Source: Bradyrhizobium diazoefficiens
GTDB taxonomy: Bacteria > Pseudomonadota > Alphaproteobacteria > Rhizobiales > Xanthobacteraceae
Reading direction: 5' to 3'
NCBI RefSeq assembly: GCF_016616425.1
Contig: NZ_CP067101.1
Span: 744,001-808,000, forward strand
DNA: 64,000 bases
A program made the translations under genes and the position numbers. Within the stretch, counting starts at the first letter, position 1. Each line of letters begins with the position of its first letter. Positions 1 through 64,000 of the stretch are shown here, one piece after another. The notes under the pieces were generated by a model, which did not search any database, was not told the DNA's origin, and saw nothing but the letters and a program-made list of their open reading frames with translations.

Positions 1-249
1 CCCGAATACCGGCTCCGCCGGCTGATCAATCAGCGCCTCGGCTACCGCAACTTCAATGTGTTCCTGAACAATCACCGCATCGAGGAGGCCAAGGCCGCGC
101 TCGCCGATCCCGCCCAGGCCGAGGTCCCCGTGATCACCATCGCCATGGACGCCGGCTTCCAGTCGCTCGGCCCGTTCAACCGCGCCTTCAAGGCGGTCAC
201 TGGTGTGACGCCGACGGAATATCGGCGGCGGAAAGCGAATGTGGCGTAG
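1..249 (+). CDS. AraC-family transcriptional regulator, C-terminal part (5' end outside window)
   Basis: The reading frame is open from the first base and ends at a TAG at 247-249, so only about 82 C-terminal residues are visible. They contain the second helix-turn-helix of an AraC/XylS DNA-binding domain: an arginine-rich recognition region, then the family's terminal signature (GFQSLGPFNRAFKAVTGVTP followed by TEYRR). Such proteins bind promoter DNA as activators. The N-terminal sensor domain lies outside the window, so the effector cannot be inferred. An internal GTG at 58 is in frame but would cut the domain and is not the true start. Confidence 0.85.
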   Translation, partial: PEYRLRRLINQRLGYRNFNVFLNNHRIEEAKAALADPAQAEVPVITIAMDAGFQSLGPFNRAFKAVTGVTPTEYRRRKANVA

Positions 250-390
250 TTTGTAAGCCGCTGTAATCGCGTCAACATTTCAAACTCGGCGAGGGTGACG
301 CAATCTCGGCCGGGCCATTTTCCAAATTCGACGAGCATATCCCCTGCGCCTCCGCTTCCTTCCGGCACGTCCCGAAGCCGGAGAAAGCCT

Positions 391-1821
391 GTGACCCGCC
401 GCCGCAAGATCATCCTCCTCACCACCGCCATTGCCTGTGCCGGCCTTGCACTCGGCGCCGCACGCGCCCGTGACGTGCCCAAGGTCGCCACCGCCTTCGT
501 CGCCGACATCCTGTGCTCCGAGACGTTCGTCTCCGGCCTCGCTCCCCGGCGCAACTTCGTCGAGACCAATGATGCCATGCCCGGGACGAGCCTGATCGCC
601 TGGGCGATGGAGTATCAGGTCGACCGCGTGCGCAAGGATGTCACGGTGACGCTGTTCGGCATCGGCCGCAGCCATGCCGTCTATCGCGGCGAGGGTCTCG
701 GCTGCACGCTCGAGCATGGCGCGGGGTTTGCCGCCGTGGAGCCGCCCGCGGACGATGGGCAGCCCGCGTTGTTGCCCGAGATCGCCGGCGCCTCGATCGT
801 GCCGCTGCAAAGCCCCTCACTTGCCGCCGCGCTCGACCGCGCTTTCACCGAGCCTGCGCAGCCGCCCTACCGGCGCACCCGCGCAGTGGTCGTGATGAAG
901 TCGGGCCGCGTCATCGCGGAGCGTTATGCGGACGGCATTGGACCGGAGACGCCGCTGCTCGGCTTCTCCATGACGAAATCCGTCATCTCGGCACTAATAG
1001 GAGTGCTGGTGCGCCAGGGCAAGCTCAAGCTCGACGGGCCCGCGCCGGTCGCGGCCTGGAACGATCCTGATGATCCGCGCCATGCCATCACGGTCGATCA
1101 GCTTCTGCGCCACACCGCGGGCCTTGCGCTTGGCAGCTCCCTGCAGGCCTCGCTCGGCTCCGCCTTCGAGCCGGTCAACCGGATGAAGTTCGTGGAATCG
1201 GACATGGCGGCCTATGCCGAAAGCATCCCGCTCGAGACCGCGCCCGGTACCGCGTGGAATTACCACGATGGAAACATCCTGATTCTCTCGCATTTGATCC
1301 GCAATGCGGCCGGTGGCACGGCGGAAGCGGCACTACGCTTTGCGCGCCGCGAACTGTTCGCCCCGCTCGGCATGCGCCATGTCGTCCTCCAACTCGACGG
1401 CTCCGGCACGATCGAAGGGTCGAGCGAGATGCTCGCATCCGCGCGCGACTGGGCGCGCTTCGGCCAGCTCTATCTCAATGACGGCGTCGCCGGCGGCAAG
1501 CGCATCCTCCCCGAGGGCTGGGTGAACTACACGGCCTCGGCGACGCCGAATGCCTGGGTCGGCATCGGCGCCGGCTTCTGGACCAACCAGGATGACAGTC
1601 TTGGCGCGAATTTCCGCGTTACACATGGCTGGCCGCGCGACGCCTTCTTCGCCAAGGGTACGATCGGCCAGTACACCATCGTGATCCCGTCGGAGCGGCT
1701 TGTGATCGTGCGCCTCGGCCGCTCGCCGAACGCGCCGCCGGAAGCGGACGGCGTGTTCGATCTGGTGCGCGATGTGGTGGCCGCGGCGCGCGAGAAGGGA
1801 AAGCTGGCGGGAGTGGATTGA
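391..1821 (+). CDS. Serine hydrolase, class C beta-lactamase-like family
   Basis: A 476-residue secreted or membrane-anchored hydrolase of the beta-lactamase/transpeptidase-like fold (COG1680 type). The GTG at 391 is preferred because GGAG lies about 8 nt upstream and the product then starts with a basic, hydrophobic signal sequence (TRRRKIILLTTAIACAGLALG). An in-frame GTG at 295 would add 32 residues without signal character. The SxxK nucleophile motif (SMTKS) is visible near residue 192. A tyrosine motif reads NYHDGN, where many relatives have YxN, and a C-terminal HGW...KGTIGQ segment replaces the KTG box. Substrates of this family range from esters to cyclic amides and D-amino-acid peptides, so a true antibiotic lactamase should not be assumed. 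It converges on the MmgE/PrpD gene. Confidence 0.8.
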   Translation: MTRRRKIILLTTAIACAGLALGAARARDVPKVATAFVADILCSETFVSGLAPRRNFVETNDAMPGTSLIAWAMEYQVDRVRKDVTVTLFGIGRSHAVYRGEGLGCTLEHGAGFAAVEPPADDGQPALLPEIAGASIVPLQSPSLAAALDRAFTEPAQPPYRRTRAVVVMKSGRVIAERYADGIGPETPLLGFSMTKSVISALIGVLVRQGKLKLDGPAPVAAWNDPDDPRHAITVDQLLRHTAGLALGSSLQASLGSAFEPVNRMKFVESDMAAYAESIPLETAPGTAWNYHDGNILILSHLIRNAAGGTAEAALRFARRELFAPLGMRHVVLQLDGSGTIEGSSEMLASARDWARFGQLYLNDGVAGGKRILPEGWVNYTASATPNAWVGIGAGFWTNQDDSLGANFRVTHGWPRDAFFAKGTIGQYTIVIPSERLVIVRLGRSPNAPPEADGVFDLVRDVVAAAREKGKLAGVD

Positions 1822-1843
1822 GAGGAACGGAGCGCTACTGCCG

Positions 1844-3214
1844 CTACTGTCTTCCCAATTCCGTCGCCTTGGCCACGCGGTCGAACCGCTCCAGCGTCAT
1901 GATCGCGTCCGCGAATTTTTCGGCGCGTGCGTTCAGCACGGGGCGCGCCAGCGTCAAGAACTTCTGCTGCATCGCTTGTGCGTCGGGGAAGAAGGTCGGC
2001 TCTCCTGAAGGATCGGCATAGAGTCGCTCATGTACGCCGTCGTCGGTGGTGATGCTGACGCGGGCGCCGAACGGATGGGTGCGGCCGACCTCGAGCCGGT
2101 CGTCCTGCACGACGTCGAACTTGTCGGCGAGTGCGTCGATGGCGGCGTCGCCAAGGCGGTTGTAATCGTCCCAGCCGAATGAGCCCTGGTCCAGCGCCAG
2201 CGCGCCGGTGAAGAACATCGAGAACTGGCCGCCGACGATCGAGCGTGGATGGCGCTTGGTCGCGGCATCGCCGGTCAGCGTGATGCCGTTGCGGTGCAGG
2301 CCGATCTCGACGCGCTTGACCTGGTCCGGCGTCAAATTGTGCTCGCGCCGCATCGCGATCAGCGCGTCGATCGCAGCATGGGTGTAGCGGCAGCTCGGAT
2401 AGGGCTTCACGCCGATCTTCATGGTCTCGTAGGTCTTGCCGAGCTCGGCCACCGCCTTGTCCGGATGCGCATCGTCGGTGTAGCCGGCGAGCAGGCCGTG
2501 CTTGCCTTCGACCGATTCCGTCGCGCCGACGAAATCGTTGCGCGCCAGCGTCGCTGCAATCACGCCGTTCATCGCGGCGGCGCCGACCTGGTAGCGTTTG
2601 TTCCAGGCGCCGTTGACCAGAAATTGCAGCGAGCCCGCGGCCTGGCTGCCGGAGATGCCGAAGGCGGCGATGAGCTGTTGCTCGGAGAGGCCGAAAAGCT
2701 TTCCGGCCGCCGCGGCCGCACCATAGGTGCCGGCGGTCGCTGTCGGGTGGAAGCCACGCGCATAGTGCGAGGTCGGGTCGAGCGCATTGCCGAGCCGGCA
2801 GCAGACCTCATAACCCGCGACGATCGCTGTCAGCACGTCGCGCCCGGAGGCGCCGACCATCTCGCCGACGGCGAAGGCGGCCGGCACAACCGGCGCGCTC
2901 GGATGCAGCGAGGAGTCCGCGTGCGTGTCGTCGAAATCGAGGGAATGGCCGAGCGCGCCGTTGAGCAGGGCTGCGACTGCCGGCGTCCAGGTCTTGGTAT
3001 CGCCGAACACGGTGGATTCGCCCTTGGTGTCGAGGGCCAGCGCTTCCAGCATTTTCAGTATTGACGGGGTCGATTCCGCCTCGCGCCTGGCCCGGATCGC
3101 GCTGCCGAGGAAGTCCAGCGTCAGAACTTTGGCGCGATCCAGCACCTCCGCCGGAATATCCTGGTATTTCAGATTGAAGACATAGGCGGCGAGCGTTGCG
3201 GTTTCGTGAGCCAT
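1844..3214 (-). CDS. MmgE/PrpD family protein
   Basis: A 456-residue protein of the MmgE/PrpD superfamily, which includes 2-methylcitrate dehydratase, cis-aconitate decarboxylase and immune-responsive gene 1. Diagnostic stretches are an N-terminal helical domain (LAAYVFNLKYQDIPAEVLDR), the GHSLDFDDTHADSSLHPSAP active-site region near residue 90, and the YPSCRYTHAAIDA segment near residue 275. AGGAA lies 7 nt before the ATG. No prpB or prpC lies nearby, so a role in the methylcitrate cycle is not supported by context. Many rhizobial paralogues of this family have no known substrate. Confidence 0.85.
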   Translation of the reverse strand: MAHETATLAAYVFNLKYQDIPAEVLDRAKVLTLDFLGSAIRARREAESTPSILKMLEALALDTKGESTVFGDTKTWTPAVAALLNGALGHSLDFDDTHADSSLHPSAPVVPAAFAVGEMVGASGRDVLTAIVAGYEVCCRLGNALDPTSHYARGFHPTATAGTYGAAAAAGKLFGLSEQQLIAAFGISGSQAAGSLQFLVNGAWNKRYQVGAAAMNGVIAATLARNDFVGATESVEGKHGLLAGYTDDAHPDKAVAELGKTYETMKIGVKPYPSCRYTHAAIDALIAMRREHNLTPDQVKRVEIGLHRNGITLTGDAATKRHPRSIVGGQFSMFFTGALALDQGSFGWDDYNRLGDAAIDALADKFDVVQDDRLEVGRTHPFGARVSITTDDGVHERLYADPSGEPTFFPDAQAMQQKFLTLARPVLNARAEKFADAIMTLERFDRVAKATELGRQ

Positions 3215-3333
3215 CGTGTTTCCTCGTGCTGGCGCGCAAGTTAGGCGGGCTGATTTGGCCTTTCAAGCGGCCTTGGGGCCGCGGGTATCAGCCATGCCTT
3301 TGCTTGGCTCCAAGAGGATCGAGACTTCCAACG

Positions 3334-4449
3334 ATGGCACTCGCAAAAGAGCTGTTCGATCGGATCAGGTCGCGGCGGACGCAGCTGGGATTGGCGATCC
3401 GGGTCACGGTAGCGGCGACCGCGGCCTACGCGCTTGCGACCGCGCTGCATCTGCTGCTGCCGCTCTGGGCGGTCCTGACCTCGCTGATCGTGACCCAGAT
3501 GAGCGTCGGCCGCTCCCTGAAGGCGACGCGCGACTACATGCTCGGCACGATCGGCGGCGCCATCTATGGCGGCGCCATCGCGATCCTGATCCCTTATTCG
3601 AGCGAAGCCGGACTTCTTGGGTTGCTGGTGCTGTCAGTTGCCCCGCTCGCCTTCATCGCCGCGATCAATCCGAGCCTCAGTGCCGCCACGGTGACCGCTG
3701 TGATCGTGCTGCTGGTGCCGACCATGCATCATTCCGATCCCATGACCTCCGCGATCGACCGCGTCAGCGAGGTCGCGGTCGGCGCGGTCACGGGATTGCT
3801 GGTCTCGTTCCTGGTGCTGCCGTCGCGCGCGGTGCGGCAGATCCGTGCCAGCGCGGCGATCCTGCTCGAACTCATCGCGGATGCCTTCACCGAGCTGCTC
3901 GCGGGCCTCACCCGCGGCCGCGACAACGATGCGCTGCACCGGATCCAGGATGGGATCGGCACCGCGATGGTCGGTCTCAACGCCACCGGCACCGAGGCCG
4001 AACGCGAGCGCGCCGCGCGCCTGTCGAGCGGGCCCGAGACCGGCCCGCTGCTGCGAACGGTCCTGCGGCTGCGCCATGACGTCGTGATGATCGGCCGGGC
4101 CACCGTGGTGCCGCTGCCGATCGAGGTGCAGACGCGGCTCGCTGCTCCGTTGACGGAAGTCGCGACCGCGATCGCGCGCTTCCTGCGCTCGGCAGCTAGC
4201 GCCCTGCGCGAAGGCGCCGGCGCGCCGCCGATCCATCCCGTCCACGTCGCGCTCCAGCACTACGCCGAGGCGGTCGCCGCCGTCCGCCAGGATGGCCTGA
4301 TCCGCGGCCATCCCGGCGACACCGCCGAGCGCTTTTTTGCGCTCGGCTTCTCGCTGGAGCAGATGCACCAGAATCTCTGCGATCTCGATCGCGTCGTCGG
4401 CGAGTGGTCGGAGGCAGCGAGCGACGGGTCCGTACGTGTAGCGGAGTGA
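3334..4449 (+). CDS. FUSC family membrane protein (aromatic acid/fusaric acid exporter-like)
   Basis: A 371-residue inner-membrane protein. The first 170 residues carry about six hydrophobic segments, including AIRVTVAATAAYALATALHL and a stretch ending LLVSFLVLPSRAV. They are followed by a soluble helical half. This is the arrangement of the short FUSC/aromatic acid exporter proteins, which export aromatic carboxylates or similar toxic organic acids. The ATG at 3334 begins the conserved part. The upstream in-frame extension from 3196 overlaps the divergent MmgE/PrpD start and is not protein-like. The gene is divergent from MmgE/PrpD with about 120 bp between the starts. The substrate is unknown. 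Confidence 0.75.
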   Translation: MALAKELFDRIRSRRTQLGLAIRVTVAATAAYALATALHLLLPLWAVLTSLIVTQMSVGRSLKATRDYMLGTIGGAIYGGAIAILIPYSSEAGLLGLLVLSVAPLAFIAAINPSLSAATVTAVIVLLVPTMHHSDPMTSAIDRVSEVAVGAVTGLLVSFLVLPSRAVRQIRASAAILLELIADAFTELLAGLTRGRDNDALHRIQDGIGTAMVGLNATGTEAERERAARLSSGPETGPLLRTVLRLRHDVVMIGRATVVPLPIEVQTRLAAPLTEVATAIARFLRSAASALREGAGAPPIHPVHVALQHYAEAVAAVRQDGLIRGHPGDTAERFFALGFSLEQMHQNLCDLDRVVGEWSEAASDGSVRVAE

Positions 4450-4515
4450 GCTGGCACGTGTCCTCGTAACGCCGGCTTCGGGCAACAAGAGCGGATAGGT
4501 TGAGCCGCGTGCCAC

Positions 4516-4562
4516 GCGTGCAGGACGGGAAGAAAGAGCGCGTGCAGGACAGGAAGAAAGAG
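4516..4562 (+). repeat. Two tandem 23-nt direct repeats upstream of the VOC gene
   Basis: Two copies (4516-4538 and 4540-4562), spaced 24 nt apart, differ at a single base. Each contains GTGCAGGAC followed by a GGAAGAAAGAG purine tract. They sit immediately before the AAGGAGA ribosome-binding site of the VOC gene. The period is a multiple of three, and the repeat is open in the VOC frame. Confidence 0.8.
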
Positions 4563-4574
4563 GAAGGAGAGATC

Positions 4575-4973
4575 ATGTTGGGTAACGCAAAGGTGGCAAC
4601 CCGGCTTCCGGCCAAAGACCTGAACCGCGCGCGGGCATTCTACTCCGAGAAACTCGGGCTCGAGCCGATTGAAGAGCGTGTGGGCGGGCTCCGCTATGTC
4701 TGCGCCGGACGCGAGTTTGCGATATTTATCTCAGCCGGAATGCAATCGGGCACGCACACACAGATGGGCTGGGAAGTCGAAGACATCGAGGCAACGGTAC
4801 GCGAGCTTCGCGCGCGCGGGGTCGAATTCGAGGAGTACGATCTGCCCGGCCTGAAGACGGTTGATGGCATCGCGGAGATTGCCGGGAATTATCCCAGCAA
4901 AGGGAGTGGAGAGCGGGGCGCCTGGTTTCGCGACAGCGAAGGTAACTTGCTGGGTGTCGGTCAGCCGATGTGA
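4575..4973 (+). CDS. VOC superfamily (glyoxalase/bleomycin resistance-like) protein
   Basis: A 132-residue single-module vicinal oxygen chelate protein. The first beta-alpha-beta unit reads TRLPAKDLNRARAFYSEKLG, the canonical start of the fold. The second unit ends RDSEGNLLGVGQP, where relatives carry the metal-ligand Glu or a related residue. AAGGAGA lies 6 nt before the ATG at 4575. An upstream TTG at 4500 would only add a charged repeat-encoded tail. Members include glyoxalases, extradiol dioxygenases and antibiotic-binding proteins. The substrate cannot be deduced. Confidence 0.82.
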   Translation: MLGNAKVATRLPAKDLNRARAFYSEKLGLEPIEERVGGLRYVCAGREFAIFISAGMQSGTHTQMGWEVEDIEATVRELRARGVEFEEYDLPGLKTVDGIAEIAGNYPSKGSGERGAWFRDSEGNLLGVGQPM

Positions 4974-5010
4974 ACGCGACGGACGACCTCTTCGCCCGTG
5001 AGCCCGTGTC

Positions 5011-5176
5011 CTATCGCCGCGCCAGGCCCTTGCCCCGCATGCGCCAGACCAGCAGGTCGATGCGGTCCTGGCCGAAGAACGGCTCGTTCTCGAACACGAA
5101 GGTCGGCACGCCCCAATGGCCCGCGGCATCCGAAGGGGTTGCGGAAGGAGAAGAAGAGATCGACTGACAGGGTCAT
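5011..5176 (-). pseudogene. Remnant of a 2-hydroxychromene-2-carboxylate isomerase/DsbA-like gene with a large internal deletion
   Basis: The start codon at 5176 opens a frame with the N-terminus typical of the family (MTLSVDLFFSFRNPF). After about 15 codons the sequence jumps into a different frame that encodes the typical family C-terminus (GHWGVPTFVFENEPFFGQDR) and ends at a stop at 5011. The middle, roughly 150 codons, is missing. The ATG overlaps the stop of the upstream DUF2867 gene (ATGA, 5173-5176), so the intact gene would have been the third, translationally coupled member of the MATE-DUF2867 operon. The glutathione-dependent activity must be lost. Confidence 0.75.
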
Positions 5177-5658
5177 CGGGCCGGCTCCACGATCTCTCCC
5201 ATCATGCTGCGGGCCACGAGCTTGTGGAACGGTATGATCAGCGTGAGATAGGCGCGCCCGAGCAGATTGTTGGTCCGCACCAGCGTGGTCAATGTCACCC
5301 GCCGGTCGGCCGCGCCGGCGACGTCAACCACGACGCGGAAATCGAGATGGTAGTCGTCAAAACCGGCGATCAGCCGCTCTGGTGTTTCGCTCAGCACCGG
5401 AAACAGGCCGATCATCCCGTGGGGCGCCGGAGCACCTTCGCCCGATGTCTTCAGTCCGAGAGGTTTCACCAGGATGTTGCGCAAGCGCGTCAGCGCATCG
5501 ATCCACCGCGGCCCGTGAAGCACCATTCGGGTGCAAGCCTCGCGGGCGCTCAATTGTGCCGTGCCGACCTCGACACGAAACGCGTCGATGAACTGCGCGC
5601 CTGATAGCACCATGCCTGCATCGACGTCGGGGGTGATTTCGCGGACGGGTTCTGTCAT
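5173..5658 (-). CDS. DUF2867 domain-containing protein
   Basis: A 161-residue soluble protein resembling the DUF2867 family. It has the SGAQFIDAFRVEVG start, a WIDALTRLRNILVKPLGLKT segment and the C-terminal RAYLTLIIPFHKLVARSM motif. The family is predicted to have a lipid- or hydrophobic-ligand-binding fold, and no enzymatic activity is established. Its ATG overlaps the MATE stop by 4 nt and its stop overlaps the start of the decayed isomerase, so it is the middle gene of a coupled operon. Confidence 0.75.
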   Translation of the reverse strand: MTEPVREITPDVDAGMVLSGAQFIDAFRVEVGTAQLSAREACTRMVLHGPRWIDALTRLRNILVKPLGLKTSGEGAPAPHGMIGLFPVLSETPERLIAGFDDYHLDFRVVVDVAGAADRRVTLTTLVRTNNLLGRAYLTLIIPFHKLVARSMMGEIVEPAR

Positions 5659-7061
5659 CGCGCCAATCTGCGCGTCAGCCTCCTGAAGCGCAAGATCAGC
5701 AAGCCGGCATAAATGAACGTGCCGACCGAGAATCCGATCCAGACCCCGATCGCGCCGAGCCCGGCATTGAATGCCAGCGCCCAGCCGACGGGAAAAGCGA
5801 CGCCCCAATAGCCGATCGCAGCGAACAGCAACGTCATCCTGGTGTCGTTGATGCCGCGCAGTGCACCGCCCATGATGGTCTGGAGACCGTCGGCGATGAA
5901 AAAGGTGGCGCCGACCAGCAGCAGCGTCGCGGTCAGCTCGACGGTGGCCGCGCTGTCGGCGCCGCTGCCGAAGAACAGCTGGCCCAGCCGGGTGCGGCCG
6001 AGGATGATGGCGATCGTCAGGGCGGAGACCAATGCGACGCCAAGCACGGCTGCGACCAGCCCTGCGCGCTTCACCGCTACCGGCTCGCCGCGGCCGAAGG
6101 CGTGGCCGACCCGCACCGTCGCCGCCATGCCGATGCCGAGCGGCACCATGAACAGCACCGCGGTGATCTGCAGCGCGATCTGATGCGCAGCAATTGCGGT
6201 GGTCGAGATCAATCCCATCAGCAGTGCTGCCGAAGAGAACAGGCCGTATTCCAGCAGCAGCGAGAACGAGATCGGCGCGCCGATCGCGATCAACTGGCGC
6301 ATCAGAGGCCAGTCGATCCGCCAGAGGCGGGCGAGCGGGCGGTAGTCCGAAAACGGCTTGCGCAGCCCTGCGATGGCGAGCACCGCGACGAAAGTGCCGA
6401 GGTTGACGATCGTGGTCGCAAGTCCCGCGCCGAACAGGCCGAGCTCGGGCAGGCCGAACAGGCCGTGGATCAGGGCATAGACCAGAGCGGCGTTGACCGG
6501 GATCGCCGCGAGCGTGATCCACAGCGGCGGCTGCGGCCGGTTCACCGCGCTCATCATGCTGCGCAGCGCGATGAAGCCGAGCGCCGGCGCGATGCCCCAG
6601 GCCAGCCCGTTCAGATAGCGCTGGGCGAGGTGCGCTGATTGCGGCGCCTGGCCGAGTGCGAGCAGGATCTGCTCGCCATAGAGCGGCGAGGCCATCATCG
6701 GCAGCGAGATCAGGAGTGCGACCCACAGCCCGACGCGCACGGAGCGACGGATCAGCCTGATGTCGCCGGCGCCGAAGGCCTGCGCCGCCAGCGGCGACAC
6801 CGCAGCCATCAGTCCCAGCCCGAAAGTGAAGCTGACGAAATAGACCGTATGCGCCAGCGCGGCGGCGGCCACCGAATCCTCGCCGAGCCGCCCGATCAGC
6901 GCGAGATCGGTCGTGATCATCGCGATCTGCCCGAGCTGTGTCAGCATCATCGGCACGGCCAGCCGCAGCGTCTCGACGAACTCTTCGGCGAGATGGTTTG
7001 GCGGCGCGCCGGCTTGCGGCTGCGAATGATGTTGGATGGTGTCGAGCATGGCGGTTGCCAT
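5655..7061 (-). CDS. MATE family multidrug efflux transporter (NorM-like)
   Basis: A 468-residue polytopic membrane protein with twelve predicted hydrophobic segments in two homologous halves. The first half starts LRLAVPMMLTQLGQIAMITTDLALIGRLG, the standard MATE opening. The second half repeats the pattern around LIAIGAPISFSLLLEYGLFS. Transporters of this family export cationic drugs or metabolites using Na+ or H+ gradients. The ATG at 7061 is chosen. The longer upstream frame overlaps a repeat and lacks protein character. A second ATG lies four codons in. It heads the MATE-DUF2867-(isomerase remnant) operon. Confidence 0.88.
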   Translation of the reverse strand: MATAMLDTIQHHSQPQAGAPPNHLAEEFVETLRLAVPMMLTQLGQIAMITTDLALIGRLGEDSVAAAALAHTVYFVSFTFGLGLMAAVSPLAAQAFGAGDIRLIRRSVRVGLWVALLISLPMMASPLYGEQILLALGQAPQSAHLAQRYLNGLAWGIAPALGFIALRSMMSAVNRPQPPLWITLAAIPVNAALVYALIHGLFGLPELGLFGAGLATTIVNLGTFVAVLAIAGLRKPFSDYRPLARLWRIDWPLMRQLIAIGAPISFSLLLEYGLFSSAALLMGLISTTAIAAHQIALQITAVLFMVPLGIGMAATVRVGHAFGRGEPVAVKRAGLVAAVLGVALVSALTIAIILGRTRLGQLFFGSGADSAATVELTATLLLVGATFFIADGLQTIMGGALRGINDTRMTLLFAAIGYWGVAFPVGWALAFNAGLGAIGVWIGFSVGTFIYAGLLILRFRRLTRRLAR

Positions 7062-7097
7062 AGCACAGCCGCGCGACGAAAACATGGCTCGTGTTTT

Positions 7098-7121
7098 CCC
7101 TTCTCCCACAAGGGGAGAAGG
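7098..7121. repeat. Short palindrome of the CTCTCCC/GGGAGAG repeat type between murA and the MATE gene
   Basis: CCCTTCTCCC and GGGGAGAAGG form a perfect hairpin around a short loop, followed on the minus strand by an A-rich tract. It resembles the longer elements at 8738-8873 and 18186-18310. It may also terminate murA transcription. Confidence 0.6.
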
Positions 7122-7132
7122 AAGAAACCGTC

Positions 7133-8428
7133 TCAGCCCTTCCGCTCCGGCACGCGCTTGATTTTCGCGCCCAGCGCGTTCAGCCGCTCCTCGATGCGTT
7201 CGTAGCCGCGCTCGATCTGGTCGGCGTTGTCGATGGTGGAGGTGCCCTGGGCGCACACGGCGGCCAGCAGCATCGCCATGCCGGCGCGGATGTCGGGCGA
7301 GGTCATGGTCGCGCCATGCAGGCGGCTGGGTCCTGCGATGATCGCGCGGTGCGGGTCGCACAGCACGATGCGCGCGCCCATCGCGATGAGCTTGTCGACG
7401 AAGAACATCCGCGATTCGAACATCTTCTCGAACATCAGGATCACGCCCTCGCATTGCGTGGCGGTGACGATCGCGATCGACATCAGATCGGCCGGGAAGG
7501 CCGGCCAGGGCTGATCCTCCAGCTTCGGCACATGGCCGCCGAAATCGTCCTGGATCTTCAGCGTCTGGTTCGACGGTACGATCAGGTCGTCGCCTTCGAC
7601 GCGGCAGACGATGCCGAGCCGTTCAAAACCCATGCGGATCGAACGCAGATGCTCGACGCCGGCGCGCGTGATGCGCAGCGGCGAGCGTGTCACGGCGGCG
7701 AGCCCGATCAGCGAGCCAACCTCGATGTGATCGGGCTGGATCCTGTAGCTCGCCTCCCCCAGCGTCGCCGGCCCATGCACGATCATGGTGTTGGTGCCGA
7801 TGCCTTCGATCTTCGCGCCGAGCGCGACGAGGAAGTGGGCGAGATCCTGCACATGCGGCTCGGAGGCTGCGTTGCGCAAGTAGGTGACGCCGTCCGCGGC
7901 GACCGCCGCGACCAGTGCGTTCTCGGTCGCGGTGACGCTGGGCTCGTCCAGGAACACGTCCGCACCCGCAAGCTTGGGTGCGCGGAATTCGAGCCGGTCG
8001 GTCGCGGTGACCTTTGCGCCCAGCTGCTCCAGCGCCAGCACATGCGTGTCGAGCCGGCGGCGGCCGATGACGTCGCCGCCGGGCGGCGGCAGCATCACTT
8101 CGCCGCAGCGCGCGAGCAGGGGGCCCGCGAGCAGGATCGAGGCGCGGATGCGCACGCACAGCTCGGGGTCGAGATCCGCTGCGCGGATGCTCTTGGCGTG
8201 GATGTGAAGCGTGTTGCGGGCGGTCCATTCCGCCGACGCGCCGACGGAGCGGATCAACTCGACCAGCGTCTCGGTGTCGCGGATGCGCGGCACGTTCTCC
8301 AGCGTCACCGGATGCTCGGTGAGCAGCGCCGCGGCGATGATCGGCAGCGCCGAATTCTTGTTGCCGGAGGGCTCGATCGAGCCCGAGAGCCGGTGACCGC
8401 CCTCGACGATGTATTGGATGGGCGCCAC
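7133..8428 (-). CDS. murA: UDP-N-acetylglucosamine 1-carboxyvinyltransferase (Asp-type active site)
   Basis: A 431-residue enolpyruvyl transferase that catalyses the first committed step of peptidoglycan synthesis in the cytoplasm. The GTG at 8428 is preceded by GGAGAG and gives the normal family length. The substrate-binding Lys-Asn pair is present (GNKNSALPI, K24-N25). The C-terminus has the IERGYERIEERL signature. At the position of the catalytic cysteine (GGCTIG in E. coli, Cys115) this protein reads GGDVIG, giving Asp119. Asp at this site is known in mycobacterial MurA and confers fosfomycin insensitivity. The gene lies alone between the MATE operon and gyrB. A second, Cys-type MurA elsewhere cannot be excluded. 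Confidence 0.93.
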   Translation of the reverse strand: MAPIQYIVEGGHRLSGSIEPSGNKNSALPIIAAALLTEHPVTLENVPRIRDTETLVELIRSVGASAEWTARNTLHIHAKSIRAADLDPELCVRIRASILLAGPLLARCGEVMLPPPGGDVIGRRRLDTHVLALEQLGAKVTATDRLEFRAPKLAGADVFLDEPSVTATENALVAAVAADGVTYLRNAASEPHVQDLAHFLVALGAKIEGIGTNTMIVHGPATLGEASYRIQPDHIEVGSLIGLAAVTRSPLRITRAGVEHLRSIRMGFERLGIVCRVEGDDLIVPSNQTLKIQDDFGGHVPKLEDQPWPAFPADLMSIAIVTATQCEGVILMFEKMFESRMFFVDKLIAMGARIVLCDPHRAIIAGPSRLHGATMTSPDIRAGMAMLLAAVCAQGTSTIDNADQIERGYERIEERLNALGAKIKRVPERKG

Positions 8429-8555
8429 GGGTTCTCTCCGTCCGGTTGAGGTGGGGCGGGCTGCTTCGGGACGGAAACTACCGAGAATTGGGCAGGGTAG
8501 CAATTCTGCACTCGCCGCCGCTGAAGCTCGCCCGCGAGCCCCGCTGAAGCGGCGT

Positions 8556-8708
8556 TTAGAACAAGCCGATGATATTCGCCACCACATAAACAATCACGAT
8601 CAGCATCAGCACGCCCAAGGCCAGGAACGAGATCTCGATGGCGATGGCGCCGGTCCCGAGTGCGGCTGCCACAAACTGGCCTGCAGGTTCATGCCATTTC
8701 GTCACCAT
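8556..8708 (-). CDS. Small hydrophobic membrane protein, hypothetical
   Basis: A 50-residue frame starting MVTKWHEPAG. It is followed by one long hydrophobic segment (about residues 18-50, containing ALGVLMLIVIVYVVANIIGLF). It looks like a single-pass small membrane protein. The upstream in-frame extension runs into a palindromic repeat (8738-8873) and is not part of the gene. No function is recognised. It stands between gyrB and murA on the same strand. Confidence 0.5.
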   Translation of the reverse strand: MVTKWHEPAGQFVAAALGTGAIAIEISFLALGVLMLIVIVYVVANIIGLF

Positions 8709-8737
8709 ATGGGAGGTGAAGTTCAGGAGGCGGCGGC

Positions 8738-8873
8738 TCACCTCTCCCCGACGGGGAGAGGTCGGATTGCGCAGCAATCCGGGTGAGGGGGTGCGGCACC
8801 CAGTGAGACCAGAACCCCTCACCCGGATCACATCTAGCGATGCGCTCCGACCTCTCCCTACGGGAGAGGTGAT
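8738..8873. repeat. Compound palindromic repeat element (CCTCTCCC type)
   Basis: Terminal hairpins (CCTCTCCCC/GGGGAGAGG at about 8741-8762 and CCTCTCCC/GGGAGAGG at about 8851-8869) flank inner inverted repeats. One is GGATTGC-GCAATCC and another is CGGGTGAGGGG paired with CCCCTCACCCG. The whole can fold into a branched structure. A diverged copy lies at 18186-18310. It sits just downstream of gyrB on its strand and may act as a terminator or a mobile-repeat relic. Confidence 0.75.
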
Positions 8874-8917
8874 CTCCGCCCGTGGTTGGCACCGATCAAC
8901 CCAAAACGCGTGGCGCG

Positions 8918-11596
<2,679 letters not shown>

Positions 11597-12742
11597 TCAA
11601 AGCCGCGGCTGGCGGGCGGAGATTCGTCCGCTCTCCACGTCAAACACTTCGCTTCCCGCGCCGATCTCGGCAAAGGCAGCAGGGTCGGCGCCGGTCAACC
11701 ACACCTGCGCGCCGAGCTTCTTCAGCTCGTCGAACAGCGCGGCGCGCCGGTTCGGATCGAGATGCGCGACGACCTCGTCGAGCAGCAGCAGCGGCACGAT
11801 GCCGGTCATCTCTGCGACCAGGCTCGCATGCGCCAGCACGAGGCCGATCAGCAGCGCCTTCTGCTCGCCGGTCGAGGCGTCGCGTGCCGGCATGCTTTTC
11901 GGCGCATAGATCACCTGAAGGTCGGTGAGATGCGGGCCGTCGGTGGTGCGACCGGCGATGGCATCGCGGGGGCGGTTGTCGCGCAGGATCTGCCGGTAGC
12001 GGTCCTCAACCGACGTCGCGGTCTCGGTCAGCAGCGCGTTCTCCATCCAGCCGTCGAGCGCGATTTGCGCCGAGGGAAAGGCGGAGGCCTGCGCGCGCGC
12101 ATTGAGCATGCCGGTGAGCCTTGCTGCGGTCTGGCCGCGCGTTGCAGCGACCGCGACCGCAAGCTCGGCAGTCTCCCGCTCGATCGCATCACACCAATGA
12201 TCGTCGTAATTGCGGGTCTCGAGCAGGCGGTTGCGCGAGCGCAGCGAACGCTCGAGTGCCGAGATGCGGCTGGAATGCTCGCTGTCGATGGCGAGCACCA
12301 GGCGGTCGAAGAAGCGCCGCCGTTCAGAGGCCGCGCCCATGAACAGCCCGTCCATCGCCGGCGTCAGCCACACCATGCGGATATGGTCGCCGAAGGATGC
12401 CGCCGAATTGACCGGCTCGCGGTCGATGCGGCAGCGCCGGCTCACCGCGCCGTCGGGCCGCGGCGCGTCGATGCCGGTGCCGAGCGTGGCCAGCCCCAGC
12501 GCGCCCTCGACCTGCGCCGATGCCGCCCAGGAGCCGTCGCCCTGGTTGTCCGCGACGTCTTCCAGCGTCGCGCGCCGCAGGCCGCGCCCCGGCGACAGGA
12601 ACGAGATCGCCTCGATGCAATTGGTCTTGCCCGCTCCGTTCGGCCCGACTAGCGCCACCATGTCAGCCGTCGTCTCGAGCCCCGCCGCCCGATAATTGCG
12701 AAAATGCGTCAACGTCAGGCGGTGAATGCGGGAAGGGGTCAT
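11597..12742 (-). CDS. recF: DNA replication and repair protein RecF
   Basis: A 381-residue SMC-like ATPase that helps load RecA at gapped DNA. The Walker A motif GPNGAGKT lies near residue 33, preceded by LTHFRNYR, the classic RecF start. The ABC signature region is STGEQKALLIGLVLAHA and Walker B is PLLLLDEVVAHLD. It lies between dnaN and gyrB. The gap to dnaN is filled by a palindromic repeat, so co-transcription with dnaN is uncertain. Confidence 0.97.
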   Translation of the reverse strand: MTPSRIHRLTLTHFRNYRAAGLETTADMVALVGPNGAGKTNCIEAISFLSPGRGLRRATLEDVADNQGDGSWAASAQVEGALGLATLGTGIDAPRPDGAVSRRCRIDREPVNSAASFGDHIRMVWLTPAMDGLFMGAASERRRFFDRLVLAIDSEHSSRISALERSLRSRNRLLETRNYDDHWCDAIERETAELAVAVAATRGQTAARLTGMLNARAQASAFPSAQIALDGWMENALLTETATSVEDRYRQILRDNRPRDAIAGRTTDGPHLTDLQVIYAPKSMPARDASTGEQKALLIGLVLAHASLVAEMTGIVPLLLLDEVVAHLDPNRRAALFDELKKLGAQVWLTGADPAAFAEIGAGSEVFDVESGRISARQPRL

Positions 12743-12756
12743 GAGATTCGTTTTCC

Positions 12757-12837
12757 GTCATGCCCGGCCTTGTGCCGGGCATCCACGTTCTTGGCTCCGA
12801 AGACGTGGATGGCCGGGACAACAAGCCCGGCCATGAC
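12757..12837. repeat. Palindromic repeat (GTCATGCCCGGC type)
   Basis: The element is bounded by GTCATGCCCGGC and GCCCGGCCATGAC, with an internal pair of CCACGTTCTTGG and GACGTGGATGG. The same architecture occurs at 14232-14351 and 28191-28266, with more diverged relatives at 24993-25161 and 19725-19850. It fills the recF-dnaN gap. Confidence 0.8.
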
Positions 12838-12869
12838 GATGTAGTGACAGGTATCGATGCTGGTAGGTC

Positions 12870-13988
12870 TCACACCCGCATCGGCATCAGCACGTACAGC
12901 GCGCTCTTGTCGTCGCGGTCTTGCACCAGGGTCGGCGAGCCTGGGTCGGCGAGCCTGAGCGTTGCGACGTCGCCTTCGATCTGGGCGGCGATGTCGAGCA
13001 GATAGCGGGAGTTGAAGCCGATATCGAGCGCGTCGGAGGCGTATTCGACTTCGAGTTCTTCGGTCGCGCTGCCGGAATCCGGATTGGTCACCGACAGCAC
13101 CAGCTTGCCCGGCGATAGCGACAGTTTTACCGCGCGGCCACGCTCGCTCGAAATCGTCGACACGCGGTCGACCGCGTTCTCAAAATCCTTCTTGTCGACG
13201 ACGAGCTCCTTGTCATTGCCCTGCGGGATGACGCGGCCGTAGTCGGGGAAGGTGCCGTCGATCAGCTTCGAGGTCAGCACCACATTGCCGATGGTGAACC
13301 GGATCTTGGCCGGCGACAGCTCGATCGTCATCTCGGCATCGGTGTCCTCGATCAGGCGCTGCACCTCGCCGACGGTCTTGCGCGGCACGATCACGCCGGG
13401 CATGCCCTCGGCCCCCTTGGGCTGCACCAGGTCGAGCTGGGCGAGGCGGTGGCCGTCGGTGGCGACGCCGCGCAGGGTGGCGGCCTTCGGCGTGCCTGCC
13501 GCGTGCAGATAGATGCCGTTGAGATAATAGCGCGTCTCCTCGGTGGAGATCGCGAACTGGGTGCGATCGATCAGCCGCTTGACGTCCTTGGCGGCGAGCG
13601 AGAAGGAATGCGACATGTCGCCCGCGGCCAGGTCCGGAAAATCATTCTCCGGCAGGGTCTGCAGCGTGAAGCGCGAGCGGCCGGCACGGATCGCCAGCAC
13701 GGCGCGGTCGCCGTCGGCCTCGAGCACGATCTGCGAGCCATCCGGCAGCTTGCGCACGATGTCGTAGAACATGTGTGCCGGCACGGTGGTGGAGCCCGCG
13801 GTCGCGGTTTCCGCCGCGAGCGTTTCCGTCACCTCGAGGTCCAGGTCGGTCGCCTTCAACGACAATTTGGCGTTCTCGGCGCGGACCAGCACATTGCCGA
13901 GGATCGGAATCGTGTTGCGGCGCTCGACCACGCGGTGGACGTGGCCCAGCGACTTCAGGAGTTGCGCGCGTTCGACCGTAACCTTCAT
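12870..13988 (-). CDS. dnaN: DNA polymerase III subunit beta (sliding clamp)
   Basis: A 372-residue clamp subunit starting MKVTVERAQLLKSLGHVHRV, with the ERRNTIPILGNVL motif at the end of the first helix-strand unit. The C-terminus ends SALYVLMPMRV, matching the conserved Y-V-x-MP-M-R terminus of DnaN. Three repeats of the clamp fold account for the length. It tethers the replicative polymerase to DNA. It lies downstream of dnaA on the same strand, separated by about 400 bp that contains a palindromic repeat. Confidence 0.98.
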   Translation of the reverse strand: MKVTVERAQLLKSLGHVHRVVERRNTIPILGNVLVRAENAKLSLKATDLDLEVTETLAAETATAGSTTVPAHMFYDIVRKLPDGSQIVLEADGDRAVLAIRAGRSRFTLQTLPENDFPDLAAGDMSHSFSLAAKDVKRLIDRTQFAISTEETRYYLNGIYLHAAGTPKAATLRGVATDGHRLAQLDLVQPKGAEGMPGVIVPRKTVGEVQRLIEDTDAEMTIELSPAKIRFTIGNVVLTSKLIDGTFPDYGRVIPQGNDKELVVDKKDFENAVDRVSTISSERGRAVKLSLSPGKLVLSVTNPDSGSATEELEVEYASDALDIGFNSRYLLDIAAQIEGDVATLRLADPGSPTLVQDRDDKSALYVLMPMRV

Positions 13989-14231
13989 TGCACTACTCGC
14001 CCGATCCCAAAGGAAACACAACGTCGAGAAAGCCGGGCGGCGGGACGCGCGCCACGGCACCGAAGACCCCGGAAGGCCGGATCGTCCAGCCGATATGACC
14101 AAAGCCATCAGGGTCGCGCAAGGTGGCGCGGATGGCCTCCGGATTCAAGGGATCGGGGGCAGTTCCCCACGATTTAGCGGTGTCTCCGCGACCACCTGGG
14201 GGCCTCGTGGCGCAGGGAGGTCTCCACGCGC

Positions 14232-14351
14232 GTCATGGCCGGGCTTGTCCCGGCCATCCACGTCTTGGTCCGGCCGAAAAACGTGGATGCCCGGGCCTTC
14301 GCCGCGCCGAAGCGGCTTCGGCCGCGCAGGCGGGACAAGCCCGGGCATGAC
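14232..14351. repeat. Palindromic repeat (GTCATGGCCGGGC type) in the dnaA-dnaN gap
   Basis: Ends GTCATGGCCGGGCTTGTCC and GGACAAGCCCGGGCATGAC are inverted. The centre holds the CCACGTCTTGG/AACGTGGAT pair and an extra GCCGCGCCGAAGCGGCTTCGG palindrome. It is of the same family as 12757-12837. The remaining sequence from 13989 to 14393 shows no convincing gene. Confidence 0.8.
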
Positions 14352-14393
14352 GACCAAACGGGGTGCAATCGCCTCGCGCGAAAGAATAGGCGC

Positions 14394-15803
14394 TTATTCC
14401 TGGAGCTGGCGCTTCAGTGATTCCACTTCCTCCGATAGCGCGGTGTCCTTGGAGACCAGCGCCTCGATCTTGCGCACGGCGTGCAGCACCGTGGTGTGGT
14501 CGCGCCCGCCGAAGCGGCGGCCGATCTCCGGGAGCGAGCGCAGGGTCAGCGTCTTGGCGAGATACATCGCCACCTGGCGCGGGCGCACCACGTTGGCGGT
14601 GCGGCGCGAGGAGAGCAGGTCGGAGCGGCTGACATTATACTGCCGGGCCACCACGCGCTGGATGTCCTCGATCTTGATCCGCTTCGGCTCCTGCGGCCGG
14701 ACCAGGTCGCGCACCTCGTGCTCGGCCATTTCCAGCGTGACCGGCCGGTTGTTGAGTTTCGAGTGCGCGAGCAGACGATTGATCGCGCCTTCGAGGTCGC
14801 GGCCGTTATGGGTAATGGTGCGCGCCAGATAATGCAGCACCTCCTCCGGCACCTCGAACGTCGCATGATGGGCGCGGGCCGCCGCGACGCGCGACTTGAG
14901 GATGCCGTGGCGCAGCTCCTCGCCGAGCGAGCCCATCTCGACGACGAGGCCGCCGGCGAGCCGCGAGCGCACGCGGTCATCGAGGCTTTCGAGATCGGAC
15001 GGCGGCCGGTCGGCTGCGATCACGACCTGGCGGCCGGCGTCGATCAGCGCGTTCAGCGTGTGACAGAACTCGGCCTGGGTCGACTTGCCCTGCAGGAACT
15101 GCAGATCGTCGATGACAAGCACGTCGATGCCGCGCAGCGCTTCCTTGAAGGCCAGCGCCGTCTGCGTCTTCAGCGCGGCGACGAAGCCGTACATGAATTT
15201 TTCCGCCGTCAGGTACAGCACCTTGCGCTCATTGCCGGAATTGCCGGCCCAGGTCACCGCCTGAAGCAGATGCGTCTTGCCCAGCCCAACGCCGGCATGG
15301 ATGTAGAGCGGATTGAACATCACGGGGTCGCCGCGGCGACCTTCCGCGACCTGACGCGCGGCCGCATGGGCCAGCGTGTTGGAGCGGCCGACGACGAAGC
15401 TCGCGAAGGTCAGCCGCGGATCGAGCGGCGAGCCGCCGAGCGCATCGTGATTGGCTGAGACTGGTGCGGTCGCGGTCGAGCGCAGCTCCGGCGCGGGCGC
15501 ACGGCGCGTCTCGACCGGCACCGGGGCTTCCTTCGGCTGCGCCACCGGGCGCACGGCCGAACGCACCGTGAGGTCGATGCGATGCACTTCCGGCATCTCG
15601 GCCTGCCAGCACGACAGCACGCGCTCGGCATAATGGGCCTGGATCCAGCTCTTCAGGAAGCGGGTCGGCACCGAGAGCCGCACGCTCTCGTCCTGCACGC
15701 CTTCCAGATCCATGCGCGCGAACCAGCTCGTGTAAACGTCTTCGCCGACGCTCGAGCGCAGCCGACCCTTCACGCGTGACCAGCGATCCTGTTCCATTGT
15801 CAT
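14394..15803 (-). CDS. dnaA: Chromosomal replication initiator protein DnaA
   Basis: A 469-residue AAA+ initiator. Domain I (residues 1-80, [21 protein letters not shown]) is the oligomerisation/helicase-contact module, and a Pro/Ala-rich linker follows. The Walker A motif is [12 protein letters not shown] and Walker B is [10 protein letters not shown]. The C-terminal DNA-binding domain has the [18 protein letters not shown] signature that recognises DnaA boxes. A second ATG two codons downstream is an equally possible start. The 1.2-kb AT-richer region upstream contains candidate origin features. Confidence 0.98.
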
Positions 15804-16955
15804 CGTCTAAAAACTTCTCTTGAGAGATAAGGTTGCGTTGTGAGCGCCATGCAGGGTTCCCTGTCATGACGCGACCTCAAGCGAGTCCATCGTCAGGCAT
15901 GGCTCGACCGCTCGGCGCGAACGCCGCGGGTCAGATCAGCGATGTCAGGATGGAGAGTTCGCGAGGTCAGCGCGTACTCGACGCTTCGCTATACGCGGGA
16001 GGCTGGAAGTCCGACGGATCTGGAACGGCATCGTTGGAATGCGAAATGAAATTGAATACCGCGTTGAGTCCGTAAGACATGATACCTCCCCATCCTGCCG
16101 TGATCGCTCACGACAAGGTCCTGCGTGTCCTGAAGACAGCCGCGTCGAAAGCTGCGGATGCCCTGCCCTGCACTAGTCGTCCGCTCGGCTTCGCCATCTC
16201 GCGTGTCGGAGTAGCTTCAAGGTGTCCCTCATGTGCGCCTGGGGCGCGAGCGAGATCCGTAAGATCTCCCTGGAGACATTCAGACAAAGAGCTACCGTTC
16301 CCATATTGCTATGGGTTATGATCCGACTATCGCTTGATGAAGCGTCGCCTACGTGCACACCGCCGCCGATCTGCACGCTCGCCCCGTTTCCGATACCGCG
16401 CTGGTCTCAAGATCGTGGGCGCCGCTGACGACTTAAGGAATACACTAAGCGGAAAGACTCGCAACGAAATTGATTCACACTTGAGGCATCAAAAAACTTG
16501 ACCTCGGTTAACGTCGCGCGCGACTTGTGCACAGGCTCCGAAGCAAGTTTTTGGATTCGTGCACAGAATCGAAAATGCCGCGCCTCATGTGACAATTTCC
16601 AGCCAGCGCCAATTTTTTTTTACAAATCCGTCACGCGCCGGACGCGTCGGCGATTTTTCCAAATGCTTGCGGCCACTATGTCGATAAGTGATTAGCGAGA
16701 CATCGTTTTTTGAGTCTCGTTTCACAGGGTAACTCCCCTGCTGCACACGTTCCGGTGAATCTACGGTGTGCAGAACCTTCGCCGCCACGGATTCAATTCG
16801 AGCCCGCCGCGCAGGGGTTTTTCGCAGCGCGGTGAAAGTTTCCGCTGTTGCAAGAGATCGGCAGGTAAAACTACGGAGCGAAGAATAGCGCAGGCGGTGT
16901 GAGCCTTCCAATCGAAGATCGACCGCGGTGTGACTGCTTGCGTGATTGTGACAGG
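15804..16955. other. Long intergenic region between dnaA and rpsT; candidate chromosomal origin at about 16440-16800
   Basis: No protein-like frame is present. The stretch 16456-16794 contains seven GANTC (CcrM-type methylation) sites in 339 bp, at 16456, 16472, 16554, 16566, 16712, 16757 and 16790. Random expectation is about 1.3. Three nonamers differ by one base from the DnaA box TTATNCACA: 16471-16479, 16525-16533 and, inverted, 16767-16775. A further two-mismatch nonamer lies at 16557-16565. An AT-rich tract with a run of nine T lies at 16611-16626. Together these are what an alphaproteobacterial origin would show. The function is inferred, since some rhizobial origins lie near hemE instead. 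Confidence 0.45.
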
Positions 16956-16957
16956 CA

Positions 16958-16988
16958 ACAAAAAAGCCCGGCGCGATGCCGGGCTGTT
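16958..16988 (-). terminator. Rho-independent terminator of rpsT
   Basis: On the minus strand an AGCCCGGC/GCCGGGCT stem (16965-16972 with 16978-16985) with a 5-nt loop is followed by a run of six T. It lies about 60 nt after the rpsT stop. Confidence 0.85.
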
Positions 16989-17046
16989 TGATGCGCGCGA
17001 TGTTCGATCGATCAGCCGACCGATCGGTCCGCCGTTACTTGGCTCG

Positions 17047-17313
17047 TCACTTGGCGAGCTTGGCGATCTGCGCGGTGAGCCGCGAGACTTTGCGGCTGGC
17101 GTTGTTCTTGTGAATGATGTTGCGCTGAGCGGCACGCATCAAGGCGGGCTCGGCATTCGCCAGCGCCTTCACGGCAGCGGCGCGGTCGCCGGTCGCGATG
17201 GCTTCTTCGACGGTCCGCACGGCACCGCGCATCTGGGTGCGGCGCGACTTGTTGACGGCGGTGCGGCGGGCGATCTTGCGCGTCGCTTTCTTGGCGGAAG
17301 TGGTATTGGCCAT
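17047..17313 (-). CDS. rpsT: 30S ribosomal protein S20
   Basis: An 88-residue, very basic protein. [20 protein letters not shown] is the standard S20 start, and the conserved [16 protein letters not shown] sequence is near the C-terminus. S20 binds 16S rRNA early in small-subunit assembly. It is followed by a strong terminator and has a leader of more than 300 nt upstream with no other gene on its strand. It is a usual neighbour of dnaA in this bacterial group. Confidence 0.97.
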
Positions 17314-17691
17314 GGTCTCAATATCCTTTGCGGGTACCGGTCGCGTCTTGGTCGGGTAGCGCCGGCTTGCTTGACCGCGTAATCGACGCTCGGATTTAGG
17401 GTGTTCGGTTGCTGGGCTGTCCCGGGAACATGAGGCCTCCAAGAGCCTCTGAGCTCCTGGGGCCTGCAACTGCTCAAAGAACAGCGGCGGCAGGATTGCG
17501 CCCGCCGCCAGTTGGCGCCCTTATAGAGAGGGTCTTCGGCACCGTCAACGCTTTCCAGGCTGGAAAAGCGGACCCGAGGCGCGTCAGGGAGCACCGTAAC
17601 GCCCTGAAGAGGTTGAATTTCTGCCGCCGCCCGGCTATTGGCTGGCGGCGTTTGTCAGGTCCTCCGATCGGACGACCATATAAGGTGGGGC
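17314..17691. other. Divergent intergenic region between rpsT and a small membrane protein gene
   Basis: No coding frame with protein character was found. It must hold the rpsT promoter/leader on the minus strand and the promoter of the 17692 gene on the plus strand. A TATAAGG-like element lies at about 17680, just before the plus-strand gene. Confidence 0.4.
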
Positions 17692-18009
17692 ATGATCCGC
17701 GGCTTTTTCCGACTGATTGGGCTGTTGCTGCTCGCCGGCGGGTTTATCTTCATGGTCTATGACGGTGCCCGCTGGGTGGCCGACCAGACCCTGCGGTTCA
17801 CCCGGTTCGGCCAATTCTGGAACGACATCAATCAGGCTAGCCAGTCGGCATTCCGCACCTGGGTCGAGGCCAAGGCGCCCTGGTTATGGACCTCGGTGAT
17901 CCGCCTGCTGCTCGATCAGCCGGTCTTTGCCGTCCTCGGCATTCTCGGCATCCTGCTGATGATCGTGTTCCGGCCGCGCAAGCCGCTGATCGGCTATTCC
18001 CGGGATTGA
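17692..18009 (+). CDS. Small inner-membrane protein, hypothetical
   Basis: A 105-residue protein with two hydrophobic segments. The N-terminal one is [20 protein letters not shown]. The C-terminal one is [16 protein letters not shown], followed by a basic [12 protein letters not shown] tail. The central part is amphipathic and aromatic-rich. The ATG at 17692 is preceded by AAGGTGGGG. It looks like a conserved alphaproteobacterial membrane protein of unknown function. It is followed 8 bp later by the msrA remnant. Confidence 0.7.
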
Positions 18010-18016
18010 GCCTTTG

Positions 18017-18166
18017 GGCCTCGGTGCCATCACCACCGAGATCGCGCCAGCCCGCGAATTCTATTTCGCCGAGGATTACCATCAGCAATATCTGGCGAAG
18101 AATCCCGCCGGCTATTGCGGTCTGGGCGGCACCGGCGTGTCCTGCCCGATCGGCGTCGGCGCGTAG
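18017..18166 (+). pseudogene. msrA: C-terminal remnant of peptide-methionine (S)-S-oxide reductase
   Basis: The 49-codon frame reads through [20 protein letters not shown] and then [20 protein letters not shown], ending at TAG 18164-18166. This is the characteristic C-terminus of MsrA, including the AEDYHQQYL motif and the resolving-cysteine region. The N-terminal three quarters, with the catalytic GCFWG motif, is absent and no start codon is available. It is a deletion relic. Confidence 0.8.
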
Positions 18167-18185
18167 ACCAGCCACGAACTCGGTG

Positions 18186-18310
18186 CACCTCTCCCGCTTG
18201 CGGGAGAGCTCGCATTGCATCGTGAGATGCAGTGCGGGTGAGGGTTCTTTCCTCTGGGGGATTGTCCCATCGCGGACACACCCTCTCCCCAGCCCTCAAG
18301 CGGGAGAGGG
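18186..18310. repeat. Compound palindromic repeat element (CCTCTCCC type), second copy
   Basis: It begins CACCTCTCCCGCTTGCGGGAGAG and ends CTCAAGCGGGAGAGGG. Internal pairs include GCATTGCATC/GATGCAGTGC. The organisation matches 8738-8873. It lies directly downstream of the truncated msrA. Confidence 0.75.
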
Positions 18311-18407
18311 AGCGCACCGTGACCGTTACTCGCAGCGCCCCCCTCAACGCTTTGTTAACCATAACCGGTGCATCACTGAAGCCGTCTCGTTTCGAGGGAT
18401 AGGTCCG

Positions 18408-19154
18408 GTGCCGGTTGCACGCGCGTTTCGATGGTCGATCTTGGCAGCGTCCCTGGCAGCGTCCGCCGCGCTGCCCCTCGGCGGCTGCATGCAGACCGCC
18501 GGCCCTGTCGCGGTCATGCAGCCGCGCGCCGATCTCGATTCCATGGCCTATGGCCAGCCCTACAGCGCGCCGCAGCCGGTTGTCGTCGCTGATGGCGGCG
18601 GCGCTGTCGGCGCGCTGCGCAATTCCTTTGCCTCTTCGCCCGCACCCATGCCGGTCGGCTACGCCGCGCCGATGGCGGCTCCGGTGCGCTATGACGCCTC
18701 CTATCATCTCGATGCCGGCGACAAGCTCCGCGTCGTAGTCTACGGCCAGGAAGGTCTCACCAACAGCTACGCCATCGATGCCGGCGGCTCCATCACCATG
18801 CCGCTGATCGGCGCGGTGCCGGCACGCGGCCGCACCACCGCCGGTCTTGCCGGCGAGATCGCGGCGCGCCTGCGCAACGGCTACATCCGCGAGCCCTCGG
18901 TTGCGGTGGAGATCGAGTCCTATCGCCCGTTCTTCATTCTCGGCGAAGTCACGGCGCCCGGCCAATATCCGTACGTGCCGAACATGACGGTCGAGAGCGC
19001 GGTCGCAATCGCCGGCGGCTTCTCGCCGCGCGCCAAGCGCGACGTGGTCACCGTCACGCACACCGAGAACGGCGGCTCCATGCGCGCCGTGGTGCCGCTC
19101 GGCACCTCCTTGAACCCCGGCGACACCGTGTTCGTCGGCGAGCGCTGGTTCTAG
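18408..19154 (+). CDS. Polysaccharide biosynthesis/export lipoprotein (Wza-like)
   Basis: A 248-residue exported protein. The GTG at 18408 gives a lipoprotein signal peptide ending LPLGGC, a lipobox with Cys near residue 27. After a Pro/Ala-rich linker comes the polysaccharide export domain (YHLDAGDKLRVVVYGQEGLT near residue 103). An SLBB-type domain follows (FFILGEVTAPGQYPYVPNMT near residue 177). Such proteins form the outer-membrane or periplasmic part of exopolysaccharide secretion channels. No glycosyltransferase or Wzc-like gene is adjacent, so it is an orphan here. It is convergent with the 19156 gene. Confidence 0.85.
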   Translation: MPVARAFRWSILAASLAASAALPLGGCMQTAGPVAVMQPRADLDSMAYGQPYSAPQPVVVADGGGAVGALRNSFASSPAPMPVGYAAPMAAPVRYDASYHLDAGDKLRVVVYGQEGLTNSYAIDAGGSITMPLIGAVPARGRTTAGLAGEIAARLRNGYIREPSVAVEIESYRPFFILGEVTAPGQYPYVPNMTVESAVAIAGGFSPRAKRDVVTVTHTENGGSMRAVVPLGTSLNPGDTVFVGERWF

Positions 19155-19155
19155 T

Positions 19156-19638
19156 TCATCGTCTGAAATCCAGCCGCCCGTTCGGAAAGCATCCGTCGAT
19201 CCGCATCGCGTCGACCACGAAGCCGACCCATGGCCGTGTGATCGCCGGCGTGGTCAGGTTGATGTATTTCCCGATCAGGCGTCCCGCGCCGTCGCGCGCG
19301 GCGTCGATCAGCCCGTGCCGGCGACCCTTGTCCCAGTCGAAGCGCAGATAGATCCGGCTCCCCGCGATGCGGACGTCCGCGCGTCCCTGCTTCCACTTGT
19401 CCGGCGTGTCGCCGGCAATGGTCGGATCGGTGCCGCCATTCCAGCGGCTCGCCCAGATGCCCTCGATCGGGTCGGAGGGCGCTGCGATCGCTGCCCACGC
19501 CGCCGCATTGCTGTCCACCGCATCGCCGGGCAGCGTGGCCGTCGCGGCATAATCCATCACCTCGGAATCATCGGGTGAGGGGACATCCATGGTTCCGAAC
19601 GGATTGCGGATGACGAGGTGCGTGATGGCTTGCTGCAT
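19156..19638 (-). CDS. Conserved hypothetical protein
   Basis: A 160-residue soluble protein, rich in Asp, Trp and Gly, with no signal peptide or membrane segment. The central part (IEGIWASRWNGGTDP, then WKQGRADVRIAGSRIYLRFDW) looks like a beta-rich lipocalin-like sheet. GGAAG lies upstream of the ATG. No family was recognised with confidence. The stop is 1 bp from that of the convergent exporter gene. Confidence 0.65.
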   Translation of the reverse strand: MQQAITHLVIRNPFGTMDVPSPDDSEVMDYAATATLPGDAVDSNAAAWAAIAAPSDPIEGIWASRWNGGTDPTIAGDTPDKWKQGRADVRIAGSRIYLRFDWDKGRRHGLIDAARDGAGRLIGKYINLTTPAITRPWVGFVVDAMRIDGCFPNGRLDFRR

Positions 19639-19724
19639 GGCGGTCTTCCGGGCTTGAGTTGGCTTGATCAGCCCGCTCTATCGCCGCGCGGCAGGATGCA
19701 GCCACCCGATTTCTGCTTACTCAT

Positions 19725-19850
19725 CATTCCGGGGCGCGCGTCGCGCGAGCTACGGTGCGCAATTGCGCACCTGAGAATCCATCGACCCGCTAGCTCTGAC
19801 GTCCGATGGATTCCGGGCCTGCACCGCTTCGCGGCGCATCCCGGAATGAC
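19725..19850. repeat. Palindromic repeat (CATTCCGGG type)
   Basis: It is bounded by CATTCCGGGGCGCGC and GCGCATCCCGGAATG. Inside, CGCGCGTCGCGCG and TGCGCAATTGCGCA palindromes and an AATCCATCGGAC-like inverted pair are visible. It fills the gap between two minus-strand genes, just after the dienelactone hydrolase stop. Confidence 0.7.
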
Positions 19851-19868
19851 GGGGGCAAGTGGCGCGCC

Positions 19869-20540
19869 CTATTTCAAATGCTTCGCGAAGAATGCCATGC
19901 TGCGCGGCCAGGCGATGTCGGCGCTGGTCTTGTCGTAGCTCGCGCGCTCGTCGCAATGGAAGCCGTGCTGGGCGCCCGGATAGACGAAGACCTCCACGTC
20001 CGGCCGCTTCGACTTGATGGTCTCGACGTCGGTCAGGGAGATGCCCGCATCCTTCTCGCCGAAATGCAATTGCGTCGGAACCTTCGGCGTCTCGTCGGCA
20101 AAGCGCACGACCGCCCCGCCATAATAGCCGATTGCGGCTTTCAGGCCGGTCAATCGCGTCGCCGCGACGAACGCGATGCTGCCGCCCAGGCAAAAGCCGA
20201 CGATGCCGACCGGGCCGACGTCCTTGACCGCATCGATCGCCGCCTGCGTGTCCCGCAGCATCGCAGCCCAATCGGGACTGGCCACGAATTTGCGCGCCTC
20301 GGCGATCTCGTCGGGCGAATAGCCCGACTGGAAGTTCGGCGTGGTGCGGTCGAAGATCGACGGCGCGATCGCGACGTAACCTTCCCCGGCGAGGCGGTCG
20401 CAGACCGAGCGGATGTGGTGATTGACGCCGAAGATTTCCTGGATCACCACCACCGCGCCCTTCGGCGTGCCACTGGGATCAGCGCGATAGGCGCCCAGCT
20501 GGAAATTGTCGGAAGCCGTCAGCTTGATGTCCTGTCCCAT
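19869..20540 (-). CDS. Dienelactone hydrolase family protein
   Basis: A 223-residue alpha/beta hydrolase. The nucleophile elbow is GFCLGG, with a Cys nucleophile as in carboxymethylenebutenolidase. IQEIFGVNHHIRSVCDRLA carries the conserved Glu of the family, and the catalytic His lies in GAQHGFH. The family cleaves dienelactone in chlorocatechol degradation, but most rhizobial members act on unknown esters. AAGGA precedes the ATG. No aromatic degradation genes are adjacent. Confidence 0.88.
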   Translation of the reverse strand: MGQDIKLTASDNFQLGAYRADPSGTPKGAVVVIQEIFGVNHHIRSVCDRLAGEGYVAIAPSIFDRTTPNFQSGYSPDEIAEARKFVASPDWAAMLRDTQAAIDAVKDVGPVGIVGFCLGGSIAFVAATRLTGLKAAIGYYGGAVVRFADETPKVPTQLHFGEKDAGISLTDVETIKSKRPDVEVFVYPGAQHGFHCDERASYDKTSADIAWPRSMAFFAKHLK

Positions 20541-20579
20541 GCGGGTTGTCCTTCTCTTTTGTAACAGAATTCACTCTCT

Positions 20580-20627
20580 GCCCTCATCCTGACGAGCGCG
20601 CCCTTGCACGCGTCTCAGGATGAGGGC
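20580..20627. repeat. Perfect inverted repeat (GCCCTCATCCTGA type)
   Basis: TGCCCTCATCCTGA is mirrored by TCAGGATGAGGGCA, with inner GCGCG/CGCGT arms. It lies between the stop of the 20634 gene and the start of the dienelactone hydrolase gene on the minus strand, so it may end transcription there. Confidence 0.7.
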
Positions 20628-20633
20628 AGCACC

Positions 20634-20975
20634 TCATTCCCACATCCAGTTCTCGCCGTAATCCTCCTTCCATCCCGCCAGCCGGCCATGTCGGAATTGC
20701 AGGAAGAGGCGGTGGCGGTAGGGGATCAAGCCGCTGCCGCCGATGTTGCGCAGAGCGAGATAGATTTCGTTGCCGGGACGTCCGCGCACATATTGCAGCG
20801 GTTGCCCGAGGGCGCGGGCGGTCTGTTCGGCGTCCATGCCGAAGGCGAGCGGCGTGTTGTTCGACAAGGTCGCGACGAACGGATGGCGCGACGGCACCGC
20901 GCCGAATGGTTCGGCCTGCGTCGCCGAGGGCAGCAGCGCCGCGATTGCGCCCGCCGCGAATATCGCTCGCATCAT
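20634..20975 (-). CDS. Small secreted protein, hypothetical
   Basis: About 113 residues beginning MMRAIFAAGAIAALLPSATQA, a clear Sec signal peptide with cleavage after TQA. The mature part (about 92 residues) contains GMDAEQTARALGQPLQYVRG and ends with an aromatic cluster (YGENWMWE). The pattern recalls small SmpA/OmlA-like periplasmic proteins, but this is not secure. An ATG five codons upstream (20990) is also possible. It is 23 bp downstream of the alpha/beta hydrolase gene and probably co-transcribed with it. Confidence 0.7.
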   Translation of the reverse strand: MMRAIFAAGAIAALLPSATQAEPFGAVPSRHPFVATLSNNTPLAFGMDAEQTARALGQPLQYVRGRPGNEIYLALRNIGGSGLIPYRHRLFLQFRHGRLAGWKEDYGENWMWE

Positions 20976-20998
20976 GGTCGACGTTCCCATTGCCGGAT

Positions 20999-21763
20999 CT
21001 ATGCCGGCAAGTTCTTCAGGAAAGGCAGCACGGCGTCAACAAAGGCCTTGGGTTGATCGATGTTGACGGCGTGACCGGCGGCGGGGATCACGACCTTTTG
21101 TGCGCCGGGGATTTTTGCGGCCATGTAATCGGACGCGGCGAGGAACGGCGTGTCATCGGCGCCGACGACGATCAGTGACGGCACCTTGATGTCGGGCAGC
21201 AGCTCGATCACGCGGGCGTCGCGCTGGGTCAGCATGCCGCGCGCGGCGAGCGCCAGTCCCCTCGCGTTGCGATGACTGGCCGCGGCGCGTTCGCGCGTTG
21301 CCGATTTCAGGACGTCGAGGCCTTCGCGGTCGAGCCTGTCGGCAGTGGCGAGCGCTCGCGCATTCCAGGCCTCGCGCGCGTCATCCTTCTTGAAGCCCGG
21401 GCCGGTGTCGATGATCAGCAGCGCGCGAGCGGTTTGCGGATGAGCCAGGTAGAACGCGAGCGACATATAGCCGCCGAGCGACAGCCCGCCGATGATGGCG
21501 CGGTCAGTACCCATGGCGTCCAGGATTGCCGCCATGTCACCCACCGTGAGCGCTTCGCTGTAGGCGTTGGGATCATCCGGATAGTCGGACTGGCCGTGGC
21601 CGCGCATGTCCCACAGGATGAGCTTGTGGTCCCGCGCGAGCGCGTCGATCTGGCCGTGCCACATCGCCGACGTCGAGGAATAGCCGTGGGTCAGCAGCAG
21701 CGGCGGCCCCTCGCCGTGAACCTCGTAGTAGATCCCGACGCCGTCCCGGTTGATCCTTGGCAT
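20999..21763 (-). CDS. Alpha/beta fold hydrolase
   Basis: A 254-residue single-domain hydrolase. The oxyanion region is THGYSSTSAMWHGQI, and WDMRGHGQSDYP follows strand 4. The nucleophile elbow is GLSLGGYM, the acid lies in GADDTPF, and the catalytic His is in PAAGHAVNIDQP. The sequence resembles haloalkane dehalogenase- or 3-oxoadipate enol-lactonase-like esterases, so the substrate is open. The ATG at 21763 starts the conserved part. The longer upstream frame crosses a repeat. It is divergent from the molybdenum hydroxylase operon. Confidence 0.88.
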   Translation of the reverse strand: MPRINRDGVGIYYEVHGEGPPLLLTHGYSSTSAMWHGQIDALARDHKLILWDMRGHGQSDYPDDPNAYSEALTVGDMAAILDAMGTDRAIIGGLSLGGYMSLAFYLAHPQTARALLIIDTGPGFKKDDAREAWNARALATADRLDREGLDVLKSATRERAAASHRNARGLALAARGMLTQRDARVIELLPDIKVPSLIVVGADDTPFLAASDYMAAKIPGAQKVVIPAAGHAVNIDQPKAFVDAVLPFLKNLPA

Positions 21764-22122
21764 ACTGCCGGCCCTCTCTCGTTTCTCGCCGCAACGACGG
21801 TGCACCCTCTCCCACAAGAGGAGAAGAGACGTTCGCGTCGGCGGGTGCACTTTAGCCCGCCAAGTTACCTGGAAGAAACTGCCTGAGCGCGATGGCACGC
21901 ATGTCTGACGCACGCGCTGTTGTGTCCAGTAGCTGCGTCGATGCCGTTGGCGCGGCGCACAATGAGCGAGTGTCGCGTTTGTTTCGAGCCATTCCAAATT
22001 GCATTTGCCTCTGCGGCTGAACGCGATCATGCTTGTGGCCAAGGCTGGCGCCAGCCCGGTGGGCGTCCGCCATTCAAGTTGCCGCCGTAAGCGGCTTCAT
22101 GCACCGGCAGGGGAAGACGCCT
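21764..22122. other. Divergent intergenic region with a partial CTCTCCC-type palindrome
   Basis: A CACCCTCTCCCACAAGAGGAGAAGAG palindrome lies at about 21801-21828. It is a half-copy of the 8738-8873 family. No protein-like frame was seen. Promoters for both flanking transcription units must lie here, but no strong sigma-70 match was identified. Confidence 0.5.
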
Positions 22123-22614
22123 ATGCCAACTCTCACCATCAACGGGCGGAGTCTGTCCGTGGATGCGGCGAACGACACGCCGCTCCTCTGGGCGATCCGC
22201 GAGCAATTGCAGATGACCGGCACCAAGTTCGGCTGCGGTGCGGGCCTGTGCGGTGCCTGCACCGTGCATGTCAACGGCGAAGCCGTGCGCTCGTGCCAGA
22301 CCATGGTCGGCGACGTCGCCGGCAAGAAGATCACCACCATCGAAGGCCTTTCCGCCAAGGGCGATCATCCCTTGCAGAAGGCGTGGATCGCCGAGCAGGT
22401 ACCGCAATGCGGCTATTGCCAGTCCGGGCAGATCATGCAGGCGGCTTCGCTGCTGTCGAAGAATTCCAATCCGACCAAGGAGGAGGTCGTGGCCCATATG
22501 GACGGCAATCTCTGCCGTTGCATGACCTATTCGCGGATCCAGAAGGCGATCATGCGTGCCGCATTCGAGATGCGCACCGCATCCGCCACCTCCAGCGAAC
22601 GGAGGCCCACATGA
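22123..22614 (+). CDS. (2Fe-2S)-binding subunit of a molybdenum hydroxylase
   Basis: A 163-residue iron-sulfur subunit (IorA/CoxS type). The plant-ferredoxin-like N-terminal cluster uses the cysteines of [14 protein letters not shown] plus the later Cys in SCQTM. The C-terminal [2Fe-2S] domain has [13 protein letters not shown] and GNLCRCMTY. It passes electrons from the molybdenum centre to an external acceptor. The ATG at 22123 gives the normal start. Its stop overlaps the large-subunit ATG (ATGA, 22611-22614), so the two are translationally coupled. Confidence 0.93.
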
Positions 22615-24905
22615 ACGAGCACGTCAAGACCATCACTCCCGAGACGGCCGATCTCAGCCGCCGTTCCTTCCTCGTCGGCACCGCCGCGACCGGCCTCGTG
22701 CTCGGCTATGCCGGCGTAGCCGGTATCGATTCTGCGGCTGCCGCGGCGCCCGCCAATTTCGAGCCGAGCGTCTGGTATGCGATCTCGCCGAACGGTCTCG
22801 TCACGGTGACCTGCGGCAAGGCCGACATGGGCCAGCATATCGCCTCCACCATGGCGCAGATCGTCTGCGAGGAGCTGGGCGCGAAATGGAGCGACATGCG
22901 CGTATCGCTTGCCTCCAACGATCCGAAGTTCAACGATCCCGTGCTCGGCGTTCAGATCACCGGCGGCAGCTGGTCGACCATGATGAACTTCGAGGCGATG
23001 AGCCGGGCGGGCGCCGCCGGCCGCATCGCGCTGACGGAGGCGGCCGCCGCGGCCATGGGCCTGCCGCCCTCCTTCACAGATCAACTCGTGGTGCGCGACT
23101 CCGTGGTTTCGCATCCGAAATCGAAGAAGCAGATGACCTTTGCCGAGATCGTCAAGAGCGGCAAGGCGACGAAAACCTTCACGCCGGACGAGCTGAAGGC
23201 GATCAAGCTGAAGACGCCGGACCAATACACCATGATTGGCGTGTCGGTGCCGCAGCTCGACATCCCCTCCAAGACCAACGGCACGGCAAAGTACGGCATC
23301 GACGTGATGTTGCCGGGCATGGTCTATGGCAAGGTGGTGACCCCGCCGGTGCGCTTCGGCGCCACCGTGAAATCGGTCGACGACGGTGAAGCCAAGAAGG
23401 TGCCCGGCTTCATGAAGGCCGTGATTCTCGACGACAAGACCGGAACTACGTCCGGCTGGGTCGTCGCGGTGGCCAACACCTACGCCAACGCGCGCAAGGC
23501 GGCCGATGCGCTGAAGATCGCCTATGACGGCGGCCCGAACGCGAAGCTGTCGAGCCAATCGCTGCTCGACGAGGCCAAACGGCTTCAGGGCTTGGAGGAT
23601 TCCGGTCAGTTCTTCGTCAAGGACGGCGATCCCGCAGCGGCGTTCGGCTCGGCGGCCAAGGTGGTGGAGGCGGAATACACCACCAGCATCAACATCCACG
23701 CACCGCTGGAGCCGATGAACGCCACCGCGGAGTTCAAGGGCGACATCCTGCACATCTATTCCGGCAACCAGTTCGCGACGCGCTCCGGCGCGATCGCCGC
23801 GGGCGCGGCCGGGATCGATCCGAAGTTCGTGGTCATGCACCAGCATTGGCTCGGCGGCGGCTTTGGCCGCAGGCTCGATGCCGACATGATGGTGCCGGCG
23901 GTGCAGGCGGCAAAGGCGGTCGGCAAGCCGGTCAAGGTGATCTACTCGCGCGAGAACGACATGACGATGGATTTCTCGCGGCCGCTCACCTATCAGAAAG
24001 TGAAGGCCGGCGTGGACGCCGATGGCAAGCTCATAGCGCTCAGCCACGACGTGGTCTCGGCCTGGCCGACCGAGCGCTGGGGGATCCCCGATTTCCTGAC
24101 GCCGTCGGTGGACAAGAAGGGCCCGCTCGACAGCTTCGCGGTGAACGGGTCGGACTTCTTCTACACCGTCCCCAACCACTATGTGCGGGCGATCAAGAAC
24201 GAGATGGCGCACAACGCCACCCCGTCGGGTCAGCTCCGTTCGGTGGCGCCGGGCTGGACCTTCTGGGCGGTCGAAAGCATGATCGACGAGATCGCGGCTG
24301 CGACGGGCAAAGATCCCGCGCAGTTCCGCATCTCGCTGCTCGACGGTGCAGGCAAGAATGACGGTGGCGCGCAGCGGCTGCGTAACACGCTGCTCGCCGC
24401 AATGGGCCTTGCCGGCTACGGCACCAGGAAGCTGCCAAAGGGTGAGGGCATGGGCGTGGCCTGCGTGTCGTCGCAGGAACGCGCCACGGCGAGCTGGACG
24501 GCGTGTGTCGCCCATGTCGCCGTGGATCCGTCGGGCGCGGTGACCGTGAAGAAGCTCACGGTTGCGACCGACGTCGGCACGCAGGTGCATCCCGACAACA
24601 TCCGCGCCCAGGTCGAGGGTGCGGCGCTGTGGGGCCTGTCGCTTGCGATGTACGAGAAGGCGACGCTGAAGGACGGTGGCATCGAGCAGACCAATTTCGA
24701 CAGCTACACGCCCCTCCGCATGAGCCAGATGCCCGAGGTCGCGGTGGCCGTGATCGCTAATGGCGAGAAGGCCACCGGCGTCGGCGAGCCCGCGGTAACC
24801 GTGGTCGCGCCGGCGATCGGCAACGCCATCTTCAACGCGAGCGGCGCTCGCGTCCGGGCGCTGCCGATCACGGCGGAGGCCGTGAAGGCGGGCATGAAGG
24901 CGTAA
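22611..24905 (+). CDS. Molybdopterin-binding large subunit of a xanthine dehydrogenase-family oxidoreductase (IorB-like)
   Basis: 764 residues. A twin-arginine signal ([20 protein letters not shown], Arg17-Arg18) indicates export of the folded complex to the periplasm. That is typical of the isoquinoline 1-oxidoreductase beta or aldehyde dehydrogenase branch. Cofactor motifs include [10 protein letters not shown] near residue 418. [19 protein letters not shown], near residue 723, holds the catalytic Glu. It is paired with the (2Fe-2S) subunit. No FAD subunit, XdhC-like maturation protein or cytochrome subunit is adjacent, so the electron acceptor and substrate remain unknown. Confidence 0.92.
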
Positions 24906-24932
24906 GCCGCGCTGCGATTGTCAAATGAGATG

Positions 24933-24966
24933 ATCCGCCGGAGGGCCAACCTCCGGCGGATTTGTC
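24933..24966 (+). terminator. Stem-loop terminator after the molybdenum hydroxylase operon
   Basis: ATCCGCCGGAG and CTCCGGCGGAT form an 11-bp perfect stem around a 7-nt loop, followed by TTTGT. It lies 28 nt after the stop codon. Confidence 0.75.
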
Positions 24967-24992
24967 TTGGGCGCCATCTCCACAATCTCGGT

Positions 24993-25161
24993 GTCATGCC
25001 CCGCGAAGGCGGGGCATCCAGTACGCCGCGGCTTCTCGGCTCTAGCCGCGCCGTCCCGGAGTACTGGATCGCCCGGTCCCGGCTCCGCCAAGGCTGCGCC
25101 GGGGCTCAGCGGGAACTCGGCTCGCCGAAGCCTTGGCGGAGGCGGCAAGCCGGGCTATGAC
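24993..25161. repeat. Long palindromic repeat (GTCATGCCCCGCG type)
   Basis: It starts GTCATGCCCCGCGAAGGCGGGGC and ends CGGGCTATGAC. Internal pairs include ATCCAGTAC/GTACTGGAT and GCCAAGGCT/AGCCTTGGC. It is a diverged and larger relative of the 12757-12837 family. The following 25162-25379 has no evident gene and should carry the promoter of the HD-GYP gene. Confidence 0.7.
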
Positions 25162-25379
25162 AGCGGAGGGTTAGCGTCCAAAATTCTCCTTATTTATCAA
25201 TGCCTGTTCTACTGTGCATGGGGTTGTTTTCGCAGGTTTGATCCGGCGCCTCCGCGGAACCGGAAGCCGTAAAATTGGATCCAAATCTGCAGGGTTCCAT
25301 TGAGCACGCCTCTTAAGGCCCGGAGAACCTGATCCGGCTTAGGCTGTCTCCAAATCCCGTCCCATGCTTTGGGGAAGCC

Positions 25380-26474
25380 ATGAACGCGCCAGCCAAAATC
25401 GCCGCCAAACGCCGGCTTCTGCTCGCCTCCGACCGGAGCGACGAGAGCTCCGAGCTCGCCGGCATCCTGAAGGCGGTCGGCGACGTCTCGACGGTGACGA
25501 CGCAGGACATCCCGGACAAGCCGTCGCGCGATCTCTGCGGCCTCGTGGTCGACATCAACTTGCGCTCGCCCGAGAGCGTGCAGCGGGTGCGCAACAAGCT
25601 GCGCGGCGATGCCTATCGTTCGATGCCGCGGCTGTTCGTGCTCGCCGACGCCCTGCATCACGGCACCATGCAGGCCTGGGCGCTGGGCGCCACCGACACC
25701 ATTTCGCGGCCGCTTCAGGCCGACGCCATTCTTCAGCGCATCCGCGCCGCCTTCCCGGACACCGCCGCCTATGACGCGACCGACCGCGGCAAGACGCTCA
25801 ACCGCGGTGTCGAAGCGGCACATGCGGTGCTGGCGAAGATGTTCGAGAAGCTGCCGCTCGGCGTGCCCTTGACCTTCGATGATATCGTCGCCGCGGAAAG
25901 CAAGATCCTGAAGGCGATCAAGCACTCCTCGCTGCGCGAATGGCTCACCACGGTCGGCTGCCACCATGTCGGCAGCTACCGGCACTGCCTTTTCGTCACC
26001 GGCTTCGCCGTCGCCTTCGCGCAGCATCTCGGCATGCGCGAGGACGACCAGCGCCGCCTGACCCGCGCCGCGCTGCTGCACGATGTCGGCAAGGCCTTCG
26101 TTCCCTCCGCGCTGCTCGACAAGCCCGGCAAGCTCACCGACGAGGAGATGGCCGAGGTTCGCCAGCATCCGCGCCGCGGCTATGACGCGCTCGCCGCCCA
26201 GGGCGGCTTCCCGCCGGAGATGCTGGACGTCGTGCTGCATCACCACGAGTTCCTCGACGGCAGCGGCTATCCCAATGGCCTGTCGTCCAACCAGATCAGC
26301 GACATCGTGCGGGTGACGACGATCGTCGACATCTACGCCGCGCTGGTCGAGAAACGCGCCTACCGCATGCCCTTCACCCACTCCCGTGCCTTCATCATGA
26401 TGGAGGGCATGGGCGGCAAGCTCGACCAGCAGCTGCTGCAGGCGTTCCGCCCGGTGGCGCTGGGATCGTTCTGA
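25380..26474 (+). CDS. HD-GYP domain protein with a receiver-like N-terminus (probable cyclic-di-GMP phosphodiesterase)
   Basis: 364 residues. Residues 10-125 look like a CheY-like receiver (RRLLLASDRSDE, then LVVDINLR with a possible phospho-Asp). The switch-lysine position reads SRPL rather than KP, so phosphorylation is doubtful. The HD-GYP domain (about 180-360) has LLHDVGK, the HHHEFLDGSGYP signature and VDIYAALVEKRAYR, all intact. This family hydrolyses cyclic di-GMP, lowering its level and promoting motility over biofilm. It is not next to a sensor kinase. It converges with the acyl-CoA ligase gene. Confidence 0.87.
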   Translation: MNAPAKIAAKRRLLLASDRSDESSELAGILKAVGDVSTVTTQDIPDKPSRDLCGLVVDINLRSPESVQRVRNKLRGDAYRSMPRLFVLADALHHGTMQAWALGATDTISRPLQADAILQRIRAAFPDTAAYDATDRGKTLNRGVEAAHAVLAKMFEKLPLGVPLTFDDIVAAESKILKAIKHSSLREWLTTVGCHHVGSYRHCLFVTGFAVAFAQHLGMREDDQRRLTRAALLHDVGKAFVPSALLDKPGKLTDEEMAEVRQHPRRGYDALAAQGGFPPEMLDVVLHHHEFLDGSGYPNGLSSNQISDIVRVTTIVDIYAALVEKRAYRMPFTHSRAFIMMEGMGGKLDQQLLQAFRPVALGSF

Positions 26475-26495
26475 ATTTTGAGGGGTCGCTCCGCG

Positions 26496-28076
26496 CTACC
26501 CCACCATCTTTCTGAGCTCTGCCTTCGCCACCTTCTCCAGCGTCGAGCGCGGCATGTCGTCGACGAACCTGATCTCGCGCGGCACCTTGAAGTCGGCGAG
26601 GCCCTTGCGGCAGGCCGCCATCACGCGCTGGTGCAGATCGGGCGCAGCACCCGCGAGGCCGCCCTGCGGGATGATGAAGACCACGGGTACTTCGTCCAGC
26701 ATCGGATGCGACTTCGCCACCACGGCGGCCTCGCGCACGCCTGACACGAGCGCGATCACCTGCTCGATCTCGGAGGCCGCGACGTTCTCGCCGCCGACCT
26801 TCAGCATGTCCTTGGCGCGGTCGCCGAACTTGATGAAGCCGTTCTCAAGCCGCTGGACGCGGTCGCCGGTGAGGAAGAAGCCGTGCTCGTCGAAGCTTTC
26901 GCGCGTCGCCGTCTCATTGTGCAGATATTCGGCGAACAGCGACAGGCCAGGGATGCCCTTGATCGCGAGATTGCCGGTGCCGCCGACGTCCGTCGGCCGT
27001 CCGTCATCGTCAGTGATGCGGATTTCATATTCCGGCGCGGCGCGGCCGATCGACATCGGGATGTTGGGCTGATCGACCTCGCCGGCGATGCCGTGGGTGA
27101 TGGTCTCGGTCATGCCCCACCAGCCGATGACCTTGACGCCGAACGCGGCAAAGGCCGGCGGCTCGTTGATCGCGGAGCCCCACAGGCGGAATTTGTGGTC
27201 GTTCGGGATCTCCTGCTCGAGCAGCGCCTTCATGCAGAACGGAATGGTCGAGGTCCAGGTCACGCCGTGCTCGCGCGCGACGCCCCAGAACCGGCTCGCG
27301 GAGAAACGCGGCTGGATCACGCAGGTGGCGCCGACCCACAGCGTCGCCAGCATGGAATAGGCGAGAGCGTTGGTGTGGAACAGCGGCAGATAGGTCTGGT
27401 GCACGTCGCTCGCGTGCAAGTCTTCATGCGCGGCGTTGATCTTGGCGCCCCACAGCGCGTTGGCGTGGGTCCACAGCACGGCCTTGGGGCGCGAGGTCGT
27501 GCCTGAGGTGTATTGCACGCTGCACGGCGCGAGCGGATCGGCCACGCGCCGAGGGCGGTCGGCGCTATCGGCGAACAGGGATTCGAAACTGTCGCCGCGC
27601 GAGATGCCCAGCGCAGGTGTTCTGCCCGCATCATGCGAGGTCACTGCCATCCAGCGGATGTTGCGGCAGTTCTGCGCGACGACTTCCGCATAGGCCGGCT
27701 GCGTGATCGCGGCGACCGCGCCGCAATGATCGGCAAAATATGCGATCTCGGCCGGCGCCGAGCGGGTGTTGGTGGTGACTGCGATGGCGCCGAGTTCGAC
27801 ACAGGCAAACCAGGCCAGCATCGCCTCGATGCAATTATCGAGATGAATGAGCACATATTCGCCCGGCTTCACGCCGCGCCTTGCGAGCCCCGCCGCGAGC
27901 GCGCCGACCTGCTCGTGAAATTCGCCATAGCTCCAGCGTCGCGCCGGCGCATCGAACGGCGCCCAGATCAGGAACGGATGTGAGCTGCGCACCTCGGCCC
28001 GCATCCTCAAGAGCCAGGGCACGTCAAGCCCGTCGAATGGGCTGACGATTCCGGCTGCGGTCTGTTGAATAGGCAT
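26496..28076 (-). CDS. AMP-dependent synthetase/acyl-CoA ligase family protein
   Basis: A 526-residue adenylate-forming enzyme. The P-loop-like motif YTSGTTSRPKAV lies near residue 172. The adenine-binding motif GWWGMTETITHG lies near residue 295. LTGDRVQR and GGENVAASEIE are in the C-terminal mobile domain, and the catalytic-Lys region (STLEKVAKAELRK) is near the end. GGAGG lies 6 nt before the ATG. It activates a carboxylic acid as acyl-AMP, then acyl-CoA. The sequence resembles the crotonobetaine/carnitine-CoA ligase-like (CaiC) subgroup, but the substrate is not certain. Confidence 0.88.
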   Translation of the reverse strand: MPIQQTAAGIVSPFDGLDVPWLLRMRAEVRSSHPFLIWAPFDAPARRWSYGEFHEQVGALAAGLARRGVKPGEYVLIHLDNCIEAMLAWFACVELGAIAVTTNTRSAPAEIAYFADHCGAVAAITQPAYAEVVAQNCRNIRWMAVTSHDAGRTPALGISRGDSFESLFADSADRPRRVADPLAPCSVQYTSGTTSRPKAVLWTHANALWGAKINAAHEDLHASDVHQTYLPLFHTNALAYSMLATLWVGATCVIQPRFSASRFWGVAREHGVTWTSTIPFCMKALLEQEIPNDHKFRLWGSAINEPPAFAAFGVKVIGWWGMTETITHGIAGEVDQPNIPMSIGRAAPEYEIRITDDDGRPTDVGGTGNLAIKGIPGLSLFAEYLHNETATRESFDEHGFFLTGDRVQRLENGFIKFGDRAKDMLKVGGENVAASEIEQVIALVSGVREAAVVAKSHPMLDEVPVVFIIPQGGLAGAAPDLHQRVMAACRKGLADFKVPREIRFVDDMPRSTLEKVAKAELRKMVG

Positions 28077-28190
28077 GAATCCTCCCCGTGCAGCCTGCAT
28101 CTTGATGGCGGCTGCTTCTGGATTATTGCGTCTTCTTGCCATCGGACGGCGCGGGGAGCTAGTGCAGTAAGGGCCTTCGCACTCTCTTCC

Positions 28191-28266
28191 GTCATGGCCG
28201 GGCTTGATTCGGCCATCCACGCCTTGCCGCACGAAGAACGTGGATGCCCGGGAGCCCGGGCAGGAC
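28191..28266. repeat. Palindromic repeat (GTCATGGCCGGGC type)
   Basis: GTCATGGCCGGGCTTGATTC and the inverted GCCCGGGCAGGAC bound an internal CCACGCCTTG/GAACGTGG pair. It belongs to the family of 12757-12837 and 14232-14351. It lies between the acyl-CoA ligase and VOC genes. Confidence 0.75.
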
Positions 28267-28291
28267 GATGGACATGCCGCGCGAGCGTACT

Positions 28292-28702
28292 CTAATTCTC
28301 GTACGACGAAATCTCGATCAAGCTGCCGTCCGGATCCCGGCAATAGACCGAGCGCAGCGTGCCGCGGGCGCCCTGCCGCGGGCCCGGCCCTTGCTCGATC
28401 GCGACGCCGTGCGCCTGCAAATGCGCCACCACCTCGTCGGGCGCAGCAGAGGTGATGAAGCAGAGGTCCTCGCTGCCGGCGGTCTGGTGGTCTGCGGTGA
28501 ACCACTCCACCTTGTCGGCGTCGCGCGGCCGGACGTTGATCTTCTGGTTGCCGAAAACGAGCGAAGTCCGCGGCGCTTTGCCGCCACCGGGGTCGAACAC
28601 CTTGACTTCCATGCCGAGTATCCTGCGATACCACTCCGCGGTGGCCGCGACGTCGGCGACGTTGATCACGAGATGATCGAGGGCTTCGACCTTGACTGTC
28701 AT
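28292..28702 (-). CDS. VOC family protein (glyoxalase/dioxygenase-like)
   Basis: A 136-residue VOC protein. VEALDHLVINVADVAATAEWYRR is the canonical first module with its metal-binding His. The second module contains SVYCRDPDGSLIEISSY with the C-terminal Glu ligand. AAGGA lies upstream of the ATG. Close relatives are often called virulence- or lactoylglutathione lyase-like proteins, with no proven substrate. It is divergent from the Bug-type gene. Confidence 0.85.
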   Translation of the reverse strand: MTVKVEALDHLVINVADVAATAEWYRRILGMEVKVFDPGGGKAPRTSLVFGNQKINVRPRDADKVEWFTADHQTAGSEDLCFITSAAPDEVVAHLQAHGVAIEQGPGPRQGARGTLRSVYCRDPDGSLIEISSYEN

Positions 28703-28827
28703 GCGTTATCCTTTCGTCGCCATGGGCCCCACGCACTTTGCGCCTGCGGCAAGCTTTGTTACAACCCCGCCGACGCCGGTTTCAAGATATCTGGTTTCAA
28801 GAACAACACGTTGGGAGAATCCTTGAG

Positions 28828-29802
28828 ATGATCACTCGCCGTACTGCGCTGGGCCTGCTTGCCGCAACTCCGCTTGCAGCAACCCCGCTGTCGAAGGCCC
28901 TTGCCGCCGATTATCCCGCTCGCCCGGTCAAATGGGTGGTCGGCTATCCGCCGGGCGGAGCCACCGACATCCTGGCGCGGCTGATCGGCCAGCGGCTCTC
29001 GGAAAAGCTCGGCCAGCAATTCGTGATCGAGAACAAGCCGGGCGCCGGCAACAACATTGCCACCGAATCGGTCGTCAATGCGGAGCCTGACGGCTACACG
29101 CTGCTGTTGGTCAATCCGGCCAACTACATCAACAGCACGCTCTACAAGAATCTCAAGTTCAAGTTCGTGCAGGACATCGCGCCGGTCGCTTCGTTCCAGC
29201 GCGTGCCGAACGTGATGACCGTCAACAAGGAAGTGCCGGCCAAGACCGTCGCCGAGTTCATCGAATATGTGAAGGCCAATCCCGGCAAGGTGAACATGGC
29301 TTCCTCCGGCAACGGCACCTCGGTGCATCTGTCCGGCGAGATGTTCATGGCCATGACCGGCTGCAAGATGCAGCACGTGCCCTATCGCGGGGCCGCGCCG
29401 GCGGTCACCGACCTGCTCGGCGGCCAGGTGCAGGTGATCTTCGACAACATGCCATCGATCATCCAGCACATCCGCTCCGGCGCGCTGCGCCCGCTCGGCG
29501 TCACCACGGCGCAACGCTCCCCGCAACTGCCCGACGTGCCGACGATTGCCGAGACGGTGAAGGGCTACGAGGCGAGCGCGCTGTTCGGCATGGGCGCCCC
29601 GAAGAACGCGCCAAAGGAAGTCATCGCCAAGCTCAACAGCGAGGTCAACGCCATCCTGAAGGAGCCCGACATGACCAAGCGTCTGGTCGAGCTCGGCGGC
29701 GAGCCGCGGGCGCAGACGCCCGAGGCGTTCGGCGAGGAGATCAAGGCAGAGACCGAGAAGTGGCAGAAGGTCGTCGAGTTCGCCGGCCTGAAGGTCGACT
29801 AG
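28828..29802 (+). CDS. Bug/TctC family tripartite tricarboxylate transporter substrate-binding protein
   Basis: A 324-residue periplasmic protein. A signal peptide with an RR pair (MITRRTALGLLAATPLAAT) is cleaved before ADYPARPVKWVVGYPPGGATD, the standard start of mature Bug proteins. HVPYRGAAPAVTDLLGGQVQ and later segments match the family. These proteins bind carboxylates or other anions. No TctA/TctB membrane genes are nearby, as is common for the many orphan Bug proteins of this bacterial class. A strong terminator follows. Confidence 0.92.
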   Translation: MITRRTALGLLAATPLAATPLSKALAADYPARPVKWVVGYPPGGATDILARLIGQRLSEKLGQQFVIENKPGAGNNIATESVVNAEPDGYTLLLVNPANYINSTLYKNLKFKFVQDIAPVASFQRVPNVMTVNKEVPAKTVAEFIEYVKANPGKVNMASSGNGTSVHLSGEMFMAMTGCKMQHVPYRGAAPAVTDLLGGQVQVIFDNMPSIIQHIRSGALRPLGVTTAQRSPQLPDVPTIAETVKGYEASALFGMGAPKNAPKEVIAKLNSEVNAILKEPDMTKRLVELGGEPRAQTPEAFGEEIKAETEKWQKVVEFAGLKVD

Positions 29803-29826
29803 CGATCTTGCGATGAGAGGAAATGG

Positions 29827-29855
29827 AGCCCTGCCATATGGCAGGGCTTTTTTTC
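29827..29855 (+). terminator. Rho-independent terminator of the Bug-type gene
   Basis: AGCCCTGCCAT and ATGGCAGGGCT form a perfect stem (29827-29848) followed by eight T residues. Confidence 0.93.
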
Positions 29856-29907
29856 TGCGTACGCGATACCAGTGCGCTCCATCCGGCCTACGCGAGCTGC
29901 ACTGTCG

Positions 29908-31152
29908 CTACCGCTTCGCGTCGGCCTGCTCCGTGACGGAGCACGAGATCAGCATCGTATAGGCGCGGGCGTTGCCGGCGATGTCGGTGGTTTTGAGTTC
30001 GCCCCTGGGCTCGGCGGTCTGGTAGGGGACTACGGAATTGTCGAGGAAGTCACGCAGCGCGCCGGTCTTGATGGCGAAGTTGATGTTTTCGGGAATATCG
30101 CCGGTCGCAGCGGCGATACGCAATCCGGGGATCTTGCCGGTGACCACACCCACGATCTGGCCGGCGGTGTCGAACAGCGGGCCGCCGCTGTTGCCGGGCT
30201 GCACGGGTGCACTGATTTGCAGGAAACGCGTGTCATTGCGCATGCCGCTGAGCGAGCTGACGATACCAGTCGTCACGGTGAAGTCCGAGCTGAGCAATCC
30301 GTGGTAGGGAAAGCCGATCGCGACGACGGTATCGCCGGAGTGGAACGAGCGGTCGCGGATACGGGCGAAGTCCTTGAATGTCGCCGTCGAAGGCGCCTGA
30401 AGCAAAGCGAGATCATTGTTGGTGTCCGTCGAAACGACGCGCAGCACCATCGCGGCCTCGCCAGTGAGGTTGCCCTTGAGGTCGCCGACGCAGCCATTGA
30501 TCACATGGTTGTTGGTGACGATGTGCCCGCTGGCGCTTACCACGAAGCCGGTGCCGCTCTTGACTCCGGCGGCCTTGCCGCTGGCCGGCGGCAACGGCTT
30601 ATCCGGCGCGGTATGCGGCTTGGCGGCAACCTTGGTGAAATCGCCTGCCTTGCTGAGCCCCTCGGCCTTCACTTTGGTGACACAGTTCGCCAGCGCCGTG
30701 ATCACGGGGCCGGTCGAGGTCAGGTCGAAGTTCAGGACGGCGCGGCCGGCCGTCGCGACCATCAGGCTTGCCTTCTGAAACGTTCGCACGACATTGGCCG
30801 GCATGACGGCCGTGAGCATGTTCGGCTGATTGGCCGTGGCAAACAGCCTGGCCTGCTCCTGTCCGTCAAAGATGACGTCGATCGCGGCGTTCTCGCCCTG
30901 CTTGAAGCGATAGCTCGGACTCGCGAAGCCGAGGGACCATGAGCCGGCGGCGTTGTGGCCCACGACCAGGATGACGCCGTTCGCGTAAGGCGTCGTGGCG
31001 GCGCAATGGGAGAAGGCGCCCGTCCGGTCGTTGCTGAAGGCTCCGCCGATCCAGTTCCCGACATTGACGCTGCCAAACGGTCCCGCTGCATGCGCCGCGC
31101 CGACGGCGTTCGCCTGCAACAACGCCGCAATGATCAATGACTTAAGCCGCAT
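29908..31152 (-). CDS. Secreted trypsin-like serine protease (S1C/Deg-like)
   Basis: 414 residues. A Sec signal (MRLKSLIIAALLQANAVGAAHA) is followed by about 165 residues of unassigned domain and a Pro/Lys linker. The chymotrypsin-fold protease starts at about residue 200. The catalytic triad is visible: His in VTNNHVING, Asp in TNNDLALL, and Ser in VQPGNSGGPLFD. No PDZ domain follows, unlike DegP. It probably acts in the periplasm or outside the cell. The gene is divergent from the membrane protein/regulator operon. Confidence 0.87.
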   Translation of the reverse strand: MRLKSLIIAALLQANAVGAAHAAGPFGSVNVGNWIGGAFSNDRTGAFSHCAATTPYANGVILVVGHNAAGSWSLGFASPSYRFKQGENAAIDVIFDGQEQARLFATANQPNMLTAVMPANVVRTFQKASLMVATAGRAVLNFDLTSTGPVITALANCVTKVKAEGLSKAGDFTKVAAKPHTAPDKPLPPASGKAAGVKSGTGFVVSASGHIVTNNHVINGCVGDLKGNLTGEAAMVLRVVSTDTNNDLALLQAPSTATFKDFARIRDRSFHSGDTVVAIGFPYHGLLSSDFTVTTGIVSSLSGMRNDTRFLQISAPVQPGNSGGPLFDTAGQIVGVVTGKIPGLRIAAATGDIPENINFAIKTGALRDFLDNSVVPYQTAEPRGELKTTDIAGNARAYTMLISCSVTEQADAKR

Positions 31153-31258
31153 GGCACCCCCCAGGACGCTTTTGGATGCATCTTATCTGCGGGAGCATGC
31201 GTCGTGCAACCGGCAGTTGTTCGCAGGCGACCGGTATCCTCGCGACAGCTTTCGGGGC

Positions 31259-31302
31259 TTGCCTTTACACTTTGCGCCACGATATACTTTGCACTACAAA
31301 GT
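31259..31302 (+). promoter_or_regulatory. Promoter with overlapping palindromic operator (ACTTTGCACTACAAAGT)
   Basis: A -35-like TTGCCT (31259-31264) is 18 nt from a -10-like TATACT (31283-31288). The 17-bp near-palindrome ACTTTGCACTACAAAGT (31286-31302) overlaps the -10 box, and an extra half-site ACTTTGCG lies at 31269-31276. A sequence identical at 15 of 17 positions recurs at 32356-32372. Because the operon encodes a winged-helix regulator, autoregulation through this site is the simplest reading. Confidence 0.6.
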
Positions 31303-31349
31303 AATGAGCCGAACAAATCCCGAAACATGCACGGAGCGAGGTTCTGGCG

Positions 31350-31973
31350 TTGTCAACGCGCGATCTCGACAAGGCACTGGCCGACATCGTTGCGATCCGC
31401 AGTCAGATTGCGGCCGGCACGTCGTTCCGCGGCTACGGCCCGGCGACCATGGCGGCGACCGGCGCCGTTGCGTTCATCACGGCGATCCTGCAATCCTGGT
31501 TGCTCGGTGATCCCACCGGCGATCCGCTCGGCTTCTTTTTCGGCTGGTTCATCGCCGCCGCGCTCTCCGGCCTGATGATCGGGATCGAGATGCGCGCGCG
31601 ATCGCGCCGTCATCATTCGGGTCTGGCCGACGCAATGATCCATCAAGCGGTCGAACAGTTCCTGCCCGCAGGCGTTGCCGGCGTGCTGCTCGCGGTGGTG
31701 ATGTGGAAGTTCGCGGGCGAGACGCTGTGGCTGCTCCCGGGCCTGTGGCAGATCCTGGTGTCGCTCGGCATCTTCGCCTCCATCCGCTCGCTGCCGCGCA
31801 CCGTTGCGTTCGCCGGCGCCTGGTATTTCGTGTCCGGCTTCGCGGTGGTGGTATTCGCGAGCCAGACCCACACGCTGTCGCCATGGACCATGGGCTTGCC
31901 CTTCGTGATCGGGCAGTCGGCGATGGCTGGCATTCTGTATGTCGCATCGGGAGACCATGGTGTCGAAGACTGA
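31350..31973 (+). CDS. Integral membrane protein, hypothetical
   Basis: A 207-residue protein with about five to six hydrophobic segments, including ATMAATGAVAFITAILQSWL, FFFGWFIAAALSGLMIGI, FLPAGVAGVLLAVVMWKF and AWYFVSGFAVVVFA. The likely start is TTG at 31350 with a GGAG about 14 nt upstream, so the initiation site is less certain. The 3' end overlaps the next gene, the winged-helix regulator, by 17 nt. The two may form a membrane sensor/repressor pair, but no ligand is recognised. Confidence 0.7.
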   Translation: MSTRDLDKALADIVAIRSQIAAGTSFRGYGPATMAATGAVAFITAILQSWLLGDPTGDPLGFFFGWFIAAALSGLMIGIEMRARSRRHHSGLADAMIHQAVEQFLPAGVAGVLLAVVMWKFAGETLWLLPGLWQILVSLGIFASIRSLPRTVAFAGAWYFVSGFAVVVFASQTHTLSPWTMGLPFVIGQSAMAGILYVASGDHGVED

Positions 31974-32334
31974 CAGCGCACCCTTCTCCTATGAAGGGCT
32001 CGACCGCGTCATCCACGAGAAGGCGAGGCTCGGGCTTCTGACCTCGCTGATGGCACATCCCAAGGGGCTGGCATTCGCCGACCTCAAGCAGCTCTGCGGC
32101 CTCACCGACGGCAATCTCAGCCGGCACCTCGCCGTGCTCCAGGAGGCCGGCCTTGTCGAGGTGACCAAGGGCTACGAGGGCAACCGCCCGCACACCACCT
32201 GCCGCCTCACCAAGACCGGCCGCCGCCGCTTCCTCGGCTATCTCGCCGTGCTCGAACGGCTGGTGCGCGACGCTGCGAAGGCCGCCGGGCGCGACGCGCC
32301 GCCGCTCGGCCGCCTCGGTATCCTCTCGACCTGA
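31957..32334 (+). CDS. Winged-helix transcriptional regulator
   Basis: A 125-residue protein dominated by a winged helix-turn-helix. Helices span RLGLLTSLMAHPKGLAFADLKQ, recognition helix GNLSRHLAVLQEAGLV and a wing with NRPHTTCRLTKTGR. It is of the single-domain MarR/ArsR-like type (winged-helix DNA-binding domain, PF13601 style). GGGAGA lies 3 nt before the ATG at 31957. The gene overlaps the upstream membrane protein gene. Two copies of a 17-bp palindrome, at the operon promoter and at the downstream uppS-like start, are its likely targets. Confidence 0.82.
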   Translation: MVSKTDSAPFSYEGLDRVIHEKARLGLLTSLMAHPKGLAFADLKQLCGLTDGNLSRHLAVLQEAGLVEVTKGYEGNRPHTTCRLTKTGRRRFLGYLAVLERLVRDAAKAAGRDAPPLGRLGILST

Positions 32335-32355
32335 TCCTCCCCTTTTTGACCGGAG

Positions 32356-32372
32356 ACTTTGCAATGCAAAGT
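32356..32372 (+). promoter_or_regulatory. Second copy of the palindromic operator at the uppS-like start codon
   Basis: ACTTTGCAATGCAAAGT is a perfect 8-bp inverted repeat around one central base. It includes the ATG (32364) and abuts the GGAG ribosome-binding site of the uppS-like gene. It matches the upstream operator at 15 of 17 bases. Binding here could block elongation into, or translation of, the gene. Confidence 0.55.
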
Positions 32373-33104
32373 GACGTCACGTCCCGCAACGAGAAGCTTC
32401 ATGTCGGCATCATCATGGACGGCAACGGACGATGGGCGACGCGGCGCGGGCTGTCGCGCGTGCGCGGCCACGAGGCCGGCGTCGAAACGATCCGCCGCAT
32501 CGTCGAGGCCGCACCCAAGCAGGGCATCGGCACGCTGACGCTCTACGCCTTTTCCACCGACAATTGGCGCAGGCCAAGAGCCGAGGTCGCCGCGCTGATG
32601 ACCTTGCTGCGCTTCTATCTCGCCAATGAGGTGCAGAGCCTTGTCAAGAACGGTGTGCGGCTCACCGTGATCGGCCGTCGCGATCGCCTGCCTGACGGCA
32701 TCGCAGGCGCGATCGCGCGCGCCGAGCAAGCCACCGCCCACGGCGGCACGCTGCACCTGCGCATCGCGGTCGACTATTCCGCGCGCGACGCCATCCTCAA
32801 TGCCGCGGCGAAGGCGGCCGCGTTGACCAGCATCACCCGCGAAGCCTTCTCGCAACTCGTCACCGGCGAAGCCGGCCTGCGCGACGTCGATCTCATCATC
32901 CGCACCTCGGGCGAGAAGCGGCTGTCGGACTTCCTGCTCTGGGAAGGTGCCTATGCCGAGCTGCACTTCACCGAGCGGATGTGGCCGGAATTCGAGGCGA
33001 GCGATCTCGCCGCTGCCCTGGCCTCCTTCCATGGCCGCGAGCGCCGCTTCGGCGGCCTTCAGGCGATCATGCCCGAGGAGGTGCCTTCACTCTCCCGTGT
33101 GTGA
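32364..33104 (+). CDS. uppS: Isoprenyl (undecaprenyl-type) diphosphate synthase, probable second copy
   Basis: A 246-residue cis-prenyltransferase. HVGIIMDGNGRWA near residue 13 contains the catalytic Asp19. RTSGEKRLSDFLLWEGAYAE near the C-terminus is the substrate- and metal-binding signature. It adds isopentenyl units to farnesyl diphosphate to make polyprenyl carriers. The context is not the usual frr-cdsA-dxr operon but a winged-helix regulator and a membrane protein, so this is probably a regulated paralogue. The start at 32364 has GGAG upstream. An ATG-like start 18 nt earlier is less likely. Confidence 0.9.
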   Translation: MQSDVTSRNEKLHVGIIMDGNGRWATRRGLSRVRGHEAGVETIRRIVEAAPKQGIGTLTLYAFSTDNWRRPRAEVAALMTLLRFYLANEVQSLVKNGVRLTVIGRRDRLPDGIAGAIARAEQATAHGGTLHLRIAVDYSARDAILNAAAKAAALTSITREAFSQLVTGEAGLRDVDLIIRTSGEKRLSDFLLWEGAYAELHFTERMWPEFEASDLAAALASFHGRERRFGGLQAIMPEEVPSLSRV

Positions 33105-33274
33105 CGTGCGGCACATGTGATGCCGGTCTCGACATCGCCGAACAGATCAAGTTGAAGGGCGATCTCGCCAAGGTGCAGGCGCAGTTCAACGCCTGGGCCG
33201 AGGAGAGCGGCCTGCCCTATACTTATCTGTCGCGCATCTGCGCGCTATCGGTCGGCAAGGTCAGCAGCGAGTAG
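33101..33274 (+). CDS. Small hypothetical protein, overlapping uppS
   Basis: A 57-residue frame whose GTG overlaps the uppS stop (GTGA, 33101-33104), suggesting translational coupling. It has an N-terminal CGTC motif, an amphipathic stretch (EQIKLKGDLAKVQAQFNAWA) and a C-terminal LPYTYLSRICALSVG. No family was recognised. It could be the surviving C-terminus of a larger protein. The stretch 33275-33480 shows no gene. Confidence 0.4.
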   Translation: MTCGTCDAGLDIAEQIKLKGDLAKVQAQFNAWAEESGLPYTYLSRICALSVGKVSSE

Positions 33275-33480
33275 CGGCCTCCTCCCTCCAATCATGTGCG
33301 CAGTGTGGCGATCCCGTGCAATGAGCGCGGCGGACGCCGCGCGCGATCACGAAATAAATTTTCTCGGAACATTACTGTGCAGCGCCCGTTCGGAAGCTTA
33401 AGCCAGGCGAATATCGGCGCAGGGAACGCCCGTTTTGGCTCAGCTCAATGAAACCCGACGTGACAGAAACGGAGCAGCTC

Positions 33481-33774
33481 ATGAAGCTAACATCCGAACA
33501 GGTGAAGCAGACCGTCCATCAACTCGGCGCTCAGGTGCTGCCCGACGAGCATCCCGCCATGCCGCAGCTTAACAGCATGTTCGGGGAGCACACTTTCTTC
33601 GTCGACGAGACGGGCCTCAAGGTCCTCGAGCCCACGGCGTCGCCTGGTGCCGACCGCCAGAGCGGCGAAGTCGTCAGCCTCGCCAACTGGGGCGATTCCG
33701 ATCTGACCCGCCTGATGGCGCACGAGCCCGAGCCGACCGGCGTGATCGTGGAGTTCGAGCATGTGAGGCATTGA
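33481..33774 (+). CDS. Conserved hypothetical small protein
   Basis: A 97-residue acidic soluble protein (MKLTSEQVKQTVHQLGAQVL start, with FGEHTFFVDETGLKVLEP in the middle). GGAGC precedes the ATG at 33481. An in-frame ATG at 33448 lacks a good ribosome-binding site. The pattern of strands and the lack of signal or membrane segments suggest a small cytoplasmic alpha/beta protein. The function is unknown. Confidence 0.65.
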   Translation: MKLTSEQVKQTVHQLGAQVLPDEHPAMPQLNSMFGEHTFFVDETGLKVLEPTASPGADRQSGEVVSLANWGDSDLTRLMAHEPEPTGVIVEFEHVRH

Positions 33775-33883
33775 GGGCCGGAGCGACCGGCTTTCAACGG
33801 TGGCGGGTCTGAAAAATCCCGTCACCGTCAGTCGCGCACAACGAGCGCTCCATGGTGAGGCGACTCCAAGCGGGTCGTAGAAG

Positions 33884-35296
33884 CTATGCGACGACCGGAA
33901 TCTCGACGGCGATCTGAGTTCCCGGACTCGTCTTGCTCTCGAGCCGCAGGCGCCCGTTCAATGACGAGGCGACCAGGTTGAATGCGATGTGCAGTCCCAG
34001 GCCAGCATGGCCCCGCTCGCGCCTCGTCGTCACGAAGGGGTCGAAGATGTGAGGCCTCAACTGATCGGGGATTCCGACGCCGTCATCGGCGCAGACGAGG
34101 CGGACCGATTTGGAGTCCGGCTGGCTGACCGTGATGACGAGCCTGCCGCCTCCTTTGTCGGGGTAAGCATGCCCTGCGGTATTGAGAGCGAGATTGCTGA
34201 TCACCTGAGCAAGCGCGCCGGGATAGCTGTTGAGCTGGATGCCCGCCGGGCATTCGACCTCGACCGCCAAAGCATGGTGCGACAGCAGTGGTCCAAGCTT
34301 GGACATCAACTCCGACAGCCAATCCTTCAGCTCGAAGGTGCGCCGGTCCTCGTCGGCCTGGTGGACCGCGACCTGCCTGAAGCTATGCACCATCTCGGAC
34401 GCGCGGTGCAAATTGTCGAAAGTCAGGCTGAGGCCTTGCTTGAGCCTGTCGATCCCCTTCGTCAGATCGGAGCGCCGAACCGATGATCCGCCCAATGCGT
34501 CGGCCATTGTCTGCAGATCGGTCTGCATGGTTGTCGAGGTCGTCAAGGCGAGGCCGAGCGGCGTGCTGACCTCGTGCGCAACGCCCGCCACCAACTGCCC
34601 GAGCGAGGCGAGCTTTTCCGCCTGCACGAGGTGCTCCTGGGTCGCGCGGAGATCGCGCAGTGACTTCTCCGAGCGTTCTTTTTCCCGCTGCAGCGCCTCG
34701 GATGTCCGGAATTGCTTTCGCGCTCGATACTCGCGCGCAGCCACGGCATAGAGCGACAATGCGTAAGCGTTTCCGACCAGCGAATGATTGATGAATCTCA
34801 GGCCCGTCGGCAACGTCGGCGCGAACGTCTCGGCGACCAGCAGCGCCACCCACGACAGAGAACAGAAAATCGCCAGGGAGCCGATCCGCAAAGGCAGCAT
34901 GGTCGAGACGAACAGGATGATCATCATCATGCCGGGAGCGGCAAACGTGAAGCCCGACGGCAGGACGAGATAGATGCTCGGCAGGATGCAGCCGGGAATG
35001 ACACAATAGACGAGGAAAATCGCCTCGGCCCATGGCTTCATCCGTCGCCGTGACAGCAGCGCGGTCAGCGGGAGCAGCACGAAGAGGGCAGTGCCGCCAC
35101 GGATTGCAAGCGTGGTCGGAACGACTTCGGGGTAGAGCACCCAATCCCAGATGGTGTAGCCGGCATAGGTCGCGGCGCCGAGCAGCATTGCGATCTGCGT
35201 CCACCCGAGACTGCCCCGGACGTATTGGTCGACAAACCGCCGCTCCTCGATGCGGTCTTCGAAGCGCAGCCCGAGGCGGATCAATAAGGCAAGCAT
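33884..35296 (-). CDS. Membrane-bound sensor histidine kinase
   Basis: 470 residues. The N-terminal 190 residues carry five or six hydrophobic segments (for example WTQIAMLLGAATYAGYTIWD and FAAPGMMMIILFVSTMLPL) forming a membrane sensor. A coiled-coil linker (residues 195-230) leads to the HisKA-like box, with the phospho-acceptor in GQLVAGVAHEVSTPLG. The ATPase domain has NLALNTAGHAY (N box), CADDGVGIP (G1), FDPFVTTRR (F) and GHAGLGLHIAFNL (G2). The HEVSTPLG form is typical of the HWE-unrelated hybrid-lacking kinases of rhizobia. No response regulator gene is adjacent, so the partner is unknown. Confidence 0.88.
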   Translation of the reverse strand: MLALLIRLGLRFEDRIEERRFVDQYVRGSLGWTQIAMLLGAATYAGYTIWDWVLYPEVVPTTLAIRGGTALFVLLPLTALLSRRRMKPWAEAIFLVYCVIPGCILPSIYLVLPSGFTFAAPGMMMIILFVSTMLPLRIGSLAIFCSLSWVALLVAETFAPTLPTGLRFINHSLVGNAYALSLYAVAAREYRARKQFRTSEALQREKERSEKSLRDLRATQEHLVQAEKLASLGQLVAGVAHEVSTPLGLALTTSTTMQTDLQTMADALGGSSVRRSDLTKGIDRLKQGLSLTFDNLHRASEMVHSFRQVAVHQADEDRRTFELKDWLSELMSKLGPLLSHHALAVEVECPAGIQLNSYPGALAQVISNLALNTAGHAYPDKGGGRLVITVSQPDSKSVRLVCADDGVGIPDQLRPHIFDPFVTTRRERGHAGLGLHIAFNLVASSLNGRLRLESKTSPGTQIAVEIPVVA

Positions 35297-35402
35297 TCCA
35301 ACATCAATCGCAAGGAAGTTCGTATTCTGATGTCTCTACGACAGGTTTGAAGCCGCGTCGCGGATAAAGATGTCGCGTTCGCCGAGGATTCCGCCGCCTG
35401 GT

Positions 35403-36503
35403 TCAAATGCCGAAAGTCAGTTGCGGCCCCGCATCGTCCCCGATCTGGAGAGAAGACAGCGATACCCCCAGCAGCCTGACGCGCTTGGGCAGCGGCATCT
35501 CGGCTTCGAGCAGCCCGCAGGCCAGCCGCACCAGATCGTCCCGGCCTGCAACCGGCGCTGCGACAGACCTGCTGCGCGTGATGATTTCGAAGTCGGCAAA
35601 TTTGATCTTCAAGGTAATTGTGCGGCCCCGGTTGCCGGTCGCCTCGCAATGGCGCCACACCTTGTCAACGAGAGGCTCGAGCTCGGCGACCAGCGTGTCG
35701 AATTCGGCGAGATCGGTCGAGAACGTGTTCTCTGCCCCGATGGATTTGCGGATCCGGTTGGCCCGGACCGGCCGCTCGTCGACCCCGCGCGAGATCCAGT
35801 AGTAATAGGCACCCGACTTGCCGAAATTCGCATTCATGAACTCCAACGTCTGATTGCGGACGTCGAGTCCGGTGAACATGCCGAGCGCGTTCATCTTTGC
35901 GCTGGTCGCCGGGCCTATGCCATGGAATTTTCCGACGGGCAGCGTCTCGACGAAGGCTGGTCCCATCTCCGGCGAGATCACGAATTGACCGTTGGGCTTG
36001 CGATGATCGGAGGCGAGCTTGGCCAGAAACTTGTTGTAGGAGATGCCCGCCGAAGCGTTGAGGCCCGTCTCGGCCTTGATCGTCTCGCGGATCCGCAGCG
36101 CGATATCCCGCGCCAGCGGGATGCCTTGCAGGTTTTCCGTCACGTCGAGATAGGCCTCGTCGAGCGACAGCGGCTCGATGATGGGCGTATGCTCGGCGAA
36201 GATCTCGCGGATCTGCCTGCTGATTGCCTTGTAGACCTCGAAGCGCGGTCTGACGAAGATCAGCTCGGGACATTGCCGCTTCGCCGTCACAGACGGCATG
36301 GCGGAGCGAACGCCGAACTTGCGGGCCTCGTAGCTGGCGGCTGCGACGACGCCGCGCTCCGCCGAGCCTCCGACTGCAACCGGCTTTCCGCGCAGATCCG
36401 GATTGTCGCGTTGCTCCACGGACGCATAGAAGGCATTCATGTCGATATGGATGATCTTGCGGACGGGCGAGGCCTCGCCGGTCACCGTGTCGGATTCGCT
36501 CAT
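35403..36503 (-). CDS. dinB: DNA polymerase IV (Y-family translesion polymerase)
   Basis: A 366-residue Y-family polymerase. IIHIDMNAFYASVEQRDNP carries the first catalytic Asp. SLDEAYLDVTENLQG holds the second acidic pair. AGISYNKFLAKLASDHRKPNG and the thumb/little-finger segments follow. It copies damaged DNA with low fidelity. The ATG at 36503 is preferred over an in-frame TTG at 36518. The C-terminus ends QLTFGI without a canonical clamp-binding QLxLF motif, although the Q-L-x-F pattern is close. Alphaproteobacteria often carry several dinB copies. Confidence 0.93.
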   Translation of the reverse strand: MSESDTVTGEASPVRKIIHIDMNAFYASVEQRDNPDLRGKPVAVGGSAERGVVAAASYEARKFGVRSAMPSVTAKRQCPELIFVRPRFEVYKAISRQIREIFAEHTPIIEPLSLDEAYLDVTENLQGIPLARDIALRIRETIKAETGLNASAGISYNKFLAKLASDHRKPNGQFVISPEMGPAFVETLPVGKFHGIGPATSAKMNALGMFTGLDVRNQTLEFMNANFGKSGAYYYWISRGVDERPVRANRIRKSIGAENTFSTDLAEFDTLVAELEPLVDKVWRHCEATGNRGRTITLKIKFADFEIITRSRSVAAPVAGRDDLVRLACGLLEAEMPLPKRVRLLGVSLSSLQIGDDAGPQLTFGI

Positions 36504-36909
36504 GGAAGGATGATACAATCGCGCGAAGGCGAGCGCGAGGTGATGATGCTTCGGTTGTCGGTCTTCGTGGCGGGCGTCGTCGGCATCGGCCGGTTGATCG
36601 GTGCGACCAACGCTTCACTGAGCCTGATCGCCCGAGACTGCACGCAGAGAAGCAAACGCGCAATCGGGGCGCGCCGCTGGGGGTGACGATCTCGTTGCGG
36701 ATCGGCACCTCGATCACAAGGCGATCACCGTGAAAGAGTTGTGCGCCTGCTATTTCGCTGATCTCCAGGCCAGGCTCATCCTGGGAGGCGGGCTCATCCT
36801 GGGAAAAGGGGGACGACCGAAAAGGCTTCAACTATCGTCGCCGATGCTGGGCGCATCGAGCGTCACATCGTGCCCCTTCCGGGAACCCGGCGGGTCAAGG
36901 AACAAAGCG
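36504..36909. other. Intergenic region between dinB and a Crp-type regulator
   Basis: No convincing gene was found. A minus-strand frame entering from 36831 encodes a short protein-like stretch (GLEISEIAGAQLFHGDRL) but then degenerates, so a decayed gene is possible. GGCTCATCCTGGGA is directly repeated at about 36775-36800. Confidence 0.35.
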
Positions 36910-37617
36910 CTATGGGTCGGCCTCGTTCGAATGAAATATCCGGCGATAGTGGGATCGGACATCGCCTTCACATTCGCAGGCCCGCTGGTTGATCATGTCG
37001 AGGTCGAGAAGACGGATGCGCCCCCGGGAATAGGTTATCATTCCCGCCTTTTGAAGCTCGCCGGCCACCTCTGTAACGCTGGTGCGCCTTACCCCCATCA
37101 TTTGCGCAAGAAATTCCTGCGTAAGAGGAAGATCATTCCCAGCCAGATCGTGCATTCGCAGGAGCCATTTGCATGTTCGCGCCTGAACCGTGTGCAGAGC
37201 GTTACAAGCCGCCGTTTGTTGTACTTGAGCCAAAAAGAACTGGTCGTATTTCACGAGCATCCCGCGAAAGGCTGGGATCGCATCGGCTGCTGCGCGCAAT
37301 ACGTCAGAGGAAATTACTGAAACGTCCCCCGGCACCTGCATCACGACGTGGTTGAGAGAAACCTTGTCATCAAGAGCCTGCGACGAGCCAAACACGCCGT
37401 CGTTTCCGATCATCCCGGTTTCGATAGCTCCACCGCCGATGGTCTCCACAACACATGAAATGATGCCGGTGTGAGGGAAATAGACTTTCTCTATGCGAGC
37501 ATGAGTTTCGGCGAGGACGTCGCCCTGCGCCAGCGGCACAACAACCAGAGCGGACGAGATGCTGTCGAGAACGTCCGAGCTGAGCCTATTGAGAAGGAAG
37601 TTTTTTCTGTGCGGCAC
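36910..37617 (-). CDS. Crp/Fnr family transcriptional regulator
   Basis: 235 residues. The N-terminal 125 residues form a cyclic-nucleotide-binding-like beta barrel (VVPLAQGDVLAETHARIEKVYFP and later IGNDGVFG). A long dimer helix follows, then a winged HTH with the recognition region MMGVRRTSVTEVAGELQKAGM. There are no N-terminal FNR cysteines, so a 4Fe-4S oxygen sensor is unlikely. Many rhizobial relatives with this opening (MPHRKNFLLNRLSSDVLDSI) are orphan regulators with unknown ligands. A 447-bp gap (37618-38064) upstream holds no recognisable gene. Confidence 0.87.
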   Translation of the reverse strand: MPHRKNFLLNRLSSDVLDSISSALVVVPLAQGDVLAETHARIEKVYFPHTGIISCVVETIGGGAIETGMIGNDGVFGSSQALDDKVSLNHVVMQVPGDVSVISSDVLRAAADAIPAFRGMLVKYDQFFLAQVQQTAACNALHTVQARTCKWLLRMHDLAGNDLPLTQEFLAQMMGVRRTSVTEVAGELQKAGMITYSRGRIRLLDLDMINQRACECEGDVRSHYRRIFHSNEADP

Positions 37618-38064
37618 TGAGTGCGCTCCTCTGCTGTGCAGGCGGGAGCAAAAGCACTCTCAGCTATCGGCGCCCATTTGAATTGGCCGATAATTAGGCA
37701 ACCTTAGGCTCGCTGGCCGACATAGCAAGCGATAAAATGAGCCCGATCTTTGCCGAGCCCCGGTCCGCTGCGAATGGAAGTCCAATTCCTCTGTCGGGAA
37801 CCGGACATATGGGCCAGTATGCTGCATCGCTCGCAGGCGGCTGGCACGCCAGATCACCGTCAACAGATGTCAGATGGGATCGCCGGGTTGATCTGGCGGA
37901 TGACGACCGCCCGAGCCGCGATCCGCTGCGAACCAGCGAAAGAGTAGGCCGCCCTCTGCGGAGAGCCTGGCCTTTTGTTGCGATTGGTCGGCTACCGCAC
38001 CGACTGGCCTTACTAACGAGCGTTAACTTTTCTGCATCCCCCTTTCATTTGGAGGAGCCCGTTC

Positions 38065-38262
38065 ATGCAGAGACGCCGTTTCAAACAGACCACGTCGCTA
38101 GATCAACGCCTGGAAGAGCAGGCGAAGCGCCTACGCCAAGAGGCGCGTGGTCTTCCTCCGGGTGTCGAGCGCGACCGCCTAATTCGAAGAGCAAGGCAGG
38201 CCGAGGTCGCCGCACATATGAGCGAGTGGCTTTCGTCGCCCGGATTGCAGCCGCCAACATGA
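38065..38262 (+). CDS. Small conserved protein (Arg/Glu-rich, ends SSPGLQPP)
   Basis: A 65-residue charged helical protein. The pattern RLRQEARGLPPGVERDRLIRR followed by ARQAEVAAHMSEWLSSPGLQPP matches a small-protein type that I recall as multi-copy in Bradyrhizobium. GGAGGAG lies upstream of the ATG. The stop overlaps the next ATG (ATGA). The function is unknown, but the amphipathic helices suggest a binding partner. Confidence 0.65.
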   Translation: MQRRRFKQTTSLDQRLEEQAKRLRQEARGLPPGVERDRLIRRARQAEVAAHMSEWLSSPGLQPPT

Positions 38263-38447
38263 CCAAGGTACGAACTGAGAAGGCGCCCCTAATTCTGCAG
38301 GTGGCGGACGTTTTGCAACGTGCGCGTAAATTGCCCATTGGTGCCGCTAGAAACGACCTCCGGCAGTTGGCAATAGGACTGCTCAAACTCCACCGGGCAG
38401 GTGTCCGCGCTAACGTTCAGATCATAGAAGAACGCACGTGCCACTAA
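38259..38447 (+). CDS. Small conserved protein, coupled partner of the preceding gene
   Basis: 62 residues starting MTKVRTEKAPLILQVADVLQ, with RARKLPIGAARNDLRQLAIGLLKLHRAGVRA in the middle. The motif LPxGxxRNDLRQLA echoes LPPGVERDRLIRRA of the upstream gene, so the two small proteins may be related. The 4-nt overlap suggests coupled translation. The function is unknown. No gene is seen between 38448 and 38817. Confidence 0.6.
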   Translation: MTKVRTEKAPLILQVADVLQRARKLPIGAARNDLRQLAIGLLKLHRAGVRANVQIIEERTCH

Positions 38448-38817
38448 AGCCGCTTTTCTTAATGTTTCTTTGTCAGCTCTTGCGCCATCGCGAAACGGCG
38501 TGGTGCGCCAAAGTGGTGGATCCTACGCAGGTCCGGCCTCTGGCAATCTGAACGCAAGGTTCGGCCGCGGATTGGGCAGTGGTGCTGGCTTTTCATCGCC
38601 GAACTCATTGACCATCAGCCCCTGCAGCGACCGTAATTTTGCGAACGTCAATTCGCGTCGTTTCGACGATCCTGGTCATCGCGCACTCCAATTCTCATCT
38701 CGATAGTGCGATCAATTGTTTCGCGGGTTCATATTTGCTGCCCGCGCTTGCTCGCGTGAATGTCACAGCAACGCTTCTCAAGCCGATTAGGCTGTGTGTC
38801 GGCGTGAGGCCAGCGTG

Positions 38818-40809
38818 TCAAAGCCCGAACGGATAGGTGTCCGGAGCACCGGCCCGACGATGTTCCGGTCCGAGGCGCGTAACCGCATGGGTCTCATCCA
38901 GCCAGACGAACCCGTCGAACTGCTGCGGGAGTGACGCCTCGGCGTAATGGCTTTGCAATTCGGTGTCCGGCCGGTAGATCACGCCGATGAATCGCTCGAG
39001 GCGAGGCTCGATCAGGCGACGCCGAAGGGCCTCATGGCGCCGGAATTCAACCATGCCCTGCGTCGCGGTCGCCTCGTGAAACAGCCGCTCATAACTGTCC
39101 GCACGCGAGGGGCGAACACGCATCACTTCCATCTCGCCGTCCCAATCCGAGGCAGCGGCCACCGTGCCGGAGTGAGTGCCAAATCCGATGAGCGATGCCG
39201 CTTCGCCGAACTGCTGCCGGCAAAGCTGGCCAATATTGAGCTCGTTGCGGACCGTCCCCATCTCCGTGAAGCGCGCATCGCCGATATGGGAATTATGGGC
39301 CCAAACGATCGCCTTCGACTTGGGGCCATGGGCCTCGAGGATATGAACCAAGGTCTCGAACATGTGGGTATCGCGCAGGTTCCAGGATTCCGCGCCGCCG
39401 TAATACATGATCCGGTAGTAGCGCTCGGCTGCCGTGATCAAGCGGGCGTTCTGCGCTGCATCCAGAAAGTTGTCCGGATCGTCTGCGCCATAAGCAAGCT
39501 GCTTCGTCAGGATATCCTGACACTGGCGGATCACCTCAGCCTCGCATCTGCGGTAGCCCTCCGTCAGAACGGCCCGTCCATAGGTCGATGGCTCGCGCTG
39601 CCATGGAGTCAAACATCCATAGCGCTCGCGTGCGATCGCCGCTGCCTCGGGATCGATATTGTCGAGATAGGCCAGAACAGCCGCAATTGAACTGCGCATG
39701 TTATAGATGTCGAGGCCGAAGAAGCCGGCTCGGTCGCCTGGTGGCCTTTGCTCATTGTAGCCGCGCATCCAATCCACGAATGCGGCGACGTCCGTATTTC
39801 GCCACATCCAGATAGGGAAGCGTTCGAAGGGCAAGTCGTGAGGGCCCGTGCCAGCGCGATCGCGAACGTAGCGGTCGATTGCAGCGGCGTCAGGCCAATC
39901 CGCTTCCACCGCAACGATCGTAAAGCCGTGCTCCTCGATGAGCCGGCGCGTGATCGCTGCACGCGTCTGGTAGAACTCCGATGTGCCGTGACTGGCCTCG
40001 CCCAACAGGACCAGGCGCGAATGTTCAAATCGATCGAAGAGTACTCCGAACCCAGGGTCGCCGAAGGCCGGCAAAGGTTCGATCGCGGCGGAGATCATGT
40101 CCGTCACCGACTGGGACTGCGAGTGGCCGGGAGTCAGATTGCTAGCGGAACGCGTGCCGTTCTCGGCCCATCCCTGCTCGCCGATCAGCGGCACGAAGCG
40201 AACGGCGCCCAAGCTCTCTTCATCGTAGTTCGTTGCCGTGCGCCGCGTGATCCGGAGCAGCGACTGTTCGTCCGCGAAATTGCCCACCGGAATGACGAGA
40301 CGACCGCCGACCGCCAATTGCCCCTTGAGCGCGCTCGGTGTCGATGGGCCGCCGGCAGCAACCAGAATCGCGTCGAATGGTGCCTCATTGGCCAAACCGC
40401 GCGTGCCGTCACCCGTATGAACTATACAATTTGTATATCCGAGCATATCCAGCCGCTCCGCGGCCGTCCGTGCGAGGGAGCCATATCGTTCGATGGTATG
40501 GACGGTTCTGGCGAGCCGGGATGCAACAGCCGCGGCATATCCCGAACCGGTGCCGACCTCGAGGACCTTGTCGGTCGGTTTCAACTCGGCCGCCTCGAGC
40601 ATCGCTGCGACGATGTAGGGCTGCGAGATGGTTTGATCGTTGGCGATCGGCAGCGCGCTGTCCTCATACGCGAACTCTTCGAAGCCGGCTTCCACAAATC
40701 GTTCTCGTGGGATCTGTCGCATGGCATCCAACACCCGATGGTCGCGAATGCCGCGGCCGGCGAGTTGAACGTCGACCATGCGGTCGCGAAGATCAGCATG
40801 CCCCGTCAT
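38818..40809 (-). CDS. Fusion of protein-L-isoaspartate O-methyltransferase and erythromycin esterase-like domain
   Basis: 663 residues in one uninterrupted frame. Residues 1-215 form a PCMT domain (DRMVDVQLAGRGIRDHRVLDAM, then VLEVGTGSGYAAAVASRLA as the SAM-binding motif I), which repairs isoaspartyl residues. Residues 240-660 form an erythromycin esterase-like domain. LLGEASHGTSEFYQTRAAI carries the metal/catalytic His-Glu motif, IVAVEADWPDA follows, and WAHNSHIGDARFTEMG lies near residue 500. The second domain belongs to the EreA/succinoglycan biosynthesis-related hydrolase family. The combination may reflect protein repair plus an unknown hydrolase. No frameshift was seen at the junction. 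Confidence 0.88.
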   Translation of the reverse strand: MTGHADLRDRMVDVQLAGRGIRDHRVLDAMRQIPRERFVEAGFEEFAYEDSALPIANDQTISQPYIVAAMLEAAELKPTDKVLEVGTGSGYAAAVASRLARTVHTIERYGSLARTAAERLDMLGYTNCIVHTGDGTRGLANEAPFDAILVAAGGPSTPSALKGQLAVGGRLVIPVGNFADEQSLLRITRRTATNYDEESLGAVRFVPLIGEQGWAENGTRSASNLTPGHSQSQSVTDMISAAIEPLPAFGDPGFGVLFDRFEHSRLVLLGEASHGTSEFYQTRAAITRRLIEEHGFTIVAVEADWPDAAAIDRYVRDRAGTGPHDLPFERFPIWMWRNTDVAAFVDWMRGYNEQRPPGDRAGFFGLDIYNMRSSIAAVLAYLDNIDPEAAAIARERYGCLTPWQREPSTYGRAVLTEGYRRCEAEVIRQCQDILTKQLAYGADDPDNFLDAAQNARLITAAERYYRIMYYGGAESWNLRDTHMFETLVHILEAHGPKSKAIVWAHNSHIGDARFTEMGTVRNELNIGQLCRQQFGEAASLIGFGTHSGTVAAASDWDGEMEVMRVRPSRADSYERLFHEATATQGMVEFRRHEALRRRLIEPRLERFIGVIYRPDTELQSHYAEASLPQQFDGFVWLDETHAVTRLGPEHRRAGAPDTYPFGL

Positions 40810-40935
40810 TGCAGCGCTCCTGTTCTAGAGCGTGAAAGCAGCCAGGACTGAACAAGTTCCTCGATGTGTTGAAACCGGATTTGGAACTTTGGGCTCGTCC
40901 TGTGAGCCTTCGCGGCATCAACAAGCCCAGATCAG

Positions 40936-41964
40936 CTAACGTGACAGCATCTGTTCGTAGACCCGGCAGTAGTCGTTAGCCATCCGCCGTGCGGTGAACC
41001 GTTGTTCAAAGCGCTGTCGAATGATTCGGCGATCAAGCGACAGCAGTCGAGGGATTGCTGCAACAGCTTCGTCAACCGTATCGACAAGCATGCCCGTTAC
41101 GCCTGGCTCGACGATCTCCGAAGTCGAGCCCCGCCTGAACGCGAGGACAGGCGTCCCACAGGCCATGGCTTCAATCAACACCAGGCCGAACGGCTCGGGC
41201 CAGTCAATAGGGAACAGTAACGCAGCCGCCTCGCCCAGGAACGGCGTTTTCGCCTCATCTCCGATCTCGCCAACAAAGTCGACGCTGGAATCGCTCAGCA
41301 AGGGCTGGATGGCTTCGCTGAAGTACGTTTCGTCCACCGGATCTATCTTTGCTGCGATTCTCAGCCGTAAGCCGGCGCGTCTCGCGATCTCGATCGCCAG
41401 GTCGGGCCGCTTCTCCGGGCAAATCCGCCCCAGGAATGCGAGATGGTCTTTGTTGGGTGCAAAATTCGGACGAAGCAGATCTTTCGGCAATCCATGATAG
41501 ATGGTCGAAACGAAATTGGCACAAGAGATGGGTTTGCGCTGCTCCTCGGAAATCGAGATCAACGGCATGTCATTGAAAGTCGAGTACAAGGTCTTGAGAT
41601 CAGGCAGGTCCTGGCGACCATGCAACGTGGTCAAGGTCTTTCCGGCCATTCCGCGAAAAATGGGAAAATGAAACTGATCTATATGGAAGTGCAGGAGATC
41701 AAATTCGTCGGCTCGCTGTCGGACACGTTCAAGCATCACCAAATGATGGGGAATGATGTCTGTGACGTCCGGCTTGAGCCGAAGTGGGTCATCAGTGCAG
41801 GGAGACAGATCGCCCTGCGTCTTGGATTTTCCGCTCGCAAAGAGCGTGACCTCGTGACCGAGAGCGACGAGTTCCTCCGTGAGATAGCTGACGATGCGCT
41901 CAGAGCCGCCATAGCTTTGCGGGGGTACACTTTCCATGAGAGGTGCGATCTGAGCAATCTTCAC
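40936..41964 (-). CDS. Glycosyltransferase family 4 protein
   Basis: A 342-residue GT-B glycosyltransferase. The GTG at 41964 gives KIAQIAPLMESVPPQSYGGSER, the usual GT4 start with its glycine-rich donor loop. FLGRICPEKRPDLAIEIARRAG begins the C-terminal Rossmann domain. PFGLVLIEAMACGTPVLAFRRGSTSEI is the nucleotide-sugar-binding E-x7-E motif. It transfers a sugar from a nucleotide donor, but the acceptor is unknown. It is 126 bp downstream of the PCMT fusion start and on the same strand. A GAGGCGAG stretch upstream of the GTG is the likely ribosome-binding site. Confidence 0.88.
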   Translation of the reverse strand: MKIAQIAPLMESVPPQSYGGSERIVSYLTEELVALGHEVTLFASGKSKTQGDLSPCTDDPLRLKPDVTDIIPHHLVMLERVRQRADEFDLLHFHIDQFHFPIFRGMAGKTLTTLHGRQDLPDLKTLYSTFNDMPLISISEEQRKPISCANFVSTIYHGLPKDLLRPNFAPNKDHLAFLGRICPEKRPDLAIEIARRAGLRLRIAAKIDPVDETYFSEAIQPLLSDSSVDFVGEIGDEAKTPFLGEAAALLFPIDWPEPFGLVLIEAMACGTPVLAFRRGSTSEIVEPGVTGMLVDTVDEAVAAIPRLLSLDRRIIRQRFEQRFTARRMANDYCRVYEQMLSR

Positions 41965-42493
41965 GGCGCCTCGCCTCTTTAACAGGTTTGTTTCTCCAAC
42001 ATCGCTGGAGGGGCTCATCTGAAAGGGAAGGGATCGAGGTCCCGTTCGCTCGCGCCCCGAGTGCTTGCCATATGATAATTTGAGGCCGTTCTGTCCGTTC
42101 CATTCTCTCCGAACCGTTCGAGTATCTGCAGACCGGCAACGAGCCACGTGCGGACTATCAGGTCGCGGGAGCGATTGGGCGGAGCTTGCTTCATTTGGCT
42201 TCGGCGCGATCTGACACGAGACTTACCGTGGCGGCCGCCCGGGACCTGCTGGCGCTGGCGGTCTTGAACGGCCATCTCAGGCCAGCAGTCCCTTTGGCAG
42301 AGCACACCGGGAGCGCTCGGCAACTCAAGCTTGGATTGGGTTCACCCACATTGCGCATTCACTCGTGCGCATGACTGTTCTGCAGAGCCGTGCCGCACAA
42401 CCGCTTACGAGAGGATCGCACTATTGGCTGCGGATCGCCGTGAGACTCCGGCAACCACTATTCGCGTGCTTGAGATCGAGGACGTCAGATTGA
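41965..42493. other. Intergenic region, no gene seen
   Basis: About 530 bp with only short, non-protein-like frames. Sequence composition is slightly lower in GC than the flanks. A degraded gene cannot be excluded. Confidence 0.3.
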
Positions 42494-42519
42494 TGAGCCC
42501 CGCCTGGCGGCGGGGCTCA
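42494..42519 (-). terminator. GC-rich hairpin after the DUF1236 gene
   Basis: TGAGCCCCGCC and GGCGGGGCTCA form a strong stem with a short loop, 9 bp after the stop codon of the minus-strand gene. There is no T-run, so it may be a Rho-assisted or RNA-stabilising element. Confidence 0.5.
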
Positions 42520-42527
42520 CGTTGGGC

Positions 42528-44147
42528 TCATTGACGCCCGGTCGAGTTTTGACCGGGACTCTGCGCGCCCTCGCCTGAGTTTGATGGTGTCCCATTGCTC
42601 TGGTTTGGCTGGCCGGACGGCGTGTTCTGTGTCGTGCTCGGCTGGCTCTTGCTCTGGCCGACCGTGGATTGGTTCTGTGGCGCAGCCTGGCCAGTCGTGT
42701 TCTGCTGAGCAGGGGATTGCTGTCGGGCAGAGGGCTGCGTGCCGGTCTGACCGGTTGTTGACTGGTTCTGGGGTGGATTCGCCTGACCTGTCGTCTGTCC
42801 ACCCGTTTGCCCCGCCGTGCCCCGTTGCGGCGACTGCTGCGTGCCGGACTGCCCGACGGTGGACTGGCCTTGCGCTGCACCCTGCCCGATCCTGTTCGAC
42901 AGACCCAGAGCCGCCACGGTGCGCGTATCGATGCTGCCGCTCGTCTGGATCCCTTGCTGGCGCTGGAACGTGATCAGCGCTTCCCTGGTGCGGGGGCCGA
43001 GCACGCCGTCGGCTGCGCCGACGAGCAAGCCTCGGTCGATGAGCACCTGCTGCACCTCGCGGATTTCCTGCCGGCTCAAGTTCATCGCCGCGAAGCTGTT
43101 GCTGCTGGAGCGATGCGCGAAATGCGTCCGCGGCCCGACCGGGACCACGTCGACGATCCGACGGCTGCGGTCGAGGAATACAATTTCGTCCTCGACTACG
43201 AAGAAGCTGTCGTCCCGATAGTAGGGAAATACATCGATCAGCGCGGGATAATCAGACACCGACACAAAGTCGATGCCGGTTGGCACGATCACGCCCGGAT
43301 TTACGGAGAAATTGATCGAGGTGACGTTCACACGTGGCACATTATTCGCCGACAGCACCGATTGCCGGATCGTGCTTTGCTGTTGCGCAGTTACGGTGCG
43401 CCCGGCTTCGGTCTGGACCGCCGCATTCTGCTGAGCGGCGGTACCGCTCTGCTGGGCCTGTCCCTGAGTGGTCTGGCCCTGTGTCGACTGGCTTTGTGTC
43501 GATTGACCCTGCGAAGTTCCAGATTGCTGCCGTGCTGCTGTACCCGTGGTCCCATGACCGGCCGTCGTGTTCCGGCCGGTCGTCGCGGTCGGCCCCTTCC
43601 CCTGTCCGGTGGTGGTGCCCTGAGTGTGGTTTGCAGCACCGGCGCGGTTCTGCGGCTGCCGCTGGCTCTGTTTGGTCGCGCTGCTGCCATGTTGCACGGA
43701 TTCAGATCGACCTCTGCGCTCCGTTCGGCTCGGACTCTGGCCTATCGTCTGATTTCGCTCGGCCTGACCGCGCTGAGACTGCCGTTGGCTCCGCTCTTCG
43801 GCGCGACCGCTCTCTCGGGCCTGTCCTGTGGTCTGCCCCATGTGCTCGCCGTGCCGGGGTTCCCCGCGGCCAATCTGACCTTCAGCTCGGCCGCCTTCTC
43901 TCGATCCGTTGCCGCGACCTTCGGTCAGTCTTTCACTTCGGCCGCCGCCCGATGGACTTCCGTGCATTTCACCGCCGGAGCGTCCTGCCGATGGGCCTGC
44001 GGACACTCCATGTTCGCCACCGCCAGCTCCAGCCCCTCCGCCGGCTCCGCCGCCTTCCCTCATGCCTTGGGCGGAGACCAAACTGACGCTGGCCAGAAGT
44101 GCGGCGGTCGTCAGCAGAAACCTGCTTTTCACGATCTTGCTTTGCAT
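42528..44147 (-). CDS. Secreted low-complexity protein with DUF1236-like and peptidoglycan-binding domains
   Basis: 539 residues. A signal peptide (MQSKIVKSRFLLTTAALLASVSLVSA) is followed by a Gly/Ser/Arg/Gln-rich region (about residues 28-245) with many GQ and TQ steps. A folded part comes next (INFSVNPGVIVPTGIDFVSV and the adjacent YRDDSFFVVEDEIVFLD) resembling DUF1236. A peptidoglycan-binding repeat (VQQVLIDRGLLVGAADGVLG) is followed by another Gln/Thr/Gly-rich tail. GAGGAG precedes the ATG. It is probably a cell-envelope or periplasmic structural protein. The rest of the upstream frame to 44366 has no ribosome-binding support. Confidence 0.78.
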   Translation of the reverse strand: MQSKIVKSRFLLTTAALLASVSLVSAQGMREGGGAGGGAGAGGGEHGVSAGPSAGRSGGEMHGSPSGGGRSERLTEGRGNGSREGGRAEGQIGRGEPRHGEHMGQTTGQARESGRAEERSQRQSQRGQAERNQTIGQSPSRTERRGRSESVQHGSSATKQSQRQPQNRAGAANHTQGTTTGQGKGPTATTGRNTTAGHGTTGTAARQQSGTSQGQSTQSQSTQGQTTQGQAQQSGTAAQQNAAVQTEAGRTVTAQQQSTIRQSVLSANNVPRVNVTSINFSVNPGVIVPTGIDFVSVSDYPALIDVFPYYRDDSFFVVEDEIVFLDRSRRIVDVVPVGPRTHFAHRSSSNSFAAMNLSRQEIREVQQVLIDRGLLVGAADGVLGPRTREALITFQRQQGIQTSGSIDTRTVAALGLSNRIGQGAAQGQSTVGQSGTQQSPQRGTAGQTGGQTTGQANPPQNQSTTGQTGTQPSARQQSPAQQNTTGQAAPQNQSTVGQSKSQPSTTQNTPSGQPNQSNGTPSNSGEGAQSPGQNSTGRQ

Positions 44148-44507
44148 CACTAATCTCCTCGTCATGTCCGTGCTGCAACGGCTAATCCCAATTGCCGGAT
44201 TTTCCCCCGGGGGGGGATCCCAATGAGGGACCGGCGCCGTCGCGCGGGCATTGTTTCGGTTTGCAATACCTGCCTTGCGAGGAAACAGCGGTGCCGCCCA
44301 CCCGTTCCGAAATCCGAGCTCAGGCAACGATTTCGCACCTGCAGCACTGCCTGAATGTGCAGCCAAGTGTCCATTGCAGCGCAGATGATCTCCGGACGCG
44401 CCGCATTGATCGGTGGAACCAATTGCATATTTTTCCCGCTATCGGCTGCGCCTGAGATTATGCTCGCGGTCGAAGGACGCAACCACTGCGGGAGCTGGTG
44501 GACTTTG
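44148..44507. other. Divergent intergenic region
   Basis: Contains a C/G-homopolymer patch (TTTTCCCCCGGGGGGGG at about 44199-44215) and no gene. It should carry the promoters of the DUF1236 and P450 genes. Confidence 0.4.
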
Positions 44508-45899
44508 ATGGGGCATCACCCTGGACCTGCCGATTATCGCCCGCCGAGACCGGAGCCCTTGGCGCAACGACCGGGTCTATTTGAGCTTCTTGCGAGGCTG
44601 CGGCGCAATCCGCTCGAGTGCTGGAGTACGGAATTTTTCCATCAGCCCGTCATCCACATCAAGCTTCCGTTGATGAACGCATTTGTGGTGAATGAGCCCG
44701 GTGTCATCAGGCGCGTCCTGATGGATAACGCGGACAACTACCGCAAAGACCCGATCCAGCGCCGGATTCTGTCTAGCGGTCTTGCGGACGGGCTCTTGAG
44801 CGTGGAAGGCGAGCGTTGGCAAACGCAGCGTCGCATGCTCGCGCCCCTTTTCGCCAAACGAACAGTGAATTCGTTCGCGGCAGCGATGCTGAATGCCGCC
44901 GAGCAGCTTGCGGATGAATGGACCAGGCTGGGCAATGGAGCGATTATCGACGCTGCGGCCGAGACGACCCTGATTACCCTCAATGTGCTGGCGGTGACCA
45001 TATTCTCCGATGGAATCGGTGGAGATCTGAACGAATTCCGGTCAGCCATGAACGCATATTTCGGGCTGATCGGGCGCATAGGTGCGCTCGATCTCCTCGG
45101 GTTGCCGCCGGCCATACCGCGATTTGGCGGCGCGCGCTTGCGACGGACGATGAGATACTTTGAAAGCATCATCGATGAAATCATCGAGAGGCGAAGACGC
45201 CGAATGTCGGCGTCCGGTTCGGAACAGCCGGGCGATCTCCTGTCGCTGCTTCTCCGCGCACTCGATCCTTCAACGGGTCAGTCGATGAGCCCTGCCGAAG
45301 TGCGCTCCAACATTCTGACATTTCTATCGGCAGGTCACGAGACCACCGCCAACGCCTTGGCCTGGTCCATCTTCTTGCTATCGCAATCGCCGGAATGGAG
45401 AGCGCAGGTGCAGGAGGAAGCGGAGCGCGAGTTGGATGCTCCCGTCGATGGTGTTGCCGAGCGGCTCGTCGTGACCAGGGCGGTGGTTGAGGAGGCACTG
45501 CGGCTTTACCCGCCGATCGCCGCGCTTAGCCGGACCGCACGTCGCGCAGACACCTTCGGGGATTTCGACGTCAAACCTGGGTCGCTGGTAGTGATCGCGC
45601 CCTATGTACTGCACCGCCACCGGCGGCTCTGGGACCGGCCTGACGTGTTCGATCCAGCGCGGTTTCTGCCGGAGGCAAGAAGTGCAATTCCTCGTTTTGC
45701 TTATCTGCCTTTTGGCGTGGGGCCGAGGATCTGCATCGGCTCGTCTTTTGCGCTGCAGGAGGCAACCATCGTTCTTGCTGTTCTCATGCGACGCTTCGAT
45801 CTGAAGCTCATGCCTAATGCCAGAGTCTGGCCCATGCAGAAGATCACCTTGCGTCCGGCGCCTGGCCTGCCAATGCTGGTGGCCTCGAGGGGCGCCTAA
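44508..45899 (+). CDS. Cytochrome P450
   Basis: A 463-residue soluble bacterial P450. The I-helix oxygen-activation motif is AGHETTAN. The K-helix ExxR lies in VVEEALRLYPPI. The heme-thiolate loop is FGVGPRICIGSSFALQEA. The PERF-like FDPARFLPEA segment precedes it. The ATG at 44508 yields the usual N-terminal proline-rich PGPADYRPPRPEP. Another ATG at 44460 is possible. It carries out a monooxygenation using external ferredoxin or reductase partners, which are not encoded nearby. The sequence resembles the CYP102/CYP110-like group, and the substrate is unknown. Confidence 0.92.
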   Translation: MGHHPGPADYRPPRPEPLAQRPGLFELLARLRRNPLECWSTEFFHQPVIHIKLPLMNAFVVNEPGVIRRVLMDNADNYRKDPIQRRILSSGLADGLLSVEGERWQTQRRMLAPLFAKRTVNSFAAAMLNAAEQLADEWTRLGNGAIIDAAAETTLITLNVLAVTIFSDGIGGDLNEFRSAMNAYFGLIGRIGALDLLGLPPAIPRFGGARLRRTMRYFESIIDEIIERRRRRMSASGSEQPGDLLSLLLRALDPSTGQSMSPAEVRSNILTFLSAGHETTANALAWSIFLLSQSPEWRAQVQEEAERELDAPVDGVAERLVVTRAVVEEALRLYPPIAALSRTARRADTFGDFDVKPGSLVVIAPYVLHRHRRLWDRPDVFDPARFLPEARSAIPRFAYLPFGVGPRICIGSSFALQEATIVLAVLMRRFDLKLMPNARVWPMQKITLRPAPGLPMLVASRGA

Positions 45900-46185
45900 A
45901 CAGGCTTCCAGGCAAGCGGCCACCCCGATCAGGCTCTCTGAATTGGAGCTTCGAGAGGCGCGTCGTGACGGAAATTGCAAAACGCCGGGTATACGCAGCA
46001 GCCAGGAGACTTCCGAACACCTGGTTGTTCCAGCGCCGCGGTTGCGTGGGGCCGACCGGCTTCGTTTTCATGGATCAAGACCGCCTCGTCTTTGGAACGC
46101 CCGATCATGGCGCCCGTTGAAATTGCCATCGGGGAGCTCCCGGAATTTGCGAATCCGTCGGCCGCAACCGGCATAGGAGGCAATC

Positions 46186-46623
46186 ATGACGAAGATCAGC
46201 ACCGTGATGACGCGCGAGGCGAAACTGGTAAACCCGAACGACACGCTCCAACACGCAGCGAAGCTGATGAAAGCTTGCGATTGCGGCATATTGCCTGTCG
46301 TAGAAGGTGACCGGCTGGTCGGCATGATTACCGACCGCGATATCGCAGTACGCTGCATCGCGGAAGGAAAGGGGCCGGATGCCAAGGTTACCGACGCAAT
46401 GACCCAAGAAGTAAAATACTGCTTCGAAGACGAGGACATATCTCATGTGTGCGCCAACATGAGTGATATCCAGGTGCGGCGGTTGCCCGTCGTGGACCGG
46501 AACAAGCGCCTGGTCGGGATCGTTTCGCTCAGCGATTTGGCGCGCCAGTCCGCGGGGACTGCCAAGGCGCTGCATGGAATTGCTCGGCCGAGCCAGCAGC
46601 ACAACCAGAGCTCCGTCAGCTAA
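46186..46623 (+). CDS. CBS domain-containing protein
   Basis: 145 residues forming a Bateman pair of CBS domains. The first spans VMTREAKLVNPNDTLQHAAKLM to LVGMITDRDIAVR. The second spans VTDAMTQEVKYCFEDEDISHV to LVGIVSLSDLAR. Such stand-alone pairs bind adenine nucleotides and often respond to stress or hypoxia. AGGAGG lies 6 nt before the ATG. The flanking gaps (45900-46185 and 46624-47095) show no other gene. Confidence 0.9.
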   Translation: MTKISTVMTREAKLVNPNDTLQHAAKLMKACDCGILPVVEGDRLVGMITDRDIAVRCIAEGKGPDAKVTDAMTQEVKYCFEDEDISHVCANMSDIQVRRLPVVDRNKRLVGIVSLSDLARQSAGTAKALHGIARPSQQHNQSSVS

Positions 46624-47095
46624 GCCGCTCATCGCCGAATTGATCTCCTGGTTGATCAGGCGACACCGAAGCGATGGCTCCTGAGCCGAGCCACAGGACA
46701 GCTTTGGCGACCAAGACCACTCGATCGCGAAATTCGGGGTCGGCAGCGGCGCTGGTGACTGTTGGTTGCTCCACCTCCTCCCAACGTCGGCCTGTGATCG
46801 GCGTAGCCTTGTTAGAAGCACAATCCTGCCGTTCGCAAGCTCACCTATTCGCAAACTCACCTAAAGCGCGATGCGATCAGGATGAATCGTCATCCCGCTT
46901 CAGGGCGTTGTTTAAGCATGGTCTCGGCTGTGCCGCGCGTGGCAATATCGCGGTCAGAGATCGCCTCCACCAGACGGTCGTCATCGGCCATGGGCGGCGG
47001 CTCGACGTTGCGCGCCGCCATCGACCCGGCGGCATCCCGGATGCTGGCGGCGATCGTTCCTCGGTTGCCGCCTTCGCGCAGCCGGGCACCGGCCG
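46624..47095. other. Intergenic region, no gene seen
   Basis: Frames here are short and lack protein character. It separates a plus-strand CBS gene from the minus-strand cation efflux gene, so both transcripts end here. Confidence 0.3.
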
Positions 47096-48073
47096 TCAGC
47101 CAGTCTTGGTCTCATCAAGCGGCTGGCCGTATCTGAGTTGGCGGGCGGCATGAAAGGTCCGGGCGGTCTGGGGCTTGACGAACAGCGAAACCACCTCGGG
47201 ATGCTTGGCGCGAATGCGCCGCTCGAGCGCCTCCACAGATTGTTCGAGTTCGGGTGTGCGCAGGTTATCGGAAAATTCGAGGCTGAGCGTGACCACGATC
47301 TGATCCGGCGCAAGATGAACGGTCAGCGCACCGTTCGCCTTTTCGACACCCGGTTGGCTCGAGGCCAGTGCTAGGATCGACTTGCTGATCGCCTCGTGGG
47401 CGCGCTCGCCGATCAGCAGTCCCTTGTTCTCCCTGGCAAGGATCATGGCCATGCCGCCGAGCATGCTGCCGATCAGGATCGAAGCGACACCGTCAAGGGC
47501 CGGGCTTGCCAGGCGGTCTGCGAGATAGATGCCAAGGGCTGCGATCGAAATGCCGATCAGGGCGCCCGTATCTTCCAGAAGCACCATGAACGAGGGCGGG
47601 TCCTTGCTGCGCCTGATGGCCTCCCAGTAGCTGAGTTTGCCCTTGACCGACCGGAACGTGGCAAGCGCCAGCCACCATGAGGCGCCTTCGAACAGGGCCG
47701 ACAATGCAAGGACTATATAGATTGCCGTGGCGTTCTCGATCGGGGAGGGGTCTACGATATGGGAGATCCCTTCGTAGACGGAAATCCCCGCGCCCAGGGC
47801 AAACAGCAACAGCGCGACGACAAAACTCCAGAAATAGAGTTCCCGGCCATAACCCAAGGGGTGCGTTCGGTCCGGCGCGCGGCGCGAGCGGTAGTAGCCG
47901 TAAAGCAGCAATGCTTCATTGCCGGTATCGACAAATGAGTGCGCGCTTTCGCTGAGCATGGAGGAACTGCCGGAGAGCAGGGCTGCCGCGAGCTTAGTGA
48001 CGGCCACCATGAAGTTGCCGACGACGGCGGCGTAGACGACCTTCTTAGATTTTGCAGATGCGCTGGCTGCCAT
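47096..48073 (-). CDS. Cation diffusion facilitator family transporter
   Basis: 325 residues with about six membrane segments and a C-terminal cytosolic domain. VVYAAVVGNFMVAVTKLAAAL opens the protein. SESAHSFVDTGNEALLLYG carries the HxxxD metal-site motif of segment II. LLEDTGALIGISIAALGIYLA carries the corresponding E/DxxxD motif of segment V. This family exports divalent metals such as Zn2+, Fe2+ or Mn2+ by proton antiport. The His-to-Glu change in segment V suggests a non-zinc preference, but this is speculative. The start is the ATG at 48073. Confidence 0.88.
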   Translation of the reverse strand: MAASASAKSKKVVYAAVVGNFMVAVTKLAAALLSGSSSMLSESAHSFVDTGNEALLLYGYYRSRRAPDRTHPLGYGRELYFWSFVVALLLFALGAGISVYEGISHIVDPSPIENATAIYIVLALSALFEGASWWLALATFRSVKGKLSYWEAIRRSKDPPSFMVLLEDTGALIGISIAALGIYLADRLASPALDGVASILIGSMLGGMAMILARENKGLLIGERAHEAISKSILALASSQPGVEKANGALTVHLAPDQIVVTLSLEFSDNLRTPELEQSVEALERRIRAKHPEVVSLFVKPQTARTFHAARQLRYGQPLDETKTG

Positions 48074-48378
48074 GATCACTGGATCGAACGGGCTCGCTTG
48101 CGCCCGGTTCCTGAGATCCCGGATCTGCTTTTCAGCTGCTCGCCAAAGGCAACAATCCCAGCCGGTGCGTTCCGCGCCTTTTGCTCCGCGCGACGCGAAC
48201 GGATCGGACTGAAGATTGGCCGTCTCGGCAGCCAAGACATGGCTCGGCTCAATGCCGCGTTGGCGTTTGTCTTGTGCCTTGCGGATTAGTTCGCGGTGCC
48301 GTTGGTCTGGGATCGCAAGCGGCTCAGTGAGCGGCTGTCGGTGCGCCTAATGCGGCGTTTGCGCGCCGATCGGAGACG

Positions 48379-48606
48379 ATGTCGTACAAGATGGTAGAAT
48401 GGTCACCACGGCCGATGAAGATGGGCACTATTCGTTCGCCGTGGCGCTATGAAGCAGTAGCCGACCAAGCGCTCCGACGGGATAATCTGCGACAGCCTAC
48501 GATCTTGCGCTACGCCTCATGGCGACGAGCCTCTGGCAAGGGACGAACTTTCAGCATCTCTTTTCCGACCGAGGGGTTTGAAATCCGGAGCGGTTTTTAC
48601 CAATGA
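48379..48606 (+). CDS. Small hypothetical protein
   Basis: A 75-residue frame containing GTIRSPWRYEAVADQALRRDN then LRQPTILRYASW. I recall similar small proteins as recurrent in Bradyrhizobium, which argues against chance. There is no signal or membrane segment. The start is uncertain, with internal ATGs at codons 13 and 15. The upstream stretch 48074-48378 shows nothing else. Confidence 0.4.
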   Translation: MSYKMVEWSPRPMKMGTIRSPWRYEAVADQALRRDNLRQPTILRYASWRRASGKGRTFSISFPTEGFEIRSGFYQ

Positions 48607-48631
48607 AGCGGCAGTTCGAAGCGTGAATTTC

Positions 48632-50161
48632 TCAGCCGCGGCCCGGCGTTAGTTTATCAAGCAGTTCACGCTGGAGGAAATTCGCAACACTCTTGCATGA
48701 TTTCTCAGAGGTCGTCGAGTTCTCGCCGCGATACCAACCGTACGTCGTCAACATCGGCGGAAAGGTCGGCGGCGGGTTCAGGGCCACATAGTTCGCCGCG
48801 ACGAGTTGCGTGCCAGCGCTACCGACCGCGTATATTTCAATCGGCGGCGACGCGATGTCGACGGAGACTCGATCCTGAAAGAATGGCGGCCGTCGCGGGA
48901 AGCGAATGAGGACATAGTCGGTCGGTGCACTGTCGGCCGCTTCGCCCTTGTTCACTGGTGACTTGGCCGTCGCCCGCGTGAAGCGGAGATACGGGCTCTT
49001 GCTTTGTCCATGCGTCAGGACGTCGTCGACGCCATAGTCGCCGGACAGAACGCGGCCGCGCGCGCAGTTGATGTGCGACCAATCATCGCCTTCGATGACG
49101 ACAGCGCCAACCTTTGCGGGCAGCGTGACCTTGGGAATGGCGGCAATCGCCGACCTTTCACGCGCCTTCGCCATGAGGACCGAAGAGAGCGACGCGGCCC
49201 AGAATCCAAACGGGACCAGCGCGACAAGAAGTGCGGCGGCCGCGATTGCGTCCCGTCTGGCGATGAACCGCGTGACCGATGCGACGAGCGCCGTGTAGAT
49301 AAAGAATGTCGGCAGGTAGCCGGGCAGGAGGACGGCGATCAGCCCGATCAGTACCCACGGAAAGGGCATCTGGCTGGTTGTCAGGAGCGACCAGAGCAAA
49401 ACGGCCAGGGCGACCGTTGCGCCGATGACCGCCGCCCGCCCGGGCTGCCAAAGGTCCGGTGTCTCCGATACTAGAACGGGAGATGCCGACGGCGTCGCGG
49501 GAGCAACCGAAGCTGCCCCCCAGAGGCGATAGGCCGCCAACGCTAGAAACAGCGGCATTGCGTATGTCGCGTAGGACGCGAACATGGCGACCACAAACGC
49601 GACCAGCGGCAAGGCCGTGAAGACGAAGAGCGGAAGGCCACCCGCACGCACCACGGCGGCAATTGACAACAATGCCACCAGCGCCAGCAAGGCCCGGTCC
49701 AGAAGGCGGCTTTCACGGCCGCGAAGGGCATCACGCGAGGGGACCCCGAGCAGACCGATCAAGGCCGTCCCGAACAGCGCATAGACGGGTGGATTGATCG
49801 ACAGGATACCGGCCGAGAAGGGATATGCCCAGCCCGCTCCGGCATACTGCAGGAGAGCCTGATCGCCGACGAACATCAGCGGCGGAAACGCGCCCAGCCA
49901 TGGCTGCAATCCGGCATGGCGTGCCCTGCGGATGCATGCGCTAAGAGCCATTGCTATGGTAGCAATGAAGAGGATCGGTCGAAGGATTGTGGGCGCAACG
50001 AGAGTGACGGCGCCGCACGTATCCGCCGCGCAATGCGACGCCATCACGATCGCCTGTGAAAGGTATGGGAAAAGCAGGATCGTTCCGATCAGAAACGCGA
50101 TCGTGACTCCGGATCTCCAGGCGTAAGCGGGTCGATCGAGAACGCCCCTCCAACTGAGCAT
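48632..50161 (-). CDS. Large polytopic membrane protein with C-terminal soluble domain, hypothetical
   Basis: 509 residues. About ten hydrophobic segments in the first 350 residues (GVTIAFLIGTILLFPYLSQA, LALVALLSIAAVV, FPWVLIGLIAVLLPGYLPTF, AALLVALVPFGFWAASL) are followed by a roughly 150-residue hydrophilic C-terminal domain. Charged and proline-rich regions (VVIEGDDWSHINCARGRVLS) mark the soluble part. The overall layout suggests an envelope protein, perhaps related to membrane glycosyltransferases of unknown type. I do not recognise a family. The ATG at 50161 is preferred over a GTG at 50170 because of the spacing to AAAGG. Confidence 0.6.
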   Translation of the reverse strand: MLSWRGVLDRPAYAWRSGVTIAFLIGTILLFPYLSQAIVMASHCAADTCGAVTLVAPTILRPILFIATIAMALSACIRRARHAGLQPWLGAFPPLMFVGDQALLQYAGAGWAYPFSAGILSINPPVYALFGTALIGLLGVPSRDALRGRESRLLDRALLALVALLSIAAVVRAGGLPLFVFTALPLVAFVVAMFASYATYAMPLFLALAAYRLWGAASVAPATPSASPVLVSETPDLWQPGRAAVIGATVALAVLLWSLLTTSQMPFPWVLIGLIAVLLPGYLPTFFIYTALVASVTRFIARRDAIAAAALLVALVPFGFWAASLSSVLMAKARERSAIAAIPKVTLPAKVGAVVIEGDDWSHINCARGRVLSGDYGVDDVLTHGQSKSPYLRFTRATAKSPVNKGEAADSAPTDYVLIRFPRRPPFFQDRVSVDIASPPIEIYAVGSAGTQLVAANYVALNPPPTFPPMLTTYGWYRGENSTTSEKSCKSVANFLQRELLDKLTPGRG

Positions 50162-50639
50162 AGAGCACACCTTTCCTTTATATGCAGCAGAGTTACCTAA
50201 GGCTGCCCCAACTCCGTCTCACTTGCCTAGGAAGGCCGAAGCACAAGTCCGTACGAAGGTGATCAAGTCCTTATCGATCTTGATCAGTATCGGACATGCA
50301 ACTTAAGCGCGATTTAATGTCCGCTGGGGCACCGATGTAGCGGCCACGGGACGGGGACGGCTAGATAAAAGCGACGGTGTCGCTCTGGGCCGTCGGGGGT
50401 CGTAAGTGTTTGTCTGCACATCGTTTTGGAGGGCACTGCAGCGGCACCGTATTGGGCGGCCTGGTGCCGCTCGAACCGAGAAAGCATTCAAAACCAACGT
50501 TCCGAGCGCCATCGTTCGCAGTATAGCGTCTTGTTGCGCGCGCTCGGCGGGATGTCCGGCCATGATCGCATGGGAGACCGCTGCCGGACCAGCGGAACGC
50601 CGTCAAGGCTCGCGCTGCGCGCGACCGGCTCCGCCGGCT

Positions 50640-51050
50640 TGCGGCCTCGACAGCGCGGTGGCCGAGCACATCGAGCAGCGCCTTTTGCAGCCCAAACGTC
50701 TCGAGGAGTGCGTGACCGAGCTGAAGGCTGTCCGCGACCAGGCCTGTGCTGACGCAGAGCGGGCCGAGGGCGCTTGGTCGAGCTGGGCCGAGCATATCAC
50801 GCCGCAGGCGCTCAAAACCTTCGCCAGCCTAGCCCGCAGTCGCATGCGGACCGAGACGGGTGGTTACCGGCGCGACCACCTTCGCGCCCTGGCCCAGCGA
50901 GTGTAAGTGGGTGCGAAAGAAGTTCGGATCATGGGGTCGAAAAGCGTACTCCTGCGCACGCTTGTCGCGGCATCCGGCGAAAAATCGGCAGGTTTTGGCG
51001 TGCCCAGTTATGTACCGAAATGGCGCACCCGACACGATTCGAACGTGTGA
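50640..51050 (+). pseudogene. C-terminal remnant of a serine site-specific recombinase, with an in-frame stop
   Basis: The frame encodes EHIEQRLLQPKRLEECVTEL, then RSRMRTETGGYRRDHLRALA and QRV before a TAA at 50904-50906. Without a frame change the sequence continues VGAKEVRIMGSKSVLLRTLV and GFGVPSYVPKWRTRHDSNV up to a TGA at 51048-51050. These are the contiguous C-terminal parts of large rhizobial serine recombinases. A single codon change (most likely GAA to TAA) interrupts the gene. The N-terminal catalytic domain is absent from the upstream sequence. The last nine codons overlap the tRNA-Arg fragment at 51021-51069. Confidence 0.72.
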
Positions 51051-51069
51051 CCTTTGCCTTCGGAGGGCA
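51021..51069 (-). other. 3' fragment of tRNA-Arg (CCG): probable integration attachment site
   Basis: On the minus strand the 49 nt run from within the anticodon arm (loop CTCCGAA, anticodon CCG) through the variable loop AGGTC and T arm (ACACG/CGTGT around TTCGAAT). They end with the acceptor strand CGGGTGC, discriminator G and CCA. The 5' half is absent: the base beyond 51069 breaks the anticodon stem. Such a fragment is the direct repeat (att) left when an element integrates into the 3' end of a tRNA gene. The tyrosine integrase starts 147 bp to the right. The intact tRNA must lie outside the window. Confidence 0.82.
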
Positions 51070-51215
51070 GATTTTTGCGTTTGCCATGTTTTGCGCGCGT
51101 TTGCTGGCTTACCAAAATCCTTTATTTTCAGGGAGTTCTCGATGGATGAGTTTGCGCGGCTTTGCTAGAATCTGCGGCAAGTTGCTAGCTATTTGCTAGC
51201 TCGGAGGTGCTGTAG

Positions 51216-52490
51216 GTGACTGAAAAAAGACGTATTGGAATTCGTGAAATCAATTTCCTGAAGGAGTCGAGCACTGTCTGGGACCGAGATGTCCCCGGCT
51301 TCGGCGCAAGACGCCAGAAGTCAGAAGCCGTGAGCTATGTCGTGATCTATCGGACCGCCGAAAATCGGCAGCGCTTTCACACGATCGGGAGGCATGGCGC
51401 GCCGTGGACGCCGGACACGGCTCGTAAAGAGGCAAGGCGGATATTGGGTAGTGTCGCGACCGGTGCCGACCCAGCGGCGGCTAAAAAACAAAGGCGACAT
51501 GCCGAAAGCATCACTGCGTTGTGCGACCTTTATCTTGCCGACGCGGAGGCTGGCCGGCTCCTGACGAAGCGAAAGACGCCGAAGCAGAGTAGCACTATCA
51601 TTACGGACCGAAGCCGTATCGAGCGGCATGTGAAACCTTTACTCGGACAGCGCGCTGTCGCTTCGGTGACAAGCTCCGACATCGAGTTCTTCATGCATTC
51701 AGTCGCGGAAGGTAAGACGGCGGTCAGGGCACAAACTGGTAAATCACGGGGATTGGCGATCGTTCGCGGGGGGAAGGGCGCTGCTAGCCGAACCGTCGGC
51801 CTTCTGGGTGCAATCTTTTCCTACGCGGTCCGGCACCGCATGCGGAGCGACAATCCGGTGCGTGGGGTTGAAAGATTTGCAGACGGTCGTCGACTGCGCC
51901 GTCTGAGTGACGGCGAGTACACGGCGGTCGGTAATGCTATTCAAATGGCAGCTTCGGGAGGCACTTGGCCGCCGGCACTGGGGGCCGCCACCTTTCTTAT
52001 CCTGACAGGATGGCGGACTGGAGAAGTAATCGGATTGACGTGGCAAGAGATTGATCTTGCCCGCCGAACAGCCACATTGGGTAGCACGAAAACCGGCCTG
52101 TCTATGCGCCCCCTCTCGCGCGCCGCCTGCGATCTTTTGCAAAAGCTCGACAAGCGATCGGGGTTGGTCTTCGAAGCTGCACGAGGCAATGGTCCCATGA
52201 CAGGCTTTCCAAAGTTTTGGGCTCGGATAGTCATGCTCGGTGGCCTCTCGCAGGATATTACTCCCCACGTGCTGAGACATTCGTTCGCTTCCTTAGCCAA
52301 TGATCTAGGGTATTCGGAGCCTACGATTGCGGCTTTGATCGGCCACAAAGGCCGATCAGTGACTTCCCGCTATGTGCACAGCGCAGACGCAGTTCTGTTG
52401 GCCGCCGCTGACGTTGTGGCTAATAAGACCTGTGAATTGATGGGGTTGACACGAAATCCTGACATTGTTCGTTTTAAGCAGATTGCCTAA
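51216..52490 (+). CDS. Tyrosine-type site-specific integrase
   Basis: 424 residues. The N-terminal half has the phage-integrase SAM-like core-binding domain (SRIERHVKPLLGQRAVASVTSS). The catalytic domain carries the RHRY-type set: Arg in LTGWRTGEV, HxxR in HVLRHSFAS, His in LIGHKGRSV, and the nucleophilic Tyr in TSRYVHSAD. The start is the GTG at 51216, with GGAGGTG upstream. The tRNA-Arg fragment beside it and the unrelated cargo on its right identify it as the integrase of a genomic island that extends past the window. Confidence 0.95.
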   Translation: MTEKRRIGIREINFLKESSTVWDRDVPGFGARRQKSEAVSYVVIYRTAENRQRFHTIGRHGAPWTPDTARKEARRILGSVATGADPAAAKKQRRHAESITALCDLYLADAEAGRLLTKRKTPKQSSTIITDRSRIERHVKPLLGQRAVASVTSSDIEFFMHSVAEGKTAVRAQTGKSRGLAIVRGGKGAASRTVGLLGAIFSYAVRHRMRSDNPVRGVERFADGRRLRRLSDGEYTAVGNAIQMAASGGTWPPALGAATFLILTGWRTGEVIGLTWQEIDLARRTATLGSTKTGLSMRPLSRAACDLLQKLDKRSGLVFEAARGNGPMTGFPKFWARIVMLGGLSQDITPHVLRHSFASLANDLGYSEPTIAALIGHKGRSVTSRYVHSADAVLLAAADVVANKTCELMGLTRNPDIVRFKQIA

Positions 52491-52652
52491 CTGGGGCATT
52501 TTCGTTAAAGGTAAGTCAGTATTCAGTGAAGCCGCCGACGCTTCTATGCGCTGACGAACTAACGCTGCTCCATCTTCTCGATCTGCTGGGCGGCCAACGC
52601 TTCGTGCAAGACCTAGTCGGACGAAGGCTGGGAGACCGGGCGCAAACCGCCG

Positions 52653-52805
52653 ATGGGGGCCAAGAAGCAGTTCCTGACCAGCATGGATCCGGACGTCATC
52701 CGTCGGATCAAGTCGGCGGCCGCGCTGCGCGAAACGACGGCTTCGCTGGTGATGGAGCAGGCCGCCGCCGAGTGGCTCGAGCGCCATCAGGACGGGAAGA
52801 AGTAA
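52653..52805 (+). CDS. Ribbon-helix-helix (CopG-like) small DNA-binding protein
   Basis: 50 residues: a KKQFLTSMDPDVIRRIKSAAA strand-helix, then ASLVMEQAAAEWLERHQDGKK helix. This is the fold of MetJ/Arc/CopG repressors, which bind as dimers with a beta ribbon in the major groove. The frame is open upstream to a TAG and could start at another codon 5' of the ATG. It sits between the integrase and the cargo operon and may regulate the element. It could also be a lone antitoxin-like protein, but no toxin gene is adjacent. Confidence 0.65.
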   Translation: MGAKKQFLTSMDPDVIRRIKSAAALRETTASLVMEQAAAEWLERHQDGKK

Positions 52806-52835
52806 TCCACCCCAAATGGCATTTCGAGCCGGCTG

Positions 52836-55199
52836 ATGTCCTCAGGCAGCGCAGACACGCAGACCCAAGACGATCTCGACGGGGAAATCGCCGAGCTCTC
52901 CGCCACGATCTCGCGCGATCCAAAGGATTTCAAAGCCTATCGCCGCAGAGGCCTCCTGAAGGCCCGCTGCCGCAGGTACGACGAGGCGCTGGTGGACCTC
53001 GAGCGCGCGCTGAAGCTCGCGCCCGACGACGGCCACGCGTACGGCCTCAGAGCGCTGGTCTGGGAAAAGAAAGGCGACCGTGACCGCGCGCTCCGCGACT
53101 TCGACGAGGCGATCCGGCTCGCCCCCCGCGACGCGATCCTGTTCCGGTCCCATCGCGACCGCGTGCTGTCGGAGGGTCGCGGCGGGCCGATCGCGGCCGG
53201 CGACTTCAATCTCCTGAAGAACCCCTTCGTCCTCCTCGGCCTGCCGCCCGACGCCAAGCCCGCGGCGGTCAAGGAAGCTTACGAAGACGCGATCGAGGAC
53301 GAGGCGGACGAGCCGGACGTCCTGATGCGCGCGCAGCAGACGCTCCTGACGCCGCGGCTCCGGATCGAGGCCGAGATCGGTGGCTTCCTCGACGTCGATC
53401 CGAGCCTGGCGACTCAGATCGTGTCCGATATCCGCGTCGGAAGGCCGATCGGCGAAATGAAGGAGCGTCTGACGCGCCTCCACTCCCTCCCGAGATCGAA
53501 CGTCATCGCCCATTACGGCTCGGCGGGGCCGCTCGAGCTCGACCAGCTCGGTGATCTGATCGAGGCGCAGGCCGCCGTCGCGCCGGGCGCCGTGAGCGAC
53601 GCCATCAACGACGTGCGCCAGGAGAACGCCTTGGGCCGCGTCGACCGCGACGCCGTCAGCGAGGCGCTTTCCAAGCTACTCGATCGCCAGACCAAAGCGG
53701 TCATCGAGGCCCTGGGCTTCGGCGACCGGGCGGTGGCTCTCTTCGATCTGTTCGTCTCGCGGATCGTCGCCGGCGGGGACAGCGCGGCGGTCTTCAGTCT
53801 CGACGTCTACGTCTCGATGTTCCGCCAAACCGTGGCTTCCGAGCTCTCAAAACGCAGCGAGGCCGTGGTCGCGGCCTGCGATGAGGTCCGCAAGAATCCG
53901 AAACCGGATGCCGCGTACCGCAAACTCGACAAGGCGCTGCGCTTCTGGATGGCGCTCGTTCGTCCCGTCCAGACCTACGAAACCCACCGCCAGCGCGAGG
54001 ACGCCGCCACCCGGGAAATGTACGGGACCGTCCGACAGCTCGCGCTCGATCTTTCCAACGATCAACGCGAGTTCGAAGGCGCGGAAAAGGTGGTTTCCAT
54101 CGCGTCCGGAGTGTTCGGCCACCTGCCGCGCGCCGCCGACCAGATGACCGAAGACACGAAACAGCTCTCCGAACTGCGCAACGACAAGCTGGCCGACGAA
54201 CTGCTCACGCCGCTGCTGCAGGCTTGCGAGCAGGCCAACAATTCGCACCGCACGATCGAAGGCGAATTGCTCAAGGCCGGTTTCGGTCCCGGGTCGGTCG
54301 GGAGCGCAAGATCCATCTTCGACAAGTTCGCAGCGGCCGTCGATGCGTCCGCGCAATTGCCCTTCTCGGATGCGCCGTGGCGGCTGGTCCGCTCGATCGC
54401 CATTTCGCTGAACAACGACTCGTCCTCGCCGCAAGCCGCCGACAAGATCATCCAAGGACTTCTCGACCACGCGATGCATAAGCCGCCCTCGACGGACATG
54501 CTCGCGATGCTGCGGGAAGACCAGCGCGCCGCCCGCAAGATCCTCGTCGAGAACGACCTGACGAAGAATCTGAGGGCGCAAAAGTGGAAGGAGACGGAGC
54601 AGCTCGCGGAGAGGCTTCTCACCCTGGAAACGGACGAAGAGAACTTGAGCGCCGTGCGGACCATCCGGGATGCCGCGGCCGCCAAGCGCAAAGCCAACAC
54701 CCGAGTCCTTTGGTTCTGGGCCATCGTGATCGTGGGCGGCGGGATCTGGGCGATTCTGGCCAACGGCGGAAGCAACTCGGGATCCCAGACGACCCCATAC
54801 CGGCCACCACCATCCTATTCCAATACGCAAACGTGGCCGCCGGCACAGTCTCAGACAGCCAACCCACCACCGCAAAGGAGCGAAAGCTTCGATACCGGCG
54901 AGACGATGCCGTCGGCCGGCACGGGTCTGGCGCTGACCCGGGCCAACATCCGCTACTGCGCATTCCAGCGCGTGCGGATCGAGGCCGCCCGGCCCCTGAT
55001 TCAAGCCGGCGCGCAGAGCCAACCCTTCAGCGCGGCGGTCGACGACTACAATTCGCGCTGCAGCGACTATCGCTATCGGCAGAGCGACAAGGATGCCGTC
55101 GATGCCGACCTTCTCGGCAGACGGTACTCGCTGGAGTCCGAGGGACGCGCTCTCGCGGCGTCATGGCGACTATCCGGTCCGCCGGCGACGCGGCGATGA
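52836..55199 (+). CDS. TPR/J-like domain membrane protein of the Hsp70 operon
   Basis: 787 residues. Two to three TPR repeats at residues 20-110 (AYRRRGLLKARCRRYDEALV and AIRLAPRDA) are followed by a J-domain-like segment at about 125-190. It begins NPFVLLGLPPDAKPAAVKEAY and has no HPD tripeptide, so it may contact Hsp70 without stimulating it in the usual way. A long helical region (200-610) precedes one transmembrane segment (WFWAIVIVGGGIWAIL, about residue 625). A Pro/Gln/Ser-rich linker and a roughly 80-residue C-terminal domain with Cys follow. The stop overlaps the next ATG (ATGA). It probably anchors or feeds the chaperone at the membrane. Confidence 0.7.
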   Translation: MSSGSADTQTQDDLDGEIAELSATISRDPKDFKAYRRRGLLKARCRRYDEALVDLERALKLAPDDGHAYGLRALVWEKKGDRDRALRDFDEAIRLAPRDAILFRSHRDRVLSEGRGGPIAAGDFNLLKNPFVLLGLPPDAKPAAVKEAYEDAIEDEADEPDVLMRAQQTLLTPRLRIEAEIGGFLDVDPSLATQIVSDIRVGRPIGEMKERLTRLHSLPRSNVIAHYGSAGPLELDQLGDLIEAQAAVAPGAVSDAINDVRQENALGRVDRDAVSEALSKLLDRQTKAVIEALGFGDRAVALFDLFVSRIVAGGDSAAVFSLDVYVSMFRQTVASELSKRSEAVVAACDEVRKNPKPDAAYRKLDKALRFWMALVRPVQTYETHRQREDAATREMYGTVRQLALDLSNDQREFEGAEKVVSIASGVFGHLPRAADQMTEDTKQLSELRNDKLADELLTPLLQACEQANNSHRTIEGELLKAGFGPGSVGSARSIFDKFAAAVDASAQLPFSDAPWRLVRSIAISLNNDSSSPQAADKIIQGLLDHAMHKPPSTDMLAMLREDQRAARKILVENDLTKNLRAQKWKETEQLAERLLTLETDEENLSAVRTIRDAAAAKRKANTRVLWFWAIVIVGGGIWAILANGGSNSGSQTTPYRPPPSYSNTQTWPPAQSQTANPPPQRSESFDTGETMPSAGTGLALTRANIRYCAFQRVRIEAARPLIQAGAQSQPFSAAVDDYNSRCSDYRYRQSDKDAVDADLLGRRYSLESEGRALAASWRLSGPPATRR

Positions 55200-55585
55200 G
55201 TGAGCAGGAAAGCAATGCGCGCGAACGAGGGACGCTCATGACGGACGGCGAAGATACGATGGCGCGGCTCGCGGTCGAATATTGGAAGCTGCTGCGTGTA
55301 CTGGAGCGGGCCCTGGACAGCGTTCCCGAGGACCGGCGCGAGAGATACGCCTCGCAGGGGCGCTACGCGGCCGACCGACTCGACGAACTTCTCCGAGATC
55401 GCAGGATGTCGGTTCAGTCGTTCGACGGGATGGACTTCGAGGTCAACCTGCCGGTATCTCCCGTCAACGGGGATGAGTTCCAGGGACGCGCCGACGTCGT
55501 GGTTGCTCGTACCATCGAGCCCGCCGTCATCGCGGACATGCGTCCCGTTCTGATGGGCAAGGTCTACCTGGCGAGCAAGGAGTGA
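55196..55585 (+). CDS. Small acidic protein between TPR and Hsp70 genes
   Basis: 129 residues, largely helical in the first half (ARLAVEYWKLLRVLERALDS and RYAADRLDELLRDRR) and beta-rich in the second (GMDFEVNLPVSPVNGDEF, then TIEPAVIADMRPVLMGKVYL). The ATG overlaps the upstream stop and the last codons overlap the region of the Hsp70 ribosome-binding site. The position next to Hsp70 suggests a GrpE-like nucleotide exchange or cochaperone function, but there is no sequence similarity to GrpE. No family was recognised. Confidence 0.6.
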   Translation: MSEQESNARERGTLMTDGEDTMARLAVEYWKLLRVLERALDSVPEDRRERYASQGRYAADRLDELLRDRRMSVQSFDGMDFEVNLPVSPVNGDEFQGRADVVVARTIEPAVIADMRPVLMGKVYLASKE

Positions 55586-55587
55586 GC

Positions 55588-58131
55588 ATGTACCTCGGCA
55601 TCGATTTGGGAACGTCCAATTCGGCCATCGTCGGCAACGACGGTCGGGAATTGCGCCTCTACAAGACCGTGGACGGGTCGGATGTGCTCCCGAGCGCGAT
55701 CATGATCGACCGCCGGGGCGGCATGTTCGTCGGAAAGCGGGCCTACGAGCAGGATGCCTTCTCGCCGGAGAACGTCGGCAAGAAGTTCAAACGCCTCATG
55801 GGCACCTCGAGCCCCATCGAATTCAAGAGCGCCGACCGGTCGATGAGCGCCGAGGAGGCCAGCGCCGAAGTGCTCAAGACGCTCCTGGCGCAGGCCAAGC
55901 TGGCGGCAGGTCAGTTCGATCTTGAGGGCACCGTCATCACGATCCCGGCGGCGTTCAATCAGATGCAGTGCGAAGCGACCATGCGGGCGGCGCAGGCCGC
56001 CGGCATCGGCCGCGTCGGCCTGGTCCAAGAACCGATCGCAGCCGCGATGGCGTCGATCGCCGATCGTCAACGACGCAATTCGGCGTTGAAGGACGGTCAA
56101 TTCCTCGTCTACGATCTGGGAGGGGGTACGTTCGACGTCGCCATCGTGCAGAGCGTCGGCGGTACGATCAATGTCGTTGGTCATGGCGGCATCAACATGC
56201 TGGGCGGCACCGATTTCGACCGCCGCGTGGTGAATGAGATCGTCCGGCCCTGGCTCATGGGCCAATTCGATCTTCCGGACGACCTGCAGAAGGATGCGAC
56301 CTATCAGCGCGTGCTCAGGATCGCGGCCTTCTATGCGGAGAAGGCCAAGATCGAATTGTCGGCGCAGACCGCCACGCGCATTTCCGCCGACGAAAGCCAA
56401 CTCGCGTCCCGCGACCTGGCCGGGAAGGAAATCTACCTCGACATTCCGTTCGAGCGACGGCAGCTCGAGGATCTGGTCTCCGATCAAGTCGACCGATCAA
56501 TCGATGCGTGCCGGAAACTGCTCAAGGAGAACGGCTACCAGAGCGGCGATATCGATCGCGTGGTGTTCATCGGCGGCCCGACCCGCATGCCAATCGTGCG
56601 TTCGCGCGTCCCGGAACAGCTGGGCATCGCCGGAGACCTCGATTCCGACCCGATGACAGCGGTCGCATTCGGCGCCGCGATCTTCGCAGAGAGCCGCGAC
56701 TGGTCCGGCGAAGCGGTGACCGCCAAACCGACGCGGGCGACCGCCAAGGCCGGCGGGGCCATCAAGATCGAATACGGCTATCCCGAGCGCACCTCGGATG
56801 CACGGATCCGGATACGGGTCAGGCCGCAGCCGGAAGCGCAAGGCCAAGGTTACCGCCTCCAGATCGACAGCGACATGGGTTGGACCAGCGGGCAGCTGCC
56901 TCTCGACGGCGCCACCTCCGTCAACGACGTGCCCGTCGCGCGCCGGGGCGACAACCAGTTCCGGGTGATGGTGTTCGACCGATCCGGAAATCCCGTGCAG
57001 GAGGCTGAAACCAGGCTGGTGGTGAAGCGCACGGACGCATCGTCTTCGGGCACACCGATCACCCACACCATCGCCGTCAAGGTGGTGGTCGACGAAGGCG
57101 GTCTCCCCAAGAATACGCTGCATGGACTGGTGGCGAAGGGACAATCGATACCGGCGAGCGGCACCGAGACCTACCGGGCCGCGAACGATCTGAAGGGCGG
57201 AGAGAAGGCGGGACTCGATTTCGAGGTCTACCAGATGGAAGCGGGGGTGACCGATCCGGCCCTCAATCTCCATGTCGGAAGCTTCCGCGTGGAAGGCTCC
57301 CAGCTGGAGATCGGCGACATCATCCGTCGCGGCGACGTCGTCCGCGTGCACTGGAATCTCGACGAGAACGGGCTCCTGAACTGCGCGCTCGAAGTGCCCT
57401 CGATCGGCCGCCGCTTCGACACCGGCAAGATGTTCACCGATCAAGGGGCCAGAAAGAGCTTCGAAGGGCGGGAAGGCGAGGAGCTCGCCAATTCCGTCCT
57501 CGACACGACCGCGATCGAACTCGAAGAACTCGAGCGCGCCCTCGGTGCGAAGCGCAGCGCCGCGACGGAGGAACTGAACCGGCGGCTGGACGAACAGCGC
57601 GAGAACCTGAGGACGTCCTTCGAAGCGGACACGCGCCGATCGATCGCCGAGGAGGGTCGCGCCATCAGGCAGGAAATCTCCCGCATCAAGAACCGTCCCG
57701 AAAACGTAGGCGCCGTTCTGACGGAAGAGACGGATCGTCTGGTCCAGGACTACGATTCCATCGTCCGGCCCCACGCGCCCAAATCCACGAACGATCGGTT
57801 CGACGCGCTGCTCGCGCAGGTTCGGGAGGCGCTCCGCCATGGCCGGCCCCACGACGCGCGAAAGTCTCACTCCGAAATGTTCGCGATCTTCATCAATGGC
57901 GCCAAGGAGCATCCTGGCTTTCAGGTCGACTTGTTCCTCGCCTTCTCCCGCGAACGCCACCTGGCCATCGACAAGGCGCTGCACGACAGGTTGGTCGCCG
58001 ATGGACAGGCCTGCATCGACAGAAACGATCTGGAAGGATTGCGCCGGACCATCGGACGAATCCTCGAGAACCAGATACCGACCACCGCCAAAAACGCGGC
58101 CAGCGCGGCGCTCGCTGGCCTCATGAAGTAG
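55588..58131 (+). CDS. Divergent Hsp70 (DnaK-like) ATPase
   Basis: 847 residues, longer than the roughly 640 of DnaK. The actin-like ATPase core is intact. YLGIDLGTSNSAIVG is phosphate 1, VYDLGGGTFDVAIVQ is phosphate 2 and VVFIGGPTRMPIVR is the adenosine motif. After about residue 370 comes a long beta-rich region (about 390-620, including HTIAVKVVVDEGGLP). A coiled-coil (ELEELERALGAKRSAATEEL and nearby) and a helical C-terminus follow. The substrate-binding half is not DnaK-like. GGAG lies 5 nt before the ATG at 55588. It is encoded with the TPR protein and AAA+ ATPase, so it is specialised rather than the housekeeping chaperone. Confidence 0.88.
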   Translation: MYLGIDLGTSNSAIVGNDGRELRLYKTVDGSDVLPSAIMIDRRGGMFVGKRAYEQDAFSPENVGKKFKRLMGTSSPIEFKSADRSMSAEEASAEVLKTLLAQAKLAAGQFDLEGTVITIPAAFNQMQCEATMRAAQAAGIGRVGLVQEPIAAAMASIADRQRRNSALKDGQFLVYDLGGGTFDVAIVQSVGGTINVVGHGGINMLGGTDFDRRVVNEIVRPWLMGQFDLPDDLQKDATYQRVLRIAAFYAEKAKIELSAQTATRISADESQLASRDLAGKEIYLDIPFERRQLEDLVSDQVDRSIDACRKLLKENGYQSGDIDRVVFIGGPTRMPIVRSRVPEQLGIAGDLDSDPMTAVAFGAAIFAESRDWSGEAVTAKPTRATAKAGGAIKIEYGYPERTSDARIRIRVRPQPEAQGQGYRLQIDSDMGWTSGQLPLDGATSVNDVPVARRGDNQFRVMVFDRSGNPVQEAETRLVVKRTDASSSGTPITHTIAVKVVVDEGGLPKNTLHGLVAKGQSIPASGTETYRAANDLKGGEKAGLDFEVYQMEAGVTDPALNLHVGSFRVEGSQLEIGDIIRRGDVVRVHWNLDENGLLNCALEVPSIGRRFDTGKMFTDQGARKSFEGREGEELANSVLDTTAIELEELERALGAKRSAATEELNRRLDEQRENLRTSFEADTRRSIAEEGRAIRQEISRIKNRPENVGAVLTEETDRLVQDYDSIVRPHAPKSTNDRFDALLAQVREALRHGRPHDARKSHSEMFAIFINGAKEHPGFQVDLFLAFSRERHLAIDKALHDRLVADGQACIDRNDLEGLRRTIGRILENQIPTTAKNAASAALAGLMK

Positions 58132-58132
58132 C

Positions 58133-59458
58133 ATGTCCGGCTTTCCTTGGTTTCCGATCGGTCACAAGCTCGCATCCGGCACCGTCGGCAGGCTGCGGGC
58201 GGAAGGGCCGGGCTACCAGGTGTTGCAGGAGCAGGCTGGCGACGCCCTGATGCTCGTTCTTGCCGGCGGGGAGCCGGCCGCGGATGACGCGGCCCGGATC
58301 GACGGTGCCTCGCAGTTCGCCGAGTTCGAGTTCGGCGGCCGCCGCTTCCTGACCGTGCCGGTGGCGAAGTCCTCCGAGCCTGTGCCGTTGCTGCACTGGC
58401 CAAAGCGCTTCGGGCTGCCCACGACCAGCGACGTCAGAGCCCTCGGTAAGGCGATCGCCGGCATGCGCCGGCGCGCTCCGCGGGTCGAGGTGGCGAGCGC
58501 CCTATTTCTGCCGGCGTTGGAAGCGTGCCTGCCGGTCAAGGACGCCGAGGCGGCGGAAGACCTGAGGCAGGTCGCCGCGCAGATACTTACGGCTTCGCAG
58601 GCATCCGTACAGGACGTCGGATCGGTGCGCGACGCCAATCCTTGGGTCTCCGCCGACGACATCGCCTTCTTCCTATCGGCGCTCGGTGTTTCAGAACTCG
58701 CGGAGCCGGTCGCGCCGGAAGCCTTCGCCTTACCCGGTCGCCCGGCCCTCGAGGCTTTCTTTCGCGAGTACGTCATCGAGCCGAGCGCCGATCCCGAGAG
58801 GTATCAGGCGCTGAGGGTGCAGTTGCCGAACGGAATTCTGCTCTACGGACCGCCCGGATCGGGCAAGACCCACGCGGTGGATACGCTGGTCGCTGCGCTG
58901 CGGCGGCCGACGTTCAGGCTGGATCTCGGAGAAGTCGGAAGCCCCTTCATCCACCAGACGACGGTCGCGATGCGACAGGCCTTCGAGCAGGCCAAGCGCA
59001 GCGCCCCGTCGCTGCTCGTCCTGGAGGAGATCGACGCGGTCGCATCGGCGCGGGGGCCGATGTCGCAGGACCACAAGGTGGAGGAATTGACCGAGATCCT
59101 CAGGATGATCGAAGCGGCCGCCAAGAACGGCGTCCTGGTTCTGGCAACGACGAACAGGAAGGAAGTGCTCGATCCCGCCGTCTTGAGAACTGGACGGTTC
59201 GACCACTCGCTGCTTGTCGACTACCCCACGAAGGAGGAAGTCGAACTCGCCCTGAAGGGCATGCTGAAGGACCGGCCGCACGACGCGCTGGATCTGTCAC
59301 AAACCAGCCAGGCGTTGGCGGGGCGCCCGATGAGCGACGCCGCCTGGGTCGTGAACGAAGCCGCACGGCTGACCGCCCGCGCGAAACAAGATAGGATCAG
59401 CGGCGTTTTTTTGAATGAAGCACTTAACCGTCTTCGCTCCAGCACTTCGATCACGTGA
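58133..59458 (+). CDS. AAA+ ATPase (Cdc48/FtsH-like family)
   Basis: 441 residues. An N-terminal domain of about 200 residues without a recognised fold is followed by one AAA module. Walker A is GPPGSGKTHAVDTL near residue 237, Walker B is LLVLEEIDAVAS (the EE pair replaces the usual DE), sensor 1 is LVLATTNRKE and the SRH arginine lies in TGRFDHSLLV. Such ATPases form hexamers that unfold or disassemble proteins. There is 1 bp between the Hsp70 stop and this ATG. It is the last gene of the plus-strand operon and converges with the GAP1-like gene 24 bp away. Confidence 0.85.
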   Translation: MSGFPWFPIGHKLASGTVGRLRAEGPGYQVLQEQAGDALMLVLAGGEPAADDAARIDGASQFAEFEFGGRRFLTVPVAKSSEPVPLLHWPKRFGLPTTSDVRALGKAIAGMRRRAPRVEVASALFLPALEACLPVKDAEAAEDLRQVAAQILTASQASVQDVGSVRDANPWVSADDIAFFLSALGVSELAEPVAPEAFALPGRPALEAFFREYVIEPSADPERYQALRVQLPNGILLYGPPGSGKTHAVDTLVAALRRPTFRLDLGEVGSPFIHQTTVAMRQAFEQAKRSAPSLLVLEEIDAVASARGPMSQDHKVEELTEILRMIEAAAKNGVLVLATTNRKEVLDPAVLRTGRFDHSLLVDYPTKEEVELALKGMLKDRPHDALDLSQTSQALAGRPMSDAAWVVNEAARLTARAKQDRISGVFLNEALNRLRSSTSIT

Positions 59459-59482
59459 ACGTCGGGCGCATAGCGACCAATC

Positions 59483-61528
59483 CTACCAGAGCGCGCGCTT
59501 GACCACGCGAAGCCGCTCGCTGGCGATTCCGTGCTCTGTAAGCCGATCCCTGACCGATTTGAGGTACCGCTGTCCGCCGTAACCATTCGCCACGACATCG
59601 ACTAGGGCGGTGAATATGTCGTCGCGTTCGGTGACCCTTAGGAAAGAAGCGGCGTCGATCTCACGGTCGAGATACATGCCCGCGATGGTCTGCCGGATAC
59701 GGACGCATTTATCCCAGTTCGGCCACCAGAACGAGCGATTGAGACGGTAATCGAGAAGCTGCCAAGCGTCCGCAGGCAAAGAGCCTCGCTCAGCGGCGGC
59801 GTAGACCGGGTCGAACGAGGACTCGACGAGCCCGGCGCTGTCGAAGGTACTCCGCCCGAGAGAGCGAGCCAAAAGGAATGAGGCCAGATACGTATTCGTC
59901 ACCCGCGCCGATACGCGGCGTACAGCTGTCAGCCAAGGATCCTCGCCGAACGCGTTCGGGATCGCATCTGGTCCCACCGCACGGGCGATGGCTTCAAGCA
60001 TCTCGAAGCTTACGATACGCTGTTCGACCAGAAGACGCGCGACGGCGTCCGAATCCGACACGACGTGCGAAAGCCAGGCGCGGGCTGCATCGCCTCTCGG
60101 TCCGGCATCGCCGATCAACCCGATCGCCTTCCGTAGCACCGCATCGCTGCCGAATGTCGCGCGGGCTTCGCGCGCCAACGGCCTTCCAGACCGGATCATC
60201 GCTTCGATGACGTCGTCAACGATGTCCTGTCTCGTCGCCACGAGACGAAGCGAGTCCTCCTTCGAAGCACCGGGCAAAGCCCAATAGGCGGTTTCCGTCG
60301 CAAGATCCGGCCTCAAGCTGACCAGCTCGATTTGACGCGTCGGCGCTGAGGCAACGCCCGCGACGAGGATCTGAGTGGACATCGCCGCGATCGCACGCTC
60401 GGCTATCGGTCTCCGCTCGGAATCCGACAGGATGCCGAGCACGCATTCCGGATCGATACGCCACAGCGCCTGCCCGACGCGCTCTGCGGCGGAATGGGCT
60501 TCGGCGGGATCGATCAGACCGAAATTGCGCACGACGAACTGCAGACCTTCAGGTCCCAGACGGTCGGCGACGCTCGCGGCCGCCCGGACGATCGACGAGC
60601 GGGCTGCATGCCCCTGGTCGCTCGAGATCGTCCGCTCCAACAGCGATATCGCACGCTCGACGGCGGACGGGTCTGATTCGAAGTGCAGCGAAAGCGCGTG
60701 CAGCGTCGCCAGCGGTTCGAACGATTCCCGACCGCCCACGTCGCTACCCGCAGCGCGCAGAAAACGACGCAGCCTGCCGTCGGGCCCCTCCTTCAGATCG
60801 GTGACTGCGCCCTCCAGCCACTCGGTCGCCACGAAATCCCGCCGATCGGCATCGATGGCGCTCTTGAACTGGTTGGGCCTCACCCGTCCGGACGACGGCA
60901 GAAACTGAAGATCGAACGTTGCGTTCGCGGAAGATCGGTCGGCGAACGAAAGCGTGCAAAAACGGAAGGCACGCCTCAGTCGCGGCCATTGCTGATCCCA
61001 GATCGCCAGCACCAGCGCGTCGCGCGCGGGCATGTCGGCGGCAGCCGAAACGATCGGCCTGGCGGGATCGCCGTACACAGCGGACAGGATTCGCCGGGCC
61101 AGATCGTCGGATGCGCCGGGCCGATCTTCCTCGTTCGTCGACACGTGAGCGATTTCGCTACCGTAGGATTTTTCATCGCCCTGCGGCCGCCGGAACAGCT
61201 TCAGGAGCCCGCCCGCGCCGCGCAGCGAGGGGATGTCGCTGAAGTCGATGAGGATGGTGTGCGTCCACACGCATCCCGGACGCGGTAATTCCGGCGCAGG
61301 CCAGGTTCGCCCGAGAGCGTAGTGACCGCTCTCGGGCAAGGGATAGCCCGTCAGATAACCGTCCTGGCCGATGGTCGCCGCCGGCCCGGACGCGTCGCTC
61401 ATCATGAGCAGCGTCTTCGCATCCCGCGACGGCAGATCGAGCGAAGATGCGAGCAGACGATGGCCATCCGAATACCCGTGGAGCGTCTGCTGCAGCGGCA
61501 CTCGCAGATCGCTCACTCCGTGAGCCAT
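59483..61528 (-). CDS. GAP1-like (GTPase-associated protein 1) family protein
   Basis: 681 residues. The N-terminal domain contains QQTLHGYSDGHRLLASSLDL, DGYLTGYPLPESGHYALGRT and PGCVWTHTILID, which I recognise as the GAP1-N1 pattern. A long helical-repeat-like region follows (RAISLLERTISSDQGHAARS and similar), probably the adaptor middle and C-terminal domains. There is no catalytic motif. The family occurs next to TRAFAC GTPases in predicted conflict systems, and the two GTPases upstream fit this. Its start overlaps the GTPase 1 stop by 16 nt. Confidence 0.75.
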   Translation of the reverse strand: MAHGVSDLRVPLQQTLHGYSDGHRLLASSLDLPSRDAKTLLMMSDASGPAATIGQDGYLTGYPLPESGHYALGRTWPAPELPRPGCVWTHTILIDFSDIPSLRGAGGLLKLFRRPQGDEKSYGSEIAHVSTNEEDRPGASDDLARRILSAVYGDPARPIVSAAADMPARDALVLAIWDQQWPRLRRAFRFCTLSFADRSSANATFDLQFLPSSGRVRPNQFKSAIDADRRDFVATEWLEGAVTDLKEGPDGRLRRFLRAAGSDVGGRESFEPLATLHALSLHFESDPSAVERAISLLERTISSDQGHAARSSIVRAAASVADRLGPEGLQFVVRNFGLIDPAEAHSAAERVGQALWRIDPECVLGILSDSERRPIAERAIAAMSTQILVAGVASAPTRQIELVSLRPDLATETAYWALPGASKEDSLRLVATRQDIVDDVIEAMIRSGRPLAREARATFGSDAVLRKAIGLIGDAGPRGDAARAWLSHVVSDSDAVARLLVEQRIVSFEMLEAIARAVGPDAIPNAFGEDPWLTAVRRVSARVTNTYLASFLLARSLGRSTFDSAGLVESSFDPVYAAAERGSLPADAWQLLDYRLNRSFWWPNWDKCVRIRQTIAGMYLDREIDAASFLRVTERDDIFTALVDVVANGYGGQRYLKSVRDRLTEHGIASERLRVVKRALW

Positions 61529-62394
61529 GCGACCGGCTCCGTGAGATCTCTCGATAGTTCGGGCGTCATCAGGCGGATTCTCTCCGATGCGTCGTCGAGC
61601 GCCCTGACCATGGCTACCCTTTCGTTGCGGTCCGCATCGCCTTTGGCTTCGTCCGATTCGAAGTCCCCGCCTTGCGCGCTAAGCCCGTAGACGCGTACGT
61701 CCCAACGGTCGACGCCGTTTCGAAGGTACTGGTCGAGCAGAGGCAATTCGCTGGCCAGATACTGCTCGGGCGTGACGTTCTCCTCCTCGACCTTGTCCCA
61801 CGCCGAGAGAACCACGGCGAGCCGGCTTGCCGGAGCCCGCAGAACGTCGCAGCGAAGCATCTGCAGCATCTCGACCAACTGCACGGCCGTCGGCGCGTCC
61901 TTGGGATGCCATTCCTTGGGCGTCCCCGCCGCGCCCGCTCCGCCCTCCAGTCCCGCGGCATACTGCGTCGTCTCGGCCACGCCGATCGGACGCTTGATCT
62001 TGTCGGCATGGACGAACAACAGGATGCCGTCGCAACCGCGGAGTAGCTCGGCCAACTGATGGTCGCACTCCCTGGTTTCCCACATCTGCTGATAGGATTC
62101 GCCGGAAAGATCTGGAAAAGTCATCCGAACCTTGCGACCCGCACCGTCATTGAGATTCATCGACACGATCTTGCCTGACGCAACCTCCGTGTGGATCTGC
62201 TCTTTGGCCTCCAGCCAGCGGCGCATGATCGCGTTCAGGTGCGAGTGGTCGAGACCGACCAGGGAATCGAACTTCAGGCGCGCGTTCGGATCCCGCCTGT
62301 CAAAGACCACGAACCATAGGGCGGCCAGAAACGTCGTCTTTCCCGACGCCGGCAGGCCGCAGATTACGACCGATCCCTCGGTTTTTTCCGTCAT
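61513..62394 (-). CDS. TRAFAC-type GTPase (DO-GTPase1-like)
   Basis: 293 residues with a single P-loop GTPase domain. G1 is CGLPASGKTTFLAAL, G3 is MTFPDLSGES with Asp-x-x-Gly, and G4 resembles LSAWDK near residue 215. TPKEWHPKDAPTAVQLVEML lies between them. The ATG overlaps the upstream gene stop (ATGA, 62391-62394). Together with the next gene it forms a pair of distinct GTPases, as in the predicted double-GTPase systems. Its GTP specificity is inferred from the DxxG and [NTS]xxD motifs. Confidence 0.75.
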   Translation of the reverse strand: MTEKTEGSVVICGLPASGKTTFLAALWFVVFDRRDPNARLKFDSLVGLDHSHLNAIMRRWLEAKEQIHTEVASGKIVSMNLNDGAGRKVRMTFPDLSGESYQQMWETRECDHQLAELLRGCDGILLFVHADKIKRPIGVAETTQYAAGLEGGAGAAGTPKEWHPKDAPTAVQLVEMLQMLRCDVLRAPASRLAVVLSAWDKVEEENVTPEQYLASELPLLDQYLRNGVDRWDVRVYGLSAQGGDFESDEAKGDADRNERVAMVRALDDASERIRLMTPELSRDLTEPVAWLTE

Positions 62395-63392
62395 TCGGGC
62401 GATCCCTGCAGTCGGTGCATGTACCTCGTCGTCGACGAGACGTGGGCAGGCGGTTTCGGTATCGCCCGATGGGCGGTCTCTTCCCAATACGTCAGCAGGT
62501 CGGCCACACCGTGCCCCAGCGGAAAGGAAGTGTCCGAAGGGCAGGCCGCCACCTCGAACGATCGGATCTCTCCGAAGGAGCCGGAGTGCAGTTCGCGGAA
62601 TTTGGCGTCGATCTTCGCGAAATCGCGCTTCGCACGCTCCTTGTCGGCCGATCTCTCGATCTCGTCGAGCTTCGTGAGCACCAGTGCGGCGCGCGGCCGT
62701 CCCTCGATCCCGCCGCCATCGACCAACGCCTGGACTATCGCCAGCATCTCGGGACCTACCGTGTTGCGGGTCACCGGATCGGCCAATTGTCGCCCGTCGA
62801 CCAGAAACGTGATCGTGTCGGCCCGAAGGATCTCGACGAATTCCCGCACGCCGCCCGTCTCATCGGCCGCGGAGCCGTAATCCTCCCCGTTTCGGTCCGC
62901 GACGACGAGGTCGAGCACATCCTCGCCAGGTCTGCGCAGCGCCGCATGGTAGAACTTCACCGTGGTCAATATTGTGCGTTCGGTCTTTGGACGCGCGTTG
63001 CGCGACACGCCGCGGGACGGATGGCAGGCCCGTTCGAATGCGTACATCGTCCGCGAGCCGGCGAACCCCAAGGGCCCGATCGGGCCGCGAAGGAATAGTT
63101 CGAACACGGACGCGATCAAGGTGGTCTTGCCCGCGTCCTTCGGAGCGACGACGGCAATGACGCGCGAGGCCCCGCGCCGCAACACCCGCGACGCCTCCTC
63201 CTGGTCCAACAGGTCGCCCGACGGAAGGACGATCCCGAGCCGCTCGGCCTCGGCAGTATCGGTCGACGGCGGCGCCGCGAGCGGCTTGCCGAAGTGTGGG
63301 CACTTGTTCTTCTCCAGACCCTCGACGCATCGGCCGTCGATCCGCACCTTGCAGGCGGGATTGGCGCACTGGACTACGGCGGTTTCTGCCAA
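62391..63392 (-). CDS. TRAFAC-type GTPase with N-terminal zinc-ribbon-like motif (DO-GTPase2-like)
   Basis: 333 residues. A short N-terminal Cys cluster (QCANPACKVRIDGRCVEGLE with KNKCPHFG following) could bind a metal. G1 is VVAPKDAGKTTLIASVFELF near residue 81. VADRNGEDY replaces DxxG, and LVLTKLDEIE is a clear G4 TKxD, so GTP binding is well supported. The start overlaps no gene, and the stop overlaps GTPase 1. There is a 3-bp gap from the GASH-like gene upstream. The sequence differs from its partner, so this is not a recent duplication. Confidence 0.75.
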   Translation of the reverse strand: MAETAVVQCANPACKVRIDGRCVEGLEKNKCPHFGKPLAAPPSTDTAEAERLGIVLPSGDLLDQEEASRVLRRGASRVIAVVAPKDAGKTTLIASVFELFLRGPIGPLGFAGSRTMYAFERACHPSRGVSRNARPKTERTILTTVKFYHAALRRPGEDVLDLVVADRNGEDYGSAADETGGVREFVEILRADTITFLVDGRQLADPVTRNTVGPEMLAIVQALVDGGGIEGRPRAALVLTKLDEIERSADKERAKRDFAKIDAKFRELHSGSFGEIRSFEVAACPSDTSFPLGHGVADLLTYWEETAHRAIPKPPAHVSSTTRYMHRLQGSPE

Positions 63393-63395
63393 GGC

Positions 63396-64000
63396 TTAAC
63401 CCCCAAATTTCAGGCCCAGCCGCTCGCGATAGAAGAGATTGCCGAGCTCGATGCCCGGCAAGGTCGCGTCGGCGTCGATACCCGTCACCGCCGACCAGTT
63501 CGCGGCCCAGGACGTGTCGTCGCCGGCTTCCAGCTTGCGATGGATGGCGAAGTGCAGAGGGCGGACGAGCGGTGCCGGCTCGATGCCTTCGACGAACTCG
63601 CGAAGCAAGTCGGCGTCGCAAGCGTTGACGGCCGCGGCTACCGCCGTCTTCTTGCGTTCCTTGAGGCCCGCCCGCGAAAGTATCGGCTTCACGGATTCCG
63701 GGCCAGGCATGAACTGGGTGGCGTCAGCGACCTCAGATGCCAGAATTATCGGTTGGGCATCCGCCGGGACCTCGGCGAACGGCCGATCCAGCTTCTTGCT
63801 GCGGCCGCCGAAGAGCCACCAGAGCAGTTGAAGTTCTTCGTCCTGAATCGCGGCGAAGTGCTCCATCGCGTGAATTGCAGCGCTCGCCTTCACGGTCATG
63901 TCGCGCGCAGCGGCGTTCGCCTGGGCCGCGATCATGTTGACGGCTGCAACAACGGTTTCGTGGGTGATACCCTGCTTGAGCTTTTCGATCGTGTCCGCAT
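63396..64000 (-). CDS. GASH-like (GTPase-associated system helical) protein, 5' end outside window
   Basis: The frame is open to the right window edge (first visible codons read ADTIEKLKQGITHETVVAAV), so at least 200 residues of a longer protein are encoded. The visible part is almost all helical. It contains IQDEELQLLWWLFGGRSKKL and DAQPIILASEVADATQFMPG, which match the pattern I associate with GTPase-associated system helical proteins. The ATG at 63935 is only internal. It precedes the two GTPases by 3 bp and is probably part of the same operon. Confidence 0.6.
   Translation of the reverse strand, partial: ADTIEKLKQGITHETVVAAVNMIAAQANAAARDMTVKASAAIHAMEHFAAIQDEELQLLWWLFGGRSKKLDRPFAEVPADAQPIILASEVADATQFMPGPESVKPILSRAGLKERKKTAVAAAVNACDADLLREFVEGIEPAPLVRPLHFAIHRKLEAGDDTSWAANWSAVTGIDADATLPGIELGNLFYRERLGLKFGG

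Follow-up and report, generated by a model that had tools for sequence, protein, structure and literature searches.

Two convergent operons lie beside a tyrosine integrase in the window, the 64,000-nucleotide stretch of Bradyrhizobium diazoefficiens DNA that was analysed (Table 1). All eight genes were confirmed at the positions given in an earlier note, as were the gap of 24 bp between the two operons (59459-59482) and the presence of an Hsp70 and an AAA+ ATPase in one operon on the plus strand, while a Pfam profile search placed the minus-strand proteins in GAP1-N1, DO-GTPase1, DO-GTPase2 and GASH, as anticipated there. In the Bradyrhizobium chromosome both modules belong to a tRNA-Arg island of ~72 kb with presumed ends, and they lie at its integrase end. 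The 42-bp tRNA-Arg(CCG) stretch has two copies in the genome (the identity is 49 bp by blastn, window 51021-51069), and the intact tRNA gene is present only at the far copy, at about G000:C1:866939, ~72 kb from the partial one. Integrase, partial copy and distant intact tRNA bear out the integrase-borne island that had been proposed, and an accessory role for the locus is likely, as both operons lie on it.

Table 1. Features of the locus, with positions in the window and the matches that identify them.
Feature	Position	Strand	Evidence
tRNA-Arg(CCG) 3' half, presumed attachment-site copy, island left end	51025..51066	-	exact 42-bp match
Tyrosine integrase, adjoins attachment-site copy	51216..52490	+	Phage_integrase 3e-19, Arm-DNA-bind_3 7e-10
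A: TPR/J-like membrane protein	52836..55199	+	Pfam TPR 5e-11
B: small GrpE-like protein	55196..55585	+	ATGA overlap with A
C: divergent Hsp70	55588 (ATG) or 55582 (GTG)..58131	+	HSP70 9e-63, residues 3-367
D: single-domain AAA+ ATPase, family-specific N-terminal region	58133..59458	+	AAA 7e-27
GAP1, N1-type N-terminal domain	59483..61528	-	PF20012 2e-29, score 102 against cut-off 27
DO-GTPase1	61513..62487	-	PF19975 2e-72
DO-GTPase2	62391..63392	-	PF19993 3e-46
GASH protein, runs past window end	63396..64496	-	PF19994 1.4e-17 full length (1e-16 in first Pfam search)
Metallophosphoesterase (calcineurin-like) with C-terminal GAAD, outside window	64496-65791 equivalent	-	Metallophos 4e-12, GAAD PF19976 5e-12

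The plus-strand operon encodes what we call the Hsp70 cassette. Protein A consists of TPR repeats, a J-like domain (about 124-180), a long helical region and a C-terminal helical domain that we infer to lie outside the cytoplasm (AlphaFold mean pLDDT 83). Its description as a TPR/J-like membrane protein stands as regards the TPR repeats, one transmembrane helix (about 624-642 by hydropathy) and the match of the J-like part to the DnaJ J-domain profile (hhalign 90% probability, E 1.6e-6, one comparison), but has to be qualified for that J-like part, where HPD is absent from all 26 alignment rows displayed, one of them without its start. Protein B gave no Pfam match above the cut-off, GrpE included; it aligns in register with 30 GrpE proteins (hhalign 64%, E 6.5e-5, one comparison), its family profile matches the canonical grpE gene of another genome (G943, E 4e-4), and its AlphaFold model (mean pLDDT 90) has two long helices and a beta domain. 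B is probably the nucleotide-exchange factor of C. PDB matches to rhinovirus protease and apolipoprotein E were weak (E at least 1.1), and neither was accepted as evidence.

The Hsp70 itself (C) has a long tail. Between its nucleotide domain and the segment that aligns to the beta domain for substrate binding, the alignment shows no interdomain linker of the usual kind, and an extra stretch occupies its place. Nucleotide-site residues D8, T11, K70 and E171 are kept in 10/10 family members, and in the same 10 the second phosphate motif has an invariant D, GGG and T. PDB matches of the tail were weak (E at least 0.05) and were not accepted as evidence, and a search of 50,697 phage records with the tail gave nothing at E<=1e-3. 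Homologues of D align from residue 6 onward in all four beta-/gammaproteobacterial proteins tested.

The cassette recurs in alpha-, beta- and gammaproteobacteria. Our comparison set comprised 19 other cassette loci, including two near-duplicate pairs. Homologues of B and C are present in all of them, and a homologue of A in 18 by blastp, the Vibrio A being recovered by profile; the Polaromonas A, itself part of the profiles used, was counted on its blastp match (1.7e-15) instead. D has a homologue in 10 and is missing in nine. These loci show that the cassette is conserved as a unit, with D as an optional member. The halves of A are separate neighbouring genes in six loci (L127-L129, L197, L198, L200), corresponding to a J-like protein and a TM/C-terminal-domain protein, which provides a fusion link between these two parts. 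Such split genes occur beyond beta- and gammaproteobacteria too; L199 was left out, its J-like frame being weak (3e-4) and on the opposite strand.

In the phylum sample the B profile had five matches; the count adopted is 3/398, our own included, and the marginal matches in G943 and G1061 were left out, that of G943 falling inside the canonical grpE gene. Matches to A reach 264/265 genomes, most of them covering plain TPR or a short C-terminal part; in 11/265 genomes they extend beyond the TPR part at E<=2.5e-25. Of the 11 loci from a separate search, seven match the TPR part alone and were dropped; two of the four kept coincide with G476 and G345 in contig name, length and coordinates and were counted once. 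Among plasmid records 11 places were examined, the remaining records being mostly near-duplicates. The Hsp70 cassette is a mobile module that distant proteobacteria carry on plasmids and on islands.

According to PADLOC, some cassettes adjoin Wadjet, Gabija, Thoeris, BREX-type or type IIG genes (JetABCD complete; ThsB 6.5e-118; BrxH 4e-276; GajA and GajB down to 1.5e-276 and 6e-241; type IIG 9e-147), and IetS was also matched (1.8e-41). At least 11/104 flanking proteins matched PADLOC at E<=1e-100, against 0/180 in controls. Strong matches were found in 5/16 cassette loci versus 0/16 random control windows, all of the latter chromosomal, whereas plasmids make up six of the 16 test loci and supply three of the five with matches (2/10 off plasmids). 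This enrichment per locus is modest (p 0.022, or 0.051 without RtcR, a family that also scored 7e-98 in one control window). No defence neighbour was noticed in L014, L198, L199 and L200. An McrBC neighbour in G297 (L091), presumed by eye, did not stand up, one protein matching PADLOC REase_II (5e-11) and PDC-S02 (4e-9) and the other nothing. A, B and C have no PADLOC match at E<=1e-3 and D has AAA-domain matches only, such as IetA; the cassette as a whole is without a PADLOC model, and no published description was found in the literature searched. We regard it as a candidate defence or remodelling module.

That mobile protein-quality-control islands are known, as the accessible parts of three papers describe (PMC8129007, PMC8407380, PMC8290217), speaks for another possibility, in our view a rather unlikely one, namely that the cassette serves stress tolerance or protein quality control. 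Its parts are chaperone parts, it has a membrane tether, peptidoglycan-binding domains occur in two relatives (L128 and L090), and one copy, L199, appears by eye to lie near groESL among chromosomal genes. However, several copies adjoin anti-phage, restriction, toxin-antitoxin or Tn7-like genes, and D, with one AAA domain, is unlike ClpB/ClpG.

The minus-strand operon, with the GAAD-tailed phosphoesterase as its fifth gene upstream of GASH, is by its domain content a textbook GAP1-N1 double-GTPase system. The likely start of DO-GTPase1 is an inner ATG at 62394, giving a 4-nt overlap with DO-GTPase2, in which four cysteines in residues 9-31 may form a zinc ribbon, although this stretch has no Pfam zinc-ribbon match. 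The combination of GAP1, paired TRAFAC GTPases and GASH is the published GAP1-N1 prediction (Kaur et al. 2020, PMC7159879), and the earlier view of GAP1 and paired GTPases as a hallmark of conflict systems agrees with it, the role in biological conflict being itself a prediction in the accessible part of that paper.

The proposal of a single unfolding machine, made up of both operons and controlled by GTPases, is not supported. None of the five GAP1-system proteins is present in the fetched stretches of the 19 other cassette loci, and only 1/21 other GAP1-N1 loci carries a cassette piece, two of these 21 being short contigs that show little context, so that the pair was rejected as one conserved locus. 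Relatives with a single module are homologous to the locus only as far as the junction, from either side: by blastn, DNA homology to cassette-only loci spans 52813-59407 (91%) and 52867-59398 (73%), and that to GAP1-only loci begins at 59485 or 59489. Nor is co-occurrence of the two operons in the genus above chance (expected 0.50 genomes, found 1; counting the remnant described below, expected 0.57, found 2, p 0.11), and in G333 one contig carries a distant A homologue and GAP1 with about 2 Mb between them. The Hsp70 cassette is shown here to be generally independent of the GAP1 system. An AAA match near GAP1 in L078 (28%, generic) was not accepted as a cassette piece.

The earlier note had named as fatal to its proposal that no genome carries the two together; this is nearly what we found, but in Bradyrhizobium G528 part of the AAA gene survives as a remnant, 90% identical to D, which converges with another GAP1-N1 system whose proteins are 33-47% identical to those of the window. 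A 269-aa frame without Pfam match separates remnant and GAP1, and the DNA beyond the GAP1-N1 system is 91.6% identical to that of our genome, making the right flank common. As the remnant sits beside another GAP1-N1 system with a common right flank, the slot may not be random, and in view of this exception the two modules may be weakly coupled. It looks as if one GAP1-N1 system had replaced another in the same slot. Together with the 24-bp spacing and with published GAP1-N2 neighbourhoods, about 14% of which contain HSP70, GrpE and J/TPR proteins (PMC7159879, accessible part), this would fit a single machine whose GTPase/GAP1 switch governs how Hsp70/AAA remodels an invader or a damaged complex; against the locus counts, genus co-occurrence and G333, we hold such a machine to be improbable. 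We likewise see only a slim chance that the cassette is a piece of mobile-element or secretion function (transposon cargo, conjugation quality control), neither defence nor stress: in Aeromonas and Shewanella its neighbours include Tn7-like transposition genes, and some copies are plasmid-borne, but it is also found on chromosomes beside unrelated genes, and the loci examined showed no constant link to transfer genes.

The account that we favour, with moderate confidence, is that of two independent accessory modules placed tail to tail, a membrane-tethered Hsp70 machine and an ordinary GAP1-N1 conflict system. We infer the membrane topology, all biochemical steps, the targets and the defensive role as follows. 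A would anchor the cassette in the inner membrane with its TPR/J-like platform on the cytoplasmic side and, since it lacks HPD, would probably recruit clients or Hsp70 rather than trigger ATP hydrolysis. C would grip the client, B would recycle C through nucleotide exchange, and D, where present, would unfold or extract the client held by C, the target most likely being an invader's or aggregated protein complex at the membrane. In the minus-strand system, the two GTPases and GAP1 would set a threshold, and GAP1 would release or activate the GAAD-linked phosphoesterase, a predicted nucleotide cutter. A bolder version, which we put forward tentatively, sees the cassette as a widespread, stand-alone and novel defence system whose dedicated Hsp70 machine would grip phage or plasmid protein complexes at the membrane and take them apart, and which in certain Bradyrhizobium islands would be paired with an exchangeable GAP1-N1 system as switch or back-up.

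If the cassette protects cells, it would represent a defence with a full, dedicated Hsp70 machine at its core, as opposed to nucleases, toxins or nucleotide signals, and this would explain its travel among distant proteobacteria by way of plasmids and islands. A J-like protein that has lost HPD but remains together with an Hsp70 and a GrpE-like factor of its own makes it possible to test how an Hsp70 is driven in the absence of canonical J stimulation. Separating the cassette from the GAP1 system averts a false functional link and makes each operon testable alone, and the apparent swap of GAP1-N1 systems between common flanks in G528 allows testing whether such slots are selected.

Among known systems, the GAP1-N1 systems (PMC7159879) have in common with the minus operon GAP1-N1, GASH, two DO-GTPases and a calcineurin-type GAAD effector, with no essential difference, a neighbouring Hsp70 cassette being unmentioned for N1 systems in the accessible part of that source. 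The same part describes a GAP1-N2 HSP70 theme, which resembles our locus in that a GAP1 system has close to it an HSP70, a GrpE (here a GrpE-like protein) and a J or TPR protein. However, the GAP1 here is of N1 type (only GAP1-N1 was found, no GAP1-N2), the Hsp70 genes form a separate convergent operon that has relatives without GAP1, FNIII is fused to DnaJ/TPR in the theme whereas A has no FNIII match, and here the J-like part lacks HPD and an AAA+ is added. Examined for this theme, a Streptomyces plasmid carried an ordinary dnaK-grpE-dnaJ instead, and Tsukamurella had no listed GAP1 gene. Type IV CoCoNuT systems likewise place an Hsp70 in a predicted defence context; in the accessible part of their description (PMC11090510), the Hsp70 units are fused to McrB-/McrC-type proteins and some are judged very poor ATP hydrolysers, whereas C is separate, with intact nucleotide residues and no McrB/McrC-type domain in the Pfam search.

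D matches models of IetA, from the IetAS pair of AAA+ and S8 protease, over the AAA domain only (2e-26), and the cassette operon is without an S8 protease. With the transmissible locus of stress tolerance, which encodes a two-domain Clp disaggregase, the likeness lies in mobile protein-quality-control genes, but the cassette has neither such a disaggregase nor a small heat-shock protein, D having one AAA domain. From DnaK-DnaJ-GrpE with an AAA+ partner the cassette differs in its membrane-tethered J-like part without HPD, its short GrpE-like protein, its single-domain and optional AAA+, and an Hsp70 with an extra stretch where the usual interdomain linker is expected, while sharing with it an Hsp70 with a conserved nucleotide site, a GrpE-like and a J-like protein, and an AAA+.

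All eight genes of the two convergent operons lie where an earlier note on this 7.14 Mb, single-contig genome had placed them, and their tight junctions and the 24-bp convergent gap were confirmed. A profile search placed TPR, HSP70, AAA, GAP1-N1, DO-GTPase1, DO-GTPase2 and GASH, and left one of the eight proteins, the small protein B, without a family. Beyond the window end, the minus operon holds an additional gene, coding for a metallophosphoesterase with a terminal GAAD adaptor.

Judged from its sequence, the minus operon belongs to a known kind, the GAP1-N1 system, with all components described for these systems present except the zinc ribbon, which is only suggested by four cysteines. 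According to Kaur et al. (2020; PMC7159879), such systems comprise GAP1-N1, GASH and a pair of DO-GTPases, of which one bears a zinc ribbon, plus effectors, the commonest being a calcineurin-type phosphoesterase, often coupled to GAAD. We found GAP1-N1 systems in 5/297 genomes of the order sample and in 19 of the 265 genomes of the genus used for the kinship search (own genome included in both), and a plasmid of Bradyrhizobium sp. 172 carries a copy. Among 18 further loci retrieved from the genus, 13 match all five proteins, one of the 13 having split GTPase frames. The nearest relative of the phosphoesterase (98%) lies in a decayed GAP1-N1 system (locus L075, genome G315), where both GTPase genes are broken into two frames.

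The plus operon is a separate cassette, little noticed so far. The earlier note had proposed that both operons form one GTPase-controlled Hsp70/AAA+ machine, yet at locus and genome level the two hardly travel together. No GAP1-system protein occurs in the stretches fetched for 19 cassette loci, and a piece of the cassette is present in one of 21 GAP1 loci (18 of the genus plus three plasmids, two being contigs of <6 kb); by genome, they coincide at chance level. From the limits of homology to cassette-only and GAP1-only relatives (see table), the junction lies within <100 bp.

The one exception is the Bradyrhizobium genome G528, where the last part of the AAA+ protein D remains, with 90% identity across residues 243-439. 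This remnant converges on a GAP1-N1 system whose proteins share 33-47% identity with those of the window, and the DNA past that system is 91.6% identical to the window's. Given this remnant, the divergent system and the similar flank, one GAP1-N1 system seems to occupy the place of another between common flanks. Either routine turnover of the island or selection for the pairing may explain this arrangement; a single case cannot discriminate between them. An insertion resembling IS21 (by eye) has left the D remnant behind, and a 94-bp piece found upstream of A in the window directly follows the remnant, near a 269-aa frame without a Pfam match.

Coordinates of the features discussed
Feature	Sequence	Position
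Window	source contig	744001-808000
Homology to cassette-only relatives	window	52813-59407 and 52867-59398
Start of homology to GAP1-only relatives	window	59485-59489
94-bp piece upstream of A	window	52711-52804
istA/istB-like pair abutting shortened AAA gene	L077 (G528)	603-8306
Cassette Hsp70 gene interrupted by ISNCY transposase	L130 (Sinorhizobium medicae T10)	6978-11380
Cassette close to groES/groEL	L199 (G514, same genus)	14713-15807
Row of tyrosine recombinase-like genes after GAP1 system, region 91.6% identical in G528	L005	16975-18884
Same row and region	L101	start

Within the cassette, B is a predicted GrpE-like protein. It aligns in register with 30 GrpE proteins in hhalign (64%, E 6.5e-5 for one comparison; 0.1% against DnaJ), its family profile matches the canonical grpE gene of genome G943 (E 4e-4), and its AlphaFold model combines a beta domain with two long helices (mean pLDDT 90). 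In protein A, TPRs are accompanied by a J-like domain (90%, E 1.6e-6) that lacks HPD, and the protein also has a helical region, a transmembrane helix and a C-terminal domain. The Hsp70, C, retains the nucleotide residues in 10/10 relatives and has an additional stretch ahead of the part aligning to the substrate-binding domain; D is an AAA+ protein with a single domain. Close named relatives of A come from Bradyrhizobium, and six A relatives (P0043-P0046, P0048, P0055) carry a UPF0127 domain (PF02643). Distant A-like proteins occur in several genomes of the genus (L092-L098), where the stretches retrieved contain no match to either B or C.

The cassette is found in Bradyrhizobium, Jiella, Aureimonas, Aminobacter, Sinorhizobium, Polaromonas, Vibrio, Aeromonas and Shewanella, as well as in two genomes of the same phylum (G994, G1065) and one of the same class (G822). 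B and C are present in 19/19 compared loci, A in 18/19 by blastp (by profile in Vibrio) and D in 10/19; these loci include two near-duplicate pairs (L128/L129, L130/L131) and a 3.3-kb contig ending inside C (L031). In eight loci (L126-L129, L197-L200) the A parts come after B-C-D, and in six of them (L127-L129, L197, L198, L200) A is split into a J-like protein gene and an adjoining gene whose product is a membrane protein bearing the C-terminal domain. In L199 the J-like frame is on the opposite strand, unlike in the other split loci. A peptidoglycan-binding domain is carried by the membrane part in Aeromonas and by the fused A in G356. The B family is large, since 4887 proteins were reported at E<=1e-5, though true GrpE may account for some; it is sparse in the genome samples (genus 7/265; class 3/385, one marginal; phylum 3/398, two probable GrpE matches excluded). 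The Hsp70 tail of C was absent from all phage records searched. A different gene row, with an Hsp70 and an MBL hydrolase, adjoins an integrase on a Klebsiella grimontii plasmid (L220).

Both modules occupy the integrase end of the island, where a 42-bp stretch identical to the 3' half of tRNA-Arg(CCG) adjoins the integrase, the intact gene lying ~72 kb off. Recombinase-like genes follow the GAP1 system, and the one examined matches Phage_integrase (1e-30).

Defence and stress-repair are the serious candidate roles for the cassette, defence being somewhat ahead because of the cassette's neighbours. The cassette of G345, for example, has a complete Wadjet nearby and that of Jiella has Thoeris ThsB. 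Gabija accompanies the cassette both in Sinorhizobium meliloti, together with type IIG, and in Polaromonas, together with a BREX helicase and ZorA. G476 has an IetS-like protein and Aminobacter has weak Gabija-like genes next to the cassette; other loci have toxin-antitoxin or Tn7-like genes. No known defence neighbours were noticed in L014, L198 and L200, and L199 is close to groESL (by eye). A controlled count used flanking frames of >=250 aa chosen by a G+C rule and omitted the own locus and G528 as well as the short contig and the near-duplicates. It compared 104 frames from 16 cassette loci with 180 frames taken from 16 random windows in eight genomes (one of these, window L211, contributing a single frame). 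PADLOC families matched at E<=1e-40 numbered 75 in the cassette set versus 5 in controls. With the cut-off at E<=1e-100, PADLOC matched at least 11 proteins on the cassette side, from 5/16 loci, and no control protein, the best control match being an RtcR-type regulator (7e-98); the per-locus p was 0.022, or 0.051 with RtcR excluded. Plasmids make up six of the 16 cassette loci and three of the five matching ones (non-plasmid 2/10), whereas controls are chromosomal.

We propose that A would anchor the machine at the membrane and offer clients, C would grip the client, B would recycle C and D, if present, would pull. The GAP1 system would act independently, through a threshold set by its GTPases and an effector that cuts nucleotides, in line with the proposal of Kaur et al. 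(2020; PMC7159879). A, B and C are all unmatched by PADLOC models, and searches of the open-licence PMC literature on Hsp70-type defence cassettes and the GAP1 families (bioRxiv not included) yielded no description of the cassette, an absence that is not proof. Its closest precedent is the GAP1-N2/HSP70 theme of Kaur et al. (2020; PMC7159879).
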